Source: Agarophyton chilense (lineage: Eukaryota; Rhodophyta; Florideophyceae; Gracilariales; Gracilariaceae). Taken from it: a stretch of 64,000 nucleotides of DNA. Positions within the stretch are counted from its first letter, which is position 1. Each line of letters begins with the position of its first letter. A program made the position numbers and the translations under genes. The notes under the pieces were generated by a model that searched no databases, was not told the DNA's origin, and saw only the letters and a program-made list of their open reading frames with translations. Below are positions 1 through 64,000 of the stretch, in pieces. The stretch covers positions 1 to 64,000 of the forward strand of contig JARGXX010000026.1 in the NCBI GenBank assembly GCA_030374765.1, read 5' to 3'.

Positions 1-1967
1 GATACAAGTTGTGGGACTCTGAAAAGAAAAAGGTGATTGTGTCAAGAGATGTACGGTTTGATGAGTTTTTCGGGCTCAGACAACCAGTTTAGCTATGAGG
101 AAGAGGACTACGCAGACATTGACTTTAGTAATATGTCTAGTCCACATGATACCTCTACATCTGACACATCTAGTGGACCCAGCGATGATGACCCTTCTGC
201 GCCTTTGCCTGACTCTGATGATGCTTCTGACAGCTCTGTTGATGATTCCGCAGCTGATACACCAGTTGAGCCTGTAGTGCATGAGACACAACCTGTTCGT
301 AGGTCCACGCGTGAACGTAGGAAGCCGAGCTCATGGTGGCGTGCAACTGCTCTACTCACTGCCAGTGATGACACCCCGTCGTCATATGATGATGCTGTGT
401 CACGTCCTGATTCCGAAGCATGGAGAGAAGGCAATGAAGAGTGAGTACCAGTCACTAATTGAGCATGACACATGGGACATTAGTGCCAAGGCCAGCAGAC
501 AGCAACGTGATTTCGTCCAAGTGGGTGTATGTGCAGAAGTATGAAGCAGCACCATCTGGTGAACCAACTATCAGGTACAAGGCTCGTATGGTTGCTAGAG
601 GATTCTTGCAAATCGAGGGTGTTGACTTTTCTGAAAACATATGCACCTGTTGTTAAGTTTACCTCGATCAGGATGATTCTGTCAGTGACTGCTGTTCGAG
701 ACTTTCATTTGCACCAGATGGATGTGACAAACAGCTTTTCTGAACGGTGACCTTGAGGAGACAGTGTACATGGAGCAGCCAACAGGTTTTGTGCAGCAAG
801 GTAACGAGGATCTGGTGTGTCGTTTGAAGAAAGCCATCTATGGGCTACGACAGGCACCCAGACAGTGGCATGCAAAGATATACTCGTTCCTTGTTGAGGA
901 GATGCAGTTGACGCCAAATGACGCAGATGAGTGTGTGTACAGCGGAAAGATACTGGGATTTGTTGTTCTAATTGCTCTATACGTTGATGACTTGCTTATT
1001 GCAAGTCCGAGCATGAAGACAATGGATCGTGTAAAGGCAGAGCTGTCGTCTCGGTTCCACATGAAAGACCTCTATCAAGCTCGCATGGTACTCGGATTCG
1101 AGATCCACCGTGACAGAGTTATGCGAGAGTTGTATCTGACTCAGTCTGCGTACACACAAAAGGTCGTGGAACGTTTTGGCATGCACCAGTCCAAACCAGT
1201 TGACACTCCAATGGAAGTTGGCATGGACCTGTCTGCCATTCAGGATGTACTCAGGGAGGTGCCGTACCGTCAGGCAATTGGCTGTCTCATGTATTTGTCT
1301 GTAGGAACTCGTCCAGATATCTCATACGCGGTGTCCAAACTTGCCAAGTATGTTGAGAAACCTGGAGAGATTCACTGGAAGGCAGTCAAACGTGTGCTTC
1401 GCTATCTCAACGGTACTTGTACATTTGGTCTCACCTACGGCTTAAACACCGATTTGGCACTTCACGGCTACGTGGACTCTGACTGGGCAGGCGATGTTGC
1501 AAACCGCAAGTCTACCAGTGGGTACTTGTTCATGATGGCTGGAGGTCCTGTGTCATGGTGTTCACGTCAGCAAGAAGTGGTTGCACTGTCTAGTGCTGAA
1601 GCTGAGTATGTGAGTCTGTGCAGTGGTTCCAAAGAGGCCATCTGGCTTAGGCGTTTTGTGGAATGGCATCGGCATAGTCATTGGAGTAGAAGTGGCCGAT
1701 TCGGTAAAGTTGCTTGTTGAACCAACGCCTGTATATGTTGACAACCAAGGGTGCATTGACCTTGCCCAAAATGGCGTTGTCAACAAGCGTACCAAGCATA
1801 TCGACATTCGTTTTCACTTTACTCGAGAAGCTCTACGTGACAAGTCGATTGTGTTGTTCTACTGCCCTACCGATTGCATGACTGCCGATATGCTCAACAA
1901 ACCACTTTGCCGTGTGAAGCACGAGAGGTTCCGTGAAGACAGTGGCGTCCGACACCTAGACCTTTGA
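1..1967 (+). pseudogene. pol: Broken gag-pol remnant of A1 (integrase end, RT, RNase H)
   Basis: The translated pieces match the copia polyprotein of the intact family A copies. They include the acidic linker after integrase, the RT start region, the RT active-site YVDD box (about position 980), and the RNase H VDSDWAGD and SSAEAEY motifs (about 1475 and 1595). The reading frame is interrupted about five times, so this is a fossil. It ends 20 bases before the 3' LTR, as in the intact copies. Confidence 0.85.
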
Positions 1968-1977
1968 TGTCAGTGAC

Positions 1978-1987
1978 AGAGGGGGAG
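1978..1987 (+). promoter_or_regulatory. Polypurine tract of A1
   Basis: AGAGGGGGAG lies directly before the TGTTGG start of the 3' LTR, the expected place for the plus-strand primer in LTR elements. The same tract precedes the A5 3' LTR at 42451-42460 and, inverted, the 3' LTRs of A2, A3 and A4. Confidence 0.8.
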
Positions 1988-2686
1988 TGTTGGCTGTTGA
2001 CCCTGTGCTGTCACTGAAAACCAAAAGTGCAGGGGAGCATGGGCTGTTTTGGAGGGTGCCTCTGGAAAAGCGCATATGCGTGTCAGTCGGATCTCAACGT
2101 GAACTCGGGCTGTGATTGGCTACTGCAAATGTGCACATGCAATGGGGGTGTGTACAAGTGGTATGGCACTATTGGGTTTGTCTGTGGTACACGTGTGTAC
2201 GTGGTCTACTTGTACTACTGTGCACGCTGTTCAACCGGTCCAGCTGGTGTACTATGAACACATCTCACAAGGTGTAACGAATGTACTTGGAGAAGAGACG
2301 TGACATGTGTATTACAGGAGACTTGGTGTACTGTGCTGGAACGTGAATGTGTATGGAGGCGGATTGCAAGTAGTGTGTGCTGGCATATTGAATTTGTGCA
2401 CACGTCAGTGTAATTATTGGCTGTGCACTGTGTGCACTGTATATTGCCTTGTTGTGCGCTGCAATGAACATTGACTAGGGTTAATGTCATGCTTGAATAT
2501 GATTGGTAGTATTGAGTGTCCCTGCTTTGTAGTCTAGGGTTTCCTTTGGGTTGGAGTCTAGACAGCTGACGTTTTGAAGTAGTATATAAGTGAAAGTTTG
2601 AGCGCCTCCAAGTAAATCCAAGCTAGAGCTGGCGAACTTCCTTTTCATTCCCTCAACCTTTCCTTCAGCATTTCCCTATTCCAACA
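1988..2686 (+). repeat. 3' LTR of A1 (699 bp)
   Basis: It starts TGTTGG and ends CCAACA, an inverted hexamer pair with canonical TG...CA ends. It matches the LTRs at 3964-4660, 9911-10607, 30789-31485, 36522-37218 and 42461-43157. A TATA-like TATATAAG lies at 2583-2590, about 100 bp before the LTR end. Both strands of this LTR carry short open frames of up to 91 codons, which I regard as chance. Confidence 0.92.
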
Positions 2687-2955
2687 AAGTGCAAGGTGCT
2701 GTGCCCATTCGTTCGGACAACCAGTGCGCCATTGACTGGGCAACTGGTGAACGCTGTCCGTCGGGTCGCGCTAAGCACATTGACGTTAAGTTGCACTTCG
2801 TTCGGGAACTAGTCAAGGATAGTCCCATCAATGTGACGTACGTTCCAAGTGAAGACAATGATGCGGACTTCTTAACTAAACCACTTGGCCCAGGTCTTCA
2901 CAACAATAACGTGGACCGTGTTGGACTTGGCCGAGCAGTCGAGGAGGAGTGTTGA
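2687..2955 (+). pseudogene. pol: C-terminal RNase H piece of B1 pol
   Basis: The frame encodes the end of the copia RNase H domain (SDNQCAIDW, AKHIDVKLHFVREL, DADFLTKPLG) and matches residues about 1345-1433 of the intact B2 polyprotein. It is a fragment because A1 sits where the upstream part should be. The last five codons, EEEC plus stop, lie in the polypurine tract and the first six bases of the LTR. Confidence 0.85.
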
Positions 2956-3621
2956 GGTTTGGTCGACTGTGCCCCCAAGCCCTTTGGAGTGTTGGAAATA
3001 GTGGAAAACGAAAAGTGGATTTAAGCATGGGCACTTTTGGGCACCCTCCGCTGAAAAACGCATATGCGCCTCATCTCAATCTCAACGTGAAACGGCCATC
3101 TGATTGGCTACTGCAAATGCCCTCATGCAACGTGGTATGGACAAGTGGTCTGGTTCTAATGGGGCGTATTGGGCTTCGGCCCAAGTGGAGCGATTTGATT
3201 GGACGAGAGCGCTGAATGAGCACGGGCTATGCAGTTGGAGAGAATGTGCGAATGTGGGCTGGATACGGGGTTTGGCCGTAACAGCCGAATCTGGGCTGCG
3301 CGGGGTGGTTGGCACTGGCGCACCACTTTGGATGATTTTTTGAGTTTTTATTTGATATGCTTCATGTTTGAAATTGTTTTCACGCGCAACTCCTCGTCGC
3401 ACAGTGGCAAGGTGTGAGACGTGGGTGACCCGCCGACGGTCAGCACCGGCGGCGGAACTGCGTGCGAGGTAGATATAGTTTTCAATGACGGTCGCCAACG
3501 ATCGAAGTAAATTGTCAAGGCTGACCACCTTCCTTTGTTTCTCTTCTTTTAGTTTTCTCTTCTTCTCGTCTTTTCCCCCTCTTCTTCCTTTTCCTTTACC
3601 TAACCTGCGCTCACGTTGTGA
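2950..3621 (+). repeat. 3' LTR of B1 (672 bp)
   Basis: It starts TGTTGAGG right after the GAGGAGGAG polypurine tract and ends GTTGTGA. The ends are fixed by the duplicated target sites of B2 and B3, which carry the same termini. Near its 3' end is a long pyrimidine-rich run (about 3525-3602). It carries the CACGCGC-type variant shared with the outer LTRs of B3. Confidence 0.88.
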
Positions 3622-3963
3622 CGACACACCAGATCCTCGTTTCCTTGCTGCACAAAACCTGTTGGCTGCTCCATGTACACTGTCTCCTCAAGGTCACCGT
3701 TCAGAAAAGCTGTTTTCACATCCATCTGGTGCAAATGAAAGTCTCATACAGCAGTCACTGACAGAATCATCCTGATCGAGGTAAACTTAACAACAGGTGC
3801 ATATGTTTCAGAAAAGTCAACACCCTCGATCTGCAGGAATCCTCTAGCAACCATACGAGCCTTGTACCTGATAGTTGGTTCACCAGATGGTGCTGCTTCA
3901 TACTTCTGCACATACACCCACTTGGACGAAATCACGTTGCTGTCTGCTGGCCTTGGCACTAAG
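3622..3963 (-). mobile_element. Family A fragment, RT region (A0)
   Basis: This 342 bp piece of family A reverse transcriptase lies on the minus strand. It begins with CGACA, the exact A target site into which B3 inserted at 18334-18338/26703-26707. It shares with that copy a substitution about 15 bases from the junction that other A copies lack. It stops abruptly against the 3' LTR of A2. It is probably a duplicate of the B3/A3 junction region, cut by A2 or by recombination. Confidence 0.85.
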
Positions 3964-4660
3964 TGATGGAAAGGGCAAAGCTGAAGGAAAGGTTGAGGGA
4001 ATGAAAAGGAAGTTCGCCAACTCTGGTTTGGATTTACTTGGAGGCGCTCAAACTTTCACTTATATACTACTTCAAAACGTCAGCTGTCTAGACTCCAACC
4101 CAAAGTAAACCCTAGACTACAAAGCAGGGACACTCAATACTACCAATCATATTCAAGCATGACATTAACCCTAGTCAATGTTCATTGCAGCGCACAACAA
4201 GGCAATATACAGTGCACACAGTGCACAGCCAATAATTACACTGACGTGTGCACAAATTCAATATGCCAGCACACACTACTTGCAATCCGCCTCCATACAC
4301 ATTCACGTTCCAGCACAGTACACCAAGTCTCCTGTAATACACATGTCACGTCTCTTCTCCAAGTACATTCGTTACACCTTGTGAGATGTGTTCATAGTAC
4401 ACCAGCTGGACAGGTTGAACAGCGTGCACAGTAGTACAAGAAGACCACTTACACACGTGTACCACAGACAAACCCAATAGTGCCATACCACTTGTACACA
4501 CCGCATTGCATGTGCACATTTGCAGTAGCCAATCACAGCCCGAGTTCACGTTGAGATCCGACTGACACGCATATGTGCTTTTCCAGAAGCACCCTCCAAA
4601 ACAGCCCATGCTCCCCTGCACTTTTGGTTTTCAGTGACAGCACAGGGTCAACAGCCAACA
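3964..4660 (-). repeat. 3' LTR of A2 (697 bp)
   Basis: The reverse complement starts TGTTGG and ends CCATCA. It abuts the A0 fragment on the left, where the last five flanking bases are CTAAG. No partner CTAAG is found at the far end of the array. It matches the other family A LTRs throughout. Confidence 0.9.
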
Positions 4661-4680
4661 CTCCCCCTCTGTCACTGACA

Positions 4681-7600
4681 TCAAAGGTCTAGGTGTCGGA
4701 CGCCACTGTCTTCACGGAACCTCTCGTGCTTCACACGGCAAATTGGTTTGTTGAGCATATCGGCAGTCATGCAATCGGTAGGGCAGTAGAACAACACAAT
4801 CGACTTGTCACGTAGAGCTTCTCGAGTAAAGTGAAAACGAATGTCGATATGCTTGGTACGCTTGTTGACAACGCCATTTCGGGCAAGGTCAATGCACCCT
4901 TGGTTGTCAACATATACAGGCGTTGGTTCAACAAGCAACTTTACCGAATCGGCCACTTCTACTCCAATGACTATGCCGATGCCATTCCACAAACGCCTAA
5001 GCCAGATGGCCTCTTTGGAACCACTGCACAGACTCACATACTCAGCTTCAGCACTAGACAGTGCAACCACTTCTTGCTGACGTGAACACCATGACACAGG
5101 ACCTCCAGCCATCATGAACAAGTACCCACTGGTAGACTTGCGGTTTGCAACATCGCCTGCCCAGTCAGAGTCCACGTAGCCGTGAAGTGCCAAATCGGTG
5201 TTTAAGCCGTAGGTGAGACCAAATGTACAAGTACCGTTGAGATAGCGAAGCACACGTTTGACTGCCTTCCAGTGAATCTCTCCAGGTTTCTCAACATACT
5301 TGGCAAGTTTGGACACCGCGTATGAGATATCTGGACGAGTTCCTACAGACAAATACATGAGACAGCCAATTGCCTGACGGTACGGCACCTCCCTGAGTAC
5401 ATCCTGAATGGCAGACAGGTCCATGCCAACTTCCATTGGAGTGTCAACTGGTTTGGACTGGTGCATGCCAAAACGTTCCACGACCTTTTGTGTGTACGCA
5501 GACTGAGTCAGATACAACTCTCGCATAACTCTGTCACGGTGGATCTCGAATCCGAGTACCATGCGAGCTTGATAGAGGTCTTTCATGTGGAACCGAGACG
5601 ACAGCTCTGCCTTTACACGATCCATTGTCTTCATGCTCGGACTTGCAATAAGCAAGTCATCAACGTATAGAGCAATTAGAACAACAAATCCCAGTATCTT
5701 TCCGCTGTACACACACTCATCTGCGTCATTTGGCGTCAACTGCATCTCCTCAACAAGGAACGAGTATATCTTTGCATGCCACTGTCTGGGTGCCTGTCGT
5801 AGCCCATAGATGGCTTTCTTCAAACGACACACCAGATCCTCGTTACCTTGCTGCACAAAACCTGTTGGCTGCTCCATGTACACTGTCTCCTCAAGGTCAC
5901 CGTTCAGAAAAGCTGTTTTCACATCCATCTGGTGCAAATGAAAGTCTCGAACAGCAGTCACTGACAGAATCATCCTGATCGAGGTAAACTTAACAACAGG
6001 TGCATATGTTTCAGAAAAGTCAACACCCTCGATTTGCAAGAATCCTCTAGCAACCATACGAGCCTTGTACCTGATAGTTGGTTCACCAGATGGTGCTGCT
6101 TCATACTTCTGCACATACACCCACTTGGACGAAATCACGTTGCTGTCTGCTGGCCTTGGCACTAAGTCCCATGTGTCATGCTCAATTAGTGACTGGTACT
6201 CACTCTTCATTGCCTTCTTCCATGCTTCGGAATCAGGACGTGACACAGCATCATCATATGACGACGGGGTGTCATCACTGGCAGTGAGTAGAGCAGTTGC
6301 ACGCCACCATGAGCTCGGCTTCCTACGTTCACGCGTGGACCTACGAACAGGTTGTGTCTCATGCACTACAGGCTCAACTGGTGTATCAGCTGCGGAATCA
6401 TCAACAGAGCTGTCAGAAGCATCATCAGAGTCAGGCAAAGGCGCAGAAGGGTCATCATCGCTGGGTCCACTAGATGTGTCAGATGTAGAGGTATCATGTG
6501 GACTAGACATATTACTAAAGTCAATGTCTGCGTAGTCCTCTTCCTCATAGCTAAACTGGTTGTCTGAGCCCGAAAACTCATCAAACCGTACATCTCTTGA
6601 CACAATCACCTTTTTCTTTTCAGAGTCCCACAACTTGTATCCGTGAGACCCTGGGGTGTACCCAATAAGGATAGCTTCCACACCACGCTCCTCTAGCTTC
6701 TTCAGCTTATGATCCACAACCTTGTACCAGCATCGGCTCCCAAACACACGCAGGTTGCTCACATCAGGCTTCTGACCGTGCCACAGTTCATATGGTGTCA
6801 CACTACTTGGAAGAGCTTTGCAAGTCACACGGTTGCGCACATACACTGCAACATTCAGTGCCTCAGCCCAAAAGTGCTTTGGCAATTTCTTGTGACATAA
6901 CATCGATCTGACCAAGTCCATGAGTGTGCGGTTGAACCGTTCGGCAAGTCCATTCTGCTGAGGATTGTAAGGCACAGTTCGCTGATGCTCAATACCGTGA
7001 CGTTCAAGTTCTTTGGTAAAACGATGTGAAAGATATTCACCTCCGTTGTCAGTGCGCAATGCTTTGAGCACACTCTCACGTGCGGTGATGGTTTTCACTT
7101 GTCTGCCAGTTTGGTTTTGAACAAACTTGAGCCACTTTAGGAACATCTGGAACACCTCATCCTTAGTTTTGAGCATGTAGAAGAAGCAGAAACGACTGTG
7201 ATCATCGATGAATGTGACGAAGTAGTGCGAGCCTCCCAAGGATTTCACACTTACTGGACCTGACACATCGGAGTGAACAAGTTGCAGTACGTGTTTTGCT
7301 CGTTCCCCCCCTTGCTTGGGAGTCGGAGCACGGGTTGCTTTTCCTACTACACATGAGCCACACACATCTGAATCCTGCGCAACGTCTACATTGAGCCCTG
7401 ACACAACCTTGTTTCGAGCCATATGCTTGATACCATCCACATTCACATGAGCCATTCGAGCATGCCATAGTGACAAGTCCGACACAAGTGCGCTGTTTAC
7501 ATCTGAACACTGGTGTGCAGCAGTGCAAAGGTAGTATAGGCCTTTGACGCGGCGCCCCAAGGCAACCACTTTTGACCCCTTGTATACACATACCTTCTCT

Positions 7601-8706
7601 TTTTCAAACACTACTTTGCACCCCACATCACAAATCGCCGATACAGAAAGCAAATGGTACCTTAAATTCGGTACATGAACAACTTGCTTCAGCTGGCACT
7701 TTCGTTTGGACCCTTCCACAATCAGATCAAGCTCCACACTACCGTGACCAACAGACTCTAGTTTGGAATCATTACCGATGCTAACGCCAGAAGACACCTT
7801 ACTATCATATGTTTGGAACATGGTTTCGTCAAAAGTCATGTGGGCAGTAGCACCAGAGTCAACAATCCAGTCACTGTTCGTGGCTTTATCAGAGCCAGTA
7901 GCAATGAGACATACAAAGTCAGAGTCGTTGCCACCCGTACCTCGCTCATCGCTGAGCTCAGTATTGACAGTTGGGTGAGCAGCATCGACCTGATTCATGT
8001 TAGCCCCATCACGTTGCTTCTTGAAACAGTTCCTCTGGATATGACCCTTCTTATGACAATAATGACACTCGATGTTCTTCCATCGCGACTGCCTGCCAAC
8101 CAAAGCTGCCTCACTTCCACCAGGATCCTCCTTGGCACGATCGTTCATTCGCTGCTCTTCTTGCAGCAGACGACTCTTCACGAACTCTAGAGTGAGTTGA
8201 CGATCGCCAATCGTGGTATCAATTGCCACGATGAGGTGCTCGAATCTTTCCGGAAGTCCGCATAGAATGGCCATAGCAATGTCCTCCTCTTCAACAACAA
8301 CGTCCATACACTTCAGGTCCGATGCCAGATGACGTACACGGTTGATGAACTGAAGCATTTTCTCATCATCACGCATCTTGGCAGAGTAAAAGGACCGTCG
8401 GGCGTTGATTTTGTTGAGCATAGTCTTGCGTTGGAACACATCGCAAATGGCTTTCCACATATCGGCAGCGTTGTCGGCGTCCCGCACATGATCTAAATGC
8501 TCATCAATGAGTGTGAGACCAATAATAGCTCTGGCCTTGGCATCTTTCTTCTTCCAAGTCGACAGCTCATCTTCGTCAGTGGGTCTAACAGAGTCGAGGT
8601 GGCCGTCGAGGTCCTTGAGTGCAAGCAGCAGCTCAATCTTCTGCTTCCATACGTGGAAGTTATCCTCAACCAGCTTTTCGATTTTCACCCCACTGAACGA
8701 ATCCAT
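4681..8706 (-). CDS. gag-pol: Gag-Pol polyprotein of A2 (1341 aa)
   Basis: A single copia polyprotein that would make capsid, protease, integrase, reverse transcriptase and RNase H for the element's particles. The domain order is typical of copia, with integrase before RT: gag start MDSFSGVKIEKL; zinc knuckle CHYCHKKGHIQRNC near residue 214; protease DSGATAHM near 283; GAG-pre-integrase LWHARMAHVN near 413; integrase D480, D553, E589; RT YVDD near 1014; RNase H VDSDWAGD near 1176. I chose the ATG because MDSFSG... opens the gag domain. The frame is also open 49 codons further upstream to a GTG, but that stretch is T/G-rich leader. No break is seen. The frame ends 20 bases before the LTR. Confidence 0.92.
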   Translation of the reverse strand: MDSFSGVKIEKLVEDNFHVWKQKIELLLALKDLDGHLDSVRPTDEDELSTWKKKDAKARAIIGLTLIDEHLDHVRDADNAADMWKAICDVFQRKTMLNKINARRSFYSAKMRDDEKMLQFINRVRHLASDLKCMDVVVEEEDIAMAILCGLPERFEHLIVAIDTTIGDRQLTLEFVKSRLLQEEQRMNDRAKEDPGGSEAALVGRQSRWKNIECHYCHKKGHIQRNCFKKQRDGANMNQVDAAHPTVNTELSDERGTGGNDSDFVCLIATGSDKATNSDWIVDSGATAHMTFDETMFQTYDSKVSSGVSIGNDSKLESVGHGSVELDLIVEGSKRKCQLKQVVHVPNLRYHLLSVSAICDVGCKVVFEKEKVCVYKGSKVVALGRRVKGLYYLCTAAHQCSDVNSALVSDLSLWHARMAHVNVDGIKHMARNKVVSGLNVDVAQDSDVCGSCVVGKATRAPTPKQGGERAKHVLQLVHSDVSGPVSVKSLGGSHYFVTFIDDHSRFCFFYMLKTKDEVFQMFLKWLKFVQNQTGRQVKTITARESVLKALRTDNGGEYLSHRFTKELERHGIEHQRTVPYNPQQNGLAERFNRTLMDLVRSMLCHKKLPKHFWAEALNVAVYVRNRVTCKALPSSVTPYELWHGQKPDVSNLRVFGSRCWYKVVDHKLKKLEERGVEAILIGYTPGSHGYKLWDSEKKKVIVSRDVRFDEFSGSDNQFSYEEEDYADIDFSNMSSPHDTSTSDTSSGPSDDDPSAPLPDSDDASDSSVDDSAADTPVEPVVHETQPVRRSTRERRKPSSWWRATALLTASDDTPSSYDDAVSRPDSEAWKKAMKSEYQSLIEHDTWDLVPRPADSNVISSKWVYVQKYEAAPSGEPTIRYKARMVARGFLQIEGVDFSETYAPVVKFTSIRMILSVTAVRDFHLHQMDVKTAFLNGDLEETVYMEQPTGFVQQGNEDLVCRLKKAIYGLRQAPRQWHAKIYSFLVEEMQLTPNDADECVYSGKILGFVVLIALYVDDLLIASPSMKTMDRVKAELSSRFHMKDLYQARMVLGFEIHRDRVMRELYLTQSAYTQKVVERFGMHQSKPVDTPMEVGMDLSAIQDVLREVPYRQAIGCLMYLSVGTRPDISYAVSKLAKYVEKPGEIHWKAVKRVLRYLNGTCTFGLTYGLNTDLALHGYVDSDWAGDVANRKSTSGYLFMMAGGPVSWCSRQQEVVALSSAEAEYVSLCSGSKEAIWLRRLWNGIGIVIGVEVADSVKLLVEPTPVYVDNQGCIDLARNGVVNKRTKHIDIRFHFTREALRDKSIVLFYCPTDCMTADMLNKPICRVKHERFREDSGVRHLDL

Positions 8707-8813
8707 GTTGTGCAAAGTGTCACAAGAGGCCGAGAGAGATGGCTTGACAGCAACAGACAAGTGAACAACAACAACAGACAACAACAACAAAGAAAAAACA
8801 ACAAACAACAAAT

Positions 8814-9064
8814 AATTCTTCAAGATTGAACAGACAATAGTCTGCGGGCGCACTGGCAGGGCTTCCTATACCCGCGTCCCTAAAGGTCGGACCCCTGGCC
8901 CCCAGAGCTCTTCTGGTTAGATAACGGTTTTCTGCAGTCTACCTCCTCCCACGTCAAAAGGAGAAGGCGCGTTGCTCCTTACGAGGCTTCCAGAGGATGG
9001 TTAATGACCGAAGATATGCCTTCACCAAGTTGACCCTCTCTGGCCTCTTTCAAGAACTAGCGCG
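8814..9064 (-). promoter_or_regulatory. Putative structured leader RNA domain (A2)
   Basis: Family A version of the leader domain described at 12471-12732 and 38057-38307, lying between the primer-binding site and gag. It carries the shared GCCAGTGCGCCCGC core and the same stem-loop series as A5. Function is unknown; packaging, dimerisation or translation control are possible. Confidence 0.5.
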
Positions 9065-9896
9065 ACCTCGAAACCGAAGCTACTTCAATACCAAGATACG
9101 CTTCTAACGAGCAATCAATGAAGATCGCACGCGGCCTGATCCTGAAAAGGAGGTCAGCCTTCGAAACGTCGCCTCCCCGCGTACTGCGGATCAAAAGCTC
9201 CTTATGGATGCTGTTCACAACAGTCCAAGTGCCCAACCACAAAGGTCGGGCTCACACACAAAGTCAAACAACCAGCCAAATGCAGTGCGCCACGGCACCC
9301 CGTCCACAAATGCACCCGCAAAGTTCAACCAGATCTTTCGACCGTCACTGTTATCCGCCCTAAAAGGACCAGTGGGGAACCCGCTTGACAGTACACCTGC
9401 TTTGGTTCAAGCCGCCAGGCTAACGTCCCCGAGTACAAGGAATCACCCAAAGTACCTCGGATCAACCGCTCGTCGCACAGGCAAAGATGCAGACCAAACA
9501 CACAAAACACACACGAACGCTGAGCCAAGAACTCCAGGCCCAGACTTCAACAAACACGGTCCTCAACCTCTCAGATCAGAACCCGCAAACACGACGCAGG
9601 GATCCACAAAACAACGAAAGAGAGGGAGACCAAACGAAACGGATAGCGATCGACAAACACGGGCAACAACGAGCACCCAAACACAATCACGATAATAACG
9701 TCCAACCACTACCACCACAACGCCCTCAGGGAGTAACGCAAGACCGAAAGAAAATACCAACACCAACCCACGATACGGTCACACACCCGACGAAACGGCT
9801 ACTACGGCGGAAACGAAGAGAATAGAACAGCGAAACGGGTGAACGGCGGTGCGGGAGAGCGGCGAGAGACGAACTAGACGGCAGAGGTCAGCGGGG

Positions 9897-9910
9897 CTGG
9901 GCCCATAACC
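9897..9910 (-). promoter_or_regulatory. Primer-binding site of A2 (half tRNA-iMet type)
   Basis: GGTTATGGGCCCAG on the minus strand directly follows the 5' LTR. It is the complement of CTGGGCCCATAACC, the anticodon-loop region (CAT) of eukaryotic initiator tRNA-Met, as in Drosophila copia, which is known to prime from a 5' half of that tRNA. Confidence 0.8.
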
Positions 9911-10607
9911 TGATGGAAAGGGAAAAGCTGAAGGAAAGGTTGAGGGAATGAAAAGGAAGTTCGCCAGCTCTGGCTTGGATTTACTTGGAGGCGCTCAAAC
10001 TTTCACTTATATACTACTTCAAAACGTCAGCTGTCTAGACTCCAACCCAAAGTAAACCCTAGACTACAAAGCAGGGACACTCAATACTACCAATCATATT
10101 CAAGCATGACATTAACCCTAGTCAATGTTCATTGCAGCGCACAACAAGGCAATATACAGTGCACACAGTGCACAGCCAATAATTACACTGACGTGTGCAC
10201 AAATTCAATATGCCAGCACACACTACTTGCAATCCGCCTCCATACACATTCACGTTCCAGCACAGTACACCAAGTCTCCTGTAATACACATGTCACGTCT
10301 CTTCTCCAAGTACATTCGTTACACCTTGTGAGATGTGTTCATAGTACACCAGCTGGACAGGTTGAACAGCGTGCACAGTAGTACAAGAAGACCACTTACA
10401 CACGTGTACCACAGACAAACCCAATAGTGCCATACCACTTGTACACACCGCATTGCATGTGCACATTTGCAGTAGCCAATCACAGCCCGAGTTCACGTTG
10501 AGATCCGACTGACACGCATATGTGCTTTTCCAGAAGCACCCTCCAAAACAGCCCATGCTCCCCTGCACTTTTGGTTTTCAGTGACAGCACAGGGTCAACA
10601 GCCAACA
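9911..10607 (-). repeat. Shared LTR: 5' LTR of A2 and 3' LTR of A3
   Basis: On its left lies the A2 primer-binding site and on its right lie the A3 polypurine tract and pol end, so one 697 bp LTR serves two neighbours. A TATA-like box is at 10006-10013 (minus strand). It resembles the A2 3' LTR (about 99.5% by eye) more than the LTR at 30789. Confidence 0.92.
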
Positions 10608-11481
10608 CTCCCCCTCTGTCACTGACATCAAAGGTTTAGGTGTCGGACGCCACTGTCTTCACGGAACCTCTCGTGCTTCACACGGCAAAGTGGTTTGTTT
10701 AGCATATCGGCAGTCATGCAATCGGTAGGGCAGTAGAACAACACAATCGACTTGTCACGTAGAGCTTCTCGAGTAAAGTGAAAACGAATGTCGATATGCT
10801 TGGTACGCTTGTTGACAACGCCATTTCGGGCAAGGTCAATGCACCCTTGGTTGTCAACATATACAGGCGTTGGTTCAACAAGCAACTTTACCGAATCGGC
10901 CACTTCTACTCCAATGACTATGCCGATGCCATTCCACAAACGCCTAAGCCAGATGGCCTCTTTGGAACCACTGCACAGACTCACATACTCAGCTTCAGCA
11001 CTAGACAGTGCAACCACTTCTTGCTGACGTGAACACCATGACACAGGACCTCCAGCCATCATGAACAAATATCCACTGGTAGACTTGCGGTTTGCAACAT
11101 CGCCTGCCCAGTCAGAGTCCACGTAGCCGTGAAGTGCCAAATCGGTGTTTAAGCCGTAGGTGAGACCAAATGTACAAGTACCGTTGAGATAGCGAAGCAC
11201 ACGTTTGACTGCCTTCCAGTGAATCTCTCCAGGTTTCTCAACATACTTGGCAAGTTTGGACACCGCGTATGAGATATCTGGACGAGTTCCTACAGACAAA
11301 TACATGAGACAGCCAATTGCCTGACGGTACGGCCCCTCCCTGAGTACATCCTGAATCGCAGACAGGTCCATGCCAACTTCCATTGGAGTGTCAACTGGTT
11401 TGGACTGGTGCATGCCAAAACGTTCCAAGACCTTTTGTGTGTACGCAGACTGAGTCAGATACAACTCTCGCATAACTCTGT
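10608..11481 (-). pseudogene. pol: A3 pol piece 1 (RT end and RNase H)
   Basis: This encodes the end of family A RT and all of RNase H (VDSDWAGD, SSAEAEY, KHIDIRFHFTREAL) up to the normal terminus. It is bounded on the right by the TCTGT target site of B2. It cannot be expressed as a whole because B2 separates it from the rest. Confidence 0.88.
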
Positions 11482-12155
11482 TGTTGAGGTTTGGTCGACT
11501 GTGCCCCCAAGCCCTTTGGAGTGTTGGAAATAGTGGAAAACAAAAAGTGGATTTAAGCATGGGCACTTTTGGGCACCCTCCGCGGAAAAACGCATATGCG
11601 CCTCATCTCAATCTCAACGTGAAACGGCCATCTGATTGGCTACTGCAAATGCCCTCATGCAACGTGGTATGGACAAGTGGTCTGGTTCTAATGGGGCGTG
11701 TTGGGGCTTCGGCCCAAGTGGAGCGATTTGATTGGACGAGAGCGCTGAATGAGCACGGGCTATGCAGTTGGAGAGAATGTGCGAATGTGGGCTGGATACG
11801 GGGTTTGGCCGTAACAGCCGAATCTGGGCTGCGCGGGGTGGTTGGCACTGGCGCACCACTTTGGATGATTTTTTTGAGTTTTTATTTGATATGCTTCATG
11901 TTTGAAATTGTTTTGGCGCGCAACTCCTCGTCGCACAGTGGCAAGGTGTGAGACGTGGGTGACCCGCCGACGGTCAGCACCGGCGGCGGAACTGCGTGCG
12001 AGGTAGATATAGTTTTCAATGACGGTCGCCAACGATCGAAGTAAATTGTCAAGGCTGACTACCTTCCTTTGTTTCTCTTCTTTTATTTTTCTCTTCTTCT
12101 CGTCTTTTCCCCCTCTTCTTCCTTTTCCTTTACCTAACCTGCGCTCACGTTGTGA
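11482..12155 (+). repeat. 5' LTR of B2 (674 bp)
   Basis: It starts TGTTGAGG and ends GTTGTGA. The position is fixed by the TCTGT target duplication on both sides of B2. It is the GGCGCGC-type variant, shared with the inner LTR at 20150. The last quarter holds a pyrimidine-rich stretch at about 12059-12131. No clear TATA box is seen. Confidence 0.95.
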
Positions 12156-12169
12156 GGTTATGGGCCCAG
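12156..12169 (+). promoter_or_regulatory. Primer-binding site of B2 (half tRNA-iMet type)
   Basis: GGTTATGGGCCCAG directly follows the LTR, identical over 14 nt to the site of family A, and complementary to the anticodon arm of initiator tRNA-Met. Beyond these 14 bases the two families diverge at once, which defines the paired region well. Confidence 0.82.
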
Positions 12170-12195
12170 AGCGTCGACTCTTCGCAGACGTCACG

Positions 12196-12302
12196 CTCTA
12201 CTAACATTTATTTGGATTCAAGAAGATTCCCTACTGCGACAGGTGCGCGATCTACGACTAACGCTCATCTGGATTCAAGAAGTTATTTTGTTTTGCGACA
12301 GG
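12196..12302 (+). repeat. Imperfect direct repeat in the B2 leader
   Basis: Two units with a period of about 57 bp. Each has an ACTAAC motif, TGGATTCAAGAAG (12213-12225 and 12270-12282) and GCGACAGG (12236-12243 and 12295-12302). The ACTAAC...CAGG arrangement resembles a branch point and acceptor, but no splicing is shown. The same repeat occurs in the B3 and B4 leaders. Confidence 0.65.
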
Positions 12303-12470
12303 CGTGTACCCTGCGGACTTCCTCCTTGGTGGCGAAAACATATCGCGTTTGTTAGTACCCCCTTGGCACGAGACCGGGAAGTCTGCCAAATCCTGCTCTC
12401 CGTCCGTAGAGTACGGAGGTCGATGAATTGGGCTTGGAAGTGTAGGAGCAACCGTACTACACCGCACGAC

Positions 12471-12732
12471 CGCGCTACTTTCCCGCAAGAGGCTAGCTTG
12501 GGTCAACTGGGGGAAGTGTATCTTGACGACACCCCTCCTTGGGACGCCTCGTAGGGACTAAAAGCGCCGGACTCTGAAGTGCGCAGAGTTCGGTAGGTAA
12601 TCAAAGCGTACCTCACCTGGAGAGAGTAACCAGGGTCCAGGGGATCATCCTTTAGGGTAGCGGAGGTAGTTTCTCCCGCCAGTGCGCCCGCCTACCTCGA
12701 GCAAGTCTCGGTAGGTTCAATCAAGAAGTTTC
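12471..12732 (+). promoter_or_regulatory. Putative structured leader RNA domain (B2)
   Basis: About 262 nt between the primer-binding site and gag that align with the family A leader although the proteins are far diverged. Shared blocks, in order: CGCGCTA, GGGTCAACT, TATCTT, GCCTCGTA, CCTTTAGGG, GCCAGTGCGCCCGC (12678-12691), GTTCAATC. Between them lie stems that pair in both families with different sequences. One example is the B stem GGACTCTG/CAGAGTTC, where A has CTTCTCC/GGAGGAG. Another is the B terminal stem CCTAC/GTAGG, where A has AGAC/GTCT. This indicates a conserved RNA fold. Its role is unknown. Confidence 0.6.
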
Positions 12733-13068
12733 AACCCGAAGTCGAGAAGTTTGTCTGTTCCGGGTACGCCTTCTGCCACTGCCCGTGAGTATACTCCAAG
12801 CGTGGGAGCACCCGAGCTCCGCTTGTGATCGCGTACGAGACGCGTCTCGGTGAGCGTTGCAGGCTACGTCAAAAGTCTCCGCTGTCGTCCTCGCTGTCGA
12901 ACGTTTGAGTTGGGATACTCCGTTCGGGCAAGCTCGGCCACGAATTCATCACTGCTTGTGGCCCTTTTCTTAAACTTCCCAAGGCATTGAGTCCCTCACT
13001 CTGCTTCCCTCTACTAATTAATTTCGTTTGGTTCCGTTCTATCTGCTTCGTGGATAACAGACTGAAAT

Positions 13069-16000
13069 ATGTCGGACACGGAAATGGAATCCGAAAGTAC
13101 TACCGGGATGAAAATCCCTCGTTTTCATGGAAGGCGTGGTGATGATTATGCCCTATGGCGCCATCGCCTTCGTGCTGCATGCCGTGTTAAAGGTGTGTGG
13201 AACGTTGTGGAATCCGATTCTGGATATTCAGCAACTACTGAAGCAACATCGGATACCGCTATTGATAGCGCTCGAGTTGTCGCCAAGCGCGAGAAGGCAT
13301 GTGGAATCATAATATGCGCCTTGGGTGATGCGCCACTTCGTGTGGTCATGGATGTCGACGACGACCCGGCGCGCATGCTCGCATTACTTGATGCACGGTA
13401 TGCGTCCAATCGTACTGTATCCAGAATTGCTGTGCAGACTCAACTATTCCGTATGGGATACAATGGTCAGAATATGTCAGGCTATGTGGACCAGTACACG
13501 GCGTTATTTGCTCAGTTAGAGCGCATGGGAAAGGATGCGGCAGTACCCGAGTCGCACAAAGCTCCCATGTTACTTGCTTCTATTGATCCCAATTGCACAC
13601 TGGAGTCTACTGCTGCAGCTCTTCGAACCAAGGATATCGCTGAGCTTACATGGGACTACGTGGCCACGACCCTCATAGATGAATACAACGCGAAACAGGT
13701 GTCTGCAAGGCCGTCTGGACGTAGTTCACGTCGCAAGAAGAAGGGCAGGAAAAAATCTGGTCGACATTCTGAATCGACTAATCGTACCCGCAGTAGTGCA
13801 AACAACGAAGATGAGGAGTCTGATGGTCACTCCGACATTGAGTCTACTGCTCGTGCACTTGCTGCCGCCTTGAGATCGTCATCATTTGATCGTTCTGGAT
13901 CGAGCAATGGACATCATTGCGACTTCTGTGATCGCGATGGACACACACAAGATCGTTGCTTTATGAATCCGGACAACCCGGACAACCACTTGCCGCAGAG
14001 TATCCTCGATAAACTGTCGCCACAACCCAAGCGAATGGGTGGCAGTAGTGGTAGAAGCGCCTCGAGCAAGTCTTCTGGAAAGTCTGGAAAAATCGAAATT
14101 GCTGGTGCAACTGTGGAAAGGACCACTATAGTTCCGCCGAATGACCTGAGTACCTACGCAGACAGCGGTGCGACAGTACATTGCTTCCATTCTGTTTGTG
14201 CGTTCGTGCCCGGTTCACTTGAACCTTGCGACGAAAGGACAGTGATGCTTGCCGATAACACATCTGTTGTATCTAAACAACGCGGAGAGGTGATCATTCC
14301 TTTGGACAATGCGAACATACGTCTGAGTGATGCCCTACTGACCCCCGCTCTGGGATACAACTTGGTTTCAACCGGGTGTTTGGCCGACAAAGGTATTGAG
14401 TCGCTCTTCGGTCGTCATAGTGTACGTTTGACGCTAGAGTCAAATGGTTTTGAGGTGGGCAATGGTGATCGTGACAAGGTATCTCGCATGTACACACTGC
14501 CTCAACCTTTAGGGCATGCTGGCGTGGAACTTGCGCTTTCGACAAAGTCTACGGAGACTCAACTGTGGCACCGACGACTGGCTCACATCAACCAACGTGA
14601 TCTGCAACATGTACACAAGTACGCAGATGGAGTGCCGCACTTGTGTGACATGGAGGAGGTATGCCGAGCATGTCGACTTGGCAAGGCTCATAAGCTTCCG
14701 TTCCCAGGTCACTTTGAACATGCATCCGCGGTTGGTGACATTGTGCACTCGGATATTGTAGGTCCTCTGGAAAAGTCTTTTCCGGACAAGTTTCAATATG
14801 CATGTACATTCCTCGATGATCACTCACGGTATGTGTTCCTAGGTCTGGTGATCCATCGCAGTGCTCTTAGTGATGTGTTTGTGGGTATTGCGGCAAAGTT
14901 TAAGCAGCTTGGAGGAGTGCATATCAAAAGTTTGCACTCGGACGGTGCAGAAGAATATATTGCCCTGCAAGAGAACTTGGCAGCAGAACATGGCCTCACT
15001 TCTTTCTCTGCTCCATACACCCCCGAACACAACGCTATAGCTGAGCGCATCAATCGTACCATGGTGGAAGCTGCTCGATCGTTGCTGATCCAAGCCGATC
15101 TACCAGAATGTTTGTGGCCATATGCGCTGAAACATGTTATCTTTGTGCGTAATCGAGTGCAACATTCTACTGTTAACAACAGTCCCTACTTTCTGGTAAC
15201 TGGAAATAAACCTTTGTTGAAGCACGTGCGTGTGTTTGGATGCACTGCATTCGTGCTAAGGACTCCGCGTGGACCCAAGTTCGAGTCTCGTGCACTTGAG
15301 GGAGTGTACTTGGAGACTCTTGAGCATGGTGTGTACAAGGTACTCGTCGTTGATAATGACGGTACTCCGCGTATTATTGAGTCACGACATGTTACTTTTG
15401 ATGAATCCAAGTTCCCTGGCGCATCATCTCTTGCCAACTACATGGATGATGAAAGTGCGTCAGATGCTGACTATAGCTCCGATATGGGATTATGTGATAG
15501 CATTGATGACGAATCGGATACCTTCTCCGTCGATAATGTTGAGGAGGAGGTGGTTCATGACGGATCCTCGCACCTGATTCCAGCACTCAGGCAGTCGGAG
15601 TCAGACTCCGGCAGCAATGAAGACGATGCACAGGATTCCGAAAGTGATGACGAAAGTGCTGCTGATGACCTTGATACATCTGCCAACGCTGATACGGAAC
15701 CACGCTACCCGCGGCGCACGCGCCGTCAACCTCTGAGGTGGTTCATGGCAGGGTCTGCTCACTGTACATCGCAAGTCAAAGTCACTACTAGTGATGAGCC
15801 CTCACTCAAGGAGGCAATGTCTGCCAGTGCGGAGGAGCGTACCATGTGGCAAGCAGCCGTAGATGAAGAGTTTTCATCATTGGAGTCGAAGCAAACTTGG
15901 AAACCTGATGACTCTCCTGCTTCACAACCACTACCAACTCACGTCATACTGAAGGTAAAGCGCAATGCTGATGGGTCAGTTGAACGTTTTAAGGCTCGTG

Positions 16001-17370
16001 TTGTAGCCGGTGGAAACCACCAAACATATGGTCAGGACTACATGGAGACTTATGCACCAGTTGTTTCGTTCTCTTTGGTTCGCATATTCTTGTATCTGAC
16101 GTTATGCTTGCGCATGTATGTGGTACAGGTGGATGTGAAGACTGCGTTTCTCAATGGCGAACTTGAGGAAGATGTGTGGATCATGTCACCTCGAGGTATA
16201 CCTGGCGTGACTTCACGATGCTTCAAATTGCTCAAGGCTATCTATGGACTGAAGCAAGCGCACTTGGCATGGCACAACAAACTATGCGAGGATATGAAAA
16301 GCATATGTTTTGAAGAGTTACCGAGTGCACCTTGCGTGTTTCGCCGCCAAAACGAGAGCAATGAGGATGCGTTCGTGCTAGTTTATGTGGATGACTTGCT
16401 AATATTCACAACTTCTGCCATGGAACGTGATGCGATTTTGGAGGAGCTTAAGTCGTTTTACGAGCTGCGTGTGGCGGACGAAGTGAACTTGTACCTCGGC
16501 GTTGAATTCAAATGGACTTTAGATTCAGATGGTCGACCTGTGTCGCTGTATCTTGGTCAGTCACTGTACACGGAAAGCGTGTTGCGCCGTTTCGGGTTTC
16601 AGCGATCCAAGCCGGCATGCACCCCTATGGTAGAATCTTTTTTTACCGGGTGGACATCTGAGAAAGACAAATCCATCCAGGATACTCAGCTGTACCAGCA
16701 GATCATTGGATCGCTTTTGTATTTGGCACTGAGAACTCGGTTGGATATATTAGCACCCGTCCTAATCTTGGCTCGTTTTCAGAAATCGCCCACGGCCTAC
16801 TGTCACAAGGCAGCAAAGCGGGTTCTTCGTTACCTTCGCGGTACAACTGAACATGGTGTGCACTATCACTCTGGCATGGTGAAACTGGAGGCGTACGTTG
16901 ACTCTGACTACGCTGCGGACACGCGTGATCGCAAGTCAATGTCTGGTTTCTTAGTGAAGCTTGGCAAAGCGACATGTATGTGGGGCGCAAGAAAACAGGC
17001 TTCGGTGGCGTTGTCTACCGGCGAGGCCGAGTATTATGCTTTGACGCTTGCGTGTCAGGAGGTCATTTGGTTGAAGCGTGTGCTTAAGGAGATTGGATGG
17101 AAAGTGCAAGGTGCTGTGCCCATTCGTTCGGACAACCAGTGCGCCATTGACTGGGCAACTGGTGAACGCTGTCCGTCGGGTCGCGCTAAGCACATTGACG
17201 TTAAGTTGCACTTCGTTCGGGAACTAGTCAAGGATTGTCACATCAATGTGACGTACGTTCCAAGTGAAGACAATGATGCGGACTTCTTAACTAAACCACT
17301 TGGCCCAGGTCTTCACAACAATAACGCGGACCGTGTTGGACTTGGCCGACCAGTCGAGGAGGAGTGTTGA
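13069..17370 (+). CDS. gag-pol: Gag-Pol polyprotein of B2 (1433 aa)
   Basis: An uninterrupted copia polyprotein. Gag starts MSDTEMESES and has the MKIPRFHGRRGDDYALW motif typical of copia capsid starts, then a basic stretch (RRKKKGRKKSGR near 219) and the zinc knuckle CDFCDRDGHTQDRC at 284-297. Next come protease DSGATVHC at 365, GAG-pre-integrase LWHRRLAH at 499, integrase D562, D625 and E659, an acidic Ser/Asp-rich linker of about 780-870, RT with YVDD at 1106-1109, and RNase H with VDSDYAAD at 1277. The ATG follows an open leader and opens the gag domain. The stop lies in the LTR: the final Cys and TGA are LTR bases 1-6, and EEE is the polypurine tract. It shares little sequence with family A beyond motifs. 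Confidence 0.95.
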   Translation: MSDTEMESESTTGMKIPRFHGRRGDDYALWRHRLRAACRVKGVWNVVESDSGYSATTEATSDTAIDSARVVAKREKACGIIICALGDAPLRVVMDVDDDPARMLALLDARYASNRTVSRIAVQTQLFRMGYNGQNMSGYVDQYTALFAQLERMGKDAAVPESHKAPMLLASIDPNCTLESTAAALRTKDIAELTWDYVATTLIDEYNAKQVSARPSGRSSRRKKKGRKKSGRHSESTNRTRSSANNEDEESDGHSDIESTARALAAALRSSSFDRSGSSNGHHCDFCDRDGHTQDRCFMNPDNPDNHLPQSILDKLSPQPKRMGGSSGRSASSKSSGKSGKIEIAGATVERTTIVPPNDLSTYADSGATVHCFHSVCAFVPGSLEPCDERTVMLADNTSVVSKQRGEVIIPLDNANIRLSDALLTPALGYNLVSTGCLADKGIESLFGRHSVRLTLESNGFEVGNGDRDKVSRMYTLPQPLGHAGVELALSTKSTETQLWHRRLAHINQRDLQHVHKYADGVPHLCDMEEVCRACRLGKAHKLPFPGHFEHASAVGDIVHSDIVGPLEKSFPDKFQYACTFLDDHSRYVFLGLVIHRSALSDVFVGIAAKFKQLGGVHIKSLHSDGAEEYIALQENLAAEHGLTSFSAPYTPEHNAIAERINRTMVEAARSLLIQADLPECLWPYALKHVIFVRNRVQHSTVNNSPYFLVTGNKPLLKHVRVFGCTAFVLRTPRGPKFESRALEGVYLETLEHGVYKVLVVDNDGTPRIIESRHVTFDESKFPGASSLANYMDDESASDADYSSDMGLCDSIDDESDTFSVDNVEEEVVHDGSSHLIPALRQSESDSGSNEDDAQDSESDDESAADDLDTSANADTEPRYPRRTRRQPLRWFMAGSAHCTSQVKVTTSDEPSLKEAMSASAEERTMWQAAVDEEFSSLESKQTWKPDDSPASQPLPTHVILKVKRNADGSVERFKARVVAGGNHQTYGQDYMETYAPVVSFSLVRIFLYLTLCLRMYVVQVDVKTAFLNGELEEDVWIMSPRGIPGVTSRCFKLLKAIYGLKQAHLAWHNKLCEDMKSICFEELPSAPCVFRRQNESNEDAFVLVYVDDLLIFTTSAMERDAILEELKSFYELRVADEVNLYLGVEFKWTLDSDGRPVSLYLGQSLYTESVLRRFGFQRSKPACTPMVESFFTGWTSEKDKSIQDTQLYQQIIGSLLYLALRTRLDILAPVLILARFQKSPTAYCHKAAKRVLRYLRGTTEHGVHYHSGMVKLEAYVDSDYAADTRDRKSMSGFLVKLGKATCMWGARKQASVALSTGEAEYYALTLACQEVIWLKRVLKEIGWKVQGAVPIRSDNQCAIDWATGERCPSGRAKHIDVKLHFVRELVKDCHINVTYVPSEDNDADFLTKPLGPGLHNNNADRVGLGRPVEEEC
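17356..17364 (+). promoter_or_regulatory. Polypurine tract of B2, inside the coding frame
   Basis: GAGGAGGAG abuts the LTR start TGTTGA and encodes the last three glutamates of pol, so the plus-strand primer site doubles as coding sequence. The same arrangement is at 2941-2949 and 26021-26029. Confidence 0.8.
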
Positions 17371-18038
17371 GGTTTGGTCGACTGTGCCCCCAAGCCCTTT
17401 GGAGTGTTGGAAATAGTGGAAAACAAAAAGTGGATTTAAGCATGGGCACTTTTGGGCACCCTCCGCGGAAAAACGCATATGCGCCTCATCTCAATCTCAA
17501 CGTGAAACGGCCATCTGATTGGCTACTGCAAATGCCCTCATGCAACGTGGTATGGACAAGTGGTCTGGTTCTAATGGGGCGTGTTGGGGCTTCGGCCCAA
17601 GTGGAGCGATTTGATTGGACGAGAGCGCTGAATGAGCACGGGCTATGCAGTTGGAGAGAATGTGCGAATGTGGGCTGGATACGGGGTTTGGCCGTAACAG
17701 CCGAATCTGGGCTGCGCGGGGTGGTTGGCACTGGCGCACCACTTTGGATGATTTTTTTGAGTTTTTATTTGATATGCTTCATGTTTGAAATTGTTTTGGC
17801 GCGCAACTCCTCGTCGCACAGTGGCAAGGTGTGAGACGTGGGTGACCCGCCGACGGTCAGCACCGGCGGCGGAACTGCGTGCGAGGTAGATATAGTTTTC
17901 AATGACGGTCGCCAACGATCGAAGTAAATTGTCAAGGCTGACTACCTTCCTTTGTTTCTCTTCTTTTATTTTTCTCTTCTTCTCGTCTTTTCCCCCTCTT
18001 CTTCCTTTTCCTTTACCTAACCTGCGCTCACGTTGTGA
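17365..18038 (+). repeat. 3' LTR of B2 (674 bp)
   Basis: By eye identical to the 5' LTR at 11482-12155. It is followed by TCTGT, the second copy of the target duplication, and then family A RT sequence. Confidence 0.95.
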
Positions 18039-18338
18039 TCTGTCACGGTGGATCTCGAATCCGAGTACCATGCGAGCTTGATAGAGGTCTTTCATGTGGA
18101 ACCGAGACGACAGCTCTGCCTTTACACGATCCATTGTCTTCATGCTCGGACTTGCAATAAGCAAGTCATCAACGTATAGAGCAATCAGAACAACAAATCC
18201 CAGTATCTTACCGCTGTACACACACTCATCTGCATCCTTTGGCGTCAACTGCATCTCCTCAACAAGGAATGAGTATATCTTTGCATGCCACTGTCTGGGT
18301 GCCTGTCGTAGCCCATAGATGGCTTTCTTCAAACGACA
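18039..18338 (-). pseudogene. pol: A3 pol piece 2 (RT core, 300 bp)
   Basis: Family A reverse transcriptase from just after the fingers region through YVDDLLIASPS, in minus orientation. It is a small island between B2 and B3, bounded by the TCTGT and CGACA target duplications. It encodes the catalytic YVDD but is cut off from the rest of the gene on both sides. Confidence 0.9.
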
Positions 18339-19011
18339 TGTTGAGGTTTGGTCGACTGTGCCCCCAAGCCCTTTGGAGTGTTGGAAATAGTGGAAAACGA
18401 AAAGTGGATTTAAGCATGGGCACTTTTGGGCACCCTCCGCTGAAAAACGCATATGCGCCTCATCTCAATCTCAACGTGAAACGGCCATCTGATTGGCTAC
18501 TGCAAATGCCCTCATGCAACGTGGTATGGACAAGTGGTCTGGTTCTAATGGGGCGTGTTGGGGCTTCGGCCCAAGTGGAGCGATTTGATTGGACGAGAGC
18601 GCTGAATGAGCACGGGCTATGCAGTTGGAGAGAATGTGCGAATGTGGGCTGGATACGGGGTTTGGCCGTAACAGCCGAATCTGGGCTGCGCGGGGTGGTT
18701 GGCACTGGCGCACCACTTTGGATGATTTTTTGAGTTTTTATTTGATATGCTTCATGTTTGAAATTGTTTTCACGCGCAACTCCTCGTCGCACAGTGGCAA
18801 GGTGTGAGACGTGGGTGACCCGCCGACGGTCACCACCGGCGGCGGAACTGCGTGCGAGGTAGATATAGTTTTCAATGACGGTCGCCAACGATCGAAGTAA
18901 ATTGTCAAGGCTGACCACCTTCCTTTGTTTCTCTTCTTTTAATTTTCTCTTCTTCTCGTCTTTTCCCCCTCTTCTTCCTTTTCCTTTACCTAACCTGCGC
19001 TCACGTTGTGA
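18339..19011 (+). repeat. 5' LTR of outer element B3 (673 bp)
   Basis: It starts TGTTGAGG and ends GTTGTGA, after the target copy CGACA. It carries CACGCGC and GGTCACCACC variants shared with the LTR at 26030 and differing from B2 and the middle LTR. The primer-binding site GGTTATGGGCCCAG follows at 19012-19025. Confidence 0.93.
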
Positions 19012-19327
19012 GGTTATGGGCCCAGAGCGTCGACTCTTCGCAGACGTCACGCTCTACTAACATTTATTTGGATTCAAGAAGATTCCCGACTGCGACAGGT
19101 GCGCGATCTACGACTAACGCTCATCTGAATTCAAGAAGCTATTTTGTTTTTGCGACAGGCGTGTACCCTGCGGACTTCCTCCTTGGTGGCGAAAACATAT
19201 CGCGTTTGTTAGTAACCCCTTGGCACGAGACCGGGAAGTCTGCCAAATCCTGCTCTCCGTCCGTAGAGTACGGAGGTCGATGAATTGGGCTTGGAAGTGT
19301 AGGAGCAACCGTACTACACCGCACGAC

Positions 19328-19589
19328 CGCGCTACTTTCCCGCAAGAGGCTAGCTTGGGTCAACTGGGGGAAGTGTATCTTGACGACACCCCTCCTTGGG
19401 ACGCCTCGTAGGGACTAAAAGCGCCGGACTCTGAAGTGCGCAGAGTTCGGTAGGTAATCAAAGCGTACCTCACCTGGAGAGAGTAACCAGGGTCCAGGGG
19501 ATCATCCTTTAGGGTAGCGGAGGTAGTTTCTCCCGCCAGTGCGCCCGCCTCCCTCGAGCAAGTCTCGGTAGGTTCAATCAAGAAGTTTC
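19328..19589 (+). promoter_or_regulatory. Putative structured leader RNA domain (B3)
   Basis: A third family B copy of the leader domain described at 12471-12732, with only scattered differences. All conserved blocks are present in the same order. Confidence 0.5.
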
Positions 19590-19925
19590 AACCCGAAATC
19601 GAGAAGTTTGTCTGTTCCGGGTACGCCTTCTGCCACTGCCCGTGAGTATACTCCAAGCGTGGGAGCACCCGAGCTCCGCTTGTGATCGCGTACGAGACGC
19701 GTCTCGGTGAGCGTTGCAGGCTACGTCAAAAGTCTCCGCTGTCGTCCTCGCTGTCGAACGTTTGAGTTGGGATACTCCGTTCAGGCAAGCTCGGCCACGA
19801 ATTCATCACTGCTCGTGGCCCCTTTCTTAAACCTCCCAAGGCATTGAGTCCCTCACTCTGCTTCCCTCTACTAATTAATTTCGTTTGGTTCCGTTCTATC
19901 TGCTTCGTGGATAACAGACTGAAAT

Positions 19926-20149
19926 ATGTCGGACACGGAAATGGAATCCGAAAGTACTACCGGGATGAAAATCCCTCGTTTTCATGGAAGGCGTGGTGAT
20001 GATTATGCCCTATGGCGCCATCGCCTTCGTGCTGCATGCCGTGTTAAAGGTGTGTGGAACGTTGTGGAATCCGATTCTGGATATTCAGCAACTACTGAAG
20101 CAACATCGGATACCGCTATTGATAGCGCTCGAGTTGTCGCAAAGCGCGA
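19926..20149 (+). pseudogene. gag: Truncated gag start of B3
   Basis: The first 74 codons of family B gag (MSDTEMESES through the region ending in VVAKR), cut by the LTR of B4. The remainder of this gag is not found downstream. It is a fossil fragment. Confidence 0.9.
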
Positions 20150-20822
20150 TGTTGAGGTTTGGTCGACTGTGCCCCCAAGCCCTTTGGAGTGTTGGAAATA
20201 GTGGAAAACAAAAAGTGGATTTAAGCATGGGCACTTTTGGGCACCCTCCGCGGAAAAACGCATATGCGCCTCATCTCAATCTCAACGTGAAACGGCCATC
20301 TGATTGGCTACTGCAAATGCCCTCATGCAACGTGGTATGGACAAGTGGTCTGGTTCTAATGGGGCGTGTTGGGGCTTCGGCCCAAGTGGAGCGATTTGAT
20401 TGGACGAGAGCGCTGAATGAGCACGGGCTATGCAGTTGGAGAGAATGTGCGAATGTGGGCTGGATACGGGGTTTGGCCGTAACAGCCGAATCTGGGCTGC
20501 GCGGGGTGGTTGGCACTGGCGCACCACTTTGGATGATTTTTTGAGTTTTTATTTGATATGCTTCATGTTTGAAATTGTTTTGGCGCGCAACTCCTCGTCG
20601 CACAGTGGCAAGGTGTGAGACGTGGGTGACCCGCCGACGGTCAGCACCGGCGGCGGAAGTGCGTGCGAGGTAGATATAGTTTTCAATGACGGTCGCCAAC
20701 GATCGAAGTAAATTGTCAAGGCTGACTACCTTCCTTTGTTTCTCTTCTTTTATTTTTCTCTTCTTCTCGTCTTTTCCCCCTCTTCTTCCTTTTCCTTTAC
20801 CTAACCTGCGCTCACGTTGTGA
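20150..20822 (+). repeat. Middle LTR, 5' LTR of inner element B4
   Basis: A 673 bp family B LTR, preceded by gag bases GCGCGA and followed by the primer-binding site GGTTATGGGCCCAG at 20823-20836. Its GGCGCGC, CTGACTACC and TTATTTTTCTC variants match B2 rather than the outer LTRs of this composite. Confidence 0.92.
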
Positions 20823-21137
20823 GGTTATGGGCCCAGAGCGTCGACTCTTCGCAGACGTCACGCTCTACTAACATTTATTTGGATTCAAGAAGATTCCCTA
20901 CTGCGACAGGTGCGCGATCTACGACTAACGCTCATCTGGATTCAAGAAGTTATTTTGTTTTGCGACAGGCGTGTACCCTGCGGACTTCCTCCTTGGTGGC
21001 GAAAACATATCGCGTTTGTTAGTAACCCCTTGGCACGAGACCGGGAAGTCTGCCAAATCCTGCTCTCCGTCCGTAGAGTACGGAGGTCGATGAATTGGGC
21101 TTGGAAGTGTAGGAGCAACCGTACTACACCGCACGAC

Positions 21138-21399
21138 CGCGCTACTTTCCCGCAAGAGGCTAGCTTGGGTCAACTGGGGGAAGTGTATCTTGACGACACC
21201 CCTCCTTGGGACGCCTCGTAGGGACTAAAAGCGCCGGACTCTGAAGTGCGCAGAGTTCGGTAGGTAATCAAAGCGTACCTCACCTGGAGAGAGTAACCAG
21301 GGTCCAGGGGATCATCCTTTAGGGTAGCGGAGGTAGTTTCTCCCGCCAGTGCGCCCGCCTACCTCGAGCAAGTCTCGGTAGGTTCAATCAAGAAGTTTC
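21138..21399 (+). promoter_or_regulatory. Putative structured leader RNA domain (B4)
   Basis: Family B leader domain nearly identical to 12471-12732, with all conserved blocks, upstream of the gag start at 21736. Confidence 0.5.
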
Positions 21400-21735
21400 A
21401 ACCCGAAGTCGAGAAGTTTGTCTGTTCCGGGTACGCCTTCTGCCACTGCCCGTGAGTATACTCCAAGCGTGGGAGCACCCGAGCTCCGCTTGTGATCGCG
21501 TACGAGACGCGTCTCGGTGAGCGTTGCAGGCTACGTCAAAAGTCTCCGCTGTCGTCCTCGCTGTCGAACGTTTGAGTTGGGATACTCCGTTTGGGCAAGC
21601 TCGGCCACGAATTCATCACTGCTCGTGGCCCTTTTCTTAAACTTCCCAAGGCATTGAGTCCCTCACTCTGCTTCCCTCTACTAATTAATTTCGTTTGGTT
21701 CCGTTCTATCTGCTTCGTGGATAACAGACTGAAAT

Positions 21736-24700
21736 ATGTCGGACACGGAAATGGAATCCGAAAGTACTACCGGGATGAAAATCCCTCGTTTTCATGGAAG
21801 GCGTGGTGATGATTATGCCCTATGGCGCCATCGCCTTCGTGCTGCATGCCGTGTTAAAGGTGTGTGGAACGTTGTGGAATCCGATTCTGGATATTCAGCA
21901 ACTACTGAAGCAACATCGGATACCGCTATTGATAGCGCTCGAGTTGTCGCCAAGCGCGAGAAGGCATGTGGAATCATAATATGCGCCTTGGGTGATGCGC
22001 CACTTCGTGTGGTCATGGATGTCGACGACGACCCGGCGCGCATGCTCGCATTACTTGATGCACGGTATGCGTCCAATCGTACTGTATCCAGAATTGCTGT
22101 GCAAACTCAACTATTCCGTATGGGATACAATGGTCAGAATATGTCAGGCTATGTGGACCAGTACACGGCGTTATTTGCTCAGTTAGAGCGCATGGGGAAG
22201 GATGCGGCAGTACCGGAGTCGCACAAAGCTCCCATGTTACTTGCTTCTATTGATCCCAATTGCACACTGGAGTCTACTGCTGCAGCTCTTCGAACCAAGG
22301 ATATCGCTGAGCTTACATGGGACTACGTGGCCACGACCCTCATAGATGAATACAACGCGAAACAGGTGTCTGCAAGGCCGTCTGGACGTAGTTCACGTCG
22401 CAAGAAGAAGGGCAGGAAAAAATCTGGTCGACATTCTGAATCGACTAATCGTACCCGCAGTAGTGCAAACAACGAAGATGAGGAGTCTGATGGTCACTCC
22501 GACATTGAGTCTACTGCTCGTGCACTTGCTGCCGCCTTGAAATCGTCATCATTTGATCGTTCAGGATCGAGCAATGGACATCATTGCGACTTCTGTGATC
22601 GCGATGGACACACACAAGATCGTTGCTTTATGAATCCGGACAACCCGGACAACCACTTGCCGCAGAGTATCCTCGATAAACTGTCGCCACAACCCAAGAG
22701 AATGGGTGGCAGTAGTGGTAGAAGCGCCTCGAGCAAGTCTTCTGGAAAGTCTGGCAAAATCGAAATTGCTGGTGCAACTGTGGAAAGGACCACTATAGTT
22801 CCGCCGAATGACCTGAGTACCTACGCAGACAGCGGTGCGACAGTACATTGCTTCCATTCTGTTTGTGCGTTTGTGCCCGGTTCACTTGAACCTTGCGACG
22901 AAAGGACAGTGATGCTTGCCGATAACACATCTGTTGTATCTAAACAACGCGGAGAGGTGATCATTCCTTTGGACAATGCGAACATACGTCTGAGTGATGC
23001 CCTACTGACCCCCGCTCTGGGATACAACTTGGTTTCAACCGGGTGTTTGGCCGACAAAGGTATTGAGTCGCTCTTCGGTCGTCATAGTGTACGTTTGACG
23101 CTAGAGTCAAATGGTTTTGAGGTGGGCATTGGTGATCGTGACAAGGTATCTCGCATGTACACACTGCCTCAACCTTTAGGGCATGCTGGTGTGGAACTTG
23201 CGCTTTCGACTAAGTCTACGGAGACTCAACTGTGGCACCGACGACTGGCTCACATCAACCAACGTGATCTGCAACATGTACACAAGTACGCAGATGGAGT
23301 GCCGCACTTGTGTGACATGGAGGAGGTATGCCGAGCATGTCGACTTGGCAAAGCTCATAAGCTTCCGTTCCCAGGTCACTTTGAACATGCATCCGCGGTT
23401 GGTGACATTGTGCACTCGGATATTGTAGGTCCTCTGGAAAAGTCTTTTCCGGAAAAGTTTCAATATGCATGTACATTCCTCGATGATCACTCACGGTATG
23501 TGTTCCTAGGTCTGGTGATGCATCGCAGTGCTCTTAGTGATGTGTTTGTGGGTATTGCGGCAAAGTTTAAGCAGCTTGGAGGAGTGCATATCAAAAGTTT
23601 GCACTCGGACGGTGCAGAAGAATATATTGCCCTGCAAGAGAACTTGGCAGCAGAACATGGCCTCACTTCTTTCTCTGCTCCATACACCCCCGAACACAAC
23701 GCTATAGCTGAGCGCATCAATCGTACCATGGTGGAAGCTGCTCGATCGTTGCTGATCCAAGCCGATCTACCAGAATGTTTGTGGCCATATGCGCTGAAAC
23801 ATGTTATCTTTGTGCGTAATCGAGTGCAACATTCTACTGTTAACAACAGTCCCTACTTTCTGGTAACTGGAAATAAACCTTTGTTGAAGCACGTGCGTGT
23901 GTTTGGATGCACTGCATTCGTGCTAAGGACTCCGCGTGGACCCAAGTTCGAGTCTCGTGCACTTGAGGGAGTGTACTTGGAGACTCTTGAGCATGGTGTG
24001 TACAAGGTACTCGTCGTTGATAATGACGGTACTCCGCGTATTATTGAGTCACGACATGTTACTTTTGATGAATCCAAGTTCCCTGGCGCATCATCTCTTG
24101 CCAACTACATGGATGATGAAAGTGCGTCAGATGCTGACTATAGCTCTGATATGGGATTATGTGATAGCATTGATGACGAATCGGATACCTTCTCCGTCGA
24201 TAATGTTGAGGAGGAGGTGGTTCATGACGGATCCTCGCACCTGATTCCAGCACTCAGGCAGTCGGAGTCAGACTCCGGCAGCAATGAAGACGATGCACAG
24301 GATTCCGAAAGTGATGACGAAAGTGCTGCTGATGACCTTGATACATCTGCCAACGCTGATACGGAACCACGCTACCCGCGGCGCACGCGCCGTCAACCTC
24401 TGAGGTGGTTCATGGCAGGGTCTGCTCACTGTACATCGCAAGTCAAAGTCACTACTAGTGATGAGCCCTCACTCAAGGAGGCAATGTCTGCCAGTGCGGA
24501 GGAGCGTACCATGTGGCAAGCAGCCGTCGATGAAGAGTTTTCATCATTGGAGTCGAAGCAAACTTGGAAACCTGATGACTCTCCTGCTTCACAACCACTA
24601 CCAACTCACGTCATACTGAAGGTAAAGCGCAATGCTGATGGGTCAGTTGAACGTTTTAAGGCTCGTGTTGTAGCCGGTGGAAACCACCAAACATATGGTC

Positions 24701-26035
24701 AGGACTACATGGAGACTTATGCACCAGTTGTTTCGTTCTCTTTGGTTCGCATATTCTTGTATCTGACGTTATGCTTGCGCATGTATGTGGTACAGGTGGA
24801 TGTGAAGACTGCGTTTCTCAATGGCGAACTTGAGGAAGATGTGTGGATCATGTCACCTCGAGGTATACCTGGCGTGACTTCACGATGCTTCAAATTGCTC
24901 AAGGCTATCTATGGACTGAAGCAAGCGCACTTGGCATGGCACAACAAACTATGCGAGGATATGAAAAGCATATGTTTTGAAGAGTTACCGAGTGCACCTT
25001 GCGTGTTTCGCCGCCAAAACGAGAGCAATGAGGATGCGTTCGTGCTAGTTTATGTGGATGACTTGCTAATATTCACAACTTCTGCCATGGAACGTGATGC
25101 GATTTTGGAGGAGCTCAAGTCGTTTTACGAGCTGCGTGTGGCGGACGAAGTGAACTTGTACCTCGGCGTTGAATTCAAATGGACTTTAGATTCAGATGGT
25201 CGACCTGTGTCGCTGTATCTTGGTCAGTCACTGTACACGGAAAGCGTTGCGCCGTTTCGGGTTTCAGCGATCCAAGCCGGCATGCACCCCTATGGTAGAA
25301 TCGTTTTTTACCGGGTGGACATCTGAGAAAGACAAATCCATCCAGGATACTCAGCTATACCAGCAGATCATTGGATCGCTTTTGTACTTGGCACTGAGAA
25401 CTCGGTTGGATATATTAGCACCCGTCCTAATCTTGGCTCGTTTTCAGAAATCGCCCACGGTTTACTGTCACAAGGCGGCAAAGCGGGTTCTTCGTTACCT
25501 TCGCGGTACAACTGGACATGGTGTGCACTATCACTCTGGCATGGTGAAACTGGAGGCGTACGTTGACTCTGACTACGCTGCGGACACGCGTGATCGCAAG
25601 TCAATGTCTGGTTTCTTAGTGAAGCTTGGCAAAGCGACATGTATGTGGGGCGCAAGAAAACAGGCTTCGGTGGCGTTGTCTACCGGCGAGGCCGAGTATT
25701 ATGCTTTGACGCTTGCGTGTCAGGAGGTTATTTGGTTGAAGCGTGTGCTTAAGGAGATTGGATGGAAAGTGCAACGTGCTGTGCCCATTCGTTCGGACAA
25801 CCAGTGCGCCATTGACTGGGCAACTGGTGAACGCTGTCCGTCGGGTCGCGCTAAGCACATTGACGTTAAGTTGCACTTCGTTCGGGAACTAGTCAAGGAT
25901 AGTCCCATCAATGTGACGTACGTTCCAAGTGAAGACAATGATGCGGACTTCTTAACTAAACCACTTGGCCCAGGTCTTCACAACAATAACGTGGACCGTG
26001 TTGGACTTGGCCGAGCAGTCGAGGAGGAGTGTTGA
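21736..26035 (+). pseudogene. gag-pol: Gag-Pol region of the B4/B3 composite
   Basis: Full-length family B gag-pol with the same domains as B2: zinc knuckle CDFCDRDGHTQDRC, protease DSGATVHC, integrase with HSDIVGPLEKS, RT YVDD, and RNase H VDSDYAAD. It has about one break, so it looks recently dead. The 5' part sits behind a B2-type LTR, while the RNase H end has the variants of B1 (for example a SPINVTYV stretch), consistent with a recombinant of inner and outer elements. Confidence 0.88.
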
Positions 26036-26702
26036 GGTTTGGTCGACTGTGCCCCCAAGCCCTTTGGAGTGTTGGAAATAGTGGAAAACGAAAAGTGGAT
26101 TTAAGCATGGGCACTTTTGGGCACCCTCCGCGGAAAAACGCATATGCGCCTCATCTCAATCTCAACGTGAAACGGCCATCTGATTGGCTACTGCAAATGC
26201 CCTCATGCAACGTGGTATGGACAAGTGGTCTGGTTCTAATGGGGCGTGTTGGGGCTTCGGCCCAAGTGGAGCGATTTGATTGGACGAGAGCGCTGAATGA
26301 GCACGGGCTATGCAGTTGGAGAGAATGTGCGAATGTGGGCTGGATACGGGGTTTGGCCGTAACAGCCGAATCTGGGCTGCGCGGGGTGGTTGGCACTGGC
26401 GCACCACTTTGGATGATTTTTTGAGTTTTTATTTGATATGCTTCATGTTTGAAATTGTTTTCACGCGCAACTCCTCGTCGCACAGTGGCAAGGTGTGAGA
26501 CGTGGGTGACCCGCCGACGGTCACCACCGGCGGCGGAACTGCGTGCGAGGTAGATATAGTTTTCAATGACGGTCGCCAACGATCGAAGTAAATTGTCAAG
26601 GCTGACCACCTTCCTTTGTTTCTCTTCTTTTAATTTTCTCTTCTTCTCGTCTTTTCCCCCTCTTCTTCCTTTTCCTTTACCTAACCTGCGCTCACGTTGT
26701 GA
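26030..26702 (+). repeat. 3' LTR of outer element B3 (673 bp)
   Basis: Carries the same subtype variants as the LTR at 18339 and is followed by CGACA, the second copy of the B3 target site. By eye it differs from the 18339 LTR at only about one or two positions, so B3 is also young. Confidence 0.93.
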
Positions 26703-29584
26703 CGACACACCAGATCCTCGTTTCCTTGCTGCACAAAACCTGTTGGCTGCTCCATGTACACTGTCTCCTCAAGGTCACCGTTCAGAAAAGCTTTTTTCAC
26801 ATCCATCTGGTGCAAATGAAAGTCTCGTACAGCAGTCACTGACAGAATCATCCTGATCGAGGTAAACTTAACAACAGGTGCATATGTTTCAGAAAAGTCA
26901 ACAACCTCGATCTGCAGGAATCCTCTAGCAACCATACGAGCCTTGTACCTGATAGTTGGTTCACCAGATGGTGCTGCTTCATACTTCTGCACATACACCC
27001 ACTTGGACGAAATCACGTTGCTGTCTGCTGGCCTTGGCACTAAGTCCCATGTGTCATGCTCAATTAGTGACTGGTACTCACTCTTCATTGCCTTCTTCCA
27101 TGCTTCGGAATCAGGACGTGACACAGCATCATCATATGACGACGGGGTGTCATCACTGGCAGTGAGTAGAGCAGTTGCACGCCACCATGAGCTCGGCTTC
27201 CTACGTTCACGCGTGGACCTACGAACAGGTTGTGTCTCATGCACTACAGGCTCAACTGGTGTATCAGCTGCGGAATCATCAACAGAGCTGTCAGAAGCAT
27301 CATCAGAGTCAGGCAAAGGCGCAGAAGGGTCATCATCGCTGGGTCCACTAGATGTGTCAGATGTAGAGGTATCATGTGGACTAGACATATTACTAAAGTC
27401 AATGTCTGCGTAGTCCTCTTCCTCATAGCTAAACTGGTTGTCCGAGCCCGAAAACTCATCAAACCGTACATCTCTTGACACAATCACCTTTTTCTTTTCA
27501 GAGTCCCACAACTTGTATCCGTGAGACCCTGGGGTGTACCCAATAAAGATAGCTTCCACACCACGCTCCTCTAGCTTCTTCAGCTTATGATCCACAACCT
27601 TGTACCAGCATCGGCTCCCAAACACACGCAGGTTGCTCACATCAGGCTTCTGACCGTGCCACAGTTCATATGGTGTCACACTACTTGGAAGAGCTTTGCA
27701 AGTCACACGGTTGCGCACATACACTGCAACATTCAGTGCCTCAGCCCAAAAGTGCTTTGGCAATTTCTTGTGACATAACATCGATCTGACCAAGTCCATG
27801 AGTGTGCGGTTGAACCGTTCGGCAAGTCCATTCTGCTGAGGATTGTAAGGCACAGTTCGCTGATGCTCAATACCGTGACGTTCAAGTTCTTTGGTAAAAC
27901 GATGTGACAGATATTCACCTCCGTTGTCAGTGCGCAATGCTTTGAGCACACTCTCACGTGCGGTGATGGTTTTCACTTGTCTGCCAGTTTGGTTTTGAAC
28001 AAACTTGAGCCACCTTAGGAACATCTGGAACACCTCATCTTTAGTTTTGAGCATGTAGAAGAAGCAGAAACGACTGTGATCATCGATGAATGTGACGAAG
28101 TAGTGCGAGCCTCCCAAGGATTTCACACTTACTGGACCTGACACATCGGAGTGAACAAGTTCCAGTACGTGTTTTGCTCGTTCCCCCCCTTGCTTGGGAG
28201 TCGGAGCACGGGTTGCTTTTCCTACTACACATGAGCCACACACATCTAAATCCTGCGCAGCGTCTACATTGAGCCCTGACACAACCTTGTTTCGAGCCAT
28301 ATGCTTGATACCATCCACATTCACATGAGCCATTCGAGCATGCCATAGTGACAAGTCCGACACAAGTGCGCTGTTTACATCTGAACACTGGTGTGCAGCA
28401 GTGCAAAGGTAGTATAGGCCTTTGACGCGGCGCCCCAAGGCAACCACTTTTGACCCCTTGTATACACATACCTTCTCTTTTCCAAACACTACTTTGCACC
28501 CCACATCACAAATCGCCGATACAGAAAGCAAATGGTACCTTAAATTCGGTACATGAACAACTTGCTTCAGCTGGCACTTTCGTTTGGACCCTTCCACAAT
28601 CAGATCAAGCTCCACACTACCGTGACCAACAGACTCTAGTTTGGAATCATTACCGATGCTAACGCCAGAAGACACCTTACTATCATATGTTTGGAACATG
28701 GTTTCGTCAAAAGTCATGTGGGCAGTAGCACCAGAGTCAACAATCCAGTCACTGTTCGTGGCTTTATCAGAGCCAGTAGCAATGAGACATACAAAGTCAG
28801 AGTCGTTGCCACCCGTACCTCGCTCATCGCTGAGCTCAGTATTGACAGTTGGGTGAGCAGCATCGACCTGATTCATGTTAGCCCCATCACGTTGCTTCTT
28901 GAAACAGTTCCTCTGGATATGACCCTTCTTATGACAATAATGACACCCAATGTTCTTCCATCGCGACTGCCTGCCAACCAAAGCTGCCTCACTTCCACCA
29001 GGATCCTCCTTGGCACGATCGTTCATTCGCTGCTCTTCTTGCAGCAGACGACTCTTCACAAACTCTAGAGTGAGTTGACGATCGCCAATCGTGGTATCAA
29101 TTGCCACGATGAGGTGCTCGAATCTTTCCGGAAGTCCGCATAGAATGGCCATAGCGATGTCCTCCTCCTCAACAACAACGTCCATACACTTCAGGTCCGA
29201 TGCCAGATGACGTACACGGTTGATGAACTGTAGCATTTTCTCATCATCACGCATCTTGGCAGAGTAGAAGGACCGTCGGGCGTTGATTTTGTTGAGCAGA
29301 GTCTTGCGTTGGAACACATCGCAAATGGCTTTCCACATATCGGCAGCGTTGTCGGCGTCCCGCACATGATCTAAATGCTCATCACTGAGTGTGAGACCAA
29401 TAATAGCTCTGGCCTTGGCATCTTTCTTTTTCCAAGTCGACAGCTCATCTTCGTCAGTGGGTCTAACAGAATCGAGGTGGCCGTCTAGGTCCTTGAGTGC
29501 AAGCAGCAGCTCAATCTTCTGCTTCCATACGTGGAAGTTATCCTCAACCAGCTTTTCGATTTTCACCCCACTGAACGAATCCAT
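26703..29584 (-). pseudogene. gag-pol: A3 gag-pol piece 3 (gag through start of RT)
   Basis: Family A gag, protease, integrase and the first part of RT, in minus orientation, open from the MDSFSG start to the B3 insertion point. Motifs are as in A2: CHYCHKKGHIQRNC, DSGATAHM, LWHARMAHVN, and integrase TDNGGEYLS and AERFNRT. It is separated from the C-terminal pieces by B3 and B2, so it could yield only a truncated product. Confidence 0.9.
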
Positions 29585-29691
29585 GTTGTGCAAAGTGTCA
29601 CAAGAGGCCGAGAGAGATGGCTTGACAGCAACAGACAAGTGAACAACAACAACAGACAGCAACAACAAAGAAAAAACAACAAACAACAAAT

Positions 29692-29942
29692 AATTCTTCA
29701 AGATTGAACAGACAATAGTCTGCGGGCGCACTGGCAGGGCTTCCTATACCCGCGTCCCTAAAGGTCGGACCCCTGGCCCCCAGAGCTCTTCTGGGTAGAT
29801 AACGGTTTTCTGCAGTCTACCTCCTCCCACGTCAAAAGGAGAAGGCGCGTTGCTCCTTACGAGGCTTCCAGAGGATGGTTAATGACCGAAGATATGCCTT
29901 CACCAAGTTGACCCTCTCTGGCCTCTTTCAAGAACTAGCGCG
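29692..29942 (-). promoter_or_regulatory. Putative structured leader RNA domain (A3)
   Basis: A 251 nt family A leader domain, the same length as in A2, A4 and A5, with all conserved blocks. Confidence 0.5.
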
Positions 29943-29995
29943 ACCTCGAAACCGAAGCTACTTCAACACCAAGATACGCTTCTAACGAGCAATCA

Positions 29996-30703
29996 ATGAA
30001 GATCGCACGCGGCCTGATCCTCAAAAAGGAGGTCAGCCTTCGAAACGTCGCCTCCCCGCGTACTGCGGATCAAAAGCTCCTTATGGATGCTGTTCACAAC
30101 AGTCCAAGTGCCCAACCACAAAGGTCGGGCTCACACACAAAGTCAAACAACCAGCCAAATGCAGTGCGCCACGGCACCCCGTCCACAAATGCACCCGCAA
30201 AGTTCAACCAGATCTTTCGACCGTCACTGTTATCCGCCCTAAAAGGACCAGTGGGGAACCCGCTTGACAGTACACCTGCTTTGGTTCAAGCCGCCAGGCT
30301 AACGTCCCCGAGTACAAGGAATCACCCAAAGTACCTCGGATCAACCGCTCGTCGCACAGGCAAAGATGCAGACCAAACACACAAACACACACGAACGCTG
30401 AGCCAAGAACTCCAGGCCCAGACTTCAACAAACACGGTCCTCAACCTCTCAGATCAGAACCCGCAAACACGACGCAGGGATCCACAAAACAACGAAAGAG
30501 AGGGAGACCAAACGAAACGGATAGCGATCGACAAACACGGGCAACAACGAGCACCCAAACACAATCACGATAATAACGTCCAACCACTACCACCACAACG
30601 CCCTCAGGGAGTAACGCAAGACCGAAAGAAAATACCAACACCAACCCACGATACGGTCACACACCCGACGAAACGGCTACTACGGCGGAAACGAAGAGAA
30701 TAG
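29996..30703 (+). other. Antisense open frame in the A3 leader (235 codons)
   Basis: An ATG-initiated frame on the strand opposite to A3, rich in Asn, Gln, Arg, Lys, Thr and Pro, with a basic C-terminus (KRLLRRKRRE). Most of the frame also stays open in the A4 leader (35943-36551) and on the minus strand of A5 (from 37917 down), but not in A2. No family is recognised. It may be chance openness in a stop-poor leader or an antisense product; I favour chance. Confidence 0.2.
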
Positions 30704-30774
30704 AACAGCGAAACGGGTGAACGGCGGTGCGGGAGAGCGGCGAGAGACGAATTAGACGGCAGAGGTCAGCGGGG

Positions 30775-30788
30775 CTGGGCCCATAACC
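30775..30788 (-). promoter_or_regulatory. Primer-binding site of A3
   Basis: GGTTATGGGCCCAG (minus strand) directly after the A3 5' LTR, matching the anticodon arm of initiator tRNA-Met as in the other copies. Confidence 0.8.
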
Positions 30789-31485
30789 TGATGGATAGGG
30801 AAAAGCTGAAGGAAAGGTTGAGGGAATGAAAAGGAAGTTCGCCAGCTCTGGCTTAGATTTACTTGGAGGCGCTCAAACTTTCACTTATATACTACTTCAA
30901 AACGTCAGCTGTCTAGACTCCAACCCAAAGTAAACCCTAGACTACAAAGCAGGGACACTCAATACTACCAATCATATTCAAGCATGACATTAACCCTAGT
31001 CAATGTTCATTGCAGCGCACAACAAGGCAATATACAGTGCACACAGTGAACAGCCAATAATTACACTGACGTGTGCACAAATTCAATATGCCAGCACACA
31101 CTACTTGCAATCCGCCTCCATACACATTCACGTTCCAGCACAGTACACCAAGTCTCCTGTAATACACATGTCACGTCTCTTCTCCAAGTACATTCGTTAC
31201 ACCTTGTGAGATGTGTTCATAGTACACCAGCTGGACATGTTGAACAGCGTGCACAGTAGTACAAGAAGACCACGTACACACGTGTACCACAGACAAACCC
31301 AATAGTGCCATACCACTTGTACACACCGCATTGCATGTGCACATTTGCAGTAGCCAATCACAGCCCGAGTTCACGTTGAGATCCGACTGACACGCATATG
31401 CGCTTTTCCAGAGGCACCCTCCAAAACAGCCCATGCTCCCCTGCACTTTTGGTTTTCAGTGACAGCACAGGGTCAATAGCCAACA
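30789..31485 (-). repeat. Shared LTR: 5' LTR of A3 and 3' LTR of A4
   Basis: A 697 bp family A LTR with the A3 primer-binding site on its left and the A4 polypurine tract and pol end on its right. It differs from the shared LTR at 9911 at roughly eight sites by eye, and shares variants such as CATGTTG with the 5' LTR of A5. Confidence 0.92.
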
Positions 31486-31505
31486 CTCCCCCTCTGTCAC
31501 TGACA

Positions 31506-34500
31506 TCAAAGGTCTAGGTGTCGGACGCCACTGTCTTCACGGAACCTCTCGTGCTTCACACGGCAAAGTGGTTTGTTGAGCATATCGGCAGTCATGCAAT
31601 CGGTAGGGCAGTAGAACAACACAATCGACTTGTCACGTAGAGCTTCTCGAGTAAAGTGAAAACGAATGTCGATATGCTTGGTACGCTTGTTGACAACGCC
31701 ATTTCGGGCAAGGTCAATGCACCCTTGGTTGTCAACATATACAGGCGTTGGTTCAACAAGCAACTTTACCGAATCGTCCACTTCTACTCCAATGACTATG
31801 CCGATGCCATTCCACAAACGCCTAAGCCAGATGGCCTCTTTGGAACCACTGCACAGACTCACATACTCAGCTTCAGCACTAGACAGTGCAACCACTTCTT
31901 GCTGACGTGAACACCATGACACAGGACCTCCAGCCATCATGAACAAGTACCCACTGGTAGACTTGCGGTTTGCAACATCGCCTGCCCAGTCAGAGTCCAC
32001 GTAGCCGTGAAGTGCCAAATCGGTGTTTAAGCCGTAGGTGAGACCAAATGTACAAGTACCGTTGAGATAGCGAAGCACACGTTTGACTGCCTTCCAGTGA
32101 ATCTCTCCAGGTTTCTCAACATACTTGGCAAGTTTGGACACCGCGTATGAGATATCTGGACGAGTTCCTACAGACAAATACATGAGACAGCCAATTGCCT
32201 GACGGTACGGCACCTCCCTGAGTACATCCTGAATGGCAGACAGGTCCATGCCAACTTCCATTGGAGTGTCAACTGGTTTGGACTGGTGCATGCCAAAACG
32301 TTCCACGACCTTTTGTGTGTACGCAGACTGAGTCAGATACAACTCTCGCATAACTCTGTCACGGTGGATCTCGAATCCGAGTACCATGCGAGCTTGATAG
32401 AGGTCTTTCATGTGGAACCGAGACGACAGCTCTGCCTTTACACGATCCATTGTCTTCATGCTCGGACTTGCAATAAGCAAGTCATCAACGTATAGAGCAA
32501 TTAGAACAACAAATCCCAGTATCTTTCCGCTGTACACACACTCATCTGCGTCATTTGGCGTCAACTGCATCTCCTCAACAAGGAACGAGTATATCTTTGC
32601 ATGCCACTGTCTGGGTGCCTGTCGTAGCCCATAGATGGCTTTCTTCAAACGACACACCAGATCCTCGTTACCTTGCTGCACAAAACCTGTTGGCTGCTCC
32701 ATGTACACTGTCTCCTCAAGGTCACCGTTCAGAAAAGCTGTTTTCACATCCATCTGGTGCAAATGAAAGTCTCGAACAGCAGTCACTGACAGAATCATCC
32801 TGATCGAGGTAAACTTAACAACAGGTGCATATGTTTCAGAAAAGTCAACACCCTCGATTTGCAAGAATCCTCTAGCAACCATACGAGCCTTGTACCTGAT
32901 AGTTGGTTCACCAGATGGTGCTGCTTCATACTTCTGCACATACACCCACTTGGACGAAATCACGTTGCTGTCTGCTGGCCTTGGCACTAAGTCCCATGTG
33001 TCATGCTCAATTAGTGACTGGTACTCACTCTTCATTGCCTTCTTCCATGCTTCGGAATCAGGACGTGACACAGCATCATCATATGACGACGGGGTGTCAT
33101 CACTGGCAGTGAGTAGAGCAGTTGCACGCCACCATGAGCTCGGCTTCCTACGTTCACGCGTGGACCTACGAACAGGTTGTGTCTCATGCACTACAGGCTC
33201 AACTGGTGTATCAGCTGCGGAATCATCAACAGAGCTGTCAGAAGCATCATCAGAGTCAGGCAAAGGCGCAGAAGGGTCATCATCGCTGGGTCCACTAGAT
33301 GTGTCAGATGTAGAGGTATCATGTGGACTAGACATATTACTAAAGTCAATGTCTGCGTAGTCCTCTTCCTCATAGCTAAACTGGTTGTCTGAGCCCGAAA
33401 ACTCATCAAACCGTACATCTCTTGACACAATCACCTTTTTCTTTTCAGAGTCCCACAACTTGTATCCGTGAGACCCTGGGGTGTACCCAATAAAGATAGC
33501 TTCCACACCACGCTCCTCTAGCTTCTTCAGCTTATGATCCACAACCTTGTACCAGCATCGGCTCCCAAACACACGCAGGTTGCTCACATCAGGCTTCTGA
33601 CCGTGCCACAGTTCATATGGTGTCACACTACTTGGAAGAGCTTTGCAAGTCACACGGTTGCGCACATACACTGCAACATTCAGTGCCTCAGCCCAAAAGT
33701 GCTTTGGCAATTTCTTGTGACATAACATCGATCTGACCAAGTCCATGAGTGTGCGGTTGAACCGTTCGGCAAGTCCATTCTGCTGAGGATTGTAAGGCAC
33801 AGTTCGCTGATGCTCAATACCGTGACGTTCAAGTTCTTTGGTAAAACGATGTGACAGATATTCACCTCCGTTGTCAGTGCGCAATGCTTTGAGCACACTC
33901 TCACGTGCGGTGATGGTTTTCACTTGTCTGCCAGTTTGGTTTTGAACAAACTTGAGCCACCTTAGGAACATCTGGAACACCTCATCTTTAGTTTTGAGCA
34001 TGTAGAAGAAGCAGAAACGACTGTGATCATCGATGAATGTGACGAAGTAGTGCGAGCCTCCCAAGGATTTCACACTTACTGGACCTGACACATCGGAGTG
34101 AACAAGTTCCAGTACGTGTTTTGCTCGTTCCCCCCCTTGCTTGGGAGTCGGAGCACGGGTTGCTTTTCCTACTACACATGAGCCACACACATCTAAATCC
34201 TGCGCAGCGTCTACATTGAGCCCTGACACAACCTTGTTTCGAGCCATATGCTTGATACCATCCACATTCACATGAGCCATTCGAGCATGCCATAGTGACA
34301 AGTCCGACACAAGTGCGCTGTTTACATCTGAACACTGGTGTGCAGCAGTGCAAAGGTAGTATAGGCCTTTGACGCGGCGCCCCAAGGCAACCACTTTTGA
34401 CCCCTTGTATACACATACCTTCTCTTTTCCAAACACTACTTTGCACCCCACATCACAAATCGCCGATACAGAAAGCAAATGGTACCTTAAATTCGGTACA

Positions 34501-35531
34501 TGAACAACTTGCTTCAGCTGGCACTTTCGTTTGGACCCTTCCACAATCAGATCAAGCTCCACACTACCGTGACCAACAGACTCTAGTTTGGAATCATTAC
34601 CGATGCTAACGCCAGAAGACACCTTACTATCATATGTTTGGAACATGGATTCGTCAAAAGTCATGTGGGCAGTAGCACCAGAGTCAACAATCCAGTCACT
34701 GTTCGTGGCTTTATCAGAGCCAGTAGCAATGAGACATACAAAGTCAGAGTCGTTGCCACCCGTACCTCGCTCATCGCTGAGCTCAGTATTGACAGTTGGC
34801 TGAGCAGCATCGACCTGATTCATGTTAGCCCCATCACGTTGCTTCTTGAAACAGTTCCTCTGGATATGACCCTTCTTATGACAATAATGACACCCAATGT
34901 TCTTCCATCGCGACTGCCTGCCAACCAAAGCTGCCTCACTTCCACCAGGATCCTCCTTGGCACGATCGTTCATTCGCTGCTCTTCTTGCAGCAGACGACT
35001 CTTCACAAACTCTAGAGTGAGTTGACGATCGCCAATCGTGGTATCAATTGCCACGATGAGGTGCTCGAATCTTTCCGGAAGTCCGCATAGAATGGCCATA
35101 GCGATGTCCTCCTCCTCAACAACAACGTCCATACACTTCAGGTCCGATGCCAGATGACGTACACGGTTGATGAACTGTAGCATTTTCTCATCATCACGCA
35201 TCTTGGCAGAGTAGAAGGACCGTCGGGCGTTGATTTTGTTGAGCAGAGTCTTGCGTTGGAACACATCGCAAATGGCTTTCCACATATCGGCAGCGTTGTC
35301 GGCGTCCCGCACATGATCTAAATGCTCATCACTGAGTGTGAGACCAATAATAGCTCTGGCCTTGGCATCTTTCTTTTTCCAAGTCGACAGCTCATCTTCG
35401 TCAGTGGGTCTAACAGAATCGAGGTGGCCGTCTAGGTCCTTGAGTGCAAGCAGCAGCTCAATCTTCTGCTTCCATACGTGGAAGTTATCCTCAACCAGCT
35501 TTTCGATTTTCACCCCACTGAACGAATCCAT
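31506..35531 (-). CDS. gag-pol: Gag-Pol polyprotein of A4 (1341 aa)
   Basis: Uninterrupted family A polyprotein, about 98-99% identical to A2 and A5 by eye. It has the same domain order: gag, zinc knuckle CHYCHKKGHIQRNC, protease DSGATAHM, integrase (D480, D553, E589), RT YVDD, RNase H. The ATG of MDSFSG is chosen as start. Expression is doubtful because the element lacks its 5' LTR and promoter; an antisense position relative to A5 may matter more. Confidence 0.92.
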   Translation of the reverse strand: MDSFSGVKIEKLVEDNFHVWKQKIELLLALKDLDGHLDSVRPTDEDELSTWKKKDAKARAIIGLTLSDEHLDHVRDADNAADMWKAICDVFQRKTLLNKINARRSFYSAKMRDDEKMLQFINRVRHLASDLKCMDVVVEEEDIAMAILCGLPERFEHLIVAIDTTIGDRQLTLEFVKSRLLQEEQRMNDRAKEDPGGSEAALVGRQSRWKNIGCHYCHKKGHIQRNCFKKQRDGANMNQVDAAQPTVNTELSDERGTGGNDSDFVCLIATGSDKATNSDWIVDSGATAHMTFDESMFQTYDSKVSSGVSIGNDSKLESVGHGSVELDLIVEGSKRKCQLKQVVHVPNLRYHLLSVSAICDVGCKVVFGKEKVCVYKGSKVVALGRRVKGLYYLCTAAHQCSDVNSALVSDLSLWHARMAHVNVDGIKHMARNKVVSGLNVDAAQDLDVCGSCVVGKATRAPTPKQGGERAKHVLELVHSDVSGPVSVKSLGGSHYFVTFIDDHSRFCFFYMLKTKDEVFQMFLRWLKFVQNQTGRQVKTITARESVLKALRTDNGGEYLSHRFTKELERHGIEHQRTVPYNPQQNGLAERFNRTLMDLVRSMLCHKKLPKHFWAEALNVAVYVRNRVTCKALPSSVTPYELWHGQKPDVSNLRVFGSRCWYKVVDHKLKKLEERGVEAIFIGYTPGSHGYKLWDSEKKKVIVSRDVRFDEFSGSDNQFSYEEEDYADIDFSNMSSPHDTSTSDTSSGPSDDDPSAPLPDSDDASDSSVDDSAADTPVEPVVHETQPVRRSTRERRKPSSWWRATALLTASDDTPSSYDDAVSRPDSEAWKKAMKSEYQSLIEHDTWDLVPRPADSNVISSKWVYVQKYEAAPSGEPTIRYKARMVARGFLQIEGVDFSETYAPVVKFTSIRMILSVTAVRDFHLHQMDVKTAFLNGDLEETVYMEQPTGFVQQGNEDLVCRLKKAIYGLRQAPRQWHAKIYSFLVEEMQLTPNDADECVYSGKILGFVVLIALYVDDLLIASPSMKTMDRVKAELSSRFHMKDLYQARMVLGFEIHRDRVMRELYLTQSAYTQKVVERFGMHQSKPVDTPMEVGMDLSAIQDVLREVPYRQAIGCLMYLSVGTRPDISYAVSKLAKYVEKPGEIHWKAVKRVLRYLNGTCTFGLTYGLNTDLALHGYVDSDWAGDVANRKSTSGYLFMMAGGPVSWCSRQQEVVALSSAEAEYVSLCSGSKEAIWLRRLWNGIGIVIGVEVDDSVKLLVEPTPVYVDNQGCIDLARNGVVNKRTKHIDIRFHFTREALRDKSIVLFYCPTDCMTADMLNKPLCRVKHERFREDSGVRHLDL

Positions 35532-35638
35532 GTTGTGCAAAGTGTCACAAGAGGCCGAGAGAGATGGCTTGGCAGCAACAGACAAGTGAACAACAACAAC
35601 AGACAGCAACAACAAAGAAAAAACAACAAACAACAAAT

Positions 35639-35889
35639 AATTCTTCAAGATTGAACAGACAATAGTCTGCGGGCGCACTGGCAGGGCTTCCTATACCCGC
35701 GTCCCTAAAGGTCGGACCCCTGGCCCCCAGAGCTCTTCTGGGTAGATAACGGTTTTCTGCAGTCTACCTCCTCCCACGTCAAAAGGAGAAGGCGCGTTGC
35801 TCCTTACGAGGCTTCCAGAGGATGGTTAATGACCGAAGATATGCCTTCACCAAGTTGACCCTCTCTGGCCTCTTTCAAGAACTAGCGCG
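35639..35889 (-). promoter_or_regulatory. Putative structured leader RNA domain (A4)
   Basis: 251 nt family A leader domain with all conserved blocks, as described for A5. Confidence 0.5.
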
Positions 35890-36521
35890 ACCTCGAAACC
35901 GAAGCTACTTCAACACCAAGATACGCTTCTAACGAGCAATCAATGAAGATCGCACGCGGCCTGATCCTCAAAAAGGAGGTCAGCCTTCGAAACGTCGCCT
36001 CCCCGCGTACTGCGGATCAAAAGCTCCTTATGGATGCTGTTCACAACAGTCCAAGTGCCCAACCACAAAGGTCGGGCTCACACACAAAGTCAAACAACCA
36101 GCCAAATGCAGTGCGCCACGGCACCCCGTCCACAAATGCACCCGCAAAGTTCAACCAGATCTTTCGACCGTCACTGTTATCCGCCCTAAAAGGACCAGTG
36201 GGGAACCCGCTTGACAGTACACCTGCTTTGGTTCAAGCCGCCAGGCTAACGTCCCCGAGTACAAGGAATCACCCAAAGTACCTCGGATCAACCGCTCGTC
36301 GCACAGGCAAAGATGCAGACCAATCACACAAACACACACGAACGCTGAGCCAAGAACTCCAGGCCCAGACTTCAACAAACACGGTCCTCAACCTCTCAGA
36401 TCAGAACCCGCAAACACGACGCAGGGATCCACAAAACAACGAAAGAGAGGGAGACCAAACGAAACGGATAGCGATCGACAAACACGGGCAACAACGAGCA
36501 CCCAAACACAATCACGATAAT

Positions 36522-37218
36522 TGTTGGGTGTTGACCCTGTGCTGTCACTGAAAACCAAAAGTGCAGGGGAGCATGGGCTGTTTTGGAGGGTGCCTCTGGA
36601 AAAGCGCATATGCGTGTCAGTCGGATCTCAACGTGAACTCGGGCTGTGATTGGCTACTGCAAATGTGCACATGCAATGCGGTGTGTACAAGTGGTATGGC
36701 ACTATTGGGTTTGTCTGTGGTACACGTGTGTACGTGGTCTACTTGTACTACTGTGCACGCTGTTCAACATGTCCAGCTGGTGTACTATGAACACATCTCA
36801 CAAGGTGTAACGAATGTACTTGGAGAAGAGACGTGACATGTGTATTACAGGAGACTTGGTGTACTGTGCTGGAACGTGAATGTGTATGGAGGCGGATTGC
36901 AAGTAGTGTGTGCTGGCATATTGAATTTGTGCACACGTCAGTGTAATTATTGGCTGTGCACTTTGTGCACTGTATATTGCCTTGTTGTGCGCTGCAATGA
37001 ACATTGACTAGGGTTAATATCATGCTTGAATATGATTGGTAGTATTGAGTGTCCCTGCTTTGTAGTCTAGGGTTTACTTTGGGTTGGAGTCTAGACAGCT
37101 GACGTTTTGAAGTAGTATATAAGTGAAAGTTTGAGCGCCTCCAAGTAAATCCAAGCCAGAGCTGGCGAACTTCCTTTTCATTCCCTCAACCTTTCCTTCA
37201 GCATTTCCCTATCCAACA
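36522..37218 (+). repeat. 5' LTR of A5 (697 bp)
   Basis: It begins TGTTGGG and ends CCAACA, and abuts the truncated leader of A4. It shares some variants with the LTR at 30789 that the A5 3' LTR lacks, which suggests a different origin from its partner. Confidence 0.92.
37116..37123 (+). promoter_or_regulatory. TATA-like promoter element in the A5 5' LTR
   Basis: TATATAAG about 95 bp before the LTR end, in the position expected for the LTR promoter. The motif is kept in the other family A LTRs (TATAAAAG in the A5 3' LTR). Transcription would start within the following tens of bases. Confidence 0.5.
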
Positions 37219-37232
37219 GGTTATGGGCCCAG
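37219..37232 (+). promoter_or_regulatory. Primer-binding site of A5
   Basis: GGTTATGGGCCCAG immediately follows CCAACA of the LTR and pairs with CTGGGCCCATAACC of the initiator tRNA-Met anticodon arm. Confidence 0.82.
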
Positions 37233-38056
37233 CCCCGCTGACCTCTGCCGCATAGTTCGTCTCTCGCCGCTCTCCCGCACCGCCGTTCACCCGTTTCGCT
37301 GTTCTATTCTCTTCGTTTCCGCGCCGTTTCGTCGGGTGTGTGACCGTATCGAGGGTTGGTGTTGGTATTTTCTTTCGGTCTTGCGTTCCTCCCTGAGGGC
37401 GTTGTGGTGGTAGTGGTTGGACGTTATTATCGTGATTGTGGTTGGGTGCTCGTTGTTGCCCGTGTTTGTCGATCGCTATCCGTTTCGTTTGGTCTCCCTC
37501 TGTTTCGTTGTTTTGTGGATCCCTGCGTCGTGTTTGCGGGTTCTGATCTGAGAGGTTGAGGACCGTGTTTGTTGAAGTCTGGGCCTGGAGTTCTTGGCTC
37601 AGCGTTCGTGTGTGTTTGTGTGATTGGTCTGCATCTTTGCCTGTGCGACGAGCGGTTGATCCGAGGTACTTTGGGTGATTCCTTGTACTCGGGGACGTTA
37701 GCCTGGCGGCTTGAACCAAAGCAGGTGTACTGTCAAGCGGGTTCCCCACTGGTCCTTTTAGGGCGGATAACAGTGACGGTCGAAAGATCTGGTTGAACTT
37801 TGCGGGTGCATCTGTGGACGGGGTGCCGTGGCGCACTGCATTTGGCTGGTTGTTTGACTTTGTGTGTGAGCCCGACCTTTGTGGTTGGGCACTTGGACTG
37901 TTGTGAACAGCATCCATAAGGAGCTTTTGATCCGCAGTACGCGGGGAGGCGACGTTTCGAAGGCTGACCTCCTTTTCAGGATCAGGCCGCGTGCGATCTT
38001 CGTTGATTGCTCGTTAGAAGCGTATCTTGGTGTTGAAGTAGCTTCGGTTTCGAGGT

Positions 38057-38307
38057 CGCGCTAGTTCTTGAAAGAGGCCAGAGAGGGTCAACTTGGTGAA
38101 GGCATATCTTCGGTCATTAACCATCCTCTGGAAGCCTCGTAAGGAGCAACGCGCCTTCTCCTTTTGACGTGGGAGGAGGTAGACTGCAGAAAACCGTTAT
38201 CTACCCAGAAGAGCTCTGGGGGCCAGGGGTCCGACCTTTAGGGACGCGGGTATAGGAAGCCCTGCCAGTGCGCCCGCAGACTATTGTCTGTTCAATCTTG
38301 AAGAATT
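38057..38307 (+). promoter_or_regulatory. Putative structured leader RNA domain (A5)
   Basis: A 251 nt leader domain ending 107 nt before the gag ATG. Blocks shared with family B in the same order are CGCGCTA, GGGTCAACT, TATCTT, GCCTCGTA, CCTTTAGGG, GCCAGTGCGCCCGC (38264-38277) and GTTCAATC. Stems seen here: TGGT/ACCA enclosing GAAG/CTTC; CTTCTCC/GGAGGAG; GGTAGA/TCTACC; AGAC/GTCT. Family B has different but paired sequences at the same places. The fold is inferred by eye; its function is unknown. Confidence 0.6.
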
Positions 38308-38414
38308 ATTTGTTGTTTGTTGTTTTTTCTTTGTTGTTGCTGTCTGTTGTTGTTGTTCACTTGTCTGTTGCTGCCAAGCCATCTCTCTCGGCCTCTTGTG
38401 ACACTTTGCACAAC

Positions 38415-41400
38415 ATGGATTCGTTCAGTGGGGTGAAAATCGAAAAGCTGGTTGAGGATAACTTCCACGTATGGAAGCAGAAGATTGAGCTGCTGCTTGC
38501 ACTCAAGGACCTCGACGGCCACCTCGACTCTGTTAGACCCACTGACGAAGATGAGCTGTCGACTTGGAAAAAGAAAGATGCCAAGGCCAGAGCTATTATT
38601 GGTCTCACACTCAGTGATGAGCATTTAGATCATGTGCGGGACGCCGACAACGCTGCCGATATGTGGAAAGCCATTTGCGATGTGTTCCAACGCAAGACTC
38701 TGCTCAACAAAATCAACGCCCGACGGTCCTTCTACTCTGCCAAGATGCGTGATGATGAGAAAATGCTACAGTTCATCAACCGTGTACGTCATCTGGCATC
38801 GGACCTGAAGTGTATGGACGTTGTTGTTGAGGAGGAGGACATCGCTATGGCCATTCTATGCGGACTTCCGGAAAGATTCGAGCACCTCATCGTGGCAATT
38901 GATACCACGATTGGCGATCGTCAACTCACTCTAGAGTTTGTGAAGAGTCGTCTGCTGCAAGAAGAGCAGCGAATGAACGATCGTGCCAAGGAGGATCCTG
39001 GTGGAAGTGAGGCAGCTTTGGTTGGCAGGCAGTCGCGATGGAAGAACATTGGGTGTCATTATTGTCATAAGAAGGGTCATATCCAGAGGAACTGTTTCAA
39101 GAAGCAACGTGATGGGGCTAACAGGAATCAGGTCGATGCTGCTCACCCAACTGTCTATACTGAGCTCAGCGATGAGCGAGGTACGGGTGGCAACGACTCT
39201 GACTTTGTATGTCTCATTGCTACTGGCTCTGATAAAGCCACGAACAGTGACTGGATTGTTGACTCTGGTGCTACTGCCCACATGACTTTCGACGAATCCA
39301 TGTTCCAAACATATGATAGTAAGGTGTCTTCTGGCGTTAGCATCGGTAATGATTCCAAACTAGAGTCTGTTGGTCACGGTAGTGTGGAGCTTGATCTGAT
39401 TGTGGAAGGGTCCAAACGAAAGTGCCAGCTGAAGCAAGTTGTTCATGTACCGAATTTAAGGTACCATTTGCTTTCTGTATCGGCGATTTGTGATGTGGGG
39501 TGCAAAGTAGTGTTTGAAAAAGAGAAGGTATGTGTATACAAGGGGTCAAAAGTGGTTGCCTTGGGGCGCCGCGTCAAAGGCCTATACTACCTTTGCACTG
39601 CTGCACACCAGTGTACAGATGTAAACAGCGCACTTGTGTCGGACTTGTCACTATGGCATGCTCGAATGGCTCATGTGAATGTGGATGGTATCAAGCATAT
39701 GGCTCGAAACAAGGTTGTGTCAGGGCTCAATGTAGACGTTGCGCAGGATTCAGATGTGTGTGGCTCATGTGTAGTAGGAAAAGCAACCCGTGCTCCGACT
39801 CCCAAGCAAGGGGGGAAACGAGCAAAACACGTACTGGAACTTGTTCACTCCGATGTGTCAGGTCCAGTAAGTGTGAAATCCTTGGGAGGCTCGCACTACT
39901 TCGTCACATTCATCGATGATCACAGTCGTTTCTGCTTCTTCTACATGCTCAAAACTAAGGATGAGGTGTTCCAGATGTTCCTAAGGTGGCTCAAGTTTGT
40001 TCAAAACCAAACTGGCAGACAAGTGAAAACCATCACCGCACGTGAGAGTGTGCTCAAAGCATTGCGCACTGACAACGGTGGTGAATATCTGTCACATCGT
40101 TTTACCAAAGAACTTGAACGTCACGGTATTGAGCATCAGCGAACTGTGCCTTACAATCCTCAGCAGAATGGACTTGCCGAACGGTTCAACCGCACACTCA
40201 TGGACTTGGTCAGATCGATGTTATGTCACAAGAAATTGCCAAAGCACTTTTGGGCTGAGGCACTGAATGTTGCAGTGTATGTGCGCAACCGTGTGACTTG
40301 CAAAGCTCTTCCAAGTAGTGTGACACCATATGAACTGTGGCACGGTCAGAAGCCTGATGTGAGCAACCTGCGTGTGTTTGGGAGCCGATGCTGGTACAAG
40401 GTTGTGGATCATAAGCTGAAGAAGCTAGAGGAGCGTGGTGTGGAAGCTATCTTTATTGGGTACACCCCAGGGTCTCACGGATACAAGTTGTGGGACTCTG
40501 AAAAGAAAAAGGTGATTGTGTCAAGAGATGTACGGTTTGATGAGTTTTCGGGCTCAGACAACCAGTTTAGCTATGAGGAAGAGGACTACGCAGACATTGA
40601 CTTTAGTAATATGTCTAGTCCACATGATACCTCTACATCTGACACATCTAGTGGACCCAGCGATGATGACCCTTCTGCGCCTTTGCCTGACTCCGATGAT
40701 GCTTCTGACAGCTCTGTTGATGATTCCGCAGCTGATACACCAGTTGAGCCTGTAGTGCATGAGACACAACCTGTTCGTAGGTCCACGCGTGAACGTAGAA
40801 AGCCGAGCTCATGGTGGCGTGCAACTGCTCTACTCACTGCCAGTGATGACACCCCGTCGTCATATGATGATGCTGTGTCACGTACTGATTCCGAAGCATG
40901 GAAGAAGGCAATGAAGAGTGAGTACCAGTCACTGATTGAGCATGACACATGGGACTTAGTGCCAAGGCCAGCAGACAGCAACGTGATTTCGTCCAAGTGG
41001 GTGTATGTGCAGAAGTATGAAGCAACACCATCTGGTGAACCAACTATCAGGTACAAGGCTCGTATGGTGGCTAGAGGATTCCTGCAGATCGAGGGTGTTG
41101 ACTTTTCTGAAACATATGCACCTGTTGTTAAGTTTACCTCGATCAGGATGATTCTGTCAGTGACTGCTGTACGAGACCTTCATTTGCATCAGATGGATGT
41201 GAAAACAGCTTTTCTGAACGGTGACCTTGAGGAGACAGTGTACATGGAGCAGCCAACAGGTTTTGTGCAGCAAGGTAACGAGGATCTGGTGTGTCGTTTG
41301 AAGAAAGCCATCTATGGGCTACGACAGGCACCCAGACAGTGGCATGCAAAGATATACTCGTTCCTTGTTGAGGAGATGCAGTTGACGCCAAATGACGCAG

Positions 41401-42440
41401 ATGAGTGTGTGTACAGCGGAAAGATACTGGGATTTGTTGTTCTAATTGCTCTATACGTTGATGACTTGCTTATTGCAAGTCCGAGCATGAAGACAATGGA
41501 TCGTGTAAAGGCAGAGCTGTCGTCTCGGTTCCACATGAAAGACCTCTATCAAGCTTGCATGGTACTCGGATTCGAGATCCACCGTGACAGAGTTATGCGA
41601 GAGTTGTATCTGACTCAGTCTGCGTACACACAAAAGGTCTTGGAACGTTTTGGCATGCACCAGTCCAAACCAGTTGACACTCCAATGGAAGTTGGCATGG
41701 ACCTGTCTGCGATTCAGGATGTACTCAGGGAGGTGCCGTACCGTCAGGCAATTGGCTGTCTCATGTATTTGTCTGTAGGAACTCGTCCAGATATCTCATA
41801 CGCGGTGTCCAAACTTGCCAAGTATGTTGAGAAACCTGGAGAGATTCACTGGAAGGCAGTCAAACGTGTGCTTCGCTATCTCAACGGTACTTGTACATTT
41901 GGTCTCACCTACGGCTTAAACACCGATTTGGCACTTCACGGCTACGTGGACTCTGACTGGGCAGGCGATGTTGCAAACCGCAAGTCTACCAGTGGGTACT
42001 TGTTCATGATGGCTGGAGGTCCTGTGTCATGGTGTTCACGTCAGCAAGAAGTGGTTGCACTGTCTAGTGCTGAAGCTGAGTATGTGAGTCTGTGCAGTGG
42101 TTCCAAAGAGGCCATCTGGCTTAGGCGTTTGTGGAATGGCATCGGCATAGTCATTGGAGTAGAAGTGGACGATTCGGTAAAGTTGCTTGTTGAACCAACG
42201 CCTGTATATGTTGACAACCAAGGGTGCATTGACCTTGCCCGAAATGGCGTTGTCAACAAGCGTACCAAGCATATCGACATTCGTTTTCACTTTACTCGAG
42301 AAGCTCTACGTGACAAGTCGATTGTGTTGTTCTACTGCCCTACCGATTGCATGACTGCCGATATGCTCAACAAACCACTTTGCCGTGTGAAGCACGAGAG
42401 GTTCCGTGAAGACAGTGGCGTCCGACACCTAGACCTTTGA
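38415..42440 (+). CDS. gag-pol: Gag-Pol polyprotein of A5 (1341 aa)
   Basis: Uninterrupted copia polyprotein. Gag opens MDSFSGVKIEKL. Further on are zinc knuckle CHYCHKKGHIQRNC at 214-227, protease WIVDSGATAHM with D283, GAG-pre-integrase LWHARMAHVN at 413, and integrase with HSDVSG D480, TDNGGEY D553 and AERFNRT E589 (spacing D-x35-E). They are followed by an acidic Ser/Asp-rich linker, RT from WKKAMKSEY at 829 with YVDD at 1014-1017, and RNase H with VDSDWAGD near 1177 and SSAEAEY near 1219. The stop precedes the polypurine tract by ten bases. A GTG-initiated extension of 49 codons exists but is leader sequence. It belongs to the same subfamily as A2-A4. Confidence 0.95.
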   Translation: MDSFSGVKIEKLVEDNFHVWKQKIELLLALKDLDGHLDSVRPTDEDELSTWKKKDAKARAIIGLTLSDEHLDHVRDADNAADMWKAICDVFQRKTLLNKINARRSFYSAKMRDDEKMLQFINRVRHLASDLKCMDVVVEEEDIAMAILCGLPERFEHLIVAIDTTIGDRQLTLEFVKSRLLQEEQRMNDRAKEDPGGSEAALVGRQSRWKNIGCHYCHKKGHIQRNCFKKQRDGANRNQVDAAHPTVYTELSDERGTGGNDSDFVCLIATGSDKATNSDWIVDSGATAHMTFDESMFQTYDSKVSSGVSIGNDSKLESVGHGSVELDLIVEGSKRKCQLKQVVHVPNLRYHLLSVSAICDVGCKVVFEKEKVCVYKGSKVVALGRRVKGLYYLCTAAHQCTDVNSALVSDLSLWHARMAHVNVDGIKHMARNKVVSGLNVDVAQDSDVCGSCVVGKATRAPTPKQGGKRAKHVLELVHSDVSGPVSVKSLGGSHYFVTFIDDHSRFCFFYMLKTKDEVFQMFLRWLKFVQNQTGRQVKTITARESVLKALRTDNGGEYLSHRFTKELERHGIEHQRTVPYNPQQNGLAERFNRTLMDLVRSMLCHKKLPKHFWAEALNVAVYVRNRVTCKALPSSVTPYELWHGQKPDVSNLRVFGSRCWYKVVDHKLKKLEERGVEAIFIGYTPGSHGYKLWDSEKKKVIVSRDVRFDEFSGSDNQFSYEEEDYADIDFSNMSSPHDTSTSDTSSGPSDDDPSAPLPDSDDASDSSVDDSAADTPVEPVVHETQPVRRSTRERRKPSSWWRATALLTASDDTPSSYDDAVSRTDSEAWKKAMKSEYQSLIEHDTWDLVPRPADSNVISSKWVYVQKYEATPSGEPTIRYKARMVARGFLQIEGVDFSETYAPVVKFTSIRMILSVTAVRDLHLHQMDVKTAFLNGDLEETVYMEQPTGFVQQGNEDLVCRLKKAIYGLRQAPRQWHAKIYSFLVEEMQLTPNDADECVYSGKILGFVVLIALYVDDLLIASPSMKTMDRVKAELSSRFHMKDLYQACMVLGFEIHRDRVMRELYLTQSAYTQKVLERFGMHQSKPVDTPMEVGMDLSAIQDVLREVPYRQAIGCLMYLSVGTRPDISYAVSKLAKYVEKPGEIHWKAVKRVLRYLNGTCTFGLTYGLNTDLALHGYVDSDWAGDVANRKSTSGYLFMMAGGPVSWCSRQQEVVALSSAEAEYVSLCSGSKEAIWLRRLWNGIGIVIGVEVDDSVKLLVEPTPVYVDNQGCIDLARNGVVNKRTKHIDIRFHFTREALRDKSIVLFYCPTDCMTADMLNKPLCRVKHERFREDSGVRHLDL

Positions 42441-42450
42441 TGTCAGTGAC

Positions 42451-42460
42451 AGAGGGGGAG
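42451..42460 (+). promoter_or_regulatory. Polypurine tract of A5
   Basis: AGAGGGGGAG abuts TGTTGG of the 3' LTR, the expected plus-strand priming site. Confidence 0.8.
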
Positions 42461-43157
42461 TGTTGGCTGTTGACCCTGTGCTGTCACTGAAAACCAAAAG
42501 TGCAGGGGAGCATGGGCTGTTTTGGAGGGTGCCTCTGGAAAAGCGCATATGCGTGTCAGTCGGATCTCAACGTGAACTCGGGCTGTGATTGGCTACTGCA
42601 AATGTGCACATGCAATGGGGTGTGTACAAGTGGTATGGCACTATTGGGTTTGTCTGTGGTACACGTGTGTACGTGGTCTACTTGTACTACTGTGCACGCT
42701 GTTCAACCTGTCCAGCTGGTGTACTATGAACACATCTCACAAGGTGTAACGAATGTACTTGGAGAAGAGACGTGACATGTGTATTACAGAAGACTTGGTG
42801 TACTGTGCTGGAACGTGAATGTGTATGGAGGCGGATTGCAAGTAGTGTGTGCTGGCATATTGAATTTGTGCACACGTCAGTGTAATTATTGGCTGTGCAC
42901 TGTGTGCACTGTATATTGCCTTGTTGTGCGCTGCAATGAACATTGACTAGGGTTAATGTCATGCTTGAATATGATTGGTAGTATTGAGTGTCCCTGCTTT
43001 GTAGTCTAGGGTTTACTTTGGGTTGGAGTCTAGACAACTGACGTTTTGAAGTAGTATAAAAGTGAAAGTTTGAGCGCCTCCAAGTAAATCCAAGCCAGAG
43101 CTGGCGAACTTCCTTTTCATTCCCTCAACCTTTCCTTCAGCTTTTCCCTTTCCATCA
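42461..43157 (+). repeat. 3' LTR of A5 (697 bp)
   Basis: It starts TGTTGGC and ends CCATCA. The next bases, GGGTGATTG, belong to an unrelated minus-strand open frame, so this is the right edge of the whole A/B complex. Confidence 0.92.
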
Positions 43158-43609
43158 GGGTGATTGTAAAACACGCATTGTAGACCCGAAACGCTATCGT
43201 CCCCACTAGTGAATAAAGGGAAAGCGTCCGCATCACTTTGTCCTGATGTTTGGTAGTTATCGCTTGCAACGGTGTATGAAGAACGCAGTTTTGACCAGCG
43301 TTTCTTTATCGTTGTGCCATTCCGAACGTGTGGATGGAGAGATGGGTCAAACTGAACCAAGAGGTCTTCTGTGACTCTGATATTCCACTGAAGACTGTAG
43401 AGGTCTCGGTGCAGTGGGTATCCACATAAATAGCCGCGGAGAGCAGGTGTCACCTTGCGAGCGACGGTTCTTTGATAAGAAGGGAGTGTGCGAAAAGCAG
43501 CCAGGTGTACCTGAACAATGGGGATAATACGTGTATTCACGAGGCAGTTGTCCAGATGCGGCAGTACGTAATTCACACGAGATTGGCTGGACAACCCTTC
43601 TGACAACAA
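43158..43609 (-). CDS. Open frame interrupted by A5, possible Myb/SANT-like protein
   Basis: About 150 codons on the minus strand run from near 43609 into the A5 LTR, so the C-terminus is displaced. No ATG is seen at the 5' limit, so the start or an upstream exon is unknown. The segment TTIKKRWSKLRSSYTVASDN followed by SGQ, an acidic-aromatic stretch and a Tyr resembles the helix region of Myb/SANT-like DNA-binding proteins linked to transposons in algae and oomycetes. That similarity is from memory and weak. It is the only candidate host or transposon gene directly at the edge of the complex. Confidence 0.3.
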
Positions 43610-44050
43610 AAATTGCCAGGTAACAGTAGAGAAAACAACAAAGAAACATCACACACACACGCAGAAAGCTGTAGAAAAAGGGCGGTAAATGCGCAACAGT
43701 AGAGGGTATCCTCGGAACAAGAGCTACAGATCAGAACGGTTACGAACTGATGCTCTAGGTGTTCTTTGGTGGTAAACCACTTTAGGATTTCTAGGACTCA
43801 CCAAGACGGTGTTTAGGTTGATTGGTTGTTGGCTGGCCTTCCGCTGTCTTCATCTGGGCCTTGCGCCCTTTAATGTGCCAAGAGGCAAAGCAAGTACTGT
43901 ACGGTAATGCATACACGTGGCGTGCCACTAAACAATTATCTAAATAATACCAAATAAAATATTTGGTGATCGTACCTCACAGTGTACACTAAATACAGTA
44001 CTTCCTAATTAAATTTCTCCTGTCCAAACCATTCCATGAAATAATTCTTC
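43610..44050. other. Intergenic stretch, nothing recognised
   Basis: About 440 bp without a credible gene. It contains a short CA run near 43650 and AT-rich patches near 43930-44010. No promoter or repeat is assignable. Confidence 0.4.
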
Positions 44051-45094
44051 TCATAACTTCTCGTAATCAAGTATAGCCCAAGCAATAGCACATGAATGCC
44101 GTATCGCGACTTCGTAGTATTTTCGAACGGTCAAACTCAGTGGCATCCAGAATGCTACAGTGACTCCGTTAAATGGCTCCGGAGACCAGGCTACGAAACC
44201 AGTAGCATTAAAGAGTTCCAGAAACTTATTTACACAAGGGTCGTGCCTACCTGCGCCTAATGCTGCCCTTGTTGCGATGCGCTGGTACATTTGCTACACG
44301 GTAGTCTGATGCCGAGAGTCTGAAATAAAGTGGCACGGTCTCGCCGTTTCGTGCTTTGTCCAATTTGGTGCTCTACCACACCCTCCACCAACTCGAGCCG
44401 CATTAATAGCAAACGAAGTATCAACGCATCGTTGATCTTCACACTCCAGTGCTAGAGTTTCGATATGCCCACATTCGGACACACCTGCTTGCAAAAGCCA
44501 AGATGCTAAAAATGCCATCGTGCCAGATCCTGAAAATCCTATTCGTCACAGTGCAAAAGAAAGTAGAGTTTGCGGTAGTTGTTTTGGTTGGCTCTAGAAC
44601 TGAGCGGGAGCGGCTTTGAAGGAAAACATCTAGCTTTTCATCAGCATCAACTGTCGCTCCAGTTTCTGGGAAGCACAAATCGTTGGCGTCGTTGCTCTTA
44701 GTCACGACGAGGGGATTGTAGCTTGCGTTTTATGCCTCCCACCACAGGAGCTGCTATGAGAATTGGGCATAACCACTGTTCCAACAGCAACATTTGCGCG
44801 TTTTCGACGAGGTGGTTGCGGCGGGGCGACAACATGTGCTCTAGAAACGCCGGTTTTAATCCGTGTAGGCGGGGATGTTGGCATGCTTTCTGCGTTTATC
44901 CAACTTGCGGATGGTCTGCTGTCTGTGAAAATGTCATCCTGACTGCGTTTGTCGCTCTCAGTGTGATCGTCGTCATGACGGTGATGGCCATCATTAGGTT
45001 CTTGCATGTCATGTGGGTGTCCAACGTCGTTAAGATGATGGTCATCGGAAGGGCGATGATCATAGCAGCTGTTCAGTACGATGGTTTTCGGCAT
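44051..45094 (-). pseudogene. Decayed unrecognised gene in three overlapping frames
   Basis: Three minus-strand frames follow one another. The first (45094-44702, 130 codons with an ATG) is His/Asp-rich (DGHHRHDDDH) with a basic RRKR patch. The second (44705-44439) has no ATG. The third (44518-44051) is open apart from one stop near 44296 and reads on in the same frame. The overlap and lack of starts suggest one old gene broken by shifts, or exons of a spliced gene. No domain is recognised. Confidence 0.25.
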
Positions 45095-45239
45095 CGCTGA
45101 TTGGCCTAGATGGCGAGTTGTTCTGAGCGTTTTTGTACACCCAAGAGGAAGAGTATCTACCGCTTGGATGTCTCGGACGTGTGTGTGGCGTCACTAATTG
45201 ACGCAAAAAGAGGCAGAGCGAAAGAGGTTAGAGATGCTA

Positions 45240-45680
45240 CTTGGATGAAGGAGAGGTGACGGTGGCGCTTAGGTTGACGGTGACGGTAAGATGAGGGTAA
45301 AGATGGGGTGATGTAGAGGATTGATTGAAGGTAAGCTGCGAAGAAAGAGAGTCAGGCTGAGGAGAGGGACAGGGTGAAGCTGAATATGACTCTGAAGATT
45401 TCTTAACATTAAAGTTGAGAAGAAACAGTGACGCTTAGGATTGGGTGACGCTGAGCGAAACGGTGACTGCGACGTTGAAGACGGGTGACGCTGATTGTAA
45501 CGGTGACTGCGACGCTGAGGACGGGGTGAGGATGTTTCGAGGATGTGACACTGTCGATGGGGTGATGAAATAGTTGAGAAGAGGAAGAGTGATGCTTAAG
45601 ATAGGGTGACGTTGAAGGTTAAGGTGCCTGAAAAAGAGGGTGAATGACGCTGCGGGCAGAGGTGAGGATATGGTTATGGT
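45240..45680. repeat. Degenerate GGTGACG-rich minisatellite
   Basis: A purine-rich stretch with many variants of GGTGACGCTGA. The clearest part is two 40-bp units at 45443-45482 and 45483-45522, each starting GGGTGACGCTGA and differing at about six positions. Around them the pattern is looser. An open frame on the other strand (45782-45435) is a by-product of the repeat and is not called. Confidence 0.6.
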
Positions 45681-45733
45681 CAACCCGGTTGTAACGCAAT
45701 GACTGTTGGGCCAGCGTACGTGTCTCGACCGGT

Positions 45734-45780
45734 GATAGCGTGGTAGAGCGGGTCGTAAGGTTCGAATCCTTGACGGCGGC
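45734..45780 (+). pseudogene. tRNA-like relic with A-box and B-box-like motifs
   Basis: TAGCGTGGTAGAGC followed by GGTTCGAATCC resembles a tRNA D arm and T arm. The T stem TAAGG/CCTTG can pair. The region for an anticodon arm is only about nine bases and the acceptor halves do not pair well, so it is not a functional tRNA. It could be a pseudo-tRNA or the head of a degenerate SINE. Confidence 0.35.
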
Positions 45781-46158
45781 ATTCCCAGAGTACTTGGTGC
45801 AATGGGCTGGCGTTTAATGCGTAGCCCCGCAGGTTGGAGCTACGGAAACGATGGCCTGAAGACCAATTCGTGGAACAAATATGCCAAGAGGGGTTATTTA
45901 GTATCCCAACGGTGCCTAGCTAACTCTAAGGGAGAAGCGTCACTCGAGCCAAGTAAATAGTACTGGCGAGGCCCTGGGATCTCCCTGGCCCTGTAATGCT
46001 AGTCTATTACACTAATTAGAATAAAGTAATAATCTACATGAGTCCACCTGAGGTCGACCTGTCCGCGTGGCGTCTGTAAGCGTCAGGGCGCGGCGGCTTA
46101 CAGAGCTCAACCGTTATCATCGCTCCTTCACAATACTTTTTACTCCTGGAAATTCAGA
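45781..46158. other. Intergenic stretch with a 9-bp hairpin
   Basis: No gene is seen. A perfect inverted repeat TCTGTAAGC/GCTTACAGA (46073-46081 and 46096-46104) with a 14 nt GC-rich loop is the only clear structure. No 5' LTR of the following copia relic could be found here. Confidence 0.45.
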
Positions 46159-48043
46159 ATGATGAACTATCTCAAGAAGAAAAACTACTGGAACGTCGTG
46201 ATTGGAAGTGAAGAAAACTCGACAGCAAACGAAAAAGCTTTAATAGATATCAGCCTTTCCGTTGATGATAGTCAAATTGTCTATGTTTAATCTGCCACTA
46301 ATGGAACAGAAGCTTGGAATGCATTGTCAGAAGCTTATGAAAACAAAGAAATGGCATAAAAATGGACTTAGAAGACAAATTTATTTCATAGAGACTAAAT
46401 AAGGGAGATTCAGCAAAACAACACATTGAAGATCTGAAGCGTTTAAAAACCAGATTGCACCATCTTGGAGTTCAAAAACCGGAAGAAGAGTATGTTATGC
46501 GTCTACTACGAAGTTTGCCCAAATCGTATGAAAGTTTGGTAGTAACATTGGAAAACATGGCAGAAAAATTTAGTATCGAAGAAGATCAACTCCAGAATTC
46601 TACGAGAGGAGTCCAGAAAAAATTTGTCTTCAGAGAATGAAAAATGTGGAAACCTGTTACAGGAAAAATCGAACAAACGGAAAACACCATTATTGTCAGA
46701 AGAAAGGACGTAAAATAGCAGACAGCAGACTTCGAAAAAGGAACAATCATAGTTCAGAAAATCATTCTTCATCGAGTAATCAGCAGAATGAAAGGATGGA
46801 AAATTCGAACAGAAATTCATCACATTTTCTAATGGCCGAACAGAAAGTAGAAAAATTATCCGGAACTTGGTATATGGACTCTGGGGCATCACTTCACATG
46901 ACGAATGACGAAAAATGGTTTATGGAAGGAACTGTCAAGAATATCAACTCTGAAAGTATACGACTTGGAAATGGATCAAGTGTATTCTCCCACAAAAAAG
47001 AAGATATATGGATGGAAATTTTTATTCATGGAAAGAAGAGCACTACTTCAGTTCATGATGTGCTTTTTGTTCCTGAAATCGCAATGAATATTATATCTAT
47101 TGGACAAATTGACGAACGTGGTCACTCAGTGTAATTCAAAAATGGATGGTGCCGGGTATTTTTAAAAGAAACAAATGAAACACTGCTTCAAGAAAAGACA
47201 GAAAATTCAACATACAGTTTCAGAAGCCACCAGAAAATCATTTGTTTATTTTATGATAAGCAAAGATGAAGTCACAGCAAAAATTACGGATTTCATGACA
47301 ATGATCTAGAAACAAACAGACCCGTCTGTGAAACAGATTCGAAGCGATAGAGGTGGTGAGTATATTTCTGAAAAACTACAGACATTTTTAAAGAAGAAAA
47401 GAATTATTCAATAGCTAACAGCAGCTCATGAGCCACAACAAAATGGAATTGCCGAGGGATTAATCGAAGACTATATGAAAAAGCTCGATGCATGCTGTAC
47501 TATCAAGATTTACCTAAAGTATTTTGGGAAGAGGCATTTCAAACTGCAATTGCGTTAAGGAAATTTATGCCAACGAAAATTCTGAGAGACATGAGTCTTT
47601 TTGAAAAATGGTCTCGAAGAAAACCAAGCATTTCTCATTTTCGTGTCTTTGGATGCAAAGCGTTTGTTTTTATTACAAAAGACAAGAGAAGGAAATAGGA
47701 TCCAAAAGCCAAATAATGTACTTTTCTCGGATATGAAGGAAATAACTACCGATTCATGGATGATAAGAAAAAGAAACTCTTCGTGAGTGCGAACGCTAAA
47801 TTTCAAGAAATACCGGATACAAGGAATTTTGAGATTGAAGTAAGAACGAAAAACGATATTCAGAATCAGGAAGAAACGCACCCAATACTATCAGAAAATA
47901 TTCAAGAGCAACATGAAGTTCACGAAGACAATGAAGAAAATATTGACGAAGTTCCCAGACATTCAAAAAGAATCAGAAAACAGTCTACATCGCTAACTTA
48001 CGAACATGCTGATGAAAATGAGGAAACTTGACAAGGAGCTGTA

Positions 48044-49615
48044 ATGATGCTGGCTAATGAGACAGAACTAAAAACATACAATGATGCAATCATAGTACCG
48101 GCTAAAAACAATTGGAAGAGTGCAATGGAAATAGAAATGACTTCTTTACAAGGAAACCAAACATGGAAACTGGTTCAAGTCTCACCGGAAATGAGAATAC
48201 TTTCTCCAAGATGGGTATATAAAGTCAAGCCAAAGAGTGGAAATCTAGACAGAATATTCAAAGCTCTGCTGGTATGCAGAAGGTATCAACAAAAATACGG
48301 GCCTGAGTATTTCGATACATATGCATCTGTTATGAGAATGGCATCTCTTCGGACCATGCTGGCAGTTGCATTTCAAAGCCAAATGCACATATGCCAAATG
48401 GATGTAAAGACTGCCTTCTTTAATGGAATAATTGAGGAAGAACTCTTCATGTACCAACCTGAAGGTTATATTGATACAAAAAATCCAACCCATGTATGCA
48501 AACTTGAGAAATCAATTTATGGACTGAAACAGGCACCAAGAGCATGGTACACGGTAATTAGCAAAGTGTTGGACACCATGAACTTTAAAAGATCCCATAC
48601 CGACAATGAAATCTTTATCGGACATATTCACATCAACATTATCTATATTGCACTATATGTAGATGATTTGGTAATGGCATGCTGTGATAAGGATATTCTG
48701 GATATGGTTAAAAATCAACTTAGCTCGACATTCAAAATGAAAGACCTAGGAAAAAATCGTCATGTTTTGGGAATTGAAATCGATTACAGCCGAGAGAAAG
48801 GACATATGAAACTTGCACAATCATATTATGCGAGAACGATTTTAAATCGATTCAATATTGAGTCGTGCAAAGAATTTAATACGCCAATGGAAGCAAATAT
48901 AATTCTTCGAAAGAAAGATAAGAAGGAAATGAATATTGAAAACATCCCGTACAAAGAACTTATCGGCTCCTTTATGTACTTGATGCTGGGAACAAGACCA
49001 GACTTGGCTTATGCTATTGGGGTACTCAGCCAGTTTTCTGGAAATCATTCGATGGAGCATTGGAAAGCCTGCATACGAATGTTGAGGTATGTCCAGAAGA
49101 AAAAGGATTCCTTCTCGCTCTATACAAGAGATGATACACCCAAAGTAACATTGTACAGTGATGCAAGTTGGGGAAATACAGAAGAACGAAAATCTATCTC
49201 TGGATTTGGGACTTACTATGGAAAATGACTTCTATCATGGAGCAGCAAAAAGCAGAATACTGTTGCTCTGTCATGCACTGAAGCCAAACTAATGGCTCTA
49301 TCTGCCACTGTGAAAGAAGGACAATGGATTTCAAAATTATTGTATGACTTGACATCTGAAATCATCACCCCTTTCAAAATCTTTGTTTACAATCAGTCTT
49401 CGATTGCCATATCTAAAAACCAAGACAGTCGTGGGAAGACCAAACATATATCTATAAGATAATTCTATATTCATGAATGCTTGAAGAATGGAGAGCTGGT
49501 TCTTGATTACTGTCGAACACAAGATATGGCAGCTGATATTTTCACGAAGTCACTAAACATAATCAAGCACTGGAATTTCGTGAATATGCTTGGGTTAAGG
49601 CAGTTATCAAGTTGA
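48044..49615 (+). pseudogene. pol: RT and RNase H region of relic C
   Basis: The best kept part of C. RT has WKSAMEIEM at the start, [22 protein letters not shown], and the active-site LYVDDLVMACC near 48653. RNase H begins near 49140 (YSDASWG) and continues in a weaker form to about 49615. It is a fossil with a few breaks in this part. Confidence 0.85.
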
Positions 49616-49622
49616 GGGATAG

Positions 49623-49912
49623 TGCTGTAGAAATCTCTATAAGGTCTAAAGGATACAAGTAGAAACTTTTCTATGAATTAGAACTGTGTAGGAGCATCTA
49701 GAAGCTTTCATAGAACATTTATTGTCGAAATCCTAAGAACTATATTAAAAGAAATGCTGTGCGTCTAGAACAAAGTAGAAGTGCTTTAGAGCACTATAAA
49801 AGAATAGGAGAATAAATACTGAGTACCGAAAAACGAACTCAAGTCTACACCTCACCAAGTTATCCGCGTTCTAAGTGTACTCCCTACGCTAGTTTTCTGT
49901 TCTTGTTGTTAC
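49623..49912 (+). repeat. Possible 3' LTR of relic C
   Basis: About 290 bp after the end of RNase H, starting TGCTGTAG and ending near ...TGTTACA. It contains TATA-like ACTATAAAAG near 49794. No second copy lies in the window, so the LTR call rests on position and ends only. Confidence 0.35.
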
Positions 49913-51854
49913 ATTTGTGTTTTCTGGTTAACGGTATTATTTCTGCCAAGGAATTAAAGACTTTTGAATGCTTTCAATGAGTCCTTGATGTTGTCTTTCG
50001 CCAGTTTCAATACGTGGCTTCGAAAGGTCTGGCGCCCGCGGAACCGTTGCAGGCATACGGTGTCTCCGTTTTTGTTCATGAAAAAGAACGGACTTTTCCA
50101 AGAATCTGTAGAATCGCAATATACCCGTACTGGTGATCAAAATGTCTGATTGTTAAGTTCTTTCCGTACGTTTCCATACGGTTCTCTCTCTGTATTTCAG
50201 AGCGAAACTCACTCGTCTCCTCGCATGATTTTTTTCTGCTTCTTTCATTGCGCTTTTGATTGGGTTTGCCCTTACCAGATTGTCTGGTAATGGTGAAATT
50301 CGGGCTGGTCACGAGAAAGTTTCGAAAAGACTAAATATTGGACATACTTCTTTGGGGCCCATAGTAATTATGTGAGAATACAGCGCTATTTGCAATCAAT
50401 AATTGTTTCCTGTGCTTTGAAATTCCGATTTCGGTTTTCTTAACGTAGTACGTAGCGGTCCGTGGCATCTTTGTACGTGGGAAACTGTCGCTAGAATCGT
50501 AATTGGTGCATAGTATATCCATATTCCAAATGACATCGCCCTTCCTGCGAATTTCTTGTAGACGATGTTCTTGCCTAGGTCGATGCGTGAAAAAAGTCCG
50601 GTGGTCCTTCGTAGACATAAATCTAACACCTGGTAAATGCTTTCCACACTGTTTCGATACCAACTTTGTTCAAGAATTTTGCGGCAGAAAAATGTGTGCA
50701 CAAACGATCTATGAAGTTTGAACAGTTCGCCTTTCGGGTAAAGCGCCTGCCCTTTGTCCCATTTGTACACCATGAAGTCCTTGATTAGATCCAATGGCTC
50801 GGTCCTTTTATGAAGACCAAACAGTTCTTCCAGAATCATATATCCCATTCTGAAATAAAAATATCCCACCGGGCAGGAAGTGGTCGAACTTCCTTGTCTA
50901 CTACATGAAATGTGACGTCAAACACATATAAAATATTTGGGGCTGGTATCGATAGTGTTGTGATGCCAAAAGTTTTTGAGTGATTCTCCGCTCCATCCTC
51001 TTACTCTCGTTGATGTTCTTTCAATTCTAACCGGCACGTCATTTTCTCTGCAGTAGAGAAATTAATGTCGGAGAATAATGAGACTTCTCCTGTTGGCTTC
51101 TGTATCGATAATGATCCCTCGAAAGTGATCATTTTCAGCTTCCTCTTTGAGAAGTTCGGTATTGATGTTTTTCATCATCTTCTTTTCATTTACGTAAACG
51201 CGCACAATAATAACAACAAGTTGTTGCCGACGTTGATTTAATTTCTGTATAGATATAGATAGATTCAGCAAGCATTGCATGGATTTCAGAGCAAGAATCA
51301 GACTCAAATTTCTCCGCGTTCTCACTGCAGCTATCAGAAAGTAAGAAATTTTTACCGATTTCGGCTGCCAAATAAATAAGGATGGCTCTGATCATGCTTT
51401 TGGAGAGTCTTTTTGACCTCATGGTAGCTGTGATTGTCTTTGCCGAGCTGGTCCATTCCAAAAACCTTCAACCTTGTATTTTTGCCAGTTTCTTCTTCCA
51501 GAAAGCTTGGAGAATATATTCATAGACTCTAAAAGACAATGACTAAGAGAGCGTTCAGTTGCAGAAACCGAATTCTGGTGCTTGTTTCTCTGGCAATGTA
51601 CGTTAACGAGCTCGATGTACTCGATAAAAATGAGGGATAGGCGTACCCGGCCTACTCGTTTTTTTTCCAAGGCACAGCCGAAACCAGTTCAACTCTGTCC
51701 ACGGATCATTTAAAGACTGTAAAAGTGAAGTATCAAGCTGGCTGGAAACTGTTGCATACCTACTTTCGTTTTATTAGACCAGCCACGCCATCCACTAAGA
51801 CACCCTGGCACTGAGAGATACGAAACAAGGCGCCAAAGAAACGGAAAAGGCTTA
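49913..51854 (-). other. Unrecognised decayed sequence with minus-strand frames
   Basis: Several overlapping minus-strand frames (for example 50869-50396, 157 codons; 51461-51186; 51670-51419) suggest an old coding element read on this strand, but none starts and ends convincingly and no domain is recognised. One piece is acidic and Ser-rich (SDSCSENAEKFESDSCSE). It may be a dead transposon. No terminal repeats were found. Confidence 0.25.
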
Positions 51855-52379
51855 GTGAACTGGTTTAATAAGACCTTTCCCAAATTAGGTACTGTGTTGT
51901 CCTTGAAAGAAAGACGGGCAGCTTTTTGTGACGCATTTAACCCTTGCGACTCAGGCACTGGTACCACACCATCGGGAAGAAAACTGGATGACCACTACCG
52001 GCGGAAGGTTCATTATACTGCAGTTGAAAGTGATACAATCCAAGCCCGGCGAGTCTCGAAGCCGAAATCACGAAAAGTTTTCTTTTTAGACATATCTGAC
52101 TCGTCACAAACCTCTATCTGTGGGAGCCGTCACAGACTTGACCAAACCCATGTTAAATTTGTTGGAAGAACTGCTGAATTTGAAGTTTCTTCAGAACTAC
52201 TGCCAACCTCGGTTCCTTTTTCGGAAAGTGAAGCATTTTTTATGCTATATGAAACTGAGTACTGTCAGTATCAATTTACTACACTAGTTGAAGAGCGAGA
52301 TTCAACCACCAGGAATAGAGAAAGAACTTCCCACCGAGTCAAACGGTTGTACGCCCGCTCGATAAAACGACCTCCATAA
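51855..52379 (+). CDS. Hypothetical open frame (174 codons)
   Basis: A plus-strand frame starting MNWFNKTFPKLG, fairly polar with several basic patches (SKPKSRK) and a basic C-terminus (RVKRLYARSIKRPP). No signal peptide, membrane segment or known motif is seen. It lies upstream of the gypsy relic and might be a remnant of its gag, or chance. Low confidence that it is a gene. Confidence 0.2.
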   Translation: MNWFNKTFPKLGTVLSLKERRAAFCDAFNPCDSGTGTTPSGRKLDDHYRRKVHYTAVESDTIQARRVSKPKSRKVFFLDISDSSQTSICGSRHRLDQTHVKFVGRTAEFEVSSELLPTSVPFSESEAFFMLYETEYCQYQFTTLVEERDSTTRNRERTSHRVKRLYARSIKRPP

Positions 52380-52689
52380 TCTGCGAATAATTTCTTTGAG
52401 CATGGTAATATTTCTTCGAAGTTCCCAGTTCTTCTAAGGGATAGGTCGAGATTAGTCGCTCAGTATGAATTGCTCTTCCCCGAAGATCAAACTCGAGTCC
52501 AGAAAACTGCATTTTGCTGTGCAAAATAGATTTCGAACGAGTACTGTGTGATTCATGCAACCTAGGGCTGGCTGCAGAGGCTTCCAAGCTGTCTTTAAAG
52601 CATCAAATCGTATTCTCGAACGATAATTCGTAGGATTTCGGATATGGATGTTTCCAAGGTCGGTAGGTACCTGAGCCTACACGCTAATA
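52380..52689. other. Short stretch with nothing recognised
   Basis: About 310 bp between two plus-strand frames. No gene, repeat or structured element is apparent. Confidence 0.35.
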
Positions 52690-54860
52690 ATGGGTGTCTC
52701 TTCTGCGAGAAAGGCGTCTTATCTACAAAATTTAAAGTTGCTCGCGTCACAAAAGCTTAGCTTTCCAGCTACTACCATCCTTACTAGGATGATGGATTCC
52801 ACAGACATAGATTCGGAAACCATAGTGTTTCACGATGTACATGGGTACGATCTAATAATATCAGTATCCTGGCAAGAGCCATTGTCATGAACAAGATGAC
52901 TTACGTCCTTTACTCTGAGCTCGGCGCTGCACACACAGTTCACATCACGTGAGTTATCTGTCATCAATGTCAGGCTACAAAACCTTCCCACGCTAATGAA
53001 ATCTCCTCTCAGGCTGCACACACGCAAGACACCTACGCATAGCACACTTATAAACTATTCTAGCCTCCGCCGTCGCTTCAGTAAAATGTAGGTAGATCTC
53101 CTTCGTCACAATTACTACAGGAACTGCTCCAAATCTGATAAACAAAAACTTTGGTACCCCCAAAAATTTGGGAATCATTTTTTTCGGCAGATGAAATGAT
53201 GTCGCTGATGGGAACAGAAATCCGATACGGAGTGAAGGATGTATTCCTCTCCTAAAGAAATTAGAACCCTATTTTGTAGAACTAAACTTCCAGATTCCTA
53301 CGGAAACCGAATTGTGTGTAGATATCACACCCAAAAAGCATAATCCACTTGGTGTTAAAACGAATCTGGCTCTCTACGACTACCGGGAGCTTTTTTCGCG
53401 AACGGCGTTGTATTGGTATATTCCAATAATTTTTTAACGGTTTTATTTGCCAGGTTTGTCAAAACCGCACAACCATTGGTGTAAAACAAAGTTATACGCT
53501 TTTTCTCACCTTAGCATTCAGCCATGTTTCTAACGACCATACCCATAGAACAGGTTTTCGAGGTGTCTGAGACTAAGGAACGGGAGGTAGTCACCAAAAT
53601 TTTGGGTTGAGGCTAACCTGCTACAGAGAACGAAAAGAAGATCTCGGATTCAGAGCGCGTGGGACCTCATGAAGTCAAACCTGTGTGATCAGATTGTAAA
53701 CAAACAGATCCTGTTAAGAAAGTGCTGGATTTGAACTTGAAAAATGTACCTGAATAGCATCGACACAACCTATAAAAAATGTTTAGCGAGCTTACTCCAA
53801 TGTATGATGATACATTAGGAAATATCAAAGTTACCAAACTTGGTATAGATTTAATTCTTAGCACTAGGCCCATCGCTCGACACCACTACAAGGCAGAAGC
53901 GAAGGTTCAGGAAAACCAGAAAGATTAAAGAATAGACAATGATAGGTACTGGACAGATGGAGCCGGGTTAGTCGTCAAGGACCTCACCAATGCTGTAAGT
54001 TCCGAAACAGGATGAATCGTGGAAGCTTAGAATCGGTTTTTGACGCCTAAATGCGGATGCAGTAAAAGATGTATATTCCACAACCCTAATGGGCAAATAT
54101 ATCCACATACTTCGAAACGTAAAGGTATTCTCTACATTGCATACTAACTAGTTATCCCAGTACTGGGAACATTGAAAAGTTCCAATTTTGGAGAAAGACC
54201 GAAAAAAAGCATTTATCTGCCATCAATGCTTGTACGATTTTCGGCGAATTCTCTTTAGCCTCTACAACGCCCCCACAACATGTCAAGTTTTTGTTGATAT
54301 TCTCCTTGATAAGTTCTAGTGAACCACGTGTTCAGTGTACCTCGCTGAGATCTTGGTGACCTCGAAGAACTACGAGGATCATCTCACTCACGTACAGGTT
54401 GTTTTGATAATTCTGTGTGACGCAGGTATATCATCGAAGCGCAAGAAGTTTGACTGTCTCACAAATTTGGGTATGTATTTGGGCTATATCTTCCGTTACG
54501 GAGTAATTTGATGCAAGAGGTGCGGGTTAGATTCTAAATAAAGCTAAGCATGCGACAACACAGTCGGAACTTCAATCCTTCCTGGGACTGGGTAACGTAT
54601 ACCATTACTTCGTTCCGTATTTTGCGTATATTGCCACTCCGTTGCAGAGGCCCACTATCAAAAGACAACCAGTTTACCCGGAACTATTTAGAGATGCAGG
54701 ACTATAGTCTTTAACATCACTAATTACCTTCGTGATGTCTTCGCCAATTTAGGCTCTCCCCAAACCTTTGTTACCTTACAACTAGGGTTGCTTCGACTCA
54801 AGGAGACAAGAAAATTAGATATGCTTCCCAGAGTACCATCCCCGAAAAAGGAAAAGAAAA
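52690..54860 (+). mobile_element. Ty3/gypsy retrotransposon relic (D)
   Basis: Highly decayed Metaviridae pol. A segment near 53780-53905 resembles the start of gypsy RT (RPIARHHYKAEA). The stretch at about 54260-54510 matches the RT palm end and thumb (LYNAPTTCQVFVDILLDK; then ILVTSKNYEDHLTHVQVVL and YLGYIF). About 54560-54700 matches the start of the gypsy connection region (LQSFLGLGNVYHYFVPYFAY). RNase H traces continue to about 54860. No LTR was found and the left limit is uncertain. It has many breaks and is probably the oldest identifiable element here. Confidence 0.7.
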
Positions 54861-54899
54861 TAAGTCAAAAAAAGACGGCAGAAAGAAGGAGTGTAAGAT

Positions 54900-55166
54900 G
54901 TGGAGAGTGTAAAAGATAAAATGAATTATATATATGTGGCAGGTAGGGCCGAAAGTATAAAGAAGTTATATGATAAAATTAAATGTGTAAAGGCCTATAC
55001 CGCGATGAAGAGACTGGATGTATGTGTTGCAAACGTCCTAGAAAACAGTATTGTTTTTCTTTCTTACGCCGGCACGAGTACGACGACTTGCAAAATAAAC
55101 TCGGAGATTGTGAGCTTTGGGAAAACTATATCGCATACGCAGCACCAGAAGTCGGTATCTTTGTAA
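54900..55166 (+). CDS. Hypothetical short frame (88 codons)
   Basis: An ATG frame starting MESVKDKMNYIYVAGRAE. A second frame overlapping it (54983-55180) contains CMCCKRPRK. No known domain. It may be remains of the D element or a decayed gene. It is listed only because the stretch otherwise holds nothing else. Confidence 0.15.
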   Translation: MESVKDKMNYIYVAGRAESIKKLYDKIKCVKAYTAMKRLDVCVANVLENSIVFLSYAGTSTTTCKINSEIVSFGKTISHTQHQKSVSL

Positions 55167-55189
55167 TAATCGCGTCGTAACGCAGGTTG

Positions 55190-55534
55190 ATGCTTACGGC
55201 CGCCTTGGTGTATCTCCAATTGGCGCTGGCTCTGCACATTGGTGCTGCCAACGGTACAGCGCTTCAGGTAGAGCTTACGACATGGAAGAAGGCGGCGAGG
55301 CTTCTCACGTTGAGTAACGATTCGAAGAATGTGACTGGTGCGTCGTTGCTAAGGGGTTCGGGAGAGGGTAAAGAGTCGGTGAACTATGTCCTTTCCTCGG
55401 CGACGCTAACGGCTTCCCCTTCCGAATTGGAACCTTGCACAGTTAAATATTCGCTCGATGATATCGGAGACGTTGGCATTATGTACATGACAGACAAAAG
55501 TCAGTACTTGCAAACAATACCAAAAGAGCAGTGA
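55190..55534 (+). CDS. Hypothetical small protein with possible signal peptide (114 aa)
   Basis: Starts MLTAALVYLQLALALHIGAA, a hydrophobic N-terminus typical of a secretion signal, followed by a polar domain with three N-glycosylation-type sites (NGT, NDS, NVT). Only one Cys remains in the chain, so no disulphide fold is suggested. The ATG at 55190 is chosen; a TTG precedes it. No family is recognised and no neighbours support a function. It could be an exon of a longer gene or a chance frame among relics. Confidence 0.25.
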   Translation: MLTAALVYLQLALALHIGAANGTALQVELTTWKKAARLLTLSNDSKNVTGASLLRGSGEGKESVNYVLSSATLTASPSELEPCTVKYSLDDIGDVGIMYMTDKSQYLQTIPKEQ

Positions 55535-55900
55535 AAGTCTCTTACTGTTGAACGAATTCCAAATGGCTGTAGAGTGTGTGCTCTACGTCATATCACGCGG
55601 TTTTGTTCACAACAGGAGATGCAAAACAGTTCCACGTGGGTGACACATTTGCAGATAGAGAGCGAACCTAACCCCCAACTAAAGAAAGAAAAAGGCGGAG
55701 TGTTGATTACAAGAGAGGCACTGACTGTGGTAAACGATGATTTTGGTTGCAGAGGAGAGAAGGGATCTGAGCCACTTTAGTCAAGCTGACGTGACCGGAG
55801 TTGGTCGGAGTCGACCGAAGCTAGCCTTTTATAGACAATTTTGAGCCAGTGCAAAGCGAGAATTCGTGCGGTTTGCGGTCCGGCCCGAACAGCATGTTTC
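55535..55900 (+). other. Stretch with one short frame, otherwise nothing recognised
   Basis: A 68-codon frame (55574-55780) carries a few Cys near its start (MCALRHITRFCS) but no recognisable domain. The rest up to the LTR of relic E shows no gene or repeat. Confidence 0.3.
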
Positions 55901-56395
55901 TGATTAGGACTTCTCGCGAGAGGAGGATAATAAATTGCAACAGCAACATCTGTTTTAGGCAGTTGCGCAGGTTGCACTACAGTTTGTGGTAAAATTAACA
56001 TTAGTGAAAGTTAACATCAGATGAACACGGAAGAAAAATCTTTGTTAATGTGAATTTCTAGCGTAATTAAAGACGTTGAATTAGAAAGAAGCTGCTTACT
56101 TGGCGCAGTAAATACCCTAACCGAGCTCCCAGCCAATATTGAAAAGCTCGAAACAAAAAACTTCTTCTCTCCTCCGACAATTATCAAACAACAAACTTCA
56201 GCCACTTCATCTCCGCCTTTTTCATCAGCATCACCCTCTTTCCTATCCGTCTTGTTTCTCTTTCAAAATCTACACCGTCTACGCCAAATCCAACCCACCG
56301 CTGCAGTCTACTCCGCCGCAGTCTACTCCGCCTACGCCGAGTCCGCCTCACCCCGCATTCTACTTCACGTACACCGAATCGGCCTTTGCACAAAA
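55901..56395 (+). repeat. 5' LTR of relic E
   Basis: It begins TGATTAGGAC and ends near TTTGCACAAAA. It aligns with 62264-62700 through blocks such as CTCGCGAGAG, CTGTTTTAGGCAGTTGC, TACTTGGCGCAGTA and TTCACGTACACCGAATC. The 5' copy has an extra TCTACTCCGC-type short repeat near 56308-56340. Confidence 0.75.
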
Positions 56396-57439
56396 TTCCG
56401 GACTTTATGTTTGCGCTTCGAAGAAATTTTTACAGAAGACGTTTTTACTTTGGACTTTTTTCAAAATTTCTTTTCAACCCCGATATTTTGGTTTTGGATA
56501 TCCCAGAATTTGTTTTGAAGTATAAGAATTGAAATATTGTTGGATTTGTTTAATACGGTTCTGTCATTCACTTCTGGCTACTTCGCATCCATCGTTCCCA
56601 GTATTCGGAGGTGACACAGTTAATAACTGTAAAATGTTTATTGAGCGAAGAGTAGCACAGTAATAAGTAAATTTTTATAACTACTTTTTTTTTGTTTCGT
56701 GTAACACTTTTTAACCGATTTGATTTTACATAGTGCCGAGGTCTCAATCATCTTCCGAATATTCATCGGTTTCTTAAGCCGAGCACGTGTGTGATAAGAA
56801 CCAGAATAGAAATACCAACCGCGATAGCTATTCGGCGCGCGTACCAAACGTTATCGAACACGAAGCAGTTGAAGCTGACGAAATCTTAAGCGAGAAAAGC
56901 ACGCAACGAACTAGCAACACCGAAGGTCTTCCAAATATTACGCATACGCCTTGTATTTCTCGTTTCAATTGCAAGGAAATTCTCCCCGAGAGACGTCTTT
57001 GGATAATTCTCCGCGTTTCTACTCAAGCCGAGCGTTCTATAAAGAAACCCCGTTCGCAGAAACGTACGCTCAAACGTTGTGCTCTTCATAACACTTCTGT
57101 TCCCAGTTTTTAACAATTTGAAACTCATCAAAGAGGCAAGGGTCATCGGCGCAAGTTTCACCGGACCAACTATACATGTGAAAATATTCACTACCGCGTT
57201 TGCAACATTAAGTTTACTGAAGCTCACGACCTCAAGGTTCATATTCATAGTCGCCGCAATCGTTCTACTCTTAGGAATAAGAAAAATCCTATTTGATTAA
57301 GAAGTGCTTTGCAATTCTTGTTACCTGTTTTAGAAAGAAAATATTTTGTCTTGCAAAGTATTTCATTTTTAGACGAGAGTAAAACACACACAATATAGAT
57401 AGTATTCATACAATAAGATACGGTTAATACAAGATCTTA
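56396..57439. other. Leader region of relic E, nothing clear
   Basis: About 1 kb between the 5' LTR and the first gag-like sequence. Overlapping frames occur on both strands (for example 56787-57113 plus, 57248-56886 minus) but none is convincing. It may include an unrelated old insertion. Confidence 0.3.
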
Positions 57440-59649
57440 AGCATCCGCAAAGGACCAGGCGTCTAACTCTGCTGATCAACCGTCTGCTTCGAATACGCCC
57501 TTCCAGACGCAGGCCAACAGTAGGCTTCCGTTTACACCTGCAGGATCCTCAATTCCTTCCCCAATAGCCGGTGTTAATTTTGCATCGTCTCCAACTGTTC
57601 GTAACATGTCCTGTGGTGCAGGTAATTTGTTTGGAAGTTCTCTGGCGATCCGCCATACATCTCAGAAGAGTCTGTTGGACATTATTCAGAGTTACTCGGC
57701 CAATATAGTCGATATCACTGGGGATCAGGTTGTGAATCTCATCACAGGAGAATGTTCACCTGATAACTTATTCAATCACCAAGTATAATTCAATGTGGCT
57801 TGATTCAGCTAGATTGCTCGTTTTCTATAGAAATGGGGTCTCGAAATGTCTCACTATCCTTCAAGAAGAACCATGAACCATCTCTCGTTCACGATCTAAG
57901 TCATGAACGAAGACCGTGCGGTTGCTGAAGAAGCCATTCAGGCTTCAAAAGCTTCTTTAACCTTTGCTCCCGTTTTCGACCAAATATCTTTCTCACAAAT
58001 CAACCAGGAAGTCAAGGACCCTATTCTAACTGCGAATAACCACTCTGGTGTGCCTTCGAAACCCATCAGAGCGAACACGCACAACGTAGATCTTTCCAAG
58101 ATCTCACACATTCTGGCTATGCATTTCAAGGACAAAAACTGAAAATTTTCCGCAGCCAATGGAGAATCTTCGAAAGAGTTTTATCACGAATATCGTATCG
58201 CATTATAAGATTACACGATACATGATTACAAACATGTTCAACTTATGCATAATATTATAAAGGATAAGTCAAGGCGGTTTTTCAATGATCACGTCGTTGA
58301 AAAGGCTCAATCTCTCGATGATGCAGCAAAACTCATTGAAGCACATTTCCATTCCATCTCTAAACAAAATTGCATTGAAATTAATTCGATGAGCATACGA
58401 ATTGATACTTCCCAATTAGAGGAAAGTACGGTAACTCAAGCTATTGAGAAATTAGATTCAAAAATATCGAAATTAGATCCTCAAAGTCAACCACAGTGTC
58501 GTACTGAGGCAAAGAAGATATTTTATCTGAGAAAAGCAGCTATTGGACATTCATGATCTAGTCATTCTAGATTTAGAAGCCCTTTCATATCAAGAATTCT
58601 ACACACATTTAGAATGGACTATGCAGCTCGGAAATGAAGAGGCTAACGCCCGAAAGTCCGTAAATGTATTAAAGTTCTATAAGAAGGAGAATTATATAGA
58701 TCTTTTCTATCAGTTATCATCGAACCGTTATATTCCTCCTGCTAGATATGGACGTCACAAGACCAACACAAAGCCTAAGATGAATGAGAGAACTTTTTTC
58801 AACTGTGGTAAAAAGGGACGTATATTGTGATATTGTCGGCATCCAAAGGACTGAGCCACTACCATTGCAAGAAAAGTTCACCTTTATCTGAAATCAAAGC
58901 AATACTCTGGTGAGAACCGTGCTCTGAAGCAGGTACTTTACGACCTACGCGAATAGATTCAAGACGACTCAGAAACCGGCGACGTCGACACATTCTTCAA
59001 CATCAAAGAAAAAGCATAAGACCATAATGATGCAAGTTCAGAAGATTCAGTCGATGACACTGTTTAACCCTTTTCACCAGCACTCATGCCGACCCTTTAA
59101 CCCCGAAACTGGATTTTTAATGAGGAACTCTCCTATGGGTGGATTTATAAACAAAATTAGAAGGTTCCCAGAGGCTCAGCGCATAAAATCCTAAAACAAT
59201 TTTAACCCAAGTTTAAATGTTTCAAGGTTACAAACATTAATACCGATTTCGAAATCACCAACAAGTTCAATGCTGGATGTCTAGAAATCGAAGCACAAAG
59301 TTCTGTGATTGGCAAGGAGCAAGCCAAGGTTTATTGCAAGCAGTATGGCTTAACGTTTTAGGAAAAGCCTGCGAAGATTCGTTTTCGACCCGGCAGTTCT
59401 ACTTTCTGGAGAATTGGCCTCGTACTCATTCGAATCCATGTTCCTGGTGGTAGAGTACTCAAGCTCACCGTGGACGGTATCAATTTCAATTTTCCACTAT
59501 TGCTTGGACTTTATTTCCTTGACAGAGCAAAAATCTATGTTGAAAATGTAGAGAACCTTCTGACCTGTAAGAATGGATGGAAGATGCCTGTCATTCGGAA
59601 ATTTTGGTCATCTCTTTATCAACTGGGACGAATACAAAAGCCCATTTCA

Positions 59650-60350
59650 CAAAGGCAGAAGTCAGAAATATGCATCTACATTTTTATCATCCCTCGGTAG
59701 AGATACTGTTCAACATTCTAAACCTAGCAAAACCCGAAGAAGCCAATGCCAAGACAAGAAATTTGCTGAAAGACATGTCAAAGGCTTGCCAAAAGAGTCA
59801 TCGATCTACCCCGAAACAAAAACGATTTGGGGTTTCCATTCCTCAAGGAGTTGTTTTACACAAAGATCTCGCTAGGGATCTGGTTTTGAGTTACAGAAAA
59901 CCAGTTTTACTGGTTGTTGATATACAAACCCATTTTGGAGCCGCTCGCTTTTTAGATGGACAATCTATTGAAGATATCTGAAGAAATGTCTTAGAATGTC
60001 GGGCGACCGTGTATATTGGATACCCCGACTCTATCCATGGTGACCGAGGCTTAGCGTGTAAATCTTCTTGATAGAAGGATATTATAAGTAAATTTGACAT
60101 CGATTTTATTCTTTCTGAAGTGGAAAGTCATAACTCCATTGGCGTTGGCGAACGATATGATGATCCCCTAAGACGACTGTACCACAGAAGGAAGTCCGAT
60201 GCCAACATTTCAAACGATAACTTAATCCTCGCCACAGCTGTGAAAGCTATGAATGACATCATGAACCCGGAAGGTCTGGTTCCATCACTTTTATTCTTTG
60301 GTAATTTACCAAGATTTAGTGGCCTTCTTACAAAGTTACCTGAACAATAA
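59650..60350 (+). pseudogene. pol: Integrase remnant of relic E
   Basis: Contains the integrase core region of copia in broken form: PVLLVVDIQTHFGAARFL near 59910, HNSIGVGERY near 60130 and AVKAMNDIMNPEGLVPSLLF near 60245. The lineage differs clearly from A, B and C. A fossil with several breaks. Confidence 0.75.
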
Positions 60351-62263
60351 GATCTTATTCAACCTCTCTTCACTGCTCGTTCTGAAATGGAAATCATCGC
60401 CAATGAAATAAGACTGAAACGGGCCCTCGAAGCACGTCTTCCAAAAATAGTTAACCACGATTTAGAAGCAGGACAAAAGCTTTTGATCTACCGGGAAAAA
60501 TGGATCGATCGACTGGGCCGCCTGAAGAAATCAAGAGTTACTGGCAAACATATTTCCGTGAAAAAGGAAAATGGCGAGGAAGTTCGACATAGTATTACGC
60601 AAGCCGAACCCTATGTTTCCGAAAATTCTGCGGTCAATTCTGAAATACCGATTCCTGATGGTTTCCAGAATCTCTCTAACTACGTGTTAAATGAGTTCTC
60701 ACACGGAAATGAAGGAATCGTGGGCAACGATGAAGAATCAATATATATCACTAGAACCTTGAAGCCAAGTAATTCTCTCCGTAATTCCCCAAAGTTTTCA
60801 GAAGCCAAGAAGAAAGAAATTGGAGATCTAAGGCGACAAAATACTTGGGTAGTTGTTACAAGTGATGAAATTCCAAAAGATGCAAATATTACAAAATCTC
60901 GACTTGGGTTCGAAATCAATAATCCAGGAACTGAAGAAGAAATTTACAAGACCAGACTTGGGGCCCAAGGATTTTCTGAAAAGGAAGAGAACTACTTAGT
61001 CCATAATATCAATACCAATTGCGACAGTACTGTTCCACTACAACGTATGGAGTCACGATGTTACCAAAGCCTACATTCAGAGTAATGAAGGTCTTACTCG
61101 AAAAGTATATATACGACCTCTCAAGGACATGGATGTACCCAACGGTGGTCTCTTTCTTCTTTTCAAGCCAATCTATTGTTTAGCAGATGTCTGTGATTTT
61201 CGAAACTCGCCCATTATATCACATCTACAAGAGGAAGTTGAAGTGACCGCAATGAAAGGTGACATTTCCTGCCTTTACAAGAAATCTAAGGGTAATCTCT
61301 ATGGAATAATTGGATCATATGTCGACGACTGAGTCATTACAGGTGAAGATGAATTTATGAAGTTCCCAAACCAAACTGTAGAACGTTTTGAATCACGAGA
61401 CAGAATTGTTGGATCTTTCAAACTCGGTGGAACTCAAGTTACGGTGAACCAAGAACAGTAGAAAAGTCATCAGAAAGATTTCAAGAATAGAATGATGCCA
61501 ATGGAAAGCAATGATGAATATGCAGAGTTTAGATCCCAAAGAGCTCAACTGGTCTGGCTTGGGAACACATTTCTACACATATCTTTCTTCGTGAACAAAA
61601 CTCCCCAGTCACAGAGAAATGTTTACGAAAATTATTGGACGAAGGATGAATAAGGTCATTGAAAAAATTCAAGAAAAAACAAATACTTTGAAGTTTCTGA
61701 AGTGAGATCTCAACTCTCTCTGTATCCGAGCATATAGTGATTCCTAATTTGCAATTAATGAAGAAAGTACTTCCCAACTTGGTGTCTTCATTCTATTGGC
61801 TGATCGTTTCAATCGTGGTAAAATTATTAATTACAAGAGTTACAATAGTCTTTGAGTGGTTAGGTCGGTATTGGAAGGGGAAGTTTATGCTTTTGTAGAT
61901 GCATTTGATTTTGCATGCAAGCTTAAGTCTGACTTGGGAACTTTACTCGACCAAGGAATTCCAGTTAAAATATTCACTGGTTCCAAGAGTCTTTCTGATG
62001 TCATCACAAAAGCTTCATCTACAGCTGAAAAAGATCACTAATCAATATTTCGGCAGCCCGTGAAACTTAAGAAAGAAGTGCAATATTTGCAATTGGATTT
62101 GTGAAATCTGAAAACAAGCCTGCCGAAATTTTTACGAAGTAAACAATGGACGCAGCCTATAGAAATATTTAAAATACCAACCAGTGTCATCACAAAACTG
62201 AGCAAAGGATAATACATCAATATGCTTGAACAATTGTTTCGTTTAGAAAAAGAAAAGTACGAA

Positions 62264-62700
62264 TGTTAAGGACGTCTCGCGAGAGAAGGATATTGAATTT
62301 CAACAACGAAACCTGTTTTAGGCAGTTGCATAGGTTGCACTACAATTCTTGGAAAAAATCACACTAGTGGAATTTAAAGATGGATAAACACGAAAAAGAA
62401 ATTTTTAGTCATATGAATTTGTATCCTAATCTGACAGACGTAAAACTAGAATTACATTGCGTACTTGGCGCAGTAGAGACCCACCCAATCTCCCAGCCAC
62501 CATGAAAGAGCTCAGAATGAGAGAACTTCTTTTCTTGTCCGACAACTATCCATCAACAACCGTTAGCCCGTTCATCACGGCCTTCTTCATCAGCATCACC
62601 ATCCTTCCCGTCCGTCTTGTTTCTCTTTCAAATTCTGCAACGCGTATGCCGAATCCGCTGCATTCTACTTCACGTACACCGAATCACCCTTTGCACAACA
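62264..62700 (+). repeat. 3' LTR of relic E
   Basis: It starts TGTTAAGGAC and ends CCTTTGCACAACA. It pairs with 55901-56395. It is about 58 bp shorter, mainly where the 5' copy has extra short-repeat units. Confidence 0.75.
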
Positions 62701-62728
62701 ATAGAGGATTCAAGCATCGGAAAACTTC

Positions 62729-63480
62729 TTGAGAATATCGCAGACTGGTATGCCACGTACCACAGAAGTAGCAGTCACACGAAAAATGAACGAGGATTTG
62801 GTGCCACTTTTCGTGAGCTGGGCCGATCTCACGAAAAATATTTCGTATGTCTCCACCATGCTGAAAATCAACTCAGTTCCATCTCTCCGCCAACCCAACA
62901 TGGCTTTCGAGGAGCATGCATCTCCCATTCCTCCCAACCCTGCTCACATTCCTTCTCCCACACCACCAGCATCGCTCGCTTCCATTCCTACAAAACAGAG
63001 CCCCCTTCCCGCCACCAACGAAAGGAAGAAGCTGAAGCGCTTTCGTTTCACAGACTCGTACGACACTGGCCTACTTAAGGTCTTCTCGGAAACTAGAGCC
63101 CACCTTCCGGAGTGGGGCAAGGCAGAAGCGCTGTACGAAAAGTGCTAAAAATCGTTCTCCCACAATATCCTAGTTCGACGTTCGACCACTCTCATTGCCC
63201 CTCGTCTAAAACCATTTATGGTAGATTCAAGAGATTGGTATCACAACGCCGGCGGGTGGTTCGCTGAAATAACAGCGCATCTGGGATCGTCGAGAACGTG
63301 AAGGAGAAGGACCAGGTTTTCGACGACCTCATTCTCGAGATGGATGAAAAAGAGGAGGCACTTCAGGTAGAGAAGGAAGAACAGTCAGGGCAGGAGAAAA
63401 GCTTATGTTCTGCAGAATCGGCTATTCATGAGGCAGCATTAAACAGGGGTTGTTGGTCTGATGCGGGTTCTAGTTGTGCG
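62729..63480 (+). pseudogene. Broken Myb/SANT-like gene
   Basis: The first frame (62729-63148) has a Pro/Ser-rich segment followed by KRFRFTDSYDTGLLKVFSE, which resembles the first helix of a Myb/SANT-like domain seen in many transposon-linked genes of oomycetes and red algae. After a stop and a frame change, a second part (about 63200-63470) reads like the rest of that type: RFKRLVSQRRR, then an SGI-type turn and DDLILEMDEKEEALQVEKEE, a coiled-coil-like acidic helix. It was probably a DNA-binding protein; now broken by at least one stop and one shift. Family assignment is from memory of the pattern. Confidence 0.45.
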
Positions 63481-63510
63481 AATGATATGGCTACTGTTAG
63501 CAAACTGCCG

Positions 63511-63916
63511 TCATCGACCAAAGAAACGCAAGCTCCACGCCCTCGGTTTGGATGATTTCGTTTCATCTCTTCTCATGAAAGCGGCTTTCTTGGCGCTTTG
63601 TACAGCTCTATGCGTGTCGCAACCATGACAGAAAATTTTGAGAAACCTCTTGAGGATGGTCCTGACCCGCACCCCGTCGACCGGCAAGAAGTGCTCCGAG
63701 CCAATCGCATAGAACTCATCGATGATTTCTTGATCTTGCCATTGTTCGGTTTCCGCGATGGCTTTGACTAATTTCATAAGGTATATACACTATCTTTTTC
63801 CATTCTTCGTCATCATACGTGCACTTCAATCCAACACAACGCGACTGACCATTTGTTTTTGACTCCACCTCCCTGTCCTGCCTAAGCAGATAGACTCCCG
63901 CCGCGCACTCAAGCAC
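63511..63916 (-). other. Two unrecognised minus-strand frames
   Basis: Frames 63777-63511 (88 codons, MKLVKAIAETEQWQDQEIID start) and 63916-63716 (66 codons) overlap on the minus strand and may be parts of one decayed or spliced gene. No motif is recognised. The last 84 bases of the window hold nothing assignable. Confidence 0.25.
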
Positions 63917-64000
63917 ACATCCGTCTCCATCTACATCATCAATGCTACAAATGATTTTTCTTCGACCATATATGTGGCGCCAACCTGCCGAAAAACCAAG

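What the first reader, a model, noticed from the sequence alone, without database searches (positions are those of the whole stretch)
12471..12732. A structured leader RNA shared by two divergent copia families
The 5' leaders of families A (38057-38307) and B (12471-12732) align over about 250 nt although the Gag-Pol proteins share little beyond motifs. Conserved blocks occur in the same order (CGCGCTA, GGGTCAACT, TATCTT, GCCTCGTA, CCTTTAGGG, GCCAGTGCGCCCGC, GTTCAATC). Between them, stems pair in both families with different sequences: TGGT/ACCA versus GGGG/CCCC; CTTCTCC/GGAGGAG versus GGACTCTG/CAGAGTTC; GGTAGA/TCTACC versus AGGTA/TACCT; AGAC/GTCT versus CCTAC/GTAGG. Such compensating change is the mark of a selected RNA fold. 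It lies between the primer-binding site and gag, so packaging, dimerisation, Gag binding, ribosome recruitment or a ribozyme are candidate roles. It is present in all seven leaders in the window.
Basis: partly seen in the sequence, partly recalled or inferred. Interest (0 to 1): 0.78.

Follow-up and report, generated by a model that had tools for sequence, protein, structure and literature searches.

The report
Conserved folded RNA in copia leaders
Two very different jumping genes, probably of an alga, carry the same folded RNA module ahead of their first gene; it most likely marks their RNA for packaging and copying, and it matches no catalogued RNA family.

Summary
Family A (38057-38307) and B (12471-12732) leaders align over about 250 nt in all seven window copies, although Gag-Pol is 33% identical. 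A and B fold independently into the same architecture: 44 of 72 pairs shared within two columns, against 8.2±8.0 in controls (0 of 500). In a structure-guided comparison 17 of 70 pairs changed on both sides and stayed paired, 6 were lost. A second contrast within the A clade kept 11 of 12 touched pairs. B-clade copies add no support. No Rfam family matches.

New facts constrain function. The leader from primer-binding site to gag is nearly stripped of ATGs (A 0 vs 12.3 expected; B 1 vs 6.4), so ribosomes probably scan through it, against an IRES. Two other copia families of this genome use the same primer site but have 39- and 47-nt leaders without the element, so it is not needed for priming. 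A and B also share a U3 block and interleaved genomic clusters, yet lie on well-separated RT branches: old module exchange or very deep descent. Best reading: a sense-strand cis-signal for genomic RNA selection; function untested.

The parts
12471..12732 (+). Family B leader element, copy 1 (the finding)
19328..19588 (+). Family B leader element, copy 2
21138..21398 (+). Family B leader element, copy 3
   Evidence: identical to copy 1
38057..38307 (+). Family A leader element, copy 1
35640..35889 (-). Family A leader element, copy 2
29693..29942 (-). Family A leader element, copy 3
8815..9064 (-). Family A leader element, copy 4
12471..12476 (+). B, stem P1 5' strand (CGCGCT), pairs with 12681-12686; closes the multibranch domain
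12681..12686 (+). B, stem P1 3' strand (AGTGCG) inside the conserved 14-nt block
12503..12508 (+). B, conserved six-nt bulge TCAACT between P4 and P5
   Evidence: sequence
12690..12716 (+). B, hairpin P11 outside P1 (two of six homologous pairs covary with A)
38088..38093 (+). A, conserved six-nt bulge TCAACT between P4 and P5
   Evidence: sequence
38267..38272 (+). A, stem P1 3' strand, pairs with 38057-38062
12156..12169 (+). B primer-binding site, 14 nt complementary to the initiator-Met tRNA (anticodon-loop side); contains an ATG
37219..37233 (+). A primer-binding site, 15 nt complementary to the initiator-Met tRNA
12170..13068 (+). B leader from primer-binding site to gag: 1 ATG in 899 nt, 6.4 expected
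37234..38414 (+). A leader from primer-binding site to gag: 0 ATG in 1181 nt, 12.3 expected
11536..11695 (+). B U3 block shared with A (72.5% over 160 nt)
36550..36709 (+). A U3 block shared with B
13069..17370 (+). B Gag-Pol ORF, 1433 aa, copia domain order
38415..42440 (+). A Gag-Pol ORF from its first ATG, 1341 aa, copia domain order

Best explanation
The element is a plus-sense cis-acting RNA domain of about 250 nt in the 5' leader of the genomic RNA of two copia lineages. A long-range stem (P1) closes a multibranch core of arms P2-P10. A separate hairpin (P11) and a conserved single-stranded GTTCAATC tail follow. The most likely role is selection of the genomic RNA for the particle: recognition by Gag, and dimerisation or folding for packaging. 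Ribosomes reach gag by scanning through it. SHOWN: location, conserved fold by comparison, compensating change, ATG depletion, absence from two other copia families with the same primer site. INFERRED: that the region is transcribed as a leader, that ribosomes scan it, that Gag or a partner binds it, and packaging as the step served.
For: Position between primer-binding site and gag. Separately computed minimum-energy folds of A and B share 44 of 72 pairs within 2 columns, null 8.2±8.0, 0 of 500; with no column tolerance 14, null 2.6±3.6, 4 of 500. Structure-guided comparison of 70 pairs: 44 same, 3 changed on one side, 17 on both, 6 lost; null 9.1±2.0 double changes, 0 of 5000. On a sequence-only alignment of 13 leaders 79.0% of cells pair, against 43.5-52.7% in slid versions; covariation score 0.276 against 0.091-0.147. 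Differences shared by at least 6 of 8 A-like leaders touch 12 pairs of A and keep 11. In A 12 of the 70 pairs are G-U on this strand and would be A-C on the other. Two families with the same primer site have 39 and 47 nt between it and gag and no match to the element model, so the element does something beyond priming. ATG depletion points to scanning. All four Gags examined carry a CCHC knuckle. Ty1 packaging signals lie within 580 nt of the RNA 5' end (PMC4974528, passages). BARE2 RNA is packaged in BARE1 particles, which its authors call consistent with conserved dimerisation and packaging signals (PMC3735527, passages).
Against: No binding, packaging or probing data exist. The folds are no more stable than dinucleotide shuffles, nor is B more stable than its column-shuffled controls (193 of 500 as low). 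Among 11 B-clade copies changed pairs are kept no better than under re-pairing (0.359 vs 0.351, 640 of 2000), and the element is no more conserved there than its flanks. In the 13-row count two of five measures do not exceed the shuffles (268 and 484 of 500 as high). A and B Gags are very different, which is awkward for a Gag-specific signal. Families D and E lack the element, so copia packaging in this host does not require it.
Confidence: 0.5

Rival explanations
1. The element is read by a host factor rather than by Gag: nuclear export, RNA stability or translation enhancement of an unusually long leader, which would explain why two families with very different Gags share it in one host.
For: A and B Gag-Pol are 32.8% identical and lie on branches separated at 100/100 in the RT tree, yet they share the element, a U3 block and genomic clusters. 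The two long-leader families have it; the short-leader families D and E do not.
Against: No Rfam family matches. No host factor is identified. Packaging signals can also be shared between families.
Confidence: 0.25
2. It is an internal ribosome entry site or shunt structure that lets ribosomes bypass a long leader.
For: Long structured leader ahead of gag; gag lies 107 (A) and 336 nt (B) downstream of the element.
Against: The leader is ATG-free or nearly so, upstream of the element too in A (0 in 823 nt, 8.8 expected): A in all 0 of 12.3 expected (0 of 1000 shuffles as low), B 1 of 6.4 (2 of 1000), while the first 500 nt of the LTRs are not depleted. Entry downstream would relax selection against upstream ATGs. 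In B alone the upstream part is not significantly depleted (1 vs 3.0, 138 of 1000). No Rfam IRES match.
Confidence: 0.07
3. It is a primer-positioning device: conserved blocks pair with the D arm of the initiator tRNA next to the primer-binding site, like the extra tRNA boxes of Ty1.
For: The primer-binding site is a 14-15 nt perfect complement of initiator tRNA. CGCGCTAGTT (10 nt, A) and CCAGTGCGC (9 nt, A and B) can pair with tRNA positions 15-28, counting G-U.
Against: Runs as long (10-11 nt) occur elsewhere in the A leader. In the eight A-like relatives the T at position 6 of the 5' block is A, which breaks this pairing and the last pair of P1 alike. Two families with the same primer site lack the element. 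The blocks can already pair with each other in P1.
Confidence: 0.08
4. The similarity is only sequence homology left by exchange of the 5' region between the families; the shared fold is incidental.
For: A 160-nt U3 block is shared as well (72.5%), so LTR and leader may have moved together. B-clade leaders are conserved along the stretch read, not only in the element.
Against: Controls that keep the identical columns do not reproduce the shared fold. 17 pairs changed on both sides and stayed paired. BLASTN of A against B aligned no leader sequence outside the element.
Confidence: 0.06
5. It is a ribozyme of an uncatalogued class.
For: Multibranch core with strongly conserved short blocks.
Against: No Rfam ribozyme match. 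Self-cleavage between primer-binding site and gag would separate the primer site from the coding RNA, which makes no sense for a genomic RNA (inference).
Confidence: 0.03

Closest known systems
[quoted passage not shown]
   Same: A structured 5' region of a copia-type genomic RNA near the primer-binding site; Gag footprints and packaging determinants reported there (PMC4974528, passages; PMC5454406, title and abstract start in a listing).
   Different: Ty1's primer site lies in gag, with a pseudoknot and tRNA boxes. Here the domain is untranslated and begins 315 (B) and 838 nt (A) after the start of the primer site, with no demonstrated tRNA boxes. No direct comparison with Ty1 sequence was made.
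Retroviral packaging signals (psi)
   Same: Position between primer-binding site and gag; multi-stem RNA (recalled).
   Different: No Gag binding, dimer or packaging data here; hosts and elements unrelated.
BARE1/BARE2 pair of barley copia elements
   Same: Two families thought to share packaging and dimerisation signals (PMC3735527, passages).
   Different: BARE2 lacks its own Gag and is parasitic; A and B here both have full Gag-Pol ORFs.
ECR-1 and ECR-2, centromeric LTR elements of the brown alga Ectocarpus; CoLT of Phytophthora sojae
   Same: Families clustered in a few blocks; ECR-1 and ECR-2 share a short cis region (about 64 bp at the polypurine tract) (PMC11541908, passages; PMC7082073, passages and section 9).
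   Different: ECR-1 is Gypsy-type with a chromodomain; the Pfam scan listed none in A or B. What A and B share is a U3 block and a leader RNA. Centromere identity is not shown here.

Membership tests
Ty1/copia LTR retrotransposons (host elements A and B) | Integrase ahead of reverse transcriptase in one Gag-Pol | tested here: met
   Pfam order gag, gag_pre-integrs, rve, RVT_2 in A and B
Ty1/copia LTR retrotransposons (host elements A and B) | Initiator-Met tRNA primer site just inside the 5' LTR | tested here: met
   14-15 nt perfect complement to the genome's own initiator-Met tRNA gene, abutting the LTR. Half-tRNA use as in Drosophila copia is by analogy (PMC5371799, passage)
Known RNA families (Rfam 15) | Match at gathering score, or a plausible match up to E 5 | tested here: not met
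   Window 0 matches at gathering score; B leader 0 up to E 5; A leader 3 weak matches, all minus strand and far below cut-off
Retroviral-type packaging signal | Lies in the leader between primer-binding site and gag | tested here: met
Retroviral-type packaging signal | Binds Gag, directs packaging or dimerisation | not testable with these tools
   Needs biochemistry or a marked-element assay
Ty1-type tRNA boxes | Conserved leader blocks complementary to tRNA arms | tested here: inconclusive
   9-10 nt complementarity exists but runs as long occur elsewhere in the leader; one position broken in A-like relatives
Ty1 5' pseudoknot | Long-range pseudoknot | not tested
   Only nested folds were examined
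Internal ribosome entry site | Upstream ATGs tolerated ahead of the entry point (recalled criterion) | tested here: not met
   A: no ATG in 823 nt upstream of the element, 8.8 expected (0 of 1000); B upstream part alone 1 vs 3.0, not significant

The most novel reading that the evidence does not exclude
U3 block plus leader RNA form an exchangeable cis-cassette: two distantly related copia lineages in one alga run on the same promoter module and the same folded RNA tag, are handled by one machinery (cross-packaging or a shared host factor), and for that reason fill the same centromere-like clusters, while copia families without the cassette are dispersed.
Probability: 0.15. Interest if true: 0.8.

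Novelty: new variant of a known kind. Interest (0 to 1): 0.5.

Why it matters
Packaging determinants are not precisely defined even for the yeast Ty elements (PMC4974528 passages). None of the papers listed by searches for a conserved copia leader structure reports one in its title or abstract start (others listed of 1, 16 and 137 found; open-access library only). A natural two-family comparison with 17 compensating pairs gives a structural model ready to probe. The same genome offers built-in controls: copia families with the same primer site and no element. If the cassette reading is right, it would show how distantly related retrotransposons come to share RNA-handling signals and a genomic niche.

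Tried and rejected
IRES: rejected as leading idea after the ATG count. tRNA boxes: complementarity runs not longer than others in the leader. Known RNA: Rfam negative. Recent recombination: not supported by divergence. A third lineage with the element: patterns meant to pass over A and B gave none; among loci L001-L068 only A- and B-type leaders reached E 1, and the 5 matches, read only in the listing, look B-type. Relatives elsewhere: viral contigs gave none; five bacterial pattern matches in genome contigs were taken as chance and not examined. Contigs behind the full-length relatives of A (up to 77%) and B (up to 64%) could not be read as DNA here. The RVT_2 fragment at 48044-49228 was used only in the RT tree and a protein search. 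L009 and L013-L015 carry the 14-mer but align poorly to the element and were dropped. Left out of the pair counts: near-identical copies and the partial L095. Misses: L072 and L087 of 20 gag-upstream stretches, L101, L104 and L107 of 20, none rescued. The D/E list has three second hits on the same element, and membership of E was checked for L109, L111 and L112 only.

Full report
What is there. The window lies in a 79.8-Mb genome of 135 contigs and holds nested copies of two copia-type families. Family A has LTRs that match over 699 nt (36522-37220 and 42461-43159, 98.4%); family B LTRs begin at 11482 and 17365 (100% over 674 nt). Both Gag-Pol ORFs have the copia domain order. Each 5' LTR is followed at once by GGTTATGGGCCCAG(C), a perfect complement of the genome's own initiator-Met tRNA gene. 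The element begins 838 nt after the start of the primer site in A and 315 nt in B, and ends 107 and 336 nt before gag.

Is the similarity real? Yes. BLASTN gives 62-63% over 226 nt with E about 1e-6 between A and B. Gag-Pol is identical at 418 of 1276 aligned residues, 32.8%. The 14-nt block with one more base has 298 matches with at most one mismatch in the genome, against 3 for the reversed pattern. Upstream of 20 gags chosen from 150 listed Pfam gag matches the element was found in 18; one of the two misses, L087, is a copy of family D. Upstream of 20 divergent B-type gags chosen from 150 listed it was found in 17, one of them partial. BLASTN of A against B aligns no other leader sequence, but it does align a U3 block of 160 nt at 72.5% (E 9e-28).

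Is it a selected fold? Four tests support it; other results do not. (1) The minimum-energy folds of A and B, computed separately, share 44 of 72 pairs within two columns. Shuffling only the variable positions of B gives 8.2±8.0, none of 500 as high; with no column tolerance the figures are 14 against 2.6±3.6, 4 of 500. (2) In a structure-guided comparison of 70 pairs, 44 are unchanged, 3 changed on one side, 17 on both, 6 are lost. Dealing the changed 3' letters anew gives 9.1±2.0 double changes and 14.6±2.2 losses, none of 5000 as good. This comparison was guided by the structure and leans towards it. (3) On a sequence-only alignment of 13 leaders, in which stem P6 is out of register, 79.0% of cells pair against 43.5-52.7% in slid versions; covariation score 0.276 against 0.091-0.147. 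(4) Eight A-like leaders (L085, L010, L012, L119, L124-L127) have 27 differences from A shared by at least six of them. These touch 12 pairs and keep 11, one through a double change in P11, while slid partners keep 22 of 37. Against: stability is ordinary (z -1.36 and -0.14). Changed pairs in 11 B-clade copies are kept no better than under re-pairing (0.359 vs 0.351, 640 of 2000); none of these copies is followed by a full-length open frame (L011 is the gag match at C92:992253), so decay after insertion may explain it. Nine A-type copies do better (0.583 vs 0.514±0.024, 18 of 2000). Two of five measures do not beat their shuffles. Within the B clade the element is no more conserved than its flanks. 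Within the A clade it is somewhat more so in L010 and L012 (84% and 87% against 78% and 79% upstream), not in L085 (81% against 82%).

Anatomy. P1 pairs the 5' block CGCGCT with AGTGCG in the 14-nt block and encloses everything except P11. Inside lie the long arm P2-P3-P4-P5 with a conserved TCAACT bulge, then hairpins P6, P7, P8, P9 (CCAGGGG...CCTTTAGG) and P10. Outside lie P11 and the GTTCAATC tail. In A 12 of the 70 pairs are G-U in this orientation, so the active strand is probably the transcript sense.

Function. ATG is missing from the whole A leader (0 in 1181 nt, 12.3±2.7 in dinucleotide shuffles, 0 of 1000) and nearly so from B (1 in 899 nt, 6.4±2.1, 2 of 1000). In the first 500 nt of each LTR it is not depleted. 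Among the control trinucleotides AGT was also low in A (9 against 20.1, 1 of 1000), so not all of the A deficit need be due to translation; in B no control over the whole leader was as low. The pattern is expected if ribosomes scan the entire leader. The one unavoidable ATG is in the primer site, opening an ORF of 10 codons in A and 14 in B. A related copy with a frameshifted gag (L119) has 7 ATGs between primer site and gag. Two further copia families, D (L118) and E (L109, L111, L112), use the same primer site but reach the gag ATG 39 and 47 nt after it and show no match to the element model up to E 10. The element is therefore an addition to, not a requirement of, copia replication and priming in this host. 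I take genomic RNA selection (packaging, dimerisation) as most likely, from position, Gag zinc knuckles and the Ty1 and BARE precedents. A host-factor role is the main rival.

Origin. In an RT tree of 62 sequences A groups with red-algal (Chondrus) and plant elements and B with a separate lineage, split at 100/100; the tree is rooted only at its midpoint and has long branches. Sharing of U3 and leader across that split means either old exchange of the 5' region or very deep descent with losses. A and B copies are interleaved: 133 of 144 A positions have a B copy within 50 kb and 122 of 150 B positions an A copy, against 0 of 12 for D and 1 of 17 for other copia positions (5 of 17 within 100 kb) (the lists are the best-scored matches, not all copies). 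Such clusters resemble the transposon-rich centromeres of P. sojae and Ectocarpus, but centromere identity is not shown.

Host. The genome encodes a RuBisCO large subunit whose best solved relative is 8bdb; that this and the next chains are of the red type is recalled. An alga with a red-lineage plastid is inferred; the species is unknown.

Verdict. A real structured RNA in two copia lineages that matches no Rfam family, with a well-supported fold from essentially two contrasts, a narrowed but untested function, and interesting evidence of cis-module sharing. None of the papers listed by my searches reports such a structure in what I saw: titles and abstract starts of the listings, and passages of the papers cited, in an open-access library only.

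Noticed in passing
36550-36709 and 11536-11695: A and B LTRs share a 160-nt U3 block (72.5%, E 9e-28), including an ATTGG and a TGCAAAT stretch, although Gag-Pol is only 33% identical; perhaps shared promoter elements.
   Followed up: partly
12160-12204 and 37223-37255: The primer-binding site itself contains an ATG (complement of the tRNA anticodon) that opens a short upstream ORF of 14 codons in B and 10 in A.
   Followed up: partly
12423-12554: A second upstream ATG in B opens a 43-codon ORF that ends inside the element; its context was found in 9 of 20 B-type loci searched by a strict string match.
   Followed up: partly
whole window; other contigs such as C2, C6, C21, C108: A and B positions form interleaved clusters; stretches within 25 kb of the listed copies make up about 6% of the genome, while 12 copies of family D lie elsewhere. 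Centromere-like pattern.
   Followed up: partly
L106 and L105 (B-type leaders): Leaders are 91-93% identical to B while the adjoining gag is only 62-73% identical in protein: gag diverges far faster than the 5' region, or 5' regions are exchanged.
   Followed up: no
L095 (G000:C94:29130-29860): What looks like an A-type LTR end is joined directly to the 3' half of a B leader element; probably a nested insertion or solo LTR, possibly an A/B recombinant.
   Followed up: no
46637-49228 and 59577-61085: Remnants of at least one further copia element (RVT_2 domain at 48044-49228).
   Followed up: partly
G000 contig C39, L128: RuBisCO large-subunit gene, best solved relative 8bdb at 1054 bits: the host is probably an alga with a red-lineage plastid.
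   Followed up: partly
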